DNA from: Fidelibacterota bacterium
GTDB lineage: Bacteria > Fidelibacterota > Marinisomatia > SCGC-AAA003-L08 > TS1B11
Length of the DNA: 41,998 nt
Assembly (NCBI GenBank): GCA_020354025.1
Contig: CP070638.1
Location: 1,020,731-1,062,728, forward strand
Direction of reading: 5' to 3'
Part shown: positions 1 to 41,998 of the stretch, in pieces
Layout of the letters: each line of letters starts with the position of its first letter
Numbering within the stretch: the first letter of the stretch is position 1
Notes under the pieces: model-generated
The model's input: the letters and a program-made list of their open reading frames with translations, nothing else
The model's database searches: none
What the model was told of the DNA's origin: nothing
Translations under genes and position numbers: made by a program

Positions 1-1
1 C

Positions 2-31
2 TTGATAAGAGACGTCTTCTGGAAACCATAG
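2..31 (+). other. Possible 3' end of an upstream coding region
   Basis: One forward frame is open from the left edge and ends at a TAG at 29-31, ten bases before the flhA start; its last residues read LIRDVFWKP. In many flagellar clusters flhB precedes flhA, so this could be the tail of flhB, but nine residues are too few to recognise. The short spacing fits an operon that begins outside the window. Confidence 0.25.
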
Positions 32-40
32 GAGAAATTA

Positions 41-2128
41 ATGGCCTCCACCGCCAACTCGCAGCCCCGCCCGACCAGCAAGGTCACCGACTGGATCGTA
101 CCGGCGGCAGCCGTGGGCTTGGTTTTCATAATGCTGGTTCCCCTGCCGGCCGTGCTGCTGGATCTGCTGTTTGCGATGAGCATTACAGCGGCAGTATTGG
201 TCCTCCTGGCGGCACTGCACATCTTGCGCCCCGTGCAGTTTTCCGTTTTTCCCACTCTACTGCTGTTGCTCACCCTCTTTCGCTTGGGGCTGAACTTGGC
301 TAGCACCCGCCGTATCCTTCTCCATGGGAATGAGGGACCAGCCGCCGCAGGCCACGTGATCGAAGCGTTCGGACAATTCGTAGTGGGTGGGAACTACGTA
401 GTCGGGTTCGTTCTCTTCCTTGCTCTGATTGCCATCCAGTATCTGGTGGTCAACCATGGGGCGGTACGAACCGCCGAGGTGACGGCTCGATTCACTCTGG
501 ACGCTTTGCCGGGAAAGCAGATGGCCATTGATGCTGACCTGAACACAGGTTTGATCGATGAAGATGAAGCCCGCCAGCGACGGCGCCAGATAGCTTCCGA
601 GGCGGACTTTTACGGGGCGATGGACGGTGCCGCCAAGTTCGTGCGTGGCGATGCCATCGCCGGCCTGCTAATCACGGGCATCAACATCGTTGGCGGCCTG
701 GTTATCGGCACCATGCAGGTTGGCATGACTCTGGGTGATGCGGCCCGGAAATACACCCTCCTGACCGTCGGCGACGGCCTGGTGGCCCAGATCCCGGCCC
801 TCATCGTCTCCACCGCCGCCGGCATAATCGTCACCCGGTCTGCTACCGAGCACGACCTGGCGAGAGATGTGGTCAGCCAGATTTCCGATCAGCCCAGGGC
901 CCTGTTTATCGCCAGTGGTGCCCTGGCCCTGGTTGGTTTTATCCCGGCTATGCCCTTCCTGCCCTTTTTCATGCTGGCCCTGGCTCTGACCGGTATCGGT
1001 TTCATCAAGTCCCGGGCTAAGGCTATCGAGGCCAGGAAGCTGGTCGAGGCCGAGGAGGCCAGGGTGGAAGTGCCCGAAGAAAAAATTGAAGCTTTTCTAC
1101 ATCCCGATCCCTTCGAAATTGAGATCGGTTACGGTCTTATCAGTCTTGTGGACGCCAATCAGGGCGGGGACCTGCTGGGCCGGATATCATCCATACGCAA
1201 AAACATCGCCCTGGAGCTGGGGATAGTGATCCCGCCGATCCGCCTCCGAGATAATATCAATCTGGGAGCCAATGAGTACCTCTTCAAGGTACATGGGATT
1301 ACTGTGGCCAGAGGCCAGGTGATGGTAGGCTACTACCTGGTGCTGAATCCTGATCCGGAAGCCGGCCTGGTAGGAATAGATACGGTAGAACCCACCTTCA
1401 ACCTGCCTGCGTTGTGGGTCTCTGAGGAACAGAAGACCAAGGCCGAGGCGGCTGGCTATACGGTAGTTGAGCCGCCGGTAGTTATTGCCACGCACCTCAT
1501 GGAGGTGCTCAAAGCCAACGCTTATAAGCTCCTGGACCGTCAGGAAGTGCAGAAGATGCTCGATGACCTGAAGGAGGAGAAAGCCGCTGTTGTGGAGGGG
1601 CTCACGCCGGATATCCTGCCATTGGGTGTCATCCAACAGGTTCTACGAAATCTGCTCAGGGAGGGGATACCCATCCGGAACCTGGTCAACATACTGGAGA
1701 CAATGGCTGACCATGCCCAAATTACCAAGGATGCCGGCACCCTGACCGAACACGCGCGCAGCGCACTGGCCGACACTATCACGGAAATGTTTAGATACGA
1801 TGACAAGCCCATCCCGGTGGCCACCCTCGATCCCCGGCTGGAGGACCACATCCTCCAGGTTGCCCAGAAAGGGGAGGTATATCTGGGTAATCTGGGCCTG
1901 ACCCCGGACCAGGTGAAGGATGTTCTTACCTCTATCAGTGAGCAAGTTGAACGGATCGTGCGCGAAGGAGGCCGACCGGCCCTGTTGGTATCGCCGCCCA
2001 TACGGCGTGATGTTCGTCAATTTACCGAGCCGGTACTCCCTAACATAGCCGTACTTTCTTTTTCGGAATTATCACCTACAGTGCAGTTGAGGTCTATTGG
2101 AATGGTGAGGTATCCTGATGTTGTTTAA
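41..2128 (+). CDS. flhA: Flagellar biosynthesis protein FlhA, export gate subunit
   Basis: FlhA is the large inner-membrane subunit of the flagellar type III export gate. It forms a nonameric ring whose cytoplasmic domain docks substrates and chaperones. The protein has 695 residues, the usual length. The N-terminal half is strongly hydrophobic with about eight membrane segments (roughly residues 18-325). The FHIPEP-family signature lies at about 143-172 and includes the block LDALPGKQMAIDADL. The C-terminal half is the soluble docking domain and ends with a family-typical SFSELSP stretch. ATG at 41 is preceded by GGAG at a suitable distance. The gene overlaps flhF by 11 bases, which suggests translational coupling. 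InvA/LcrV-type virulence homologues exist, but the flagellar neighbours settle the assignment. Confidence 0.97.
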   Translation: MASTANSQPRPTSKVTDWIVPAAAVGLVFIMLVPLPAVLLDLLFAMSITAAVLVLLAALHILRPVQFSVFPTLLLLLTLFRLGLNLASTRRILLHGNEGPAAAGHVIEAFGQFVVGGNYVVGFVLFLALIAIQYLVVNHGAVRTAEVTARFTLDALPGKQMAIDADLNTGLIDEDEARQRRRQIASEADFYGAMDGAAKFVRGDAIAGLLITGINIVGGLVIGTMQVGMTLGDAARKYTLLTVGDGLVAQIPALIVSTAAGIIVTRSATEHDLARDVVSQISDQPRALFIASGALALVGFIPAMPFLPFFMLALALTGIGFIKSRAKAIEARKLVEAEEARVEVPEEKIEAFLHPDPFEIEIGYGLISLVDANQGGDLLGRISSIRKNIALELGIVIPPIRLRDNINLGANEYLFKVHGITVARGQVMVGYYLVLNPDPEAGLVGIDTVEPTFNLPALWVSEEQKTKAEAAGYTVVEPPVVIATHLMEVLKANAYKLLDRQEVQKMLDDLKEEKAAVVEGLTPDILPLGVIQQVLRNLLREGIPIRNLVNILETMADHAQITKDAGTLTEHARSALADTITEMFRYDDKPIPVATLDPRLEDHILQVAQKGEVYLGNLGLTPDQVKDVLTSISEQVERIVREGGRPALLVSPPIRRDVRQFTEPVLPNIAVLSFSELSPTVQLRSIGMVRYPDVV

Positions 2129-3275
2129 GACATACACAGCTTCCAGCGAACGAGAGGCTTTATCCCTCGCCAAGGAAGAGCTTGGTGAGGAAGTAATGAT
2201 TCTGGAGTTAAAGCGTGAAAGGCCGGAAACCCCGGTTGACGGCAATGGACAGCTGGTCACATTGAAGGTGGGCGTACCCCCACGGTCTATAAATCGCACC
2301 ACTGCTCCCAGCAGCCATAACAGAGGGGATTACCTACCGCCCGAAGCACCAAAGTCCAGTCTCGTGAAGTCCCTGCCTTCCCGGGACGAAGCCGAAGCAG
2401 CCGAGCTTTTTCTCCTGCGCAAGCAGCTCCGTAACATGAAAGCCCAGTTGCGGGCCGCCCGGAGCTGCCCCTTCCTGGAACCTTTTGACTTCTGCTTTAA
2501 CCTGCTAACCGAGGCGGGTACGCCGGATCATATAGCCGAGCTTCTCGTCATGCGTACCGAAGAACAGCTGATAGGTATGAGTGATGCGGGGCCTGTTTCC
2601 CGGGGTGAGGCCATGGTAGAACTCAAGCGCCAGATCACTTACCTCTTTCCTCACCGGCCTGTAAAGCGGTCCCGCAGAAAGCAGGAAGTAGTGGTTATAG
2701 TGGGTCCTTCCGGCGCGGGGAAGACTTCCCTAACCGCCAAGATGGCCTCGCATCAGGACCTCTACCGGGACCGACGGGTTGGCATTATTTCCACGGATAT
2801 ATTTCGCGCCGGCGCCAACGCCGGGCTGAAATCCATCGGCAAGATTCTCTCAATACCCATTATCGAAGCACGACAGATAGATGACCTTTCGCGCGCAGTG
2901 AAAAACCTGGCGAAACATGATATTATTTTGGTGGATACCCCTGGTCGCAGTCCGCTCTCTAAGGGCAGCCTGCCGGATCTTCAGACCCAGCTGGCTGTGC
3001 TACAGCCTACCGAAACCCTCCTTGTGCTCAGCGCCAATATGGCGTTGGAGGAGTTATGGCTCTTTACAGGGCTGTACCAGGGGATCCATCCATCAGGTCT
3101 GGTGATTACCAAACTGGACGAGACCAGCAAACCCGGCAAAGTGCTGGGACTGGTTGACGATAACGGGCTGCCCGTGAGGTATGTTACCGCCGGGCGGGCA
3201 GTACCTCAAAGCCTGGCTGTTGAGGTGGGATCGGCAGTGCTTAAGCGACTGCCATTGACCACAAAGGGAGACTGA
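2118..3275 (+). CDS. flhF: Flagellar SRP-type GTPase FlhF
   Basis: FlhF is a GTPase of the SRP54/FtsY class that sets the position and number of flagella. The 385-residue protein has a variable basic N-terminal region (B domain) followed by an NG domain. The P-loop GPSGAGKT is at 196-203, the G3 motif DTPGR at 273-277, and the G4 motif TKLD at 331-334. A DIFRAGA block matches the SRP GTPase insertion region. The start lies inside the flhA 3' end, and flhG follows after four bases. The flhF-flhG pair is typical of bacteria with polar or spatially restricted flagella. Confidence 0.95.
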   Translation: MLFKTYTASSEREALSLAKEELGEEVMILELKRERPETPVDGNGQLVTLKVGVPPRSINRTTAPSSHNRGDYLPPEAPKSSLVKSLPSRDEAEAAELFLLRKQLRNMKAQLRAARSCPFLEPFDFCFNLLTEAGTPDHIAELLVMRTEEQLIGMSDAGPVSRGEAMVELKRQITYLFPHRPVKRSRRKQEVVVIVGPSGAGKTSLTAKMASHQDLYRDRRVGIISTDIFRAGANAGLKSIGKILSIPIIEARQIDDLSRAVKNLAKHDIILVDTPGRSPLSKGSLPDLQTQLAVLQPTETLLVLSANMALEELWLFTGLYQGIHPSGLVITKLDETSKPGKVLGLVDDNGLPVRYVTAGRAVPQSLAVEVGSAVLKRLPLTTKGD

Positions 3276-3279
3276 GGCT

Positions 3280-4164
3280 GTGACCACTTCCGTACCGAAG
3301 TTGAAGCCTACTGTCCAGAAGGGACAGCATCAACCGGCGAAGCGGGAGATTCTACCTGAGATTATAACCGTTACCAGCGGTAAGGGTGGAGTAGGAAAGA
3401 CGAACATTTCAGTGAACTTGGGTATCCTGCTCAGTCAGCGGCGGCAGCGGGTTTTGCTTCTGGATGCGGACCTGCACCTAGGTAAGCTCGATGTGGTCAT
3501 TGGTGCCACTCCACGGTATACCCTGGCCGAGCTGGTGGAAGGCAGCCAGACGCTGGAGCAGATTATCATGCAGCATCCCTCAGGAATCGATATTCTGCCG
3601 GCAACTTCCGGTGACCTGAATCTCCTGGAAGCGGATAGCCAGATGCTGAAGGTACTGGCTGAATCTTTTGCTACAATACAGGCTCGTTATGATTACCTTA
3701 TAGTGGATACCGGAGCGGGTGTTAGCCCTACAGTATTAACTATGGCTTTGGGCGCTGATAAAGTAATTTTAATAGTTACTCCTGAACCGGCATCCATTTC
3801 AGATGTTTATGCCATGATCAAGGTCATTCGCAGCAAATCCCCGGAGTTGCCCCTTATTTTACTGCCCAACCGGCTGAAATCGCTGGAGGATGGGTTGGAA
3901 CTGCACAAGAAGCTCAACCTGATCACTCAGAAATTCCTGAAGACGAACCTCTGTTACGGAGGTTCGATCGTGGAGGATACGGCTATAGGTCAGGCGATCA
4001 TCCGGCAGCGACCCTATGTTCTGGAATATCCCAGGAGCCAGGCAGCCCACAACCTGCAGCTCGTCTGCCACCGCTTGCTTAAGCTGCCGCCCCAGCAGAT
4101 CAGATACCGATCCAATATATTTGACCGACTCCGGACCAGTCGAAAGGAGGTTGAATCCCTCTAA
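3280..4164 (+). CDS. flhG: MinD/ParA-type ATPase FlhG (FleN)
   Basis: FlhG is a MinD-like ATPase that stimulates FlhF GTP hydrolysis and limits flagellar number. The 294-residue protein carries a deviant Walker A, GKGGVGKT, at 34-41, then LLLDADLHLGKLDVV (A' region) and a Walker B-like LIVDTGAG. An N-terminal extension of about 27 residues precedes the ATPase fold; in the family this segment holds the FlhF-activating helix. The start is GTG at 3280, chosen because an AAGGGAG ribosome-binding site ends about nine bases upstream and because it leaves a four-base gap to flhF. The next small gene begins one base after the stop. Confidence 0.93.
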   Translation: MTTSVPKLKPTVQKGQHQPAKREILPEIITVTSGKGGVGKTNISVNLGILLSQRRQRVLLLDADLHLGKLDVVIGATPRYTLAELVEGSQTLEQIIMQHPSGIDILPATSGDLNLLEADSQMLKVLAESFATIQARYDYLIVDTGAGVSPTVLTMALGADKVILIVTPEPASISDVYAMIKVIRSKSPELPLILLPNRLKSLEDGLELHKKLNLITQKFLKTNLCYGGSIVEDTAIGQAIIRQRPYVLEYPRSQAAHNLQLVCHRLLKLPPQQIRYRSNIFDRLRTSRKEVESL

Positions 4165-4165
4165 C

Positions 4166-4453
4166 ATGCAATCAGCTATTTATCAACTCACGTTAGTTAT
4201 CGGATTAGCCATGCTGGCGATTCTGCTCATCCGGGGTTACAGTCTACAGGAAGCATTAATCCGCAGCGGCTTGGTACTGGTGGTAGTATTGTTTCTATTG
4301 ATCGTTGCGGGTAATATCATACGACTAAGTATGCGTTCAAGGGAAACTGGAGAGGAAGAGATAGAGATAGCGGAGCCTATCGAACATGAGGCGGGGACTG
4401 TAGAATCTGTGGAGGAAAAGGAAAGTGAAGGCAGTCAAGCAACGGGAACCTAG
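4166..4453 (+). CDS. Small membrane protein in the flagellar operon, unknown function
   Basis: This 95-residue protein begins at an ATG one base after the flhG stop. An AAGGAGG ribosome-binding site lies inside flhG, about 15 bases upstream, which is rather far. Two hydrophobic segments occupy about residues 6-22 and 33-53, and a short acidic tail rich in Glu follows. The end overlaps fliA by 29 bases, so translation of the two is probably coupled. A longer in-frame reading back to 4016 runs inside flhG and is not needed. I do not recognise the family. Its place between flhG and fliA suggests a flagellar role, but that is inference. Confidence 0.75.
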   Translation: MQSAIYQLTLVIGLAMLAILLIRGYSLQEALIRSGLVLVVVLFLLIVAGNIIRLSMRSRETGEEEIEIAEPIEHEAGTVESVEEKESEGSQATGT

Positions 4454-5192
4454 CGGCGAGAATATCCTCAGGGAGTACTATGCCACGAAAGACCCGGTCC
4501 TGAAGGAGCGGGCTGTCAGGGAGTTCCTTCCGCTGGTGTATTATGTAGTCAACCGTATCCCGCTTCCAGTCACCGATGTCATTACCCGCGAGGACTTGGA
4601 GCAGAGCGCAATTCACGGACTGCTAGAGGCTATCGATCGGTTTGATGAAGATCGCCAGGTCAAATTTAAAACCTTTGCCTATAAACGCATTTATGGTGCA
4701 GTCATAGATGCCATCCGTCAGGTGCGGATTCTGAGCCGGACCAAACTGGAACGCTTGATGAAAGTGCAAAACGTAATTGACAGGCTGACTCAAGAGCTGT
4801 ATCGGGAGCCTACGGCAGAGGAAGTCTGCGAGGCGGCGAATATCTCAATGAATGAATACTCAGAATTACAGGTTGCAGGGCAGATGAGCTTTGCAACTTT
4901 TTCACTTGATGATCCCATTGCTGGAGAATCCAATATTGCTTCGAGACAGATTGACCTCCTGGCAGATGTGGAATCCGAAGATCCGGAGAGTGCCTATATG
5001 ATCAATAACCTTAAATCACGATTAGTCAACTTGCTCAAGGAAATGCCCGAAAGGGAGAGGCTGATCTTAGCCCTCTATTATTATGAAAATCTCACGCTGG
5101 TGGAGATCGGACAGATTCTGAACATTTCCGAGTCTCGCGTGTCTCAGATAATGAGTAAGACCCTTGATCAATTGCGCAGCCAGTTGAAATGA
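4425..5192 (+). CDS. fliA: RNA polymerase sigma-28 factor FliA
   Basis: FliA directs RNA polymerase to late flagellar and chemotaxis promoters. The 255-residue protein has the FliA layout: region 2 at about 30-100 with DLEQSAIHGLLEAIDRFD and the FKTFAYKRIYGAVIDAIR core-binding/-10 block, region 3 in the middle, and a region 4 helix-turn-helix at about 223-255 containing LVEIGQILNISESRVSQI. The start is GTG at 4425, directly after a GGAGGAAAAGGAAA purine run. The stop shares the ATGA overlap with the next gene. No FlgM anti-sigma gene is seen in the window, so it must lie elsewhere or be replaced. Confidence 0.95.
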   Translation: MKAVKQREPSGENILREYYATKDPVLKERAVREFLPLVYYVVNRIPLPVTDVITREDLEQSAIHGLLEAIDRFDEDRQVKFKTFAYKRIYGAVIDAIRQVRILSRTKLERLMKVQNVIDRLTQELYREPTAEEVCEAANISMNEYSELQVAGQMSFATFSLDDPIAGESNIASRQIDLLADVESEDPESAYMINNLKSRLVNLLKEMPERERLILALYYYENLTLVEIGQILNISESRVSQIMSKTLDQLRSQLK

Positions 5193-5473
5193 TAGAAACC
5201 CTAGATCCCAACCTGAGCATGCAACCGCCTCTGCAGCCGGATGCGAAAGAGGTGGAGCCTATCCGCCCTGAATCAGTGAAGATTGAGGAACAGAAGCTGG
5301 AGAGGAAGAAGCCCCGTGAGGAGGGGGAGGAAGGAAAGCGACGGGATAACAAGGACACGGTTGAGCTGTCCAGCACGCAGGAGGCATCCGGGGAGGAGCC
5401 TGAGGGCGAGGAGGAGCCGGTTAGCAGGGGTCACAGGAAACAGGATGATCACCAAATTGATATTTTCATTTAG
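5189..5473 (+). CDS. Small highly charged protein after fliA, unknown function
   Basis: This 94-residue protein starts at an ATG that overlaps the fliA stop (ATGA), a strong sign of translational coupling. It is very rich in Glu, Lys, Arg and Pro, has no hydrophobic core, and is probably disordered. The last 29 bases overlap the next gene. I do not recognise it. A short linker-like protein here could be a cytoplasmic partner of the following membrane protein, or simply a fast-evolving orphan. The reading frame is supported mainly by its overlaps on both sides. Confidence 0.6.
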   Translation: MIETLDPNLSMQPPLQPDAKEVEPIRPESVKIEEQKLERKKPREEGEEGKRRDNKDTVELSSTQEASGEEPEGEEEPVSRGHRKQDDHQIDIFI

Positions 5474-6314
5474 GCAGGTCTTGGTGTTTCTAGCTCCCTG
5501 GCTGGCAGGCGGCCTGCTGTGGGGGGCCAGCAACAAGTATGTTGCTATATTTTCCGCCGAACAGGAAAGTCATCGTCGGATTATCCTCGATGGTGTGGGT
5601 AACCGGCGGGTAGAGGTGGAGCTGAATGACCTGGGTCAGGCTGAGGTAAAGGTCTGGGGTGTTGGTGAGAAGGCCTATGTGGGTCGTCGAGTATATGATA
5701 GCGGGCATTTAATCCCCGTAATCGTCCAGGTTGAGTTTCCCAGGAAAAATCTGATGTCCATTCAAGTGACCGGTACTCGTTTCAGGGATTATGTCAGGTA
5801 TAAAGTTGTAGATTCCGATCTATACGTTATTGACCTTTACACCCGGGCTCTGCCTAGCGAGAGCTATTTTCGCGAGGAAACCATTTCCGCCCTCTGGCCC
5901 GGGGAGCGATTCCTACCGGACATTGCCCCGGGAGCCACATTATCCGAGCCGGACCAAGCTGGAATATCGCAGCTGCCGAATGTTAGCCGGACGCTGGGGA
6001 GGGAAATGGTCCCTTATCGGAGAATCGTCCTGCGAGCGGTGGTCTGGGCCGGGTGTGTCTCCGGGCTGCTGTCGATCGCCGGCCTGGCCCTGGTATGGTT
6101 CAGACGGCGGCAAAAATCAATAATTACGAAGTCTGCCTCCTACCCGCAAGCACATACAGCAGGGACAAGCCAACCTACTATCTCTGATGCACAGGTACGC
6201 GCGTTTATGGCGCTTGACGGTTCACTGAGCTACGATGAAGCAACGCTTTTAACTACTATGGGAGAGGAGAAATCCTCAAGAAAGCGGCGCGGATCGGTGC
6301 TCAAACCCGGATAG
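5445..6314 (+). CDS. Membrane-anchored protein with AMIN-like periplasmic region
   Basis: This 289-residue protein has an N-terminal signal-anchor (about 5-25), a beta-strand-rich periplasmic part of about 150 residues, a second membrane segment (about 190-212) followed by basic residues, and a cytoplasmic tail of about 70 residues. The periplasmic part reads like an AMIN-type domain: a RIILDG strand near its start and a YVIDLYT strand near its end. AMIN domains target proteins to cell-envelope machines such as secretins. The ATG at 5445 follows AGGAAACAGG; the upstream in-frame extension to 5283 lies within the previous gene and is rejected. Its place between fliA and flgF suggests an envelope accessory factor of the flagellum, which is inference. 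Confidence 0.7.
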   Translation: MITKLIFSFRQVLVFLAPWLAGGLLWGASNKYVAIFSAEQESHRRIILDGVGNRRVEVELNDLGQAEVKVWGVGEKAYVGRRVYDSGHLIPVIVQVEFPRKNLMSIQVTGTRFRDYVRYKVVDSDLYVIDLYTRALPSESYFREETISALWPGERFLPDIAPGATLSEPDQAGISQLPNVSRTLGREMVPYRRIVLRAVVWAGCVSGLLSIAGLALVWFRRRQKSIITKSASYPQAHTAGTSQPTISDAQVRAFMALDGSLSYDEATLLTTMGEEKSSRKRRGSVLKPG

Positions 6315-6489
6315 TCCAAAGCTGCCATAGAGGGAATATTTTTCCGCCCCTCAGGTCCCTTGATCTCCCGTCCTCTTCATACTTCATCCCAAACCGCCGA
6401 TATTCAGACAATATAACCGCCCTGATTCGACCATATTCCCTTCGATAAAAGGACCTGAGCCGCAAAAAGATGATCCCGCGGCCACCTTT

Positions 6490-6505
6490 TGGCACGGCAT
6501 TTGAA
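6490..6505 (+). promoter_or_regulatory. Possible sigma-54 type -24/-12 promoter upstream of flgF
   Basis: The sequence TGGCACG, four bases, then TTGAA resembles the sigma-54 consensus TGGCACG-N4-TTGCA at the correct spacing and lies 38 bases before the flgF ATG. The -12 GC is GA here, which is a serious deviation. Rod and hook genes are often sigma-54 dependent, and this is the only sizeable gap in the flagellar cluster, so a promoter is expected in it. No other convincing promoter was seen. Confidence 0.35.
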
Positions 6506-6542
6506 CCTAATGACGTCAGCAAGACATGTTTAAGAGGACATT

Positions 6543-7256
6543 ATGGAATTTGACCTGACGAGAGTTGCCAGGAATATGACTCGCAACCTTTCGGGGACTG
6601 ATGTAGTCGCCAACAACCTGGCGAATATCAACACCACGGGATTCAAGCGTGATGCCACTTTTACCGATTGGTTCATCGAATCCCTTAACGATGTGGGCGC
6701 ACAGCGCTATACCGACTTTGGCCAGGGCGAACTGCGCCAGACCGATAATCCGCTGGACGTTGGACTAGCCTCGCAAGGCTTCTTTGTGGTGCAGACACCA
6801 TCGGGTCCGGCATTCACCCGGAATGGGCATTTCACGGTTAACGATGAAGGCTTTATCCAGACACCTCAGGGATACCTGCTTCAGGGTGAGCGGGGTCCTC
6901 TGTCCGTCGTGTCGGCCAATGGCGTTGCCGGGGATGTACAGATTACCAATAACGGTGAAGTTTACCTGGACCGGGTCCTCATTGACAACCTGCTGATTGC
7001 CAACATCGTAAACGAAGATGCTCTTGAAAAGATTGGCTCGAACCTCTACCGTGTGGGCGATGACAGCCTGGTGACCCAGCTGGAGCCTGACCGGTTCCTG
7101 GTGCGGCAGGGTATGTTGGAAGGCTCCAACGTCAGGCCGGTCTCGGAAATGGTGAGCCTCATCGAATTACAGCGAAATTTTGAATCCTCTCAGCGCGTGG
7201 CCAGAGCTATGGATCAGATCCTGGGAAGGGCCACCCAGCTTGGAGATTACCGTTAA
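6543..7256 (+). CDS. flgF: Flagellar basal-body rod protein FlgF
   Basis: FlgF is a proximal rod subunit of the flagellar axle. The 237-residue protein has the N-terminal rod/hook motif ANNLANINTTGFKR at 23-36, the central FlgF/FlgG/FlgE block including GFFVVQTPSG and AFTRNGHF, and the C-terminal coiled-coil end VSEMVSLIELQRNFESSQR. These N and C ends pack together in the rod. A GAGGA ribosome-binding site precedes the ATG. flgG follows after nine bases. FlgF and FlgG are paralogues; the shorter length and first position favour FlgF here. Confidence 0.93.
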   Translation: MEFDLTRVARNMTRNLSGTDVVANNLANINTTGFKRDATFTDWFIESLNDVGAQRYTDFGQGELRQTDNPLDVGLASQGFFVVQTPSGPAFTRNGHFTVNDEGFIQTPQGYLLQGERGPLSVVSANGVAGDVQITNNGEVYLDRVLIDNLLIANIVNEDALEKIGSNLYRVGDDSLVTQLEPDRFLVRQGMLEGSNVRPVSEMVSLIELQRNFESSQRVARAMDQILGRATQLGDYR

Positions 7257-7265
7257 GGAGGCAGC

Positions 7266-8054
7266 ATGATCCGATCACTACGGACAGCAGCACTCGGAAT
7301 GGCAGCCCAGCAGCTTACGCTGGACGTCATTGCCAATAACCTCGCGAACGTCAATACTACCGGTTTCAAACGCAGCAGCGTAGAATTTCAGGACGTGCTT
7401 TACGAGACGATCGTCTCCGGTGCCGGTGAAGGAGGTCTCGGGCAGGAAAAGCCGGCCGAGATCCAGGTGGGGCACGGCAACCGCGCTGTCTCGACTTTCA
7501 GGACTTTTGCCCAGGGTACTATTACCGACACTGCGAATCCCCTGGATATAGCCATCGATGGTGATGGCTTCTTCCAGGTGATGCGGCCGGACGGCACCTA
7601 CGCCTATACTCGTGACGGTGCCTTTCGCATCAACTCCGACGGGTTCATCGTCACTACAACCGGCCTGAGATTGGGTTCGGAGATCAGTCTGCCGCCGGAT
7701 ACAGAAAGCATTCAAGTTGGCCAGGATGGTATCATTGCCATCGTTCTGGCGGGCGAATCCACCCCGCAAGAGATCGGTCAGATCGAGCTGGTGAAGTTCG
7801 TGAATCCCGCCGGCCTGCGGGCTGTGGGTGGCAACCTTTATGAGGAGTCCACGGCCTCCGGTCCGCCCACCATCGGCTTCGCCGGAGATGAGGGTTTCGG
7901 CGCCACTCTGCAAGGCTTCCTGGAAAAGTCCAATGTGGACGTGGTGCAGGAGATGATCAACATGATCGTCGCCCAGCGAGCCTATGAGATCAATTCCAAG
8001 GCGGTCAAGTCCGCAGATGAGATGCTGGCAGTAGCCAACAACATACGGCGATAG
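7266..8054 (+). CDS. flgG: Flagellar distal rod protein FlgG
   Basis: FlgG builds the distal rod that passes through the P and L rings. The protein has 262 residues, the standard length. The N-terminal motif ANNLANVNTTGFKR is at 23-36 and is followed by the FlgG-typical region with SSVEFQDVLYE. The C-terminal helix contains NVDVVQEMINMIVAQRAYE and ends in the family-typical ADEMLAVANNIRR. An AAGGAGG ribosome-binding site overlaps the end of flgF and its spacer. It is followed by flgA after five bases. Confidence 0.96.
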   Translation: MIRSLRTAALGMAAQQLTLDVIANNLANVNTTGFKRSSVEFQDVLYETIVSGAGEGGLGQEKPAEIQVGHGNRAVSTFRTFAQGTITDTANPLDIAIDGDGFFQVMRPDGTYAYTRDGAFRINSDGFIVTTTGLRLGSEISLPPDTESIQVGQDGIIAIVLAGESTPQEIGQIELVKFVNPAGLRAVGGNLYEESTASGPPTIGFAGDEGFGATLQGFLEKSNVDVVQEMINMIVAQRAYEINSKAVKSADEMLAVANNIRR

Positions 8055-8059
8055 ATCGA

Positions 8060-8800
8060 ATGCCAGCTAACCGCCTCAGCCCTGATCGGATATTGACTGC
8101 CGTTTTCCTGGCAGGCTTAATCTGCACTTTCGCAGGTTATTTGCAGGCGAGGACGGACCAGGGAGCGACTATAAAGGATCGACTGCGGGAAGCCGTGCAC
8201 CGGCAGGTCGCAGAGGGATTCCGAAAAGCCGATCTCCTGGCCGAAGTAATTGCCGTCCATCTGCCGCGCAACGTTGATGAGCTTGATCCTGATGCCGCCA
8301 TTAGGCCCCTGCGGGCTTTTCTGCCCCGACAGGCGGCGGGGCGGTACGTGATCCCCCTGGAAATCACGTCACATGAAGGCTCAGTGGTCAAGGTGAATAC
8401 AACGGTGGAGTGCGCGGCCGTAGTGAAAGGTTGGACCGCCCGTTTCCCCATAAGACGGGGATCGCTGATCAAACCAGAGAATTTTCAACGCAAGCAGATC
8501 CGGGTTACCCGGCGTGAACAGGAGTATTTTACCGCCGATTCCCTGCCTGAAGGCTATCAGATGAGCAGCAACCTGGCTCAGGGGCAGCTGCTGCGATTTC
8601 ACCACCTGGAGGAAATACCGGTGGTGCAGCGCGGCCAGCAGGTGATGATTCACTTCTGCCGCCGCAGCCTTACGTTGATCAGCCCCGGAAAAACCCGCAG
8701 GGAAGGCAAGATTGGTGATCTGATTCCCGTGATAGCCAGCACTACTGGAAAACGGCTCTACGGCCGGCTGGTATCCCCGGGGATCGTTGTAGTGGAGTAA
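8060..8800 (+). CDS. flgA: Flagellar P-ring chaperone FlgA
   Basis: FlgA is a periplasmic chaperone needed to assemble FlgI into the P ring. The 246-residue protein has an N-terminal signal peptide (about 1-30, hydrophobic core ILTAVFLAGLICTFAGY). Residues from about 125 onward form the SAF/ChapFlgA region: RFPIRRGSLIKPENF, then LAQGQLLRFHHLEE, the typical SAF progression, and the end VIASTTGKRLYGRLVSPG. It lies between flgG and flgH, the common arrangement flgF-G-A-H-I. The ring genes downstream encode its client. Confidence 0.93.
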   Translation: MPANRLSPDRILTAVFLAGLICTFAGYLQARTDQGATIKDRLREAVHRQVAEGFRKADLLAEVIAVHLPRNVDELDPDAAIRPLRAFLPRQAAGRYVIPLEITSHEGSVVKVNTTVECAAVVKGWTARFPIRRGSLIKPENFQRKQIRVTRREQEYFTADSLPEGYQMSSNLAQGQLLRFHHLEEIPVVQRGQQVMIHFCRRSLTLISPGKTRREGKIGDLIPVIASTTGKRLYGRLVSPGIVVVE

Positions 8801-8804
8801 AGCT

Positions 8805-9470
8805 ATGAAAAGCAACTTACATGTGCCGATGAAGCGGCTGGCTGCCGCCCTCATCATTCTGGTCGCTGGTAATCTGGTCTACGGACAGGAAGCGCCCTTT
8901 TCACTCTACGCTGACCGGAAGGCTCGGCGGGAGGGGGACATGGTGACTGTCCTGGTTTCGGAAACGGCCAACGCCAGCCGCCAGTCCCAGGTCCAGAGAG
9001 CCGGCGACAACACGGTGGATGCGTCGGGCAAAGTGGAGGGGAACCTGCTTCAGTTCCTGCCTCTATTCGGTCTGCGTTCCAATCTGAAGACCGATTCGAA
9101 TTCTAAGGAAGGCACCGCCCAGAAGGATCTGTTGACCGGACGGATTTCCGCGGTGATTACCGAAATTACCGACAACGGCCTGTTCAGGATCACCGGGTCA
9201 AAAGTTATTAACGTGAACGGTGAGCGCAACCTCATGACCATCAAGGGGACCATCCGGTCCCGGGACATCAGGTCAGACAACACCATCTTTTCCTACAACG
9301 TAGCCGATGCCAGGGTATATTACAGCAAAGCCGGGGTTGCCGGGAAGCTCATGCAGCGTGGGACTTTCGAGCGGCTGGCCAACCTCATCATGGGTGGCGC
9401 GGGCTTGGCCCTGATCGGATACGTCGGTGGTATCAGCGCCCTCACCATTATCAGGAGTCTTAGCCTATAA
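8805..9470 (+). CDS. flgH: Flagellar L-ring protein FlgH, apparently without lipobox
   Basis: FlgH forms the L ring in the outer membrane. The 221-residue protein shows family motifs SLYADRKARREGDMVTVLVSE near the mature N terminus, then the GRISAVITEITDNGLFRI block and NVNGE. It has a signal peptide (about 1-27, cleavage near VYGQ-EAP), but there is no cysteine in the whole protein. The lipid-attachment cysteine present in most FlgH proteins is therefore missing. The C terminus carries a hydrophobic stretch of about 22 residues (about 192-217), longer than usual. It may compensate for the missing lipid anchor, which is inference. The stop overlaps the flgI start (TAATG). Confidence 0.93.
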   Translation: MKSNLHVPMKRLAAALIILVAGNLVYGQEAPFSLYADRKARREGDMVTVLVSETANASRQSQVQRAGDNTVDASGKVEGNLLQFLPLFGLRSNLKTDSNSKEGTAQKDLLTGRISAVITEITDNGLFRITGSKVINVNGERNLMTIKGTIRSRDIRSDNTIFSYNVADARVYYSKAGVAGKLMQRGTFERLANLIMGGAGLALIGYVGGISALTIIRSLSL

Positions 9471-10600
9471 TGAGACGGTATCTTTTTTACTTTTTCCTAG
9501 CAGCAATCCTGGGTTCTCAGCAGCTGACAGCCCAGGCAGCAAGCCGCATCAAGGATGTGACCACATACCGCAATATCCGACGGGTTACCCTGGTCGGATA
9601 TGGTCTGGTAGTGGGACTTAACGGCACCGGTGACCGGGCAGTCGGTAACCGGGGAACCATCTTCACGGTACAGAGCATTGCGAATATGCTGGAAGAATTC
9701 GGACTTACCGTTGACAGCCAGCATCTGCGCACGCGGAACGCGGCTGCCGTGATGGTGACCGCAGCAACCCCGTCATTTGGAAAGCCGGGGACCAGGTTCG
9801 ATGTGAACGTTTCCTCCCTGGGAGATGCTACCAGCCTGGAGAACGGCGTCCTGCTGATGACTCCTTTGCGCAGCGCGATCGGTGATTACTACGGTCTGGC
9901 CCAGGGGCCGGTTTCTGTGGGGGGATTTAACGTCACTACCCTTGGCGGCGAACGACTGCGCCAGAATTATGCCCTGGTGGGCCGGGTGCCTGACGGGGCC
10001 GTCCTGGAGCGGGACGTCGAGGAAGTAGCCCTCCAGCCGGATCAGCCGGTAGAACTCCTCTTGAAGGAACCCAATTATACTACTGCTTCCCGCATCGCCG
10101 GGACCATCAATGACTTTAGAGCCGATGTTGCGCCCCTGGCACAAGCCCTGGACGCCAGCATTGTGCAGGTCTCTTTCCCGCCGGGCCTCAGCCAGGCCGG
10201 GGATTTAGTGCAGTTCGTGGCCAGTATTGAGACCCTCCAGGTCGTCCAGGACGTGGAAGCCCGGGTGGTCATCAACGAGCGCACGGGCACCGTTGTGGCT
10301 GGTGGCAATGTATCCATTGGAGCCGTGCTGGTCTCCCATGGTTCTCTCCAGATTCATACCACCACGGCGCCCTACGTAGCCCAACCTTCGCCCTTCAGCA
10401 CCGGACAGACCGTAACGATCCCGATCACTCACACCACGGTAACCGAGCAGCCGGGCGAGGCGACAGTCCTTTCGGCGGCTACGGTATTGGAACTGTCGGC
10501 GGCCCTCAACGATATGGGCTTCAAGCCGCGTGATGTCATTGCGGTCTTCCAGGCTATCAAGGAAGCGGGGGCTTTGAACGCCAGGCTCATTATCATGTAG
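9470..10600 (+). CDS. flgI: Flagellar P-ring protein FlgI
   Basis: FlgI forms the P ring in the peptidoglycan layer as a bushing around the rod. The 376-residue length is standard. A signal peptide occupies about 1-24 (cleavage near AQA-A). The mature protein starts with SRIKDVTTYRNIR and has the signature GYGLVVGLNGTGD at 43-55. The C-terminal half contains RVVINERTGTVVAGGNV, and the end reads LNDMGFKPRDVIAVFQAIKEAG. Both are highly typical. The ATG overlaps the flgH stop, so ring proteins are probably co-translated. Confidence 0.97.
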   Translation: MRRYLFYFFLAAILGSQQLTAQAASRIKDVTTYRNIRRVTLVGYGLVVGLNGTGDRAVGNRGTIFTVQSIANMLEEFGLTVDSQHLRTRNAAAVMVTAATPSFGKPGTRFDVNVSSLGDATSLENGVLLMTPLRSAIGDYYGLAQGPVSVGGFNVTTLGGERLRQNYALVGRVPDGAVLERDVEEVALQPDQPVELLLKEPNYTTASRIAGTINDFRADVAPLAQALDASIVQVSFPPGLSQAGDLVQFVASIETLQVVQDVEARVVINERTGTVVAGGNVSIGAVLVSHGSLQIHTTTAPYVAQPSPFSTGQTVTIPITHTTVTEQPGEATVLSAATVLELSAALNDMGFKPRDVIAVFQAIKEAGALNARLIIM

Positions 10601-10610
10601 CAGTGAGACG

Positions 10611-11009
10611 ATGGAGATCAAAGGCACAGAACACCAGGGCATCCCGATCCGACCGAAGGGATCTTCTGCACCAGCGGGTCAATCACCGGCAGCCGGGAAT
10701 GACAAGCAACTCTGGAAGGCCTGCCAGAACTTTGAGGCCTTGTTCATGGGCTACCTGGTAAAGAGCATGGAACGGACCCTGCCACAGGGATCCCTCTCCA
10801 GCAGCGGTCTGCCAGATCTCATGTTTGACCAGGTGATGGGGTCCGCTCTGAGTGAGGGTGGAGGTATCGGTCTGGCGGAGCTGCTTTACCGGGATCTGCA
10901 ATCTCAAACATTCCGGGATTCGTCCGAGAATGATAATGGAATCTCGCTACAAGATCTACTCACGCGCAATGTGAGAAAGGAAGAAAATGACCAAGCATCC
11001 AGCCGCTGA
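10611..11009 (+). CDS. flgJ: Rod-binding protein, FlgJ N-terminal type
   Basis: This 132-residue protein carries only the rod-binding (rod-cap) domain of FlgJ. The motif FEALFMGYLVKSM is at 41-53, and GGGIGLAELLYRDLQ appears near residue 92. The peptidoglycan-hydrolysing domain found in gammaproteobacterial FlgJ is absent, as in many other phyla where a separate enzyme digests the wall. The N-terminal 30 residues are low-complexity. The gene follows flgI by 10 bases and overlaps the flgN start by 23 bases. Confidence 0.88.
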   Translation: MEIKGTEHQGIPIRPKGSSAPAGQSPAAGNDKQLWKACQNFEALFMGYLVKSMERTLPQGSLSSSGLPDLMFDQVMGSALSEGGGIGLAELLYRDLQSQTFRDSSENDNGISLQDLLTRNVRKEENDQASSR

Positions 11010-11505
11010 ACGCCTGATTGTCAGACTGATTACCGTTCTGTCTGAAGAGATGCGGATGTATAACGAGCTGCTGCTCGTACTCCGAAAGAAGCAGTCGAGT
11101 ATTATCGAGGGCACGCTTGAAGGATTGAAGGAGACCGTAGAACAGGAGCAGAGCATCCTCAGGAAATCCGAGGCAGTAGCCGCTACCAGGGAAGCATCCC
11201 TGAAGGAGGTCAGTAAGGCGCTGGGGCGGGATGGTGACATCCAGACCCTGGATCAGCTGATCGAGCTCGTAGAGTCCACCTATGCCGAACGCCTGTCAGA
11301 CATTCATCGCAGTCTCCAACGGATCGTGCAGGAAGTGATATTGACCAATGAGGAGAACCGCTACCTGCTTGATTACTCCATTAAGTTCGTGCGAGATGCC
11401 GCCCGGGAGCTCATCAAGTCGTCTGAGAAGTTTCCGGTATATTCCGCCGAAGGAATTGGTAGGAAAGAAGGTTCAGGTTCCAACCTGATCGAGGGGAGGA
11501 TCTGA
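10987..11505 (+). CDS. flgN: FlgN-type chaperone for hook-filament junction proteins
   Basis: FlgN is a cytosolic export chaperone for FlgK and FlgL. The 172-residue protein is almost entirely helical with long heptad-like stretches: residues about 8-60 (LIVRLITVLSEEMRMYNELL) and about 100-140 with RIVQEVILTNEENRYLLDYS, which is the expected FlgN layout. The C-terminal 25 residues look disordered, as expected for the client-binding tail. It sits directly before flgK, its presumed client, with a one-base gap, and overlaps flgJ. Confidence 0.82.
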   Translation: MTKHPAAERLIVRLITVLSEEMRMYNELLLVLRKKQSSIIEGTLEGLKETVEQEQSILRKSEAVAATREASLKEVSKALGRDGDIQTLDQLIELVESTYAERLSDIHRSLQRIVQEVILTNEENRYLLDYSIKFVRDAARELIKSSEKFPVYSAEGIGRKEGSGSNLIEGRI

Positions 11506-11506
11506 C

Positions 11507-12865
11507 ATGGCCGGTCTCACTAACATATCAGAGATGGGCAAGCAGGGGATGCTGCTTTCCCAGTTCAGCATTCAGATAACCGGTAAGAACATATCCAATA
11601 TAAATACCGGGGGCTACAGCCGGCAGCGGCTCGATGTCAATCCCATTCTGCCGGAATTACTGTCCGGTTTCAGTCTGGGCAGCGCCATTAACGGCGATAC
11701 TCTCCGGCGCATCCGTGAAGATTTCATTGATCGTCAGATATGGAGCCAGAGCTCCCTCGAGTCCCGCTACACCGCAGAGGAATCCCTCCTGCGGCAGGTT
11801 GAGGGTGTATTACCGTCGAGCAACGACACTGGCCTGGGGCCTTTACTGGACGAGTTCTGGAGCGCCTGGAACAGTCTGGCCAATGATCCGGAGAGTTCCG
11901 TCGCCAGGACCATCGTACGGGATCGGGCTCAGACCCTGGCTCAGAGCTTCAACCGGGTGCACCGTGAGTTTGTTGCTTTCCAGAAAACGGTCAGCAACGA
12001 GGTCAATGTCAGGATTGGTGAAATCAACAACCTGGCATATCAAATCGCCGAGCTGAACCGCGTCAATCCCGGCGATAACCTGGACCTCGAAGATCAGCGG
12101 GACCGCCTGATTGACCGGCTGTCGGAATTGATCAATATTGATGTCCAGCGTGATGGTGACAGCGTGCTGGTATCTACTTCCGGCCTGATGCTGGTCTCCG
12201 GCAGAAACTCCTACGAAATATCAGTGGACGAGTCTATCAATGAGGAGGGTATCGGCCAGATCACTGCTCTGATCAGCGGCACCAGCCGGGAGGTGAATGT
12301 GATCTCAGGAGAGCTCAGTGCTCTGCTGACGGTTTATAATGATGATGTCCCCGGTCTCCTGGAGCGTCTGGATAGACTGGCCGTGACCCTAGTTGAACAG
12401 GTGAACGCCATTCACCAGAACGGCTTTAACCTGAGTGGTATCACGGGGCTGGATTTCTTTGACAGCACAACTGAAGGCGCCAGCTCCATTGCTGTTGATA
12501 GTGCCATTTCTTCTAATGTTGAGCTCATCGCCTCCAGCGACGCCCTTGGCGAGACCGGCAACGGCAATATTGCTAAAGCTCTCGCTGATCTGGCGGATAA
12601 GGAGGTTATCGGTAATCAGACCATGGGGGCATATTATCGCGCTCTGGTAGGTACCCTTGGTAACCGCATTCAGGAAATTGAATTCTTGAGGGGTAACCAG
12701 GAAAAGATCGTCTCGCATCTGAAAATGCAGCGGGAGTCGGTCTCAGGGGTAAGCATGGAAGAGGAGATGACCCGGATGGTGCAGCTGGAACAGGCTTTTA
12801 CCGCTGCATCGAGACTGGTATCCACCGCCGATGAGCTGACGAGAACTGTATTGCAGATGATCTGA
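11507..12865 (+). CDS. flgK: Flagellar hook-associated protein FlgK (HAP1)
   Basis: FlgK forms the first hook-filament junction ring. The 452-residue protein has the N-terminal D0 helix with GKNISNINTGGYSRQR (family-typical), then the LGPLLDEFWSAWNSLANDPES block, which is highly conserved in FlgK. The C terminus ends with SVSGVSMEEEMTRMVQLEQ and AFTAASRLVSTADEL, the matching D0 helix. It lacks the large variable middle domain of longer FlgK proteins, so it is near the short end of the family. AGGGGAGGA precedes the ATG closely. flgL follows after 18 bases. Confidence 0.96.
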   Translation: MAGLTNISEMGKQGMLLSQFSIQITGKNISNINTGGYSRQRLDVNPILPELLSGFSLGSAINGDTLRRIREDFIDRQIWSQSSLESRYTAEESLLRQVEGVLPSSNDTGLGPLLDEFWSAWNSLANDPESSVARTIVRDRAQTLAQSFNRVHREFVAFQKTVSNEVNVRIGEINNLAYQIAELNRVNPGDNLDLEDQRDRLIDRLSELINIDVQRDGDSVLVSTSGLMLVSGRNSYEISVDESINEEGIGQITALISGTSREVNVISGELSALLTVYNDDVPGLLERLDRLAVTLVEQVNAIHQNGFNLSGITGLDFFDSTTEGASSIAVDSAISSNVELIASSDALGETGNGNIAKALADLADKEVIGNQTMGAYYRALVGTLGNRIQEIEFLRGNQEKIVSHLKMQRESVSGVSMEEEMTRMVQLEQAFTAASRLVSTADELTRTVLQMI

Positions 12866-12883
12866 TGAAAGTAGAGGTTTTTC

Positions 12884-13756
12884 ATGCGTGTTACAGATAG
12901 CCTGATAAAAGATCAAATCATAAACTTCCTTTCAGCCAACCAGGAAAGCTTGGCTGATGTACAGCGGCAAATTAGCACTAACAAGGAGGTAACCCGTTCT
13001 TCCGATGACCCGGTAAGATTCGACCGAGCCGGCAGGTTAAAGAGCCTGCTGGAGAAAAATGAGCAGTATACGGGTAATATCGAAGATGGGATTGCCTGGA
13101 TTGTAATGGGTGCTGAATCGCTGGATATTGTTTACGAAGCGCTGCAGCAGGCCAAGCAATTGGCCCTGCAGACCAGGAGTGATGCGGGTCCCAGCACGCG
13201 GGCTCAAGTTGTAGAGTACGTAGAGGCATTGATCGAGGAAATGGTTCTTATGGGGAATACCCGTTTTATGGGCAAATATATTTTCGGGGGAACTATCACC
13301 AAGGATACCGAACCCTTCGTCTACGACGGTACCTCTGTCACCTACAACGGGAACAGTGGCGCCATCACACGGAAGGTGGGTGACGATACCTATCTGGAGA
13401 TCAATACGACTGGCTCGGAGTTTCTCAACGTATTCGGGGCGGTCATTGATCTCCGCGATGCTCTCGTTGCCAGCGACGGGTTGGCTATAGATGCCGCCAT
13501 AGCCGATATCGATTCCGTTTCCCAGCAGCTTCTGAATACTATTGCCCGGGCCGGATCGATGCAGCGTAAACTCGAACTCACCCGTGACAATTTAGAGATA
13601 GCCAAGGTCAATTTACAGGCCTACATTTCACAGGCGGAGGATGTGGATTTGACAGAGGCTATTCTCCAATTTAACGCTAAAGAGCTGGGGTATCGGGCTG
13701 CTCTGGAGTCCAGTGCACGCATTATGAATATCAGTATACTCAATCACCTGCAATAG
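12884..13756 (+). CDS. flgL: Flagellar hook-associated protein FlgL (HAP3)
   Basis: FlgL forms the second junction ring, between FlgK and the filament. The 290-residue protein has a flagellin-like N-terminal D0/D1 region (ADVQRQISTNKEVTRSSDDP with the SDDP turn typical of FlgL and flagellin), a short middle domain with MGKYIFGGTITKDTEPF, and a C-terminal flagellin-like helix. The FGG-T..PF motif separates FlgL from flagellin. fliW follows after two bases. Confidence 0.94.
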   Translation: MRVTDSLIKDQIINFLSANQESLADVQRQISTNKEVTRSSDDPVRFDRAGRLKSLLEKNEQYTGNIEDGIAWIVMGAESLDIVYEALQQAKQLALQTRSDAGPSTRAQVVEYVEALIEEMVLMGNTRFMGKYIFGGTITKDTEPFVYDGTSVTYNGNSGAITRKVGDDTYLEINTTGSEFLNVFGAVIDLRDALVASDGLAIDAAIADIDSVSQQLLNTIARAGSMQRKLELTRDNLEIAKVNLQAYISQAEDVDLTEAILQFNAKELGYRAALESSARIMNISILNHLQ

Positions 13757-13758
13757 TC

Positions 13759-14211
13759 GTGAGTGACAAACCCAAGGACCATTCATCCGAATCTGACCGG
13801 GTCGAACTGTCTGACCCGCTGGAATTCCCCGCCGGTCTCCCCGGTTTCGAGGGACACAAGCAATTTGTCCTCGAAAGCCGGGCTGAGATGCGGCCCTTCC
13901 TATGGCTGCGCTCCGTAGATGATCCGGAGATGGCTCTGCCGGTGATCAGTTGCTTCCTGCTAAAGAAACAGGTTCTGCTGCATATCAGCAAAGAGGAGCT
14001 GAGCCTGATTGGCAACCCTACCGAGGATGATATTGCGCCTTACTATGTCCTCCGTGTGGATCCCAAAGAGGGCACCATCACCGCCAATACGAAGGCGCCG
14101 GTGATTATCAATGCCAAATCCATGCAAGGCCGCCAGGTTATCCTGGAGAGGGATGACCTGGCAGTGGACGAGCCGCTTGCGAACCTGATTCCTTCCGGTG
14201 AAGGAGCATAG
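13759..14211 (+). CDS. fliW: Flagellar assembly factor FliW
   Basis: FliW binds flagellin and, when free, binds CsrA and blocks its repression of flagellin mRNA. The 150-residue protein shows FPAGLPGFEGHKQFVLE at about 23-39, the family hallmark, and later APVIINAKSMQGRQVIL. The start is GTG at 13759, two bases after the flgL stop; no other good start is nearer the conserved core. The gene is immediately followed by csrA, giving the classical partner-switch pair. Confidence 0.95.
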   Translation: MSDKPKDHSSESDRVELSDPLEFPAGLPGFEGHKQFVLESRAEMRPFLWLRSVDDPEMALPVISCFLLKKQVLLHISKEELSLIGNPTEDDIAPYYVLRVDPKEGTITANTKAPVIINAKSMQGRQVILERDDLAVDEPLANLIPSGEGA

Positions 14212-14216
14212 GCGTC

Positions 14217-14504
14217 ATGCTGGTCCTGACCAGGAAATGCGGTGAAAGCATCCGGGTGGCGGATGAGGTTGTCTTCACCATCCTGGAGTGTGCCGGAGGT
14301 CAGGTAAGGGTGGGTATTACCGCCCCGCCGCAGCTGCCGATACATCGCGAGGAAGTATATCATCGGATCCGGGAGGAAAACCTGGCTTCGGCCATGGGGA
14401 GAAGCACCCTGGATGTGCTGCTGAAGAGCGCACCTGAAGAGCTGCGGAAGATAGGGCAAAGCGAAGAATCCGGTGATGTGGAGAGACCGGTAGACTCGTC
14501 GTGA
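14217..14504 (+). CDS. csrA: Translational regulator CsrA with C-terminal extension
   Basis: CsrA is a dimeric RNA-binding protein that blocks translation at GGA-containing hairpins; in FliW systems its main target is flagellin mRNA. The start MLVLTRK, the GITAPPQLPIHREEVY core and Arg44 (RNA contact) are present. Asn55, a residue implicated in FliW antagonism in Bacillus, is at the matching position. The protein has 95 residues, longer than the usual 60-75, because of an extra C-terminal tail of about 30 residues that is acidic at its end. The gene follows fliW by five bases and ends the flagellar cluster. Confidence 0.95.
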   Translation: MLVLTRKCGESIRVADEVVFTILECAGGQVRVGITAPPQLPIHREEVYHRIREENLASAMGRSTLDVLLKSAPEELRKIGQSEESGDVERPVDSS

Positions 14505-14703
14505 TCGCTGAATAATAGCTGCCAGATCAGAACCGGGTATCAGTATAATGGATTAATCCCAGCGCGATGCGTCGACCAATGAGAGCCGATCCGAACAACA
14601 AGCACCCTCACCCAGATTACCTGCACCTGCCTAGCCGGCACAAGAAAGCATGCTCCCACTCAAGTTTAAGCCTTGCACCTGACAGGGAAGAGGGGCCGGT
14701 ACT

Positions 14704-16014
14704 ATGACAATTTTCATTACCGGGATGCACCGTTCGGGAACCTCGATGGTGACCCGGCTTCTCAACCTGTGTGGTCTTTATCTTGGGCCGGAAGAGAGGA
14801 TCTTGCCGCCCCAGGCAGACAATCCAGCCGGATTCTGGGAAAATTTTGACATTTACATCATTAATGAGGCTATCCTCCAGAAGCTCGGTGGGGGATGGGA
14901 CTTCCTGCCGCCTGAAGCCCGGCCAGGCTGGGAGCAGAGCTCCGGCCTGGATGCCCTGCGCGTGAGGGCTGGAAGGCTTATCGAGGCGTTTGACGGGCAG
15001 GAACCCTGGGGCTGGAAAGACCCACGCTTCTGTTTTACACTCCCTTTCTGGTCGTCCCTTCTCCCTGAATCGAAGGTCATCGTCTGTCTCAGGAATCCGC
15101 TCGAGGTGGCCGGCTCGCTGATGAAGCGGGGCGGCCATTCCATAGCTCTGGGCTTGCACCTGTGGCTGGACCACAACCAGCGTCTACTGGATCAGACCAG
15201 GCCGGAACAACGCCTTGTCACTCACTACGACAGCTATTTCACGAGCCCGCAGGAAGAGCTGCGCCGGGTTGTGGACTGGTTGGGCTGGAATATATCTGAG
15301 CAGACCATATCGCAGGCATGTGAGTCCATCACCAAGAATTTGCGCCATCAACGCAGCTCGGGAGAACAAGGCCGCGCCAAATTTGAGATGCCCGCTGAAG
15401 TAACCCGGCTATACCATGCTCTGGAATCGGACGCGGGGCCGGTTTACAATAAGCAGCACTCGGCCAAAGAGGAACGGCAGATTTCGGGGACGGGCTCCCC
15501 GGGGCCACCTCTGCCGGACAGCATCGCGGATGGGCGCAGAAATGATCCTCCAGAGGCTCGCACGCTCTATGCCGAAGCTCTGAAGCTGGTCGATGCCAGG
15601 AAGTTTGAAGCCTCTATTACAGCCCTTGAGGCTCTGCTGGAAGATTTCCCGGAGCATGCCCCCGCGCGCAATGACCTGGCAGTAGTCCATTTTGAGACTG
15701 GAAATCATAGTGAGGCCTTGCGCCACCTGGAACGAGCTTCCGAGCTGGAACCCAACAATTTCAACACACTGCGCAATCTGGGCAGCGTTTATCTGACTGT
15801 GGGCCGGGTGCAGGATGCCCTGGCGGCTTATGAGCGAGTGACCCTGGCCGAACCCCAGGATGCCGATGCATGGTTTATGCTTGCCACTGCCAACAGTCAA
15901 CTGGAACGGGTCGATGACGCGATTGAAAACTTGACCCGTGCGCTGGAAATCGAGCCGGACCATCCTGCCGCCGGGAAGCTGTTGGAAGCCCTCAAACGGC
16001 AGACGAGTTCCTGA
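14704..16014 (+). CDS. Sulfotransferase fused to TPR repeats
   Basis: The N-terminal 230 residues form a PAPS-dependent sulfotransferase: the 5'-phosphosulfate loop GMHRSGTS is at 7-14 and the 3'-phosphate-binding strand VIVCLRNPLEVAGSL starts at 125 (Arg130). Such enzymes move sulfate from PAPS to a hydroxyl or amine, often on a carbohydrate. A linker follows, then about four tetratricopeptide repeats (about 280-430), for example AVVHFETGNHSEALRHLERA. The total is 436 residues. The fusion suggests a protein-bound substrate, since TPRs usually bind proteins. It opens the glycan module next to the flagellar genes, so a sulfated glycan on flagellin is possible. The acceptor cannot be read from the sequence. 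Confidence 0.85.
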   Translation: MTIFITGMHRSGTSMVTRLLNLCGLYLGPEERILPPQADNPAGFWENFDIYIINEAILQKLGGGWDFLPPEARPGWEQSSGLDALRVRAGRLIEAFDGQEPWGWKDPRFCFTLPFWSSLLPESKVIVCLRNPLEVAGSLMKRGGHSIALGLHLWLDHNQRLLDQTRPEQRLVTHYDSYFTSPQEELRRVVDWLGWNISEQTISQACESITKNLRHQRSSGEQGRAKFEMPAEVTRLYHALESDAGPVYNKQHSAKEERQISGTGSPGPPLPDSIADGRRNDPPEARTLYAEALKLVDARKFEASITALEALLEDFPEHAPARNDLAVVHFETGNHSEALRHLERASELEPNNFNTLRNLGSVYLTVGRVQDALAAYERVTLAEPQDADAWFMLATANSQLERVDDAIENLTRALEIEPDHPAAGKLLEALKRQTSS

Positions 16015-16128
16015 GTGCAGACCTCGGGCAACACGCCGACTGCGAGTGTTGTCGTCCTGGCCCATAATCTCAGGTATTTTAAAACCGCACTCGATAACGT
16101 CCTTGACCAGACCTATGCCCGGCGATAA
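16015..16128 (+). pseudogene. N-terminal remnant of a family 2 glycosyltransferase
   Basis: A GTG directly after the stop of the sulfotransferase gene opens a 37-residue frame ending at TAA (16126-16128). It contains ASVVVLAHNLRYFKTALDNV followed by LDQTYARR, which matches the first strand and helix of a GT2 glycosyltransferase (VSVVV..YN...Y....L.SVL.QTY). The rest of the fold is missing, and no other frame continues it through 16302. I read this as the stub left by a deletion. A short functional peptide is unlikely. Confidence 0.55.
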
Positions 16129-16302
16129 CATAGCTGATGGGCTGTCGGTGTGCAGCGGAATGCTGACGATAAGACCGGATTTCGTCGGTAATCCCACTAC
16201 CGCTATTTTCCAGGAGCGTGAAATTCAAAATAGATTCTTTATCAACACAATAGGCTTGAGACCAGTAGGTCCTTGCAGACCAACAGTCAGGGATCCTATC
16301 CA

Positions 16303-18702
16303 ATGAATGTACTTATCTTCAGCCTGCACACAGGCGCCGTGCTCCAGGTCAGACTGCTGAGTCCCCTGTCGCGGCTGCAGCAGGAAGGACTGCTCCAATA
16401 CAAGGCAATTGATTACAAGCAGTTGGTCACCCTCTATTCAAAGGAACTGAATCCCTTCGATCTCATCATATTCCAACGGGTACAACACCCGGAAATGCTG
16501 AAGATATTATACCAGGCCAAGCAGATGGGGAAACCGACCATCTATGAAATTGATGATCAGCTGCTGGATATGCCGCTGGAACATCCCCTGTACAACGAAT
16601 TCTCCCAGGCCGATTATCGCAAATGTATCATCGAGTTTCTCCAGCAAGCGGACCATGTAACGGTCTCTACGGAACCGTTGAGACAGGACCTATCCCAATA
16701 CAATTCAAATATCACACTACTGCGGAATCACCTGGATGAAGCTATTTTCACTGAGCCGGAAGTTGCTCCGTCGCGTGAAGGATCTGTGAGAATCGGCTAT
16801 GCCGCTGGTTGGACCCACGAGGACGACTTCCGCCAGGTTCTCCCGGCCGTCAGTCGGTTGCAGAAAGAATACGGTGATAAGATCCGGTGGGTATTTTTTA
16901 TGTATATACCGGAGGAGTTGAAAGGGAATCCCACCGTCGAACATGTAGGCGGTGCAGGGAATCTCTCCGAGTATGCCCGACTGTTGGCAAAGGCGCAGCT
17001 GGATATCGGCCTCGCGCCCTTGAGCCACAACCGCTTCAACGAATGCAAAAGCGATGTGAAGTTTCTGGAATACGGCTCGCAGAGAATAGCCGGGGTATAC
17101 TCCAGGCTAATTCCCTATACTGAAAGTGTGATAGATGGGGTGACGGGTCTCTTTGTCGAAAGGGAAGATCCTGACCTGTGGTACGAAAAAATCAAGTATC
17201 TTATCGAACAACCGGAGGAAAGGAAACTTATCCGGCAGCAGGCCCACGATTATATCCGGCGGGAACGAATCCTCGCCGGGAATGCGAACCGCTGGTATGA
17301 TCTCTACAGCCGTGTCCTGGCCGAGTCTACAGAGACTCGGACCCGGGAGAAACGGCCCATGGTCTCCATCATTATGCTGACCTTCAATGCCCTTGAGTAT
17401 ACCAGGCGGTGTGTTGACTCCCTGAGCCAGCATACCAGCTATCCCCATGAGGTGATCTTTGTGGATAACGGGTCTACGGATGGCACCAGGGATTATCTCC
17501 GGGGTGTCGTAGCTGCGAATGTTAACTATAAACTCATTGAGAATGAGACCAACCTGGGATTTTCAGCGGGGAATAACCGGGGAGTAGAGGCGGCTGCGGG
17601 CCGGTACGTACTCTTGTTGAATAATGATGTCCTCGTGGCCGATGGCTGGCTGGAGAGCCTGGTGAGCGCCCTGGAGCGTGATGAGCGCATAGGTATGGTC
17701 GGGCCGGTCTCGAATTACGTCAGCGGCCGCCAACGACTAGTCCTGACTGGTCCTGCGGGAAGCCCGGATGTCCCCTATCAGGATGACGATGGTTATTACG
17801 ATTTTGCCGGAAAAGTCAGGACTACCAACCGTGGGAAGGTCACACCCCGGCGCCGCATTGCGGGATTTGCTATCCTCATTCGCAAAGCGCTCTACGATGG
17901 TCTCGGTGGTCTGGATGAGAGCTTCGGTTCCGGTAATTACGAGGATGACGATCTCTGCCTGCGGGTGAGGGAGAAGGGGTACGCCATCATGGTGGATCAG
18001 AGTACTTTCATCCATCACTTTGGCAGCCGGAGTTTTTCAGATAACAAGATTGATTACGATGCCTCTTTAAAGAAAAATGAGGAGATTTTCCGTGCCAAAT
18101 GGCCAGATGTGGACCCGGACTGGCTCCTTGAGAAGGATGAGCCTCTTGCGCAGGTTCTTGAGCGAAAATCCCGGGAGGGCGCCGAATTGATCGAGCAGGG
18201 GGATCTGGTGAATGGGCGCAGACTGTGCGAAGAGGTTCTGCTGGAGGATCCCACCCAGGTGGAGGCGATCTATGGACTGGGCCTTATTGCCCATCTGGAG
18301 GGTGACCTGTTAGAAGCTAGGAATCGTTATCAGCAGGCTGTAAGCTTGAAAGAGGAGTGGTCTCCGGTCCAGCAGAGTCTGGCACTGTTAGATATCAAGG
18401 ATGGGGATCTGAAGTCTGCACAGCATCGGCTTGCACAGGTCCTGGAAAAAGATCCTCACGACCTTAGTGCCAGAAGGCTGTTAGGACAGATTTTTCTGGA
18501 GGAGGAACAGTTTGAAACGGGGATCGGTGTTCTCACGGGCATTTTAAAGGATGATCCCGACGACTGGCAGACACACTTTGTCCTGGCTTCACTTTATGCA
18601 GAGGTTGACCGGATGGAGGATGTGAAGCATCATCTCGAAGCCGTGCTGGCGGCCAATCCAGACCACGCAGAAGCCCGGGAGATGCTGAACAAGCTCAGCT
18701 AG
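16303..18702 (+). CDS. Bifunctional glycosyltransferase (GT4-like plus GT2) with C-terminal TPRs
   Basis: This 799-residue protein joins three parts. Residues 1-345 resemble a GT-B glycosyltransferase of the GT4 kind: IGYAAGWTHEDDF around 165 and KFLEYGSQRIAGVYS with the late acidic region. Residues 354-610 are a GT2 domain starting VSIIMLTFNALEYTRRCVDS, with VDNGSTDGT, the NND triad (440-442) in place of DXD, and EDDD at 547-550 before LCLRVREKGY. Residues about 620-799 hold about five TPR repeats. The start ATG 16303 was chosen because the N-terminal strand MNVLIFSLH begins there. Similar multi-domain enzymes assemble surface or flagellin glycans. The sugars are unknown. Confidence 0.85.
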   Translation: MNVLIFSLHTGAVLQVRLLSPLSRLQQEGLLQYKAIDYKQLVTLYSKELNPFDLIIFQRVQHPEMLKILYQAKQMGKPTIYEIDDQLLDMPLEHPLYNEFSQADYRKCIIEFLQQADHVTVSTEPLRQDLSQYNSNITLLRNHLDEAIFTEPEVAPSREGSVRIGYAAGWTHEDDFRQVLPAVSRLQKEYGDKIRWVFFMYIPEELKGNPTVEHVGGAGNLSEYARLLAKAQLDIGLAPLSHNRFNECKSDVKFLEYGSQRIAGVYSRLIPYTESVIDGVTGLFVEREDPDLWYEKIKYLIEQPEERKLIRQQAHDYIRRERILAGNANRWYDLYSRVLAESTETRTREKRPMVSIIMLTFNALEYTRRCVDSLSQHTSYPHEVIFVDNGSTDGTRDYLRGVVAANVNYKLIENETNLGFSAGNNRGVEAAAGRYVLLLNNDVLVADGWLESLVSALERDERIGMVGPVSNYVSGRQRLVLTGPAGSPDVPYQDDDGYYDFAGKVRTTNRGKVTPRRRIAGFAILIRKALYDGLGGLDESFGSGNYEDDDLCLRVREKGYAIMVDQSTFIHHFGSRSFSDNKIDYDASLKKNEEIFRAKWPDVDPDWLLEKDEPLAQVLERKSREGAELIEQGDLVNGRRLCEEVLLEDPTQVEAIYGLGLIAHLEGDLLEARNRYQQAVSLKEEWSPVQQSLALLDIKDGDLKSAQHRLAQVLEKDPHDLSARRLLGQIFLEEEQFETGIGVLTGILKDDPDDWQTHFVLASLYAEVDRMEDVKHHLEAVLAANPDHAEAREMLNKLS

Positions 18703-18752
18703 CTTGCATGAAAATCGGAGAACAGGTCCTTACTCCAATTCCAGCTATAATT

Positions 18753-18766
18753 CCTTATTTATAAGG
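18753..18766. promoter_or_regulatory. Short inverted repeat before the cyclic-nucleotide-binding gene
   Basis: CCTTAT and ATAAGG flank two T residues, 14 bases before the ATG region. The repeat abuts the AAGGGGGG ribosome-binding site of the following regulator gene, a place where an autoregulatory operator or an RNA hairpin could hide the site. No protein is known to bind it. This is a pattern call only. Confidence 0.3.
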
Positions 18767-18779
18767 GGGGTTCAGTGAT

Positions 18780-19775
18780 ATGGGATACCTGGAGGAACGG
18801 TTGAAACGGCAAGTTAAGAAAGGTGACATAATTTTCCGGGACGGGAATTCGGGTCAGAGCATGTTTATTGTCCTGGAAGGCCAGGTGGAGATATCGAAGT
18901 TGTTAGGAGATCAGAAAACGGTCCTGGCAAAGCTGGGAGTGGGTGCCATTTTCGGTGAAATGGCTATCATCGACAACCAGCCCCGGTCTGCAACTGCCAC
19001 AGCTCTCACAAATGGCATTGTCCTGGAAATCAGTCGCGAGATGTTCCGTACTCGCTTGGAGGAAGTGCCCAAATGGCTGCAGACATTTTTCGGGATTATC
19101 GTCGAGCGGCTGAGAGTCGCTACCAGAAACCAGAGCATCTTGCTGGCCAGGGGCGCCGGGCGGCAGGTCACAAACCTGCTTGCATTCTCAGCCCGCCGGG
19201 AAGAACCGGATGAACAGGGGAAAATCATCCTACCATGGAGTACCCTGATCTCTTCGATTGCATTTCTCGTTGGCCTGAATGAAGAGCAGATAAATGAAAC
19301 AGTAAATAAGCTCGTATCGGCCCATCTTGGTAAAAGTGACCGTAGAGAAGGTATCGGCCGCGTGTTTATTGTCGAAGATCCCGACAAGTTATACCAGTTT
19401 GCTGATTACTGCCGGGAGCGGCATATGGTCGAAACCGACCATGCTAAGCAGATGTCCGAGCAGTTCAGATTTAAGGACAAGAGTGAAATGGAGCTGCTGC
19501 AGGCCGTGGAGGAAATAGTAAGGGAGCAGGGTGCCATAGAAGACTTCCCCGCCGCCACGCTGGAAAAGCGCCTGAAAACCAAGTTCAAGGGCTCCATGAA
19601 AGTTTACCAGCCGGTGATCGATAGTTTCGGCCAGTCCGGCATTCTGGAATCATTCAATCCTGAGGGGAGTGAGCCGGCCTACCGGGTCAGCAACCGAGAG
19701 CTCCTTGAAGAGAATCTTGCCAAAGTCCGGCTGCTGGCGGAGCTAAGCGACCTTGAGCAGAAGATCATGGGATGA
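18780..19775 (+). CDS. Cyclic nucleotide-binding domain regulator
   Basis: Residues 1-125 form a CRP-type cyclic nucleotide-binding domain: KKGDIIFRDGNSGQSMFIV, VLEGQVEI, and the phosphate-binding cassette FGEMAIIDNQPRSATA at 58-73 with the Arg-Ser-Ala core. A long helix follows (about 105-120), then a part that reads like a degenerate winged-helix (about 125-195; LPWSTLISSIAFLVGLNEEQ in the position of the CRP recognition unit). The last 130 residues (about 200-331) are predicted mostly helical and not recognised. The ATG is preceded by a GGGGGG run. Its stop overlaps the next gene (ATGA), tying it to the glycosyltransferase-like gene. It could be a transcription factor or a protein regulator. 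Confidence 0.75.
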   Translation: MGYLEERLKRQVKKGDIIFRDGNSGQSMFIVLEGQVEISKLLGDQKTVLAKLGVGAIFGEMAIIDNQPRSATATALTNGIVLEISREMFRTRLEEVPKWLQTFFGIIVERLRVATRNQSILLARGAGRQVTNLLAFSARREEPDEQGKIILPWSTLISSIAFLVGLNEEQINETVNKLVSAHLGKSDRREGIGRVFIVEDPDKLYQFADYCRERHMVETDHAKQMSEQFRFKDKSEMELLQAVEEIVREQGAIEDFPAATLEKRLKTKFKGSMKVYQPVIDSFGQSGILESFNPEGSEPAYRVSNRELLEENLAKVRLLAELSDLEQKIMG

Positions 19776-20974
19776 ATAATGCTGGAGGGCCTCCTTCCGG
19801 TGTTGTAACCCTGTGCATGGTGGTGCATACCCGGAGCGGGAATCTGGCAAATACCCTGCATTCGGTCAACCGGGTGGCCTATCAGATGGTGGTTGTGGAT
19901 GCTGGTGGCGGGGGTGGGCAGGCGGTGAGACACATTGCCTCGGAATATGATGCCATTTACCTGCAGGCTCCGGCCGATCCCGATGAGAGCGTTCTGGTCA
20001 ACACAGCCCTGGATCAGGCGACGACCCCCTGGGCCCTGTTCCTCCATCAGCAGGAAGTACTCCACGCAGACGATCCCCAGGCAATTCTGGAATATCTGGC
20101 AAATACCGAAGCTTTAGCCTTCGATTTCCCCATCCTTCTCCTCAATGAACCTAGTAACCGTTTCTTTGAGACCCGGCTTATTCGGACAGACAGGCAGCTC
20201 CGCTGGGAAAATGCAATTTCCCCCTCGCTGACCGCCAGCCTGTACCGGGCAGCTGAGAAAGCGCAGCTGGAGTGTCCCGTGGCTGTTATGCCGCTGGCGG
20301 CCATTGTCAGTCTGGGCGAGCCGGAGCCCGAAGAATGGGAGCTCCGTGATACAATCGTTCGGCTGGAGCGGGAACTGGATCAGGATCCCCAAGCTGTGCG
20401 TTACTGGTACTTGTTGGCTAAGAGCGCCTACGCACTTGAGGAACGAGACCGGGCGCATTCCGCGGTTGAAGAAGGGCTTAATGTAGTAAGCAGACATCCG
20501 GATGCTCCTCGCCAGGAGCCATATGCGGTGAATGGGCTTATCGGGATGTTTTGTGAGGCCCTGCTGGCGGGGCATTATTATCCTGAGAAAACCGTGGAGT
20601 CTCTATGGACTATTTATAATAATATGGAAGGAGATGGCCGTTTCAGTGTTTCCATAGGTAATCTGCTGCTGGCTGTGAAGCGGGAAAATGACGCCATCGC
20701 CGCCCAGCATCGGGCGGTGGAAAATTTCTTTAATGAGCGGCGATATCACCTGAGTCTGGAGGAAGGTTTGTTCAAGCCGATCCTCCTGGTCTGGGAGTTT
20801 GAGTTCCAGCAGTCCCGGGAAGATCTGCTCCGGAGCGTCATCGAGTTTCAGACCCTGCTGAACCGGCACCGATGCAAGATGCAGCCACTCCTTCAATATG
20901 TCTATAATCACAATCCGCCGCTCTTTAATGCCATTCAGGAGATTCTACAGCAAAGCCTGAAGAAGTTGGACTGA
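19772..20974 (+). CDS. GT2-like protein with degraded catalytic residues, plus helical repeats
   Basis: The first 170 residues follow the fold order of the neighbouring GT2 enzyme (20977-22335) but without its catalytic side chains. Where that protein has VDTGSSDDT, this one has VDAGGGGGQ (42-50); where it has LDADE, this one has LHQQE (91-95). The metal-binding aspartates are thus His92 and Gln94. The rest of the 400-residue protein is helical with weak TPR character (YWYLLAKSAYALEERDRAHS). The start overlaps the regulator stop, and the next gene begins two bases after its own stop. I infer a catalytically inactive partner or scaffold. A different metal-free mechanism is possible but less likely. 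Confidence 0.7.
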   Translation: MNNAGGPPSGVVTLCMVVHTRSGNLANTLHSVNRVAYQMVVVDAGGGGGQAVRHIASEYDAIYLQAPADPDESVLVNTALDQATTPWALFLHQQEVLHADDPQAILEYLANTEALAFDFPILLLNEPSNRFFETRLIRTDRQLRWENAISPSLTASLYRAAEKAQLECPVAVMPLAAIVSLGEPEPEEWELRDTIVRLERELDQDPQAVRYWYLLAKSAYALEERDRAHSAVEEGLNVVSRHPDAPRQEPYAVNGLIGMFCEALLAGHYYPEKTVESLWTIYNNMEGDGRFSVSIGNLLLAVKRENDAIAAQHRAVENFFNERRYHLSLEEGLFKPILLVWEFEFQQSREDLLRSVIEFQTLLNRHRCKMQPLLQYVYNHNPPLFNAIQEILQQSLKKLD

Positions 20975-20976
20975 CA

Positions 20977-22335
20977 ATGGCCAGGGGAGTGCTATCGGTA
21001 TGTATGATCGTTCGCAATGAAGCCCGGCTGCTGCCGGATTGCCTTGACAGTATCTCCGCGGTAGTTGACCAGCTGGTAGTGGTGGATACCGGCTCGAGTG
21101 ATGATACGGTCTCTATCGCCAGCTCTTTCGGCGCCCAGGTCCATCATTTCAAGTGGATTGACGATTTCGCCGCCGCCCGCAACGAGTCCATCCGACACGC
21201 CACCGGCGACTGGATCTTCTGGCTGGATGCTGATGAGCGCTTGACACCGGCCTCCGTTGAGCCCCTTAAACGGCTCCTTAAACCGCCCCAGCGGCCCACG
21301 ATCTACCGGGTTCAGATCAGGAACCTACAGGTGGACAGGCAAAGCTGCACCCTGTCAATGTCCCACCGGCTTTTTTCCCGTCATCCCCGGCTGCGCTTTT
21401 CCGGCCGTATTCACGAGCAGGTCCATCCCAGCCTGAAAGCCGCTGGAGGGGTGGAAAAACCCTCCCGGGTGGTCCTCGAGCATCAGGGCTATGCCCTCGA
21501 AGAGGATCAGATGCGGGCTAAGCTGAAGCGCAACCAGACCCTCCTGGAGGCTATGGTTGAAGAGCAGCCGGATTCGGCCTATGCCCACTATACTCTGGGT
21601 CAGAACTATGCTCTGCTTGGCCTGCATGAAAAGGCACTGCAGGTGTATCTCCGCGCCCAGGAGATCAACGCCTTTACCGGACCGTCGGTCGCCACTCTCC
21701 TGAACGCCTTGGCCGAAACCTCCTGGCATATGGACCGGCTGGACGAGGCGGAGTCCTATGCCCGTGAATCCCTGGCCGTCACCCGGCGGCAGACCAGCGG
21801 GAGCTTTATTTTGTATCGGGTTATGCGATCACGTGGAGATATCCGCGGGCAGATTGAAAACCTCGAAAGCATACTGCCCTTCTCATCAGGGGGGACACCG
21901 GGCTCTCAAAGTGATTTACCGAAAGACGTTCTTCTGCCCCGGAAGCATGTACTATTCAGCCTGGGACAACTGTATCTTTCGGCCGAAGACTATGCCGCAG
22001 CGGAAAAAGTATTGAGGGAATGCCTCGCATTACAGCCGGACAGTCAGGAAACCCGGGAGATGCTAGTTTCCTCACTTGCCCGACGAAATCTCTGGGAGGA
22101 GCTGCTAGCTGTCCTGGCCGACCTGCAGCAGCCTCCGTCTGACCACCATCGTGAAATGGGGGGTGTAGCTCTACTTAAGCTGCAGCGCTTTGAGGAGGCT
22201 ATCATCTACTACAGTGCCTGGCTCAAGGATAAACCCGATCACGAGGGACTGCGCAAGAGACTGGCAGGGATTTATGCCAAGGTGGGTGATAGGGAAGCCG
22301 CACAACGCGTACTGGAAGGGAAGAGCCCTTCCTGA
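20977..22335 (+). CDS. Family 2 glycosyltransferase with TPR repeats
   Basis: This 452-residue protein has an intact GT2 domain (about 5-190): LSVCMIVRNEARLLPDCLDS, VVDTGSSDDTVSIA, the FAAARNESIRHATGDWIFWL region and the LDADE motif (83-87) that binds metal and the sugar nucleotide. Residues about 190-445 contain TPR-like repeats (YAHYTLGQNYALLGLHEKAL and YLSAEDYAAAEKVLRECLAL). The type is common in 'SunS/TPR glycosyltransferase' proteins that modify peptides or surface polymers. It closes the module and is two bases from the preceding pseudo-enzyme, so the two products could act as a pair. Confidence 0.87.
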   Translation: MARGVLSVCMIVRNEARLLPDCLDSISAVVDQLVVVDTGSSDDTVSIASSFGAQVHHFKWIDDFAAARNESIRHATGDWIFWLDADERLTPASVEPLKRLLKPPQRPTIYRVQIRNLQVDRQSCTLSMSHRLFSRHPRLRFSGRIHEQVHPSLKAAGGVEKPSRVVLEHQGYALEEDQMRAKLKRNQTLLEAMVEEQPDSAYAHYTLGQNYALLGLHEKALQVYLRAQEINAFTGPSVATLLNALAETSWHMDRLDEAESYARESLAVTRRQTSGSFILYRVMRSRGDIRGQIENLESILPFSSGGTPGSQSDLPKDVLLPRKHVLFSLGQLYLSAEDYAAAEKVLRECLALQPDSQETREMLVSSLARRNLWEELLAVLADLQQPPSDHHREMGGVALLKLQRFEEAIIYYSAWLKDKPDHEGLRKRLAGIYAKVGDREAAQRVLEGKSPS

Positions 22336-22455
22336 ATGCACCCGCTGCGGTCGCTTTCGGAAAACCGATTGCGGCAGACCTGCAACATATGCCTGATTAT
22401 ATTAATTTGGGCCATGTATAATATTTTGATACAATTTCATTATTTTTTTTTGGTA

Positions 22456-22497
22456 ATCCGCATAAATAATCCTATATTTACACCAATCATTGCGGAT
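22456..22497. promoter_or_regulatory. Inverted repeat upstream of the Xre-type regulator
   Basis: ATCCGCA (22456-22462) and TGCGGAT (22491-22497) form a perfect 7-base inverted repeat separated by 28 AT-rich bases, about 95-135 bases before the regulator ATG. A TTGACA (22522-22527) with a weak -10 (GATACA, 22547-22552) follows. The layout suits an operator for the adjacent helix-turn-helix protein, but the half-site spacing is wide and the -10 is poor. Confidence 0.35.
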
Positions 22498-22590
22498 CAT
22501 AAAAAGCAATAACTCCGAGTTTTGACAACAGATCAACTCTCAGAGAGATACAAACAATAATACAACAACATGCAATAAGGATTGTGCAGT

Positions 22591-23019
22591 ATGACGACCA
22601 ATTTTACTTGGCAGTTCGGTGAGCGTTTCCGACAAATTCGAAGAGCGGCTAGGATCACTCAGGAAGAGTTCGGCGAGATTCTGGGTGTGAGTCGCCAGAC
22701 CATCAATGCTTATGAAAATGATCGCCAGCGCCCCCCTCTCGATATGATGGAGAAAGTGTGCCATCTACAGGGAATATCACCCCATTGGCTCCTGACCGGA
22801 CGGGGTGAGTCCAGGTTGGATACAGCCTTTCCATCTATCGAAGGTAGCGGAGCCCCCATTTCTGCCATGGAAGAGGTCCTCGCTCCCGAACAGCGCGCAT
22901 TGATAAACTACATCACCGAAGATAAGGCGCGGGCTGTCAAATTGGCTCGTTATCTACTGGATGAGGCCCTAAGGCATCTCCCAACAGCTGAGGGCGAGGA
23001 AAAATCCGGCGATCAATAG
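22591..23019 (+). CDS. Xre-family helix-turn-helix transcriptional regulator
   Basis: The 142-residue protein has an HTH_3/Xre domain at about 10-66: ERFRQIRRAARITQEEFGEI, then LGVSRQTINAYENDRQRPPL, with the QEEFGEILGVSRQTI recognition pattern. The segment ISPHWLLTGRGE is typical of regulators related to phage repressors and of short stand-alone Xre proteins. The remaining 70 residues are helical and not recognised. ATG at 22591 was preferred to the GTG at 22582 because AAGGA lies nine bases upstream of the ATG but only a few before the GTG. The gene stands alone after an AT-rich promoter region. Its target is unknown. Confidence 0.85.
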   Translation: MTTNFTWQFGERFRQIRRAARITQEEFGEILGVSRQTINAYENDRQRPPLDMMEKVCHLQGISPHWLLTGRGESRLDTAFPSIEGSGAPISAMEEVLAPEQRALINYITEDKARAVKLARYLLDEALRHLPTAEGEEKSGDQ

Positions 23020-23096
23020 CGTTCATCTCGCCTACCTGACCCTACTATCATACTATTATTCCCGTCGCTCCAGTCGGCATCGTTATCTCGTGTTGT

Positions 23097-23123
23097 ATGG
23101 GAGAGAGAGGATTTCTCTCCCAT
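23097..23123. repeat. 10-base-pair hairpin in the gap after the Xre gene
   Basis: ATGGGAGAGA (23097-23106) and TCTCTCCCAT (23114-23123) form a perfect 10-base-pair stem with a seven-base loop, GAGGATT. No T run follows on either strand, so it is not a classical intrinsic terminator. It could be a transcript-end stabiliser of the regulator gene (77 bases after its stop) or a protein-binding site. Confidence 0.45.
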
Positions 23124-23257
23124 GTCGTACGGCCTTTGACATCGATCCGGCAGCCCGCATTGATCCGTCAAAAGCCGTTGCCTGGATGGCCCGGAGCTAG
23201 CGTCCTTACGTCCGCTCAGGAATATATTGATCTTGCATATATGTAAGCGCTGATCTG

Positions 23258-24217
23258 ATGGGACCGCGAAAAATGAGACCCATTCTGCTTATCCTGTGGT
23301 TGGCCGCGGCGCTGTTCTTATATACCTCGTGCGGCGCCGGCCGGACAGCCGCGCCCCGCCCCCAGGATTCGAATTACCTGGAACCGTACATCCTCATCGG
23401 GGAAAGCGGTAAGAGTGTCAAGCGGACAGCGAGTGATATCATCGGGCGGCTGTTTATGCAGAATTTCCAGATCCTGGGCAAGTACGCGCCCGCCGATGAC
23501 CCCGGCCGTTTTGTCATTGTAGTAACTAACCCTGATCTGTTGAATGCAGTGCAAGGGAGCAAGCCCGCGGCCGCGCTCGCCGCCGTTGTACGCATAGCCA
23601 TCACGCGTGAGGGGGAAATGACCTATGTCTCCTGCCAGAATCCCGACTACTGGGCCAGCGCCTGCCTTCAGGAGGACTACCTCTCGGCGGCGGAGCCGAT
23701 CGCCCTGTTCAAGCAGGACCTGCTGGCTGCCATGCCTAGGATGCGGGGACGCTTCAACCGTCCCTTCGGCAACAGCCAGGGCCATCCACTGACGGCCGAA
23801 GCGCTCCACGACTACCGTTTTCAGCGAGGGGCGGAATCTCTCAATGACCTGGTCAACCTGGCAATCTTCGATTCTTTTGAGGGGGCGGTGGCCGCCATCG
23901 AAAAACGCCTGGCTGCCTCCCGGTTGATCACTAAAGTTTTCGGGATGACCGTGCCCGGAAGGCAGGTAATGCTATTCGGCTTGGCCCTGGGCGGGGATTC
24001 GGGAGAGAAGCGGATCCTTACACTCCTGGATGCCGATAGGCTGAAGCGTACCGCCAGCCTGCCGTACGAGCTGCTGGTGTCAGGAAACCGGGTGGCCATG
24101 CTCCCGGTCCGGTTCCGCCTGCCTCTCAGCTTTCCCGACATGGACCGGAAGACCTACCGCCGGCTCGAAGCCCTGGAGGGTGATATCAGTAGCCTGATGA
24201 CAACCCTGGTGGAGTGA
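23258..24217 (+). CDS. Putative lipoprotein of unknown function
   Basis: The 319-residue protein has an N-terminal signal peptide with a hydrophobic core (LLILWLAAALFLYTS) and a cysteine in lipobox-like context (TSC at about 23-25), so it is probably a lipoprotein. The mature part shows no family I can name. It has an alpha/beta composition, a region beginning YILIGESGKSVKRTASD, and a conserved-looking C-terminal part. An alternative ATG at 23273 gives a shorter, equally good signal peptide; neither has a strong ribosome-binding site. It lies alone between the Xre regulator and the convergent metalloprotease gene. Confidence 0.7.
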   Translation: MGPRKMRPILLILWLAAALFLYTSCGAGRTAAPRPQDSNYLEPYILIGESGKSVKRTASDIIGRLFMQNFQILGKYAPADDPGRFVIVVTNPDLLNAVQGSKPAAALAAVVRIAITREGEMTYVSCQNPDYWASACLQEDYLSAAEPIALFKQDLLAAMPRMRGRFNRPFGNSQGHPLTAEALHDYRFQRGAESLNDLVNLAIFDSFEGAVAAIEKRLAASRLITKVFGMTVPGRQVMLFGLALGGDSGEKRILTLLDADRLKRTASLPYELLVSGNRVAMLPVRFRLPLSFPDMDRKTYRRLEALEGDISSLMTTLVE

Positions 24218-24292
24218 TCAGCGGCCGGCGGAGTCGGGTGGGAGAGGTGGTTGGCCGGGATTCAGGCGGAGCGGGCCGGCGCGTGAGAAAGA

Positions 24293-25054
24293 CTACGCGA
24301 ACAGGTTAACGAGAACAGGCTCCGGCTGGGGCGTGGTTATCCCGCCCTCCTGGCTGTATTCCTCGGCCTGCTTCTGGGTCTCTTCGGCCCTCTGGCGGGC
24401 CAGTTCCATGCGGGCTTCGAACTCCATCCGTGTGGCTGCCGCGGCTACCCGCAGGTCCGCAGGAGATGGATCGCTGGGTGCCAGGGCCGCCCTCCTCACC
24501 GCCTGGGCTTTCTGGATCGTGGCCTCGGGATCATCGGGCACCTCGGAAGTATCGATCTGCACCTCGCCGCCCACGGCGTAGAGCTTGCCGTCGGGCCCGA
24601 CAACAGTGTCAAACTCGGCCCGCCGGATGATATACTGCCCGCCCGCCATGACGTGTGCCTGTTCGTGCGCCCTGACGGCGGCGTCCCGGGCTTTCAGCTC
24701 CTCAACCTGTGCTTTCTCTTCCGGCGTGAGCTCCAACGCACCGGGACCGCTCTTGGGAGCGCTGTGCGGTCCGGGGCGCTCGGCGGCCGAGGGCGGGCGT
24801 TCGCTTGAGGCTTTAGGCTGATTCTCCCGGGCGGCGATACCGCCTTCCGGTACACTGGTCGTTGAGCGGGCGTCGGCTTCGCTCTTATTGCCGGGGATCG
24901 AAGCCGGCTCGTAGGTGTCGCGATAGCGGTCTGGCTCGGGCGCACCTCCGACCTGGCCGGTGGCCTGCTCGGGGGCTGCCTCAGACGGCTGCCCCGGCCA
25001 CGGTTGTTGGGTCTCGGGGGCAACAGGGTGAATGGCTATCGCCGATAACTCCAT
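24293..25054 (-). CDS. SprA-related putative zinc metalloprotease
   Basis: The C-terminal half matches the SprA-related family (Pfam PF12118, 'putative metalloprotease CJM1_0395 family'). It includes VRAHEQAHVMAGGQY with the zincin HExxH signature (His130-Glu131...His134), then YAVGGEVQIDTSEVPDDPE and a QKAQAVRRAALAPSDPS block that is characteristic of the family. The first 105 residues are Pro/Ala/Ser-rich and probably disordered. There is no signal peptide. Homologues occur in many bacteria, often flagellated ones, and their substrate is not established. The gene points toward the lipoprotein gene and away from hgcB. Confidence 0.85.
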   Translation of the reverse strand: MELSAIAIHPVAPETQQPWPGQPSEAAPEQATGQVGGAPEPDRYRDTYEPASIPGNKSEADARSTTSVPEGGIAARENQPKASSERPPSAAERPGPHSAPKSGPGALELTPEEKAQVEELKARDAAVRAHEQAHVMAGGQYIIRRAEFDTVVGPDGKLYAVGGEVQIDTSEVPDDPEATIQKAQAVRRAALAPSDPSPADLRVAAAATRMEFEARMELARQRAEETQKQAEEYSQEGGITTPQPEPVLVNLFA

Positions 25055-25415
25055 GATCGAACCAGGGATGCTTTGCGAATATGACCGTATCTTACCGTCA
25101 TGTCAAGACTTTCTCAGTCTCTCGAAACCTACCTATACGATTCCGTTATCGGCTGAATTGTGTCAGACTTTACCCCATTTCTTTAAAAATGGAATTTCCG
25201 CATGGGTGGGATTTGGGCCTATTTCGGGCCCGTTTCAGACCGCTGCATTAACCGGAAGCAGGGTCCGGCCTTTGGCGGGATCAGCAGACGGATTATGTAG
25301 CTGCCGGAGGGGAATCGAAGCTGGATTTTGAATTGATCTGGTATAGCTCTTGGCAGCGAAATTAGGGCAGGTCCGCTGCTCAACCGTGAGAGAGGGTATG
25401 GGAGGTTGCTTTAGC
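25055..25415. other. Intergenic gap between the metalloprotease gene and hgcB
   Basis: This 361-base stretch contains the start-side region of the minus-strand metalloprotease gene and the downstream side of hgcB. One short hairpin, GGGCC-TATTTC-GGCCC-type, is at about 25217-25233. No convincing promoter, terminator or small gene was seen. Confidence 0.6.
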
Positions 25416-25682
25416 CTAGCCGCAGGAAACCTCTTTTTGCCCTTTCAGGGCGGTTATCATCATGGCGGTGGCACAGCCGACGCCACTGTCGACGCTGATC
25501 GCTCCGGTGGGACAGTTGACCTGGCAGGCGCCGCACTCCATGCAACGTTCAGGGTACTCCAACCGGACCGCACCGTTCATTCTAAGAAATACGGCGTGGG
25601 GGCAGACGGTTGTGCACATCACGCAGTTGTTGCAGAGCTCCGGGTTGAAGCGAAGGGTGTTGACTGTATAGGCGTTCAGCAT
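25416..25682 (-). CDS. hgcB: HgcB, ferredoxin partner of the mercury methylation pair
   Basis: HgcB is the 2[4Fe-4S] ferredoxin needed with HgcA for methylmercury formation; it is thought to reduce the HgcA corrinoid. From the ATG at 25682 the protein has 88 residues. The first cluster motif is CNNCVMCTTVCP (Cys17, 20, 23, 27) and the second is the HgcB-typical CMECGACQVNCP (Cys47, 50, 53, 57). Additional cysteines follow at 70 (GVGC) and 87 (SCG), matching the conserved central and C-terminal cysteines of HgcB that ordinary ferredoxins lack. The ATG begins two bases beyond the hgcA stop and has CAGGG upstream; a TTG at 25688 overlapping hgcA is the alternative start. Confidence 0.95.
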   Translation of the reverse strand: MLNAYTVNTLRFNPELCNNCVMCTTVCPHAVFLRMNGAVRLEYPERCMECGACQVNCPTGAISVDSGVGCATAMMITALKGQKEVSCG

Positions 25683-25684
25683 GG

Positions 25685-26692
25685 TCAAACCCTGATGAAC
25701 CGCATAATAGTCATCACGATAGAGATCACCACTCCGCTGCCGAACATCCAGGCCATGACTGGAAAGAAGGTGAATATTTCCTTTCGCACGCCGCTCCGGG
25801 ACGTAAAGGTAGTGGAGCCAGTGAAATTCAGGGCCAGGAAGGCGGTGATGGATGGTATCAGGAGCAGGTGGGTCAATCCCCAGATGGATCGTTGCCAGAG
25901 TTCAGTATCGGTCCCGCCGGTGAACCGGATCACGATGAAGGGTACTGCCGCCAGCCCGCCCAGGATGAAGCCCTTGGTGCTGAAATTAGCTGTCGGTATC
26001 CATGGGAATAGGATCGGGAAGAGCACTGCCCCCAGGGTGATGGCGACCGCGGCGCCCAACGCGGCCGGCAGGCCCCCTATCAGGTAAAACAGCAAGGCGA
26101 TAACAGCCGTTGGGATGAGCATGTGAATCACCTCTACGGGGAAGAGCACCAGGCGGTCCTTGAGGGTGAACCGTACGCGCCGCATTTCATCAGTCGCTTC
26201 GCCGGTCTTGAGATAAGCCGGCAGGTCCCGGGCGCGGACCGGGCCGTACTGGACAATGAAACCGGAGCGTTTTTTCACCTCATGGGCGGCGGTACCCGGA
26301 GCGCCCAACTGGGGAACGATCAGTTTGCGATGTACGACGACATCGGCCAAGCTGGTGGCTTCGATGCGCTGGACCAGCTCATCAGTACCGAAAGTCCCTT
26401 TACCGGCGGCACACCAGACGTTGATGCCCTTGGTATCCAGGACCAGGATGTAACCGTCCACTCTCTTCAGGGCTGAGCGAAGAGCATCGAAGCTCAGGGA
26501 GTAATTCGCGCTGGCGAAAACCGGTGACTTGGGTCCGGGATCGCCAATAGCATAGAGACCCGGTTCAATGTGGCTTTTATTGCGCCCGAAACCTAATCGC
26601 TTTTTTAAATGGTCCCAACGGTTAGCCAGGGTAATGTGCGCCGAAATAGTCGGGATGTTCGGAGCAGGGGTGTCTGTTGTTTGCGAGGGCAT
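25685..26692 (-). CDS. hgcA: HgcA, corrinoid-dependent mercury methyltransferase
   Basis: HgcA transfers a methyl group from its corrinoid cofactor to Hg(II). The 335-residue protein starts with EPGLYAIGDPGPKSPVFASA near residue 43 and the SLSFDALRSAL block, as in the corrinoid domain of the CO-dehydrogenase corrinoid protein. The diagnostic cap helix NVWCAAGKGTF is at 91-101, with Cys94 as the expected lower-axial cobalt ligand (Cys93 in Pseudodesulfovibrio ND132). Five membrane segments lie between about 181 and 333, and the C-terminal loop contains NFTGSTTFTSRSGVRKE, also family-typical. No residue of the signature is missing, so activity is plausible. hgcB follows with a tight junction. 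No arsR-type regulator is next to it. Confidence 0.97.
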   Translation of the reverse strand: MPSQTTDTPAPNIPTISAHITLANRWDHLKKRLGFGRNKSHIEPGLYAIGDPGPKSPVFASANYSLSFDALRSALKRVDGYILVLDTKGINVWCAAGKGTFGTDELVQRIEATSLADVVVHRKLIVPQLGAPGTAAHEVKKRSGFIVQYGPVRARDLPAYLKTGEATDEMRRVRFTLKDRLVLFPVEVIHMLIPTAVIALLFYLIGGLPAALGAAVAITLGAVLFPILFPWIPTANFSTKGFILGGLAAVPFIVIRFTGGTDTELWQRSIWGLTHLLLIPSITAFLALNFTGSTTFTSRSGVRKEIFTFFPVMAWMFGSGVVISIVMTIMRFIRV

Positions 26693-26898
26693 CAGGTCTA
26701 TTCAGCAGTAGCAGATGGCATGTTATAGCTCGATATATATCCGAACCGGAAGCTGCATCATAATGGGTACGTTTAACAAATTCTGACCTCTTAGACCATG
26801 GTTGCGCTTAATGGTTGTCCATAAATTTATCGAGCGAGACGGTGTCCGTCCAGTGGTAGGGGGCCTCTTGCCCTGTGGATTCGGCTATGCCCGGCTGG

Positions 26899-27531
26899 TT
26901 ACACCCCTGCCGGATTTTCTTTCTGGGCACGTACCTTACATTGGCTGATGAATAGGAATATCCATCCCAGCACAAAGAATATCATGATGTGCAGCGGGCT
27001 GTCTGGATCTCCCCCCTCCAGGGCTGGCAGAAACGGCTCCGCTAACGATCCGCAGGTGAACCAGGCTCCTATCACCAGGAATACGTAGCCCGCCATTCTG
27101 AGATCGGCGGCCGTGGCGGACGAATTCGACAATGCCCGCCGTTCCTTGGCCCAGAACCACAGGATCCCCAGGAAGCACGCCAGGATCAACGATCCGCCAA
27201 GCCCGAAGAGTGGAGGGATATGCGCCGGGAACATGCCTGCGACACCTACCACGAGCCCCGCCAGCATTGCCACGCCATATTTCCACACCGTAGCTCCTGC
27301 GGCACCGGAATAGAGCAGCATCCCGAATCCGGCCACCAGCGCCCCTACCGGGACACCCACTAGCCCCCATATCGGCAGCCAGGGCCCGTTCGGAGCCCAC
27401 ATGGTCTGGTCCACCTCGGCCCTCGTCAAATGGTAGGCCTCGTTCGCAAAAACCGATCCCACTAAACCCCAGAGAATTGCCCACAGCGCCGCAATCCCGA
27501 ATAGGGTCAGGCCGACTTTTTGTCTGGTCAT
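26899..27531 (-). CDS. Six-helix membrane protein of unknown function
   Basis: This 210-residue protein has about six hydrophobic segments spread over its length (near 5-27, 52-74, 84-103, 108-128, 148-172, 181-197) with short loops and a short basic C terminus. No signature residue or family was recognised. GAGGGAGAATAAT precedes the ATG, a good ribosome-binding site. It lies 206 bases upstream of hgcA on the same strand, so the three genes could share a transcript, but the gap is large enough for a separate hgcA promoter. A role in mercury handling is not shown by the sequence. Confidence 0.7.
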   Translation of the reverse strand: MTRQKVGLTLFGIAALWAILWGLVGSVFANEAYHLTRAEVDQTMWAPNGPWLPIWGLVGVPVGALVAGFGMLLYSGAAGATVWKYGVAMLAGLVVGVAGMFPAHIPPLFGLGGSLILACFLGILWFWAKERRALSNSSATAADLRMAGYVFLVIGAWFTCGSLAEPFLPALEGGDPDSPLHIMIFFVLGWIFLFISQCKVRAQKENPAGV

Positions 27532-27853
27532 ATTATTCTCCCTCTATTAATTATACCAACTAGGACTAATTGGCTATCCCACAGGGTTTGCCCGTAGTGA
27601 ATATACTACTGGCAGTATTGAATTTCTTTATCATTCTCATTTTATCCCCGAGGTTCTCGGGCAATCTCCTCACGAAGCCCGCCGAAGGCGGGGGATCCCC
27701 GCTTGCTGCGGGATCGCTCTGACGCCTAGCTTTAGTAGCGCCATCTTGATCAAATTGGCCTGCTCATCGGTCATTCCGTAGAATCCTAAGGCGTTGATGA
27801 ATTACCACTCATTTTCTGTTTCAATCGAATTACATACTGCTTGCAGGTTTCAA
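27532..27853. other. Intergenic gap with GC-rich palindromes and a repeat copy
   Basis: This 322-base gap holds CCCGAG-GTT-CTCGGG (27647-27661), a CCCGCC-GAA-GGCGGG hairpin near 27678, and an imperfect GATCCC...GGGATC hairpin near 27694-27714. Bases 27709-27750 resemble 36269-36310 (repeat family with the shared CTCTGACGC core). On the minus strand a frame reads GFYGMTDEQANLIKMALLKL, then runs into the palindromes; it may be a decayed coding fragment. No intact gene is seen. Confidence 0.5.
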
Positions 27854-28636
27854 TTAGTTCTGAAGACTTACAGACTCTACTCTCACTTCTTCGTTTTCTA
27901 GTTTCTCAGTCCCTATGTCAGTAAATAGGCCATGGCCCGGATAGACTTTGGTTTTATCTGAGAGTGAGGAGTACAGCCTGTGAACTGATTTCACAATTTC
28001 TTCTGGCCCTCCTGACTGCGGTAAGTCTGTCCGCCCCACCTGCCTATAAAATAATACATCACCGGAGAACAATGCATCGCCAACATAAAAGCATATGCTT
28101 CCTCTCGAGTGGCCCGGGGAAAGGAATGTTCTTATCCTCAAATCACCCAATTTGAGAATCTGATCATCTTCGAGCGTTATACCCGGTTCCCCAAGAGCCT
28201 CAAAATCGAAATTCATCATGTCAAGTATCTCAGGAGGTGATTCCTTCACCGCTGCTACTAAGGCCGAATCCAAGGCTTCTTCCCATCGTGCATATAGATC
28301 CGTGTCTTCATACTCCTCTCCGGAAATGCCTATTTTCGCCTTCGGATATTTTTCCATAATGGCTGCGATTCCGTACACGTGATCGGGGTGGGCATGTGTT
28401 ATAAATATGTATTTCAAATCGAGGTTTTCATCGTTGATGATGGATACCAGCGTATCAATCCTGCCACCGACATCGAAAAGAGCAGCCTTCTTGCTCTTCA
28501 CAGTATACAATAGATAGCTATTCGTCTCTCCCGGGCCGCTTACTTGGTGATGGATGATGAAGTCCTCTGACTTAGAACAGTAGAGTCCCAGGAACAAGCA
28601 TACCAGCAAGTGCAAAGATAATGGCTTTTTATACAT
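27854..28636 (-). CDS. MBL-fold metallo-hydrolase lipoprotein
   Basis: This is a metallo-beta-lactamase-fold hydrolase of the glyoxalase-II-like type. The 260-residue protein has a lipobox (LGLYC, Cys20), so it is probably anchored on the outer face of a membrane. The metal-binding motif HAHPDH is at 81-86. Further metal ligands sit in SPGHSRGSICF and LFSGDVLF, and in the C-terminal VYPGHG. AAGGAG stands six bases before the ATG. The substrate cannot be inferred; thioester, lactone and sulfur-compound hydrolases all share this pattern. It stands alone, downstream of the flavodoxin gene on the same strand. Confidence 0.88.
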   Translation of the reverse strand: MYKKPLSLHLLVCLFLGLYCSKSEDFIIHHQVSGPGETNSYLLYTVKSKKAALFDVGGRIDTLVSIINDENLDLKYIFITHAHPDHVYGIAAIMEKYPKAKIGISGEEYEDTDLYARWEEALDSALVAAVKESPPEILDMMNFDFEALGEPGITLEDDQILKLGDLRIRTFLSPGHSRGSICFYVGDALFSGDVLFYRQVGRTDLPQSGGPEEIVKSVHRLYSSLSDKTKVYPGHGLFTDIGTEKLENEEVRVESVSLQN

Positions 28637-28696
28637 AGTGATCTCCTTATGCCGCCGTCCACTTTATCATCACCTGCCCGTTCACGAGACAGGCTG

Positions 28697-29368
28697 CTAA
28701 GCGCCTCCAAGTAGCGGAACCAGTTCCCCTGCCCAGGTTCGTATGGCTTCCCAATCGCGGTAGTCGGCTTCTGCCTCCCCGATCGCTTTTGCGATCATCC
28801 GATAAAGGAAAGGCAACTTTCTGGAATCTAACCTACCTGCAAAGAGGCCCACGGCCATCGGTTGCACCTCTGGTGCTTGCTCGCGCACAGGATCTAGGTA
28901 AGCGGTCACCGTTCGGCGGTTCTCCTCTGTGTCATCCTTCATCGTCAGACAAACGGTGAAGTAGGCAATGGGTATCTGGCTAAGTACTTCCCGGCGCTTC
29001 TCCACGAACGTGGCAGCGTCCCGCATCCACTTTCCCATATAGATGGCACTGCCCACGACGATGGCTCTGTATGGACTCAGGTCAGTCACGTCCTTCGCTA
29101 GACAAACGTCCACCTCCAAACCCTTATCGCACATTACTCGCCCGATGGTCTCTGCAACCTCACCGGTTGATCCGGCACGGCTAGCATAGGCGACCAATAT
29201 CCTTTCTCCCACATTCCCTCCCGCTCCACAACTTAATTTGGCGAATACCACTTTTTGACGGCGAGTAGTCAATAGACCTGGGGAAACGCAGGCCAGTGCG
29301 CCAGCCCCTACAACGCTTCCGGCTACTTTAATAAACCGGTGGCGGTCGATGATGGTTTGTTCATTCAT
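28697..29368 (-). CDS. Flavodoxin-domain protein with N-terminal hydrophobic segment
   Basis: Residues 56-215 form a flavodoxin-like domain: ERILVAYASRAGSTGEVAET, with the FMN phosphate loop SRAGSTGE at 63-70, then a VVGSAIYMGKW strand-loop typical of HemG-type menaquinone-dependent protoporphyrinogen oxidase and related flavodoxins. The N terminus has RHRFIKVAGSVVGAGALACV, a segment like a twin-arginine or lipoprotein export signal, although the double arginine is RHR rather than RR. The protein has 223 residues. No clear ribosome-binding site precedes the ATG. Location outside the cytoplasm is possible but unsure. It is 60 bases upstream of the MBL gene and may be transcribed with it. Confidence 0.82.
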   Translation of the reverse strand: MNEQTIIDRHRFIKVAGSVVGAGALACVSPGLLTTRRQKVVFAKLSCGAGGNVGERILVAYASRAGSTGEVAETIGRVMCDKGLEVDVCLAKDVTDLSPYRAIVVGSAIYMGKWMRDAATFVEKRREVLSQIPIAYFTVCLTMKDDTEENRRTVTAYLDPVREQAPEVQPMAVGLFAGRLDSRKLPFLYRMIAKAIGEAEADYRDWEAIRTWAGELVPLLGGA

Positions 29369-29825
29369 TGTTGATCGCTACTCTTATGGAAAGTTAACTA
29401 TTTGCTTTGTTTATTGGTGAACGGCGAGCTTGGACCATTCTCATCATTTTTTCCTGCTCCTGATATTTGACCGAAAAGTTAGGATATCGGAGTCTTGTGA
29501 ACACGGCAAATCCACATTATGAGTTTCTGGGGCAATGACTTATTCAGGAGTTTGATGGCTACAAGCATTACGAAAGACGCGGGTGATCGATCAGCTCCCA
29601 ACAAATTCTCTTTCCCCCTCGAAATTGGCCACCATAGGGCAAATTCTTGCCCCAAGAAGCAGGTTTAGAGTTTCGTTTTAAGACTTGGAAAAGCGAGTAT
29701 CAGAAAGGATGGTTTTTAGGACTGGAGGCTCCCTGTTTCAGCAATACCATCCTGATGTTAACTTCAAGTACCCCAATTGCCCTGGGAATGTTGTCTGCTA
29801 TTGATTTTGGCAAGGGATGAATACA
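29369..29825. other. Intergenic gap without a recognisable gene
   Basis: This 457-base stretch separates the divergently oriented flavodoxin and DUF6544 genes and must hold both promoters. Several short frames with stops between them (for example NPHYEFLGQ then LIQEFDGYKHYERR, near 29510-29580) suggest a decayed coding region, but no family is recognisable. No clear repeat was found. Confidence 0.5.
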
Positions 29826-30665
29826 ATGATAATCCAACGTTACAATTTGACAATCGTGACAGGAATGGTCCTTATTCTGGGTGCCGCAACAGCGTCCGGA
29901 CAAGGTTTCAAACGTGAGGTGGCCGATATATTTGCCGAGGTCACTGCCGAGGAACCGACGGTGGTTTCAGAAGCCGATCTGGTCGGTCTGCCTGAATCCG
30001 TCCAGCGCTACCTGCGCTATACCGGCGTGGTGGGGCAACCCCGTATCCAGGCCGTGCGGCTGAAGCAGCGGGGCGACATGCGCCGTGCCCCAGACAAGCC
30101 CTGGATGCCCATGAAGGCGGTGGAGTACTACACCACGAATCCACCGGCCTTTATCTGGAAAGGGGATTTTAAGGCCGCGCCCCTGTTCAAGATCACCGCC
30201 CTCGACCGATACCGTCACGGCCGGGGCAACATGCGCATTAAGCTGCTGGGACTGTTCAAGGTAGCCGACTTGCGGGCACCCGAACTGGACCATGCTACCT
30301 TGATACGCTTTTTCAGCGAGGGAATCTGGTTTCCTACCGTCTTCCTGGAAGACTACGTAACCTGGGAGGCAGTGGACTCACTATCAGCCAAGGTAACCAT
30401 GACCTATGAGGGGGTCACCGCTTCGGGGGTATTCACTTTCAACGAACTGGGACAGGCGGTCAATTTCGAGACCGAACGGTATATGGAAAAGGAAGGCACC
30501 TTTGAATTGAAACCATGGTCGACGCCCATTGAGGGATACCGGGAAATGAACGGGATGATGATCCCGTCCAGCGGGGAGGCCGTATGGCATCTGGAAGATG
30601 GAGAATTCCCCTACTGGCGGGGGGAGATTTTCGATCTTGAATACAATCAACCATCGGCTTACTGA
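29826..30665 (+). CDS. DUF6544 family protein with signal peptide
   Basis: The protein (about 279 residues) resembles the DUF6544 (formerly DUF6920) family: VQRYLRYTGVVGQPRIQAVR near the N terminus, the WKGDFKAAPLFKITALDRY block, and the LIRFFSEGIWFPTVFL region followed by FTFNELGQAVNFETERY. A signal peptide covers about the first 25 residues. The function of the family is unknown. I chose the ATG at 29826 because AAGGG lies nine bases before it; an ATG at 29817 is in frame but directly abuts the same AAGGG. The neighbours offer no functional clue. Confidence 0.8.
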   Translation: MIIQRYNLTIVTGMVLILGAATASGQGFKREVADIFAEVTAEEPTVVSEADLVGLPESVQRYLRYTGVVGQPRIQAVRLKQRGDMRRAPDKPWMPMKAVEYYTTNPPAFIWKGDFKAAPLFKITALDRYRHGRGNMRIKLLGLFKVADLRAPELDHATLIRFFSEGIWFPTVFLEDYVTWEAVDSLSAKVTMTYEGVTASGVFTFNELGQAVNFETERYMEKEGTFELKPWSTPIEGYREMNGMMIPSSGEAVWHLEDGEFPYWRGEIFDLEYNQPSAY

Positions 30666-30758
30666 TGGTAGTTCAGCTCTCGGATTGAAAACTGCACAAT
30701 TCCTGCATAATTGGCCTTTTGTCTCCTCGGTACGCAACGCGGTTCTGAAATTTATCCG

Positions 30759-31130
30759 CTAGCGGTTCCTTCGACGGGCCTCTCCAGCTTTGCTTCGCCG
30801 GGCTCTGCCACGGGGGTGCACCGTCGCCTCAGCCAGGACTCTGAAGATACCCACCTCAGTCTTGGACTCGGTCCAGTCCGCAAAGGCGGCATCCAGGCTG
30901 GAGTACTCGGCCTTGCGTTCGGCCAGCATCTGCTCCCGCTGGGCCAGTGTATCCCATAAGTCGATCGCCAGATACCGCCGCGGATCCTCCGTGTCGCGCA
31001 GGATGGTAGTGCCTCTGAAGCCCGGGCACCGGGCGAACAGCTTGCTCCACGCGCCGCCCGGGCCATAAGCTAGCTCGAACTGGCCTCGGGCCTCCTCATT
31101 GATGACGAACTCCCATATAATTTCGATCAT
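30759..31130 (-). CDS. Antibiotic biosynthesis monooxygenase (ABM) domain protein
   Basis: The 123-residue protein fits a dimeric alpha-beta barrel of the ABM family: MIEIIWEFVINEEARGQFEL, then GAWSKLFARCPGFRGTTILR, RYLAIDLWDT, and ERKAEYSSLDAAFADWTES. Such small proteins act as monooxygenases or heme-degrading enzymes, but many have no known reaction. The last 20 residues are an Arg/Lys-rich tail that is not part of the fold and may come from read-through into GC-rich intergenic sequence after loss of the original stop. GAGAGG precedes the ATG by about 10 bases. Confidence 0.8.
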   Translation of the reverse strand: MIEIIWEFVINEEARGQFELAYGPGGAWSKLFARCPGFRGTTILRDTEDPRRYLAIDLWDTLAQREQMLAERKAEYSSLDAAFADWTESKTEVGIFRVLAEATVHPRGRARRSKAGEARRRNR

Positions 31131-31206
31131 GCTTGACCGGCCTCTCTTTCAATCAGCTTCATCCAATGACCAACGTTCCTCGGACACCCTTGGACGAGGC
31201 GCCGAG

Positions 31207-31240
31207 AGCCCCGCTCCTGAACCCCACAAGAGACGGGGCT
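31207..31240. repeat. GC-rich hairpin upstream of the ABM gene
   Basis: AGCCCCG (31207-31213) and CGGGGCT (31234-31240) form a 7-base-pair stem with a 20-base loop. This is one of the many GC-rich palindromic pieces scattered through the accessory region; CCCGCC-type bases continue to about 31265. Confidence 0.4.
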
Positions 31241-31363
31241 CCTAGTCCCGTCTTCAATCCCGCCGTAGCCTCGCAGCAAGCGGAACCATCAGCGGGACCG
31301 GAAGGCGGTGGCCTGCCCCGTTTCCCTGGCTCTTTTTTATTTCACGACCAAAAGTATATGATC

Positions 31364-33769
31364 TCATTCCTCCCTCAAAGTCTCTGTCGGGTTTGCAGTA
31401 GCGGCTTTTACTGTTTGAGAGCTGATAGTAATCAGAGCCAGCATTAAAATGAAGATCAGGGCCGCGGGTAGCACCCAGAGACTCAAGCCAGGCCTGAAGG
31501 CGAAAAACTGGTAGAACATGCTTGAAAGAAAGTACGCGGCTGGTATGGCGAACGCAGCGGAATACAAAATCAGTTTTATATAGTCCTTCGAAAGCAGGTA
31601 CGCCAGATTGGAGACGCTCGCTCCGAGCACTTTTCTAATACCGATTTCCTTTATTCTCATCTCGGTACTGTAAATTGCCATTCCGAGAAGTCCTAAAAGC
31701 GCTATAAGTATGACAAATCCAGCGGCCCAGCTGAAAATTCCAATTATACCACCTATTTCGCTGTCCGACTGTTGCTTAGCGTCATCGAAAAATTCATATC
31801 TCACACCATGAACTTCATCAAACTTTTTCCACGTATCTTGTAGGTATGCTCTAATCTCATCTTTCGTTCCCGGTGCATAACGGATATTAACGAATCGAAA
31901 CTCTTGGGGCCTGTATCGAAGAACTAAAGCAGTGATCGGTTCATCTGGATAGTAATAGATAAAGTTCTTTACAACCCCTATCACCATGACTTCCAAACCA
32001 TCGCCGGCAATAAGCGTTTTTCCGATAGACTCAACCGGCGAACCGAGATCAAAAACCCGAAGGGCCTCTTGGTTAACAATAATTGCATTTTCCATATCGG
32101 TAGAAAACTCAGGAGAAAAATTTCGTCCTGCGAGTAATTCTATATTGAAATTATTAATGAATCCTGGATCAACACTATAGTAGAATGTACTCCTAGGTTT
32201 TTCCATATCATCATTTCTTATATCTAACGCTCTCTGACTTCCATATATCGGCACTTCGTTTGATAAAGAAACATCGGTAATATTGCTATTCGAATTAATT
32301 TCATTCCTGAAAATCTCATGATTCACATCTTGTAGATATATATTAACTAAATTTTCTGTCTCGATTCCGTAATTTAGTGTCGTTAAATAAGTATAAAGGT
32401 GTTGGGAATATATTATGAAAATTATAAAAATTAACGAGACCGCGAATTGTATTCCCATCAGTATTTTTCTTGTCAGGAGATGAGATATTCCCTTTATTCT
32501 CGAGACTCCCTTCAGCGCATTAACCGGTTGAAATGAAGAAAGATACAAGGCCGGGAATAATCCTGCCAGAATGCTTACGCCTGTTGCGAAAAGGATGAAA
32601 ATAAGGTATAGGCCGGGATCTTTCATCTGTTGAATATTTATTTGCAGCTTACTGTTTTCTATAAGGTCTAATCCGTTAAAAGCAGGGATCAACCAGAGAA
32701 TTAAAAGACACGCAGAAATAAGTGCAAAAGTAGTGATCGCAAATGTCTCGCAAAGAAACAACTTGATAATCTGGCTCCTGCTTGCGCCAATCACTTTATG
32801 AAGCCCGATTTCTCTTGTGCGTTTCAATGAGTGGGAAATGGATAAAATGACATAATTAAAGCACGCTATAAACATTATCAAAATGGCTAAAAACGGAATG
32901 AATATTAATTCAAAAGATTTCACTGTTCCAGGCATAGATCGCCAAAGATTTATTCCTAAATTGATTTTTAATAGCGGCTGGACCTTAAATCCGTACCTTT
33001 CATTCTCCGGTTCCGGAAAAATGACATCGGCGATTTCAGTACAATGCTCTTTTAATAGTGACTGATCAGCTTTGTTTTTTAGAAGAACATATGTATAGTA
33101 GCTTTCGAAAGATGACCAGTCGTTCACATCAGTGTCGAAAGCACCACTATTCTCTAGGGATAAAACGGTAGCAAACGAAAATAAGGCGTCAAATCTGAAA
33201 TGTGATTTCTTTTCTAAATCTCTCAAGACGCCGGTGACCGTAAAATCACCTAGTTTTTCAAAAGTCAGTGTCTTATTGATTGGATCGTCATTTCCGAAGA
33301 ACTTGAACGCGGTCTCCTCGGATATAACGATCGAATACGGTTCATCCAATGCCGTTTGCGGATTGCCTGCCTTTAACTGGTAACTGAAAATGTTGAAGAA
33401 AGACGGCTCGGCGTACATGCCGCCGACGAGGATAGCTGCTCCTTCGTGAATAACACTTCCCCCGTTATGCCTCAATCTCACGGCGTCTTCAATGAATGGG
33501 TAATTGTTCAACAGATACGACGCTAAGGATCCGGGGGTGGTCGCAAAGCCTCTCACCTCCGAATACACTATCTCCTTGTCGGTTGTGTATACCCGGACTA
33601 TCCGGTCCCTTTTCTCATGAAACCGGTCGCTGCTTTTCTGGTCTTTGATAAAGATGATGATCATCAGGCAGATGGATATGCTGAGGGCGAGTCCGAAAAT
33701 GTTTATACTTGAGAAGCCCTTGTGCTTAAGCATTGTTCTGAAAGTAATTCTGAGATAGGTACTAATCAT
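31364..33769 (-). CDS. MacB/FtsX-type ABC transporter permease, orphan
   Basis: The 801-residue protein has two MacB-PCD/FtsX units, the design common in Bacteroidota-type ABC permeases. An N-terminal helix near 20-40 (INIFGLALSISICLMIIIFI) is followed by a large periplasmic domain with FATTPGSLA and the YSIVISEETAFKFFG block. Three membrane segments follow (about 285-410), then a helix near 440 and a second periplasmic domain with VNQEALRVFDLG. The last three helices (about 670-790) include IKEIGIRKVLGASVSNLAYL. It probably moves a lipid, peptide or lipoprotein, or senses envelope stress. No ATP-binding gene is adjacent. The gene is visibly more AT-rich than the flagellar genes, which suggests transfer. 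Confidence 0.9.
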   Translation of the reverse strand: MISTYLRITFRTMLKHKGFSSINIFGLALSISICLMIIIFIKDQKSSDRFHEKRDRIVRVYTTDKEIVYSEVRGFATTPGSLASYLLNNYPFIEDAVRLRHNGGSVIHEGAAILVGGMYAEPSFFNIFSYQLKAGNPQTALDEPYSIVISEETAFKFFGNDDPINKTLTFEKLGDFTVTGVLRDLEKKSHFRFDALFSFATVLSLENSGAFDTDVNDWSSFESYYTYVLLKNKADQSLLKEHCTEIADVIFPEPENERYGFKVQPLLKINLGINLWRSMPGTVKSFELIFIPFLAILIMFIACFNYVILSISHSLKRTREIGLHKVIGASRSQIIKLFLCETFAITTFALISACLLILWLIPAFNGLDLIENSKLQINIQQMKDPGLYLIFILFATGVSILAGLFPALYLSSFQPVNALKGVSRIKGISHLLTRKILMGIQFAVSLIFIIFIIYSQHLYTYLTTLNYGIETENLVNIYLQDVNHEIFRNEINSNSNITDVSLSNEVPIYGSQRALDIRNDDMEKPRSTFYYSVDPGFINNFNIELLAGRNFSPEFSTDMENAIIVNQEALRVFDLGSPVESIGKTLIAGDGLEVMVIGVVKNFIYYYPDEPITALVLRYRPQEFRFVNIRYAPGTKDEIRAYLQDTWKKFDEVHGVRYEFFDDAKQQSDSEIGGIIGIFSWAAGFVILIALLGLLGMAIYSTEMRIKEIGIRKVLGASVSNLAYLLSKDYIKLILYSAAFAIPAAYFLSSMFYQFFAFRPGLSLWVLPAALIFILMLALITISSQTVKAATANPTETLREE

Positions 33770-34170
33770 ACCAATGCTCCATTCTAATGATATGAAAAAA
33801 TTATAGGGAAACAGTCGTACAAATTTGGACCAGTATTGTATCGCAGCATTTTTATGAAAAGAATGATTGAATCCTTCTTCATAATCGTATAACTACTCTT
33901 TATGACGAAACATTCCAGGTATAGGTTGGCAGATATTTTGTCTTAATCTCTGCTGGGATGTAATTCCCTCTTCGGACCGCTCCAATCTGGGACGCCAGAC
34001 GAGTCCGCCCTCAGGTGCGGCCACCGGCTGGATGACTAGCCGCGATATGTAGATGTAACTGAGGGTCGCTTCAGAATATGGCCTGAGCTAGGCCTTGAAA
34101 ACGCTAGCTATCTCTCGTAGTTTCAAGCGCCGTTAACTGATCAATCTCGTTCTAAAAAAAGGGGGAGGAA
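33770..34170. other. Intergenic gap containing an interspersed repeat copy
   Basis: This 401-base gap separates the divergent permease and DUF4386 genes. Bases 33907-34012 are one copy of the interspersed repeat also seen at 40749-40856. The rest is AT-rich and should contain the two promoters, which I could not pin down. Confidence 0.6.
33907..34012 (+). repeat. Interspersed repeat family A, copy 1
   Basis: The copy begins GAAACATTCCAGG, continues with GGTTGGCAGATATT and GATGTAATTCCCTCTTC, and ends near GTCCGCCCTCAGG. By eye about three quarters of positions match the copy at 40749-40856, in the same orientation. In the other copy CATTCCAG and CTGGAATG form an inverted pair; here the second arm is CTGGGATG, so the stem is slightly degraded. 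Confidence 0.7.
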
Positions 34171-34869
34171 ATGAATTCACCCAAAAAGACCGCGAGAATT
34201 GCAGGGCTCCTGTATCTAATGATGTTCCCGCTTGGTATGTTCGTCATGGCGTATGTTCACCCCAAGCTGATTGTGCCCGGGGATGCCGCAACAACAGCCA
34301 ATAATATCATGGCTTCTGAGGGCCTGTTCCGTCTCAGCATTGTCAGCGCTCTGATCATCCAGCTGATCAATATATTTGTGGTTCTGGTTTTATACAAGCT
34401 ACTCAAACCGGTTAACAAAAACCTTGCTTTGCTTATGGTTATATTCATTCTGATCGGTGTCCCTATCCAGATGCTCAATCAGCTTAACCATTCTGCTGCC
34501 CTGCTGCTATTGAGCGGTGCTGACTACCTGACGGCATTCACGGCAGATCAGTTGCAGGCTCTGGTGCCCCTGTTTCTTGATTTGCACGAACATGGAATTA
34601 ATATCGCCGGAATATTTTGGGGCCTCTGGCTGTTTCCCATGGGTTACTTAGTCTTCAAGTCGGGCTACCTCCCCAGAATTCTGGGCCTCTTGTTGATAAT
34701 TGGAGGTTTTGGCTATCTGATAGAATTTGTTGCCCTGTTTCTTTTTCCCAACTTCGATGCGACAATTGCATGGTTCACGTTTTGGGGGGAAGTGCTGTTC
34801 CCCTTATGGCTTTTGATTAGAGGTGTAAACGTCGAGCAGTGGGAAAAGCGCGCTATTGAATCTGCCTGA
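34171..34869 (+). CDS. DUF4386 family membrane protein
   Basis: The 232-residue protein matches the DUF4386 family: it opens with KKTARIAGLLYLMMFPLGMF, has a long second segment around 48-72, IFWGLWLFPMGYLVFKSGYL near 150, and the terminal WFTFWGEVLFPLWLLIRG. Six or seven membrane segments are predicted from hydrophobicity. The family's function is unknown. A strong AGGGGGAGGA ribosome-binding site precedes the ATG. The gene is alone and followed by a large hairpin. Confidence 0.88.
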   Translation: MNSPKKTARIAGLLYLMMFPLGMFVMAYVHPKLIVPGDAATTANNIMASEGLFRLSIVSALIIQLINIFVVLVLYKLLKPVNKNLALLMVIFILIGVPIQMLNQLNHSAALLLLSGADYLTAFTADQLQALVPLFLDLHEHGINIAGIFWGLWLFPMGYLVFKSGYLPRILGLLLIIGGFGYLIEFVALFLFPNFDATIAWFTFWGEVLFPLWLLIRGVNVEQWEKRAIESA

Positions 34870-34911
34870 GCATAATCCATGCTGAGGGGATAGGGACTTC
34901 GTTCTAGAGCT

Positions 34912-34970
34912 AGCGCCCGCTCCTAGCCCCGCCAACGGCGGGGCCAGCGGCGGGGTTAGCGGTGGGCGCT
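34912..34970 (+). repeat. 22-base-pair imperfect hairpin after the DUF4386 gene
   Basis: The arm 34912-34933 (AGCGCCCGC...CCCCGCC) pairs with 34949-34970 (GGCGGGG...GGGCGCT). Only about two positions of 22 are mismatched and two are G-T wobbles. The 15-base loop itself contains GGCGGGG. It lies 43 bases after the DUF4386 stop, so it may end or protect that transcript, but no T run follows. It belongs to the GC-rich palindrome family of this region. Confidence 0.6.
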
Positions 34971-35078
34971 GAAATCCACAATATCATCGATAGTTACTGC
35001 AGTTTTGCCCGTTTATTGTCTCAATAGATTGCCTGGATAGTTCGGTAAAAGATTGAGTAAGGAAGCCATATAATGCCG

Positions 35079-36026
35079 TCATCGATCACGTCTCATGCTC
35101 TGGGCCGCCGCCTTGAATTCAACCATTTCTGCTTTACTGAGCGGTTTAAAGGTCCTGGCGATGCGGACATTCTCTTCGAGATGCTCAACAACCGAAATGC
35201 CCACAATTACGGTCGATACCGGATAACTCAAGACGTACGATAACAATTGCCGCACGTCAAGACCCTGCTTGACCAGTGAACCACGTTCGACCGCTTTCAT
35301 AGCGATCACACCGACTTCCTTTTCTTGTGCCAGGCGAAAGAACTCGTCCAGGTATTCAGGGTCGTCCATAACTGCCCCGGCGGCATTGAGGGTGATCAGC
35401 GCACAGTCGTACGGATAATCCTTGAGGGCATCGGCAAGCACCCGGGAAGAGTGGCCCGTCACGCCGATATATTTGATCTTGCCTTCATCGCGGAGCTTTT
35501 CGAACGCCTGACGGGCGCTGTTCTTCTGCTGAAGTTGTTCAAGTTGTCCTAATCCGCCGAGCAAATGGTGTTGGTACAGGTCGAGATGGTCGGTCTGTAA
35601 ACGCCGCAAACTCTGTTCGACCAGCGCCATGGTGCCGTCGTACGTGTAATTGTGACTCTTTGAGGCCAGAAAGACTTCGTCTCGACGCTCCTTCATCACG
35701 GTGCCGATGTTCAGTTCACTGGCACCGGTGCCGTACCAGGCAGAGGTGTCGATGTAGTTGACGCCCAGATCGATTGCCCGGTTGATTATTTCGACCGCCT
35801 CGTCGTGGCGGTCGTGCATCGAGGTGGTGAACAGTCCCCCCAGGCCGTAGATGGCTACCTGGTGCCCGGTTTTGCCGAGGGGTCTCTTGGGTATGGGCTT
35901 GGTGGACGGTTCGGTAGCCCTGGCCACGTTCTTGGCGATGATACCGCCCGGGGCGGTCAGACCCAGTCCTGCTAAGGCTGCCAGGCTGCCTTTCAGAAAG
36001 GTTCTGCGATCACATCTTCTATTCAT
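35079..36026 (-). CDS. Tat-exported aldo/keto reductase
   Basis: The 315-residue protein carries a twin-arginine signal (RRTFLKG, Arg7-Arg8, then a hydrophobic stretch to about 30), so it is probably exported folded with its cofactor. The mature part is an aldo/keto reductase: PKRPLGKTGHQVAIYGLGG, the catalytic Asp-Tyr in YIDTSAWYGTGASE, Lys in LASKSHNY, and His in DLYQHHLLG. NADPH-binding features near the end include VSTVIVGISVVEHLEENVR. AGGAGG stands five bases before the ATG. Such Tat-linked AKRs are common in environmental bacteria; the substrate is unknown. The start is unambiguous. Confidence 0.92.
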   Translation of the reverse strand: MNRRCDRRTFLKGSLAALAGLGLTAPGGIIAKNVARATEPSTKPIPKRPLGKTGHQVAIYGLGGLFTTSMHDRHDEAVEIINRAIDLGVNYIDTSAWYGTGASELNIGTVMKERRDEVFLASKSHNYTYDGTMALVEQSLRRLQTDHLDLYQHHLLGGLGQLEQLQQKNSARQAFEKLRDEGKIKYIGVTGHSSRVLADALKDYPYDCALITLNAAGAVMDDPEYLDEFFRLAQEKEVGVIAMKAVERGSLVKQGLDVRQLLSYVLSYPVSTVIVGISVVEHLEENVRIARTFKPLSKAEMVEFKAAAQSMRRDR

Positions 36027-36148
36027 GGGAACCTCCTAACCGGCATTCACCATATCGACTCTAGATTAGAATTAACTCGGTTTCCTGTTGACTTGTATCC
36101 GAAAGATATCGTGTTTCACCCGCTCAAAACAATCGTTATTGAGCATTG

Positions 36149-36312
36149 AACTGCCCCTGTTCTTTAGCCCACACTTGAAGCTAGGATTATCGGATTTGAC
36201 CCGCCCCCATTTTTCGGCCTACCCGCACCCTAATTCAGCAGCACCCCCGCCTCTGGCGGGACTGATGGCGGGACTACTCTGACGCTTACTTTAATAGCAG
36301 CATCTTTATGGA
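36149..36312 (+). repeat. Repeat family B, copy 1 (downstream of the DUF4932 gene)
   Basis: This stretch starts CTGCCCCTGTTCTTTAGCCC, contains TTCAGCAGCACCCCCGCC (36234-36251), a CCCGCC...GGCGGG palindrome, then CTCTGACGC and CATCTTTATGGACT. The same order of blocks appears at 37489-37756 in the same orientation. Part of it (36269-36310) also matches 27709-27750. The end abuts the stop of the DUF4932 gene. Confidence 0.6.
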
Positions 36313-36314
36313 CT

Positions 36315-37439
36315 TTACTCTTTCGGATGCTTTCGGAGTGCCGCCAGTAGTTCATCATAGTATGAATCGAATGTCGGATATTGATCCCTTTTGCTTTCAT
36401 ACACCCTGATAGCCGTCATCAGATCATCCAGGAATATCATCCCTCTGCCGATTTCATACTCGCGGGCCTTCCGCCCCGTCTCTTCACCTTCCATATACGC
36501 CAGATAGGTGGTCACGGCTCGGACAACATGCTCATTCAGGCACTCCTGCCAATCGCCGCAAACCTCTTTCCGGGCAGTCTCCGGCAATCGTTCAAACAAG
36601 TATGCCAGTTCCACCGCCTCATCCCAGTACTTCTCAGTAAGGGGATTGACGAACGAATGGCTGAATTCGTGCCGCTGCATTTTCTTGAAATAACTTTTAT
36701 CGCCGAAATTCAGCACACCGCTTTCAACGCTCTGCGGTCCCATAATATTAAAGATGTGCGTGTCACCTTCTCGCGAATCCACATGTGGTCCGAACCCTAC
36801 ATGCCCATAAAGGGGCACCAGAATCAGGTTGTAGCTCTCCTGCCTCGTCCCGTAGAACGCTTCCAATTCCTCCACATAGTTGACTTCGTCGAACTTGGAC
36901 TTAACGCTGTCAACCAGGCTCTTGTAGTATGCTGCATGCTCCGCATAGAATTCAGCGAAACCTGCCTGCTGACTGTAATCCCCTAGATACTCGCCAAATC
37001 GCCTCAGACTGTCAACACCTCCGATGCGCGCCATCAGAAAATCATCATGCACAAGGTCTTCCCTCAGACGAAAGGATTCGTCCAGGTACAGCATCGAGGT
37101 TGGTGGTGCACTGAAGTTATACATCCGTGGTTTAAGGCTCACGTCATCCATAAACCTGATGGCATCATGGTCACTGTGTTGCCGGAATTGTCTAACGATA
37201 TCCTCGCGGTAGCGAAAATCGTTATTATTAAGCAGGAAGGGAAAAGTTTCCCCGTATTTGCTGATGTGTTGGATGATTGAAATGAGTTCCACGTTGGGAT
37301 GGACCATGATATGTACCGAGGCCACGGTCTCCTCTACCGGAGTCGGCAAAATAATGCGACCTGCCCGCTGGCTAGCAGTTGTAGAACAAGCCGGCTGCAA
37401 ACATGCCAACCCAATAAGCAAAACAATTAATTTCCTCAT
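36315..37439 (-). CDS. DUF4932 family putative metallopeptidase, exported
   Basis: The 374-residue protein resembles DUF4932: an N-terminal signal with cysteines at 13 and 18 (possible lipoprotein), the block VHPNVELISIIQHISKYG at 46-63, and later KMQRHEFSHSFVNPLTEKYW with the HExxH zinc motif His257-Glu258...His261. A downstream Glu in DEAVELAYLFE could be the third ligand. The family is a presumed zinc peptidase with unknown substrate. AAGGAG precedes the ATG. The gene lies between two direct copies of repeat family B, an arrangement expected of a mobile or duplicated cassette, although no transposase is present. Confidence 0.82.
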   Translation of the reverse strand: MRKLIVLLIGLACLQPACSTTASQRAGRIILPTPVEETVASVHIMVHPNVELISIIQHISKYGETFPFLLNNNDFRYREDIVRQFRQHSDHDAIRFMDDVSLKPRMYNFSAPPTSMLYLDESFRLREDLVHDDFLMARIGGVDSLRRFGEYLGDYSQQAGFAEFYAEHAAYYKSLVDSVKSKFDEVNYVEELEAFYGTRQESYNLILVPLYGHVGFGPHVDSREGDTHIFNIMGPQSVESGVLNFGDKSYFKKMQRHEFSHSFVNPLTEKYWDEAVELAYLFERLPETARKEVCGDWQECLNEHVVRAVTTYLAYMEGEETGRKAREYEIGRGMIFLDDLMTAIRVYESKRDQYPTFDSYYDELLAALRKHPKE

Positions 37440-37488
37440 AGAAAATCTCCTTTAAATCTTTGTGGTTCAATATCCTCTGGTACCGTGA

Positions 37489-37756
37489 CCAGCCCCTATT
37501 CCTTGACCCATATATAAAGTTAAGAACTCGCTGGCCTGAAGGTCTCGCCAAATCAGGTGCGCTAATGTCCCTACTAATAACGACTCCGTATTCGGACCGT
37601 ATCCAGGGAAATGACCTTCATTTTAACTTTTCGCTGCTTCAGCAGCACCCCCGCCGAAGCCTTAGTCCCGCCGCAGGCGAAGTCCCGCCGCAGGCGGGGC
37701 GGGGCGGGGCGGGGCGGGGCCTAAAGCAGGACAAAAGCATCTTGATGGACTGGAAA
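37489..37756 (+). repeat. Repeat family B, copy 2 (upstream of the DUF4932 gene)
   Basis: The copy begins CAGCCCCTATTCCTTGACCC, includes TTCAGCAGCACCCCCGCC (37638-37655, identical over 18 bases to copy 1), and ends with AGCATCTTGATGGACT. It is longer than copy 1 because of a CCCGCCGCAGGCG insertion with a GGGGC tandem. Copies 1 and 2 are direct repeats around the DUF4932 gene. Confidence 0.6.
37696..37720 (+). repeat. Five tandem GGGGC units
   Basis: Five perfect GGGGC units follow a CCCGCCGCAGGC palindrome. A 24-base stretch just before the tandem (37656-37679) is identical to 40205-40228, where only three GGGGC units follow (40228-40242). This shows unit-number variation between copies. 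The tandem could form a G-quadruplex on the plus strand. Confidence 0.75.
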
Positions 37757-37908
37757 TCTCTTGCTTTATCATACGCGTTTATCCCTATTTTAAATCTGAA
37801 GAATAAGGGCAAACCAAGCAGGGTGATGTCAATTGGGATCGATTTCATTGGTATTGGCTTTATTTGATATTTCTTAGGCCTGAATAGTACAATTTTGGGA
37901 GGTATAGG

Positions 37909-38715
37909 ATGACCAGCATTTATCGTTTAGGCATGGCGCTTTTTCTTTTATCCTGTGCTTCCACAAAGATCAACCATCAATCCACTCCAATAAATAATAC
38001 TATTTATTCAGGACCAGATGAGGTCGAAACAGTCTATCATTTACAGCCAGGCTCAATTGACGGCTGTTACCTGGTGAAGTATGACGCAAGTTTCATACTG
38101 ATAGATACTGGTGTCTACTCCAAACGCACTGAACTCAGTGGTGCCCTATCCGACATAGGGTGTACACCGGACAATCTAAAACTCATCATAATCACTCATG
38201 GTCATTATGACCATACCGGAAATGCGGCATATCTTCAAAAATCTTTTAATGCTGAAATATTGATGCATAAAAATGATGTGGTAATGGTTGAAAGTGGAAT
38301 TGTCCCCACCAAAACCAGAAAGTTCCGCCCCTTATATGTACGAATGATAGCGCCTTTATTTCTATTATTTTACCGATCAACAATTAATGACCAGGAAAAT
38401 AATTTCGAAATATTTCAACCAGATATCATTGTTGATGATGAAAGTTTTGATCTGCGTCCACACGGATTCAATGCAATTGCCTTGCATATTCCCGGACATT
38501 CGGATGGTTCAATCGCAATCTTAACAGAAGCCAATAACCTTTTTTCAGGCGATATCCTGGTAAATTTTAATAACAAACCAACATTCAACTCGAATATGGC
38601 AGATATCAGTTTCGACGATTTAGACAGCAGCATTGCCAAAATAAAAGAGATGCCAATCAATTATGTATTCCCGGGGCATGGCAAGCCCTTCTCGATGGAT
38701 CGTCTCAGCAGATAA
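37909..38715 (+). CDS. MBL-fold metallo-hydrolase lipoprotein, second paralogue
   Basis: The 268-residue protein has a lipobox (LLSC, Cys16) and the MBL zinc motif HGHYDH at 97-102, with further ligands in IPGHSDGSIAI, LFSGDIL and VFPGHGKPF. It shares the domain order of the protein at 27854-28636, but the residue match is low, so they are not a recent duplication. GGGAGG precedes the ATG. The gene is strongly AT-rich, unlike the flagellar block. The substrate is unknown. Confidence 0.88.
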   Translation: MTSIYRLGMALFLLSCASTKINHQSTPINNTIYSGPDEVETVYHLQPGSIDGCYLVKYDASFILIDTGVYSKRTELSGALSDIGCTPDNLKLIIITHGHYDHTGNAAYLQKSFNAEILMHKNDVVMVESGIVPTKTRKFRPLYVRMIAPLFLLFYRSTINDQENNFEIFQPDIIVDDESFDLRPHGFNAIALHIPGHSDGSIAILTEANNLFSGDILVNFNNKPTFNSNMADISFDDLDSSIAKIKEMPINYVFPGHGKPFSMDRLSR

Positions 38716-39143
38716 TAGAATATTCTTGTCCATTGGAATTCGATGATCATCGGTTTGTCCATAGGTGTCGAAGTCTAAAAAAAGCACCTAAAAACGACCG
38801 TTGACCAACTGAACTCACACCCTAATTTGTAACCTCCCTGAGTCAGGACACGGGGGAAGTGAAAGCCAGACCTCCATTGGGCAAATTCGCAGCCCCGCTA
38901 CCAGTCCCGTCCAAATCCCGCCAACGGCGGGGCGGGGAGAGAGGGGGCTTTACGAAATAAAGGGGGTGAGTGCAGTCCCGCCAACGGCGGGGCAGCAAGA
39001 AAGCCAATGGCGCGAACTCCGCGATTGAAATCGCCATCCCCTCTGTTCACAGCGGGGACTAGCAGGCGTTACTTATCGTCTATCAGCTTATCGCTATGCA
39101 ATTCGATATCGCATCGAATTACATTAGCAATCATCCAAAGAAA
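38716..39143. other. Intergenic gap with a partial repeat family A copy
   Basis: This 428-base stretch separates the convergent MBL gene and the cysteine-rich protein gene. Bases 38838-38990 hold part of repeat family A, including GAAAGCCAG and GGGGAGAGAGGGGG...GGGGTGAGTG (38933-38970). CCCGCCAACGGCGGGGC occurs twice (near 38916 and 38977). No intact gene is seen. Confidence 0.55.
38838..38990 (+). repeat. Interspersed repeat family A, partial copy
   Basis: It shares the GAAAGCCA segment, the GGGGAGAGAGGGG block and GGGGTGAGTG with the copy at 40749-41018. Between these blocks lies a small hairpin, CTTTA-CGAAA-TAAAG, at the position of GTCGT-GAA-ACGAC in the other copy. The sequence differs while the pairing is kept. 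Confidence 0.55.
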
Positions 39144-39866
39144 TCAAATACAGCAGCAGAACACGATGAGCAAAATCAGAAGTAGTATTGTCACATATGC
39201 GGATACCTTAAATGCATCCTTCGCCCAACTATGACCAAGAAATGATATGATAGATAATATAATGGTAATAAGAAGTGCACCCAGCACAATCCCTCGAAGC
39301 AGACAGCATAGATCAACGCCCTTATCGCACTCCGTTCCTCTTCGCCCTTCGGGTACTCTTCGTACTCCGGGTCCATCATCGCATTCCTTGTCCTCTTCGC
39401 ACTTTATATTAGTGACGAGGTAATCAGGGCAGGAAAAATACCCATAGGCGCAATCTGCGTCTATTCGAATTCTGCCAAAGCAAGTACACTCCGCTCTCTT
39501 GAGTTCGGAGGCATCGAATTCAACTTGCCAGGTTCCTGATCCAGCACTTGCCAGCTTGGTAACGGGATTCCCCATACAATTGATACTTACTAGCACACTG
39601 TCACAGCCTTCGGCGGTACCGGTTATCCGAACCGTGTATAATGAGCCATCTGTCGCACCGATTTGCACATCCTCATCAATGGTTATTGTGCAAGAATCCT
39701 CCTGCGCGCTTAGTATTGGAGGCGATAACAGTACGGCTATAGCAACCAGTGTTGCACGGAATAACTTGGAAAGAGGCACCATGGCTCCGATCATACCACT
39801 TCCCGCCATTGTGCAGCTTTGATGAGCATTTCGAAGCTGCATTGACTCAACTTTGCCAATATTCAT
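39144..39866 (-). CDS. Cysteine-rich membrane protein of unknown function
   Basis: The 240-residue protein has a signal-like hydrophobic segment at about 36-53 (FRATLVAIAVLLSPPILSAQ), an extracytoplasmic part of about 125 residues with many cysteines, and two membrane segments near the C terminus (about 190-208 and 219-239). The tail ends in CCCI. About 16 cysteines occur in total. The long n-region before the signal is unusual, but AAGGAG seven bases before the first ATG supports it; an internal start at 39782 would give a standard signal peptide. No family was recognised. Confidence 0.65.
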   Translation of the reverse strand: MNIGKVESMQLRNAHQSCTMAGSGMIGAMVPLSKLFRATLVAIAVLLSPPILSAQEDSCTITIDEDVQIGATDGSLYTVRITGTAEGCDSVLVSINCMGNPVTKLASAGSGTWQVEFDASELKRAECTCFGRIRIDADCAYGYFSCPDYLVTNIKCEEDKECDDGPGVRRVPEGRRGTECDKGVDLCCLLRGIVLGALLITIILSIISFLGHSWAKDAFKVSAYVTILLLILLIVFCCCI

Positions 39867-40062
39867 CAGTCACTCCTTGCGTATTTATTACTTAAATAAG
39901 TAATTAGGATCGAAAGATAATATAGGATAATTACTATCGTTTTCCAAATCATATCTCATATTTTCCATAATATTATTATAGATTTCAACTGTGTTCACGA
40001 TCAGCCGACATAAAATGATCATCTTCTCCGGCCGCTGTAACCCGGATCGCAGCATTATGCAA

Positions 40063-40088
40063 AAAAGCCCAGGACATCCCAGGCTTTT
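40063..40088 (-). terminator. Possible intrinsic terminator, minus strand
   Basis: AAAAGCC and GGCTTTT flank an imperfect inner stem (GGACATCC). Read on the minus strand the hairpin is followed by a run of T residues (TTTTTT). It lies about 245 bases beyond the end of the DUF3795 gene on that strand, so it could end that transcript before the cysteine-rich gene. Confidence 0.55.
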
Positions 40089-40124
40089 GATGCAACGATG
40101 GGCCCATTTTCTGCGGATGTGACC

Positions 40125-40242
40125 GATCATCCCCCCAGCCAGCCCGCCCCCTGGCCCAGCGCTGCAGACCCCCTCTCTCAGGCCTTCCCCGCAGGAAGCA
40201 AGCCGAAGCCTTAGTCCCGCCGCAGGCGGGGCGGGGCGGGGC
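40125..40242 (+). repeat. Interspersed repeat family A, internal fragment
   Basis: AGCCCGCCCCCTGGCCCAGC (from 40141) and CCCCCTCTCTC match the segment at 40844-40881 nearly base for base. After it, CCCGCCGCAGGC and three GGGGC units match the GC tandem at 37656-37720. It is a mosaic of pieces of the two repeat families. Confidence 0.6.
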
Positions 40243-40331
40243 AGTGCGACGCAGCGGAGTGGCACATCGCGGATCGGAGAGCGGGAGCCCAATATTTTTC
40301 CGGCTGACTGACTTTCAGGGGCAGCCGCTTT

Positions 40332-40715
40332 TCAGGCTGGAACCTGCCATGCTTCAAGTTGATTTCCGCAGCTGCATTCCTTTTGATACCACATTATCTC
40401 GGCGCCGCAAGTCTTGCAGGACCACTCTTCCTTTTGGGCTTTAAGCCAATCATCAACACCGTAATCCCTGATGAACGCGAGATTAGGCTTCATGGTCCAA
40501 TGGTGAGGCCATTTATCATTCATGAACTCATTCAGTTCTTTACATGGATAGTCTTCACAAAAACAGCAGAAATCGAGGTTTCTTTCTTTTGTACATGTCC
40601 TGAATTTGCAGTTTGAGACATATTCATCCACATTTGAGCTCTGGCATCCATCGCAGTCTTGAGCGCCACAGGCTCCACAGTAAAGACCGCACGGACCATA
40701 TTTTGACTGTTTCAT
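40332..40715 (-). CDS. DUF3795 family cysteine-rich protein
   Basis: The 127-residue protein opens with YGPCGLYCGACGAQDCDGC, the cysteine pattern of DUF3795, and continues with CKFRTCTKERNLDFCCFCED and KELNEFMND. The C-terminal part has CKTCGAEI and CSCG, a probable second zinc site. The family is a small, presumably metal-binding protein of unknown function, common in anaerobes. GAGGGG lies about six bases before the ATG. Confidence 0.88.
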   Translation of the reverse strand: MKQSKYGPCGLYCGACGAQDCDGCQSSNVDEYVSNCKFRTCTKERNLDFCCFCEDYPCKELNEFMNDKWPHHWTMKPNLAFIRDYGVDDWLKAQKEEWSCKTCGAEIMWYQKECSCGNQLEAWQVPA

Positions 40716-40748
40716 TTTTGGCCCCTCATCCTGAATACTATATATTAA

Positions 40749-41018
40749 GAAACATTCCAGGCTAAGGTTGGCAGATATTGTGTATCAGTCCATACTGGAA
40801 TGTAATTCCCTCTTCAGATCGATCAAATCGGGGACGAAAGCCAAGCCCGCCCCTGGCCCAGCGCTGAAAACCCCCTCTCTCGAGCCTGCCCCGTCCCCGT
40901 CCGTAGGCGGGGAGAGAGGGGACGTCGTGAAACGACTGGGGTGAGTGATGATCCCGCCCCCAGTCCCGCCGAAGGCGGTGGCCAACGGCTGCGGCCACCG
41001 GCGGGTCAAAGGCGGGAT
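40749..41018 (+). repeat. Interspersed repeat family A, longest copy
   Basis: Blocks in order: GAAACATTCCAGG with the matching CTGGAATG arm; TAATTCCCTCTTC; ACGAAAGCCAAGCCCGCCCC; CCCCTCTCTC (40872-40881) pairing with GAGAGAGGGG (40912-40921); GTCGT-GAA-ACGAC; GGGGTGAGTG; then three nested stems (40951-40958 with 41011-41018, 40965-40970 with 41000-41005, 40977-40983 with 40993-40999). The other copies contain subsets of these blocks in the same order and orientation. Confidence 0.7.
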
Positions 41019-41037
41019 TCAGTCGCACCCGGGATAG

Positions 41038-41067
41038 AAAAAAGCCCCAGAATCACTGGGGCTTTTA
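41038..41067 (-). terminator. Intrinsic terminator for the beta-barrel protein gene
   Basis: AAAAGCCCCAG (41041-41051) and CTGGGGCTTTT (41057-41067) form a perfect 11-base-pair stem with a five-base loop. On the minus strand the stem is followed by a run of seven T residues. It lies 33 bases after the stop of the gene at 41100-41744. It could also act weakly on the plus strand (TTTTATAT). Confidence 0.9.
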
Positions 41068-41099
41068 TATCCGCCTATATCCTCCCCCTTACTTCAGCA

Positions 41100-41744
41100 C
41101 TAAAAGTAAAAGCGGATAAATAGAAGACCTCTCGTTGATATTGATGAAGTAGTTCTTTCTTCATCATCATCCTTTTCGGTTAAAGAAACATACCTTAGTT
41201 GAGCTTCACCACCTAAAGTAAAACTGCTACTTAGGAAATATTCTCCACCAAACGTAGGAGCGATGAATAAACCTGTTCCAGATTCTTCATCAGTTTCGCC
41301 TCCATTATAGTCATACTTATATGATGACGTGGTGCTTATACGTCCTAGGCGCGCGCCATAGTAGAGATTCATTCCACCTCTCAAAGTCATCGGGAAAATG
41401 CCAATCCCTAATGAAAGACCTTTGGAAGATGATTCGTAGTCAGGATCTTCAGTAGATGATTGATAATACCCTATCCCCGGCTCAATCCTGAGCGTTGGCG
41501 ATACATTTATCGGAACGAAGATTATAGGGAGGATACCACCACCCTCTAAAATTTGCATTAGTTCTTTTATATCCGAAATTGTAACTCCTACACCAACCCT
41601 GGTCTCTCTCAGATAAAGAGGTTCTTGTGCATTAAGTAGAACTGGCAAAAGGACTATTAATCCAAGCGATATCACTTTGCCAGAAAGCGCTAACCGTTGT
41701 CTTCGAGAAGGCGGAATATTACATGTGGATGTAAAGTAACTCAT
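41100..41744 (-). CDS. Probable outer-membrane beta-barrel protein
   Basis: The 214-residue protein has a signal peptide (about 18-40, LSGKVISLGLIVLLPVLLNA, cleavage near AQ-E) and then about eight alternating amphipathic strands, for example RIEPGIGYYQSST, LSLGIGIFPM and GGEYFLSSSFTLGGEAQLRY. It ends in an aromatic residue (LLFIRFYF), the usual signal for outer-membrane insertion. It resembles small OmpA/OmpW-size barrels but no named family is certain. GGGGAG precedes the ATG by five bases. A strong terminator follows. Confidence 0.75.
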   Translation of the reverse strand: MSYFTSTCNIPPSRRQRLALSGKVISLGLIVLLPVLLNAQEPLYLRETRVGVGVTISDIKELMQILEGGGILPIIFVPINVSPTLRIEPGIGYYQSSTEDPDYESSSKGLSLGIGIFPMTLRGGMNLYYGARLGRISTTSSYKYDYNGGETDEESGTGLFIAPTFGGEYFLSSSFTLGGEAQLRYVSLTEKDDDEERTTSSISTRGLLFIRFYF

Positions 41745-41998
41745 GATTTCTCCCCTATTCTATCTTTCCGGTTGTGCATCATGATTGACCATCCCCAAGT
41801 GCTTGTTCTGAAGTCTGACGATCACAAATACAAAACTTGATTAATCGGGCAGGACTATGACCAGCGCCTCAGCTGCACTGTTGTCAATCAATTAACTCTG
41901 GAGCCTTCGAAGGAGGACCTCCAGTGCAATATACATTAAGCTTTATAAAGCAACAAGCTTATTGGGGCAAGTTTCAGTAAGCTGCACTTTATTGCACA

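Follow-up and report, generated by a model that had tools for sequence, protein, structure and literature searches.

An hgcA-hgcB gene pair in a flagellated Marinimicrobia bacterium points to a possible second acquisition of hgcAB in this phylum

Methylmercury is a neurotoxin the microbial formation of which depends on the hgcAB genes, and Marinimicrobia occur widely in oxygen-poor seawater. The biochemical steps of HgcAB have been shown or proposed for Pseudodesulfovibrio mercurii (Desulfovibrio desulfuricans) ND132 (PMC11588087, on the purified proteins, and PMC7305189). In this bacterium, Cys93 of HgcA and Cys73 of HgcB are essential; full activity also requires a C-terminal cysteine of HgcB, and mutants show that one is sufficient (PMC7305189); Thr60 and Thr66 of HgcA are corrinoid contacts according to modelling. 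Horizontal transfer of hgcAB is already well described (PMC7438021, PMC7573106). In Marinimicrobia, 15 MAGs that belong to one sublineage carry identical hgcA genes, and the encoded HgcA was placed within Euryarchaeota, with a single transfer proposed (Lin et al. 2021, PMC8163782).

Here we describe an hgcAB locus in the window, that is, the whole stretch of 41,998 nucleotides that was analysed, which corresponds exactly to one contig (1 to 41998), with 100 N on each side and none within. The features relevant to the argument are as follows.

25685 to 26692, minus strand: hgcA, encoding a membrane-anchored corrinoid methyltransferase of 335 aa (identified by NCBIfam NF040863, PF03599, the tree and identity to the congener)
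25416 to 25682 (ATG) or 25688 (TTG), minus strand: hgcB, encoding a 2[4Fe-4S] ferredoxin (identified by NCBIfam NF040864, the HgcB alignment and the cysteine positions)
20977 to 25054, no strand assigned: genus-conserved block adjoining hgcB, encoding a glycosyltransferase/TPR-like protein, an HTH regulator, a 319-aa protein and an SprA-related (PF12118) protein
26899 to 27531, minus strand: gene for a 210-aa protein without a known family, the upstream neighbour of hgcA
41 to 13756, plus strand: flagellar cluster (FlhA, FlhF-like SRP54 GTPase, FlhG-like ParA, FlgG-type, FlgI, FlgK and flagellin), which ties the contig to the host through the identity of FlhA to the congeners

Both hgc reading frames reported in an earlier note on this DNA are present at these positions on the minus strand, and the complete hgcA-hgcB pair which that note proposed is borne out by curated family models, residues and phylogeny. 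The profile search recommended there gives 417 bits for HgcA against the NCBIfam HgcA equivalog model NF040863 (cut-off 275) and 102.4 bits for HgcB against the HgcB equivalog model NF040864 (cut-off 99), so that each protein passes its model. Because of these equivalog-level scores and the recurrence of hgcA-hgcB in identical order at loci L034-L037, a chance match is excluded. The corrinoid domain of CdhD (PF03599 in Pfam) covers residues 41-150 of HgcA. The cap-helix NVWCAAGKGTF, singled out as diagnostic in the earlier note, is indeed there and conforms to the pattern N(V/I)WCA(A/S)GK; it holds Cys94, the equivalent of Cys93 of ND132 and the predicted lower-axial ligand of cobalt, and of 76 HgcA rows that were counted, the window among them, 56 have this same motif. 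The equivalents of Thr60 and Thr66 of ND132 are serines, a state that is common among the sampled HgcA (21/76 and 61/76, respectively). The hydropathy peaks of HgcA sit in the C-terminal half, and five long helical stretches (approximately 184-206, 208-231, 237-257, 263-290 and 301-332) appear in an AlphaFold model that was built from five sequences and is of low confidence (mean pLDDT 43), too poor for a fold search; five C-terminal membrane helices are plausible in the light of this model. The HgcA model has one match in the 3.4-Mb genome to which the window belongs, hence hgcA is a single-copy gene, and this single match also means that the search revealed no CdhE-type CFeSP or HgcAB-like fusion in that genome.

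The hgcB gene adjoins hgcA downstream. The protein consists of 90 aa if read from the listed start, TTG 25688, and of 88 aa if read from ATG 25682, two bases past the hgcA stop; the ATG appears to be the likelier start because the HgcB of the congener likewise begins with MLNAY. Numbered from this ATG, HgcB contains both 4Fe-4S motifs noticed earlier, each of the form CX2CX2CX3C (Cys 17/20/23/27 and 47/50/53/57), along with the extra cysteines, namely, Cys70 within SGVGC, the counterpart of Cys73 of ND132, and one C-terminal cysteine, Cys87, in place of the CC pair of ND132. Judging from the two protein sequences, the window HgcAB includes the minimal residue set known from ND132 mutagenesis, with one terminal cysteine. 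In the comparison with the congener, hgcA has a pN of 0.19, with saturated synonymous sites, and hgcB has a pN of 0.13, and both genes are intact and look to be subject to purifying selection.

The window locus shares with ND132 the gene order, the cap-helix cysteine, the two 4Fe-4S motifs and the extra HgcB cysteine; a five-helix membrane part of HgcA is a plausible further similarity. It differs in the lone C-terminal cysteine of HgcB, in the phylum of the host and in the clade of HgcA, which is distinct from the bulk of Desulfobacterota HgcA; its activity, moreover, is a prediction. Specifically, we infer mercury methylation from the conserved residues, and every catalytic step, as well as expression and activity, is assumed by analogy with ND132, what is seen here being the presence and conservation of residues. 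Under this analogy, the two 4Fe-4S clusters of HgcB would deliver electrons to the corrinoid of HgcA, yielding Co(I), which would accept a methyl group from S-adenosylmethionine to become a methyl-Co(III) species held by Cys94. The methyl group would then pass from the Cys94-ligated cobalt to Hg(II), with Cys70 and Cys87 of HgcB putatively handling Hg(II)/CH3Hg+.

The phylogenetic analysis drew on HgcA encoded in genomes of the same phylum as the window and of the phyla to which the named relatives belong, together with HgcAB-like fusions and CdhE; a careful tree of 57 rows, without archaeal HgcA and without the sequences of Lin et al., was constructed using IQ-TREE (LG+C20 PMSF). The tree separates CdhE (100/100), the HgcAB-like fusions (99/92) and true HgcA (99/98), and the window protein falls inside HgcA, the position that the earlier note had named as confirmatory, and not with CdhE, so that the refuting outcome set by the note did not arise. 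The sister of the window HgcA is the HgcA of the congener CP070787.1 (support 100/94), and the two belong to a mixed-phylum clade of nine sequences (support 100/100) that consists of 2 Marinimicrobia, 2 Chloroflexota, 2 Acidobacteriota (one of these from Aminicenantes) and 3 Desulfobacterota. The sister proteins are 71-74% identical (74% over 318 aa), and the respective HgcB proteins are 79-80% identical. The AU test rejects grouping of the window HgcA with CdhE, with a modest p of 0.034, and with the HgcAB-like fusions (p 0.005); it also rejects a single clade of Desulfobacterota HgcA (p about 5e-100), and such non-monophyly is expected under horizontal transfer. From Dehalococcoidia, there is a partial HgcA with 67% identity to that of the window; its short length kept it out of the tree.

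The HgcAB-like fusions (NF043039), which are carried by several other genomes of the same class, in other families, resemble the window pair in combining a corrinoid domain with a ferredoxin and differ from it in that both are parts of one chain, in their cap-helix variants (e.g., NVWCAATGG) and in forming a clade of their own. In one genome from the order of the window host (G018), a CpaM-type methyltransferase (NF043040) and an HgcAB-like fusion (NF043039) occupy one frame of 630 residues from stop to stop (L008:610-2499), making up a methyltransferase-corrinoid-ferredoxin chain. Another HgcAB-like frame in this genome, of 347 aa and broken off at the contig end (L005, G018:C53), continues past its ferredoxin part into a tail rich in cysteine (GICSCPTCAVI ... 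SCCESEGCGC), which most of the fusions seen do not have. In the Anaerolineales MAG SOHZ01000650.1 (L037:7314-8984), a DUF169 domain (PF02596) is fused upstream of HgcA in the hgcA frame, and hgcB is the separate, next gene.

The genome record is a pseudo-scaffold in which contigs are joined by 100 N, and the same holds for CP070787.1; therefore, gene order outside the window carries no weight as evidence, and the contig needs its own host assignment. The 16S match in the genome is partial because it borders a run of N, and it was set aside in naming the host. FlhA is 80-84% identical to the homologs from three congeners and 72-77% identical to those from other family members. The host is a flagellated Candidatus Marinimicrobia (Neomarinimicrobiota/Fidelibacterota); Neomarinimicrobiota are now Fidelibacterota in the NCBI taxonomy, and CP070787.1 (locus L034) comes from the MAG Candidatus Neomarinimicrobiota bin1478. 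The uncultured, motile, diderm host outside the classic sulfate reducers that the earlier note envisaged agrees with this assignment: because the contig begins with the cluster encoding FlhA, FlgI (P-ring), FlgK and flagellin, the host is predicted to be motile and diderm. A second, partial FlhA-like match in the genome (C1:2925969-2926514; 60% over 187 residues) is either a second flagellar/export gene fragment or part of a contaminating contig.

The block adjoining hgcB (20977-25054) has a collinear counterpart on contig C360 of another congener (G003), the proteins being 61-66% identical in the case of the first three genes and 60% in that of the SprA-related one; there, the gene next to the SprA-related gene is that of pyruvate kinase, not hgcB. 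The HTH gene of this block (22582-23019) probably is not an hgc regulator because it occupies the same site in that congener, which lacks hgcAB, and no shared ArsR/MerR regulator was found beside hgcAB among the neighbours scanned. In CP070787.1, hgcAB is flanked by an EamA transporter gene on one side and genes for transglutaminase-like proteins on the other, so that the flanks of the two loci are entirely different, with no gene in common; the homolog of the 210-aa neighbour of hgcA lies about 128 kb from hgcAB in that scaffolded record. The GC3 of hgcAB, 0.70-0.77, is host-like. On the right of hgcAB, several genes (31364-33769, 37909-38715 and 41100-41744) have a GC3 of 0.30-0.44, compared to 0.6-0.7 on the flagellar side, which suggests an accessory region.

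The HgcA cut-off is exceeded in 2 of the 245 genomes of the phylum, namely, those of the window and of CP070787.1, which make up half of the four genomes of the genus; hgcAB was not found in the other two congeners, one 96% complete (G003) and one 67% complete (G002). Searches of plasmid and phage collections for HgcA yielded no match, nor did a search of viral contigs with the HgcA alignment, and the two matches to the cap-helix DNA pattern in viral contigs (L185 and L186) are neither in an HgcA frame nor homologous to HgcA; hence there is no sign of carriage of hgcAB by phages or plasmids in these collections. The mixed-phylum clade, the patchy presence and the changing flanks fit horizontal transfer of a small hgcAB cassette. 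Most likely, hgcAB would have reached the genus horizontally from an allele pool that is now found in Anaerolineales/Dehalococcoidia, Aminicenantes and certain Desulfobacterota, and would have been relocated or lost within the genus later. Between the two congeners, the identity of HgcA (74%) is close to that of FlhA (80%), which suggests that hgcAB entered once, before the two species split, and was relocated and lost afterwards; alternatively, each congener may have taken up a similar allele on its own.

We consider it highly probable that the window contains a bona fide hgcAB locus, with the methylation mechanism outlined above, that most likely arrived by a horizontal transfer of its own and was subsequently moved or lost within the genus. 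Its proteins might be HgcAB by descent and yet serve the host in a capacity other than mercury methylation, through another native role or with weak activity. HgcAB is not known to have an established physiological role, which counts in favour of this explanation, as does the single C-terminal cysteine of HgcB, and purifying selection indicates a function without telling which; nevertheless, all the residues required in ND132, that is, the equivalents of HgcA Cys93 and HgcB Cys73 and at least one C-terminal cysteine (PMC7305189), are in place and both curated equivalog cut-offs are exceeded, making a different function unlikely. That the corrinoid protein is instead a CdhE/CFeSP subunit, or an HgcAB-like fusion or CpaM-associated paralog, has a negligible probability: the PF03599 domain is common to all these proteins and the nearest solved structures are CFeSP gamma subunits, but the tree and the AU tests are to the contrary, HgcB is a separate gene product with the GVGC cysteine, and the 417 bits with NF040863 contrast with 203 bits for the fusion model NF043039 (cut-off 285) and 74 bits for the CdhE model NF003195 (cut-off 306), which matches the C-terminal corrinoid domain alone. 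CdhE/CdhD (CFeSP) and fusion identities were accordingly rejected. Misassembly or misbinning, with hgcAB coming from another organism, was rejected as well and is very improbable, notwithstanding the contigs joined by 100 N and the HgcA relatives in other phyla, given that hgcAB lies within one N-free 42-kb contig together with the congener-like FlhA and the collinear four-gene block and that a congener encodes the sister HgcA.

Among published systems, this locus can be compared with the Marinimicrobia hgcAB from Saanich Inlet (PMC8163782), which shares with it the phylum, the separate hgcA followed by hgcB and the conserved catalytic residues. Those HgcA sequences lie in Euryarchaeota and represent one monophyletic sublineage, whereas the window HgcA, compared with them through their published description, belongs to the mixed bacterial clade; for this reason, the window HgcA suggests a second acquisition, apart from the type of Lin et al., a step that leans on the text of that study and not on direct sequence comparison. 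An origin of both in one and the same transfer event, after which most of the phylum would have lost hgcAB, is accommodated by the occurrence of both cases in one phylum, by a tree without archaeal sequences, in which the mixed clade might still have a sister group among archaea, and by the congener identities, which would suit vertical inheritance inside the genus. We regard this as a rather improbable origin, in view of the euryarchaeal placement of the published HgcA (PMC8163782) as against the Chloroflexota, Aminicenantes and Desulfobacterota that are the nearest relatives here, and of hgcAB being confined to just two genomes of the phylum. The evidence leaves an evenly balanced case for at least two entries of hgcAB into Marinimicrobia, one archaeal-like and one from the Chloroflexota/Aminicenantes/Desulfobacterota pool, the second type moving as a bare two-gene cassette that would land at new sites even between congeners.

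The finding brings neither a new phylum nor a new mechanism. The wider taxonomic range of predicted methylators anticipated in the earlier note is weakly supported: hgcAB has been known in this phylum since 2021, when the Marinimicrobia genes were published (PMC8163782), and what is added is a genus-level lineage with a probably separate acquisition. If there is indeed a second, bacterial-type hgcAB in Marinimicrobia, then primers and classifiers based on the Saanich Inlet sequences, as well as single-transfer accounts, would miss or misassign part of the Marinimicrobia methylators.
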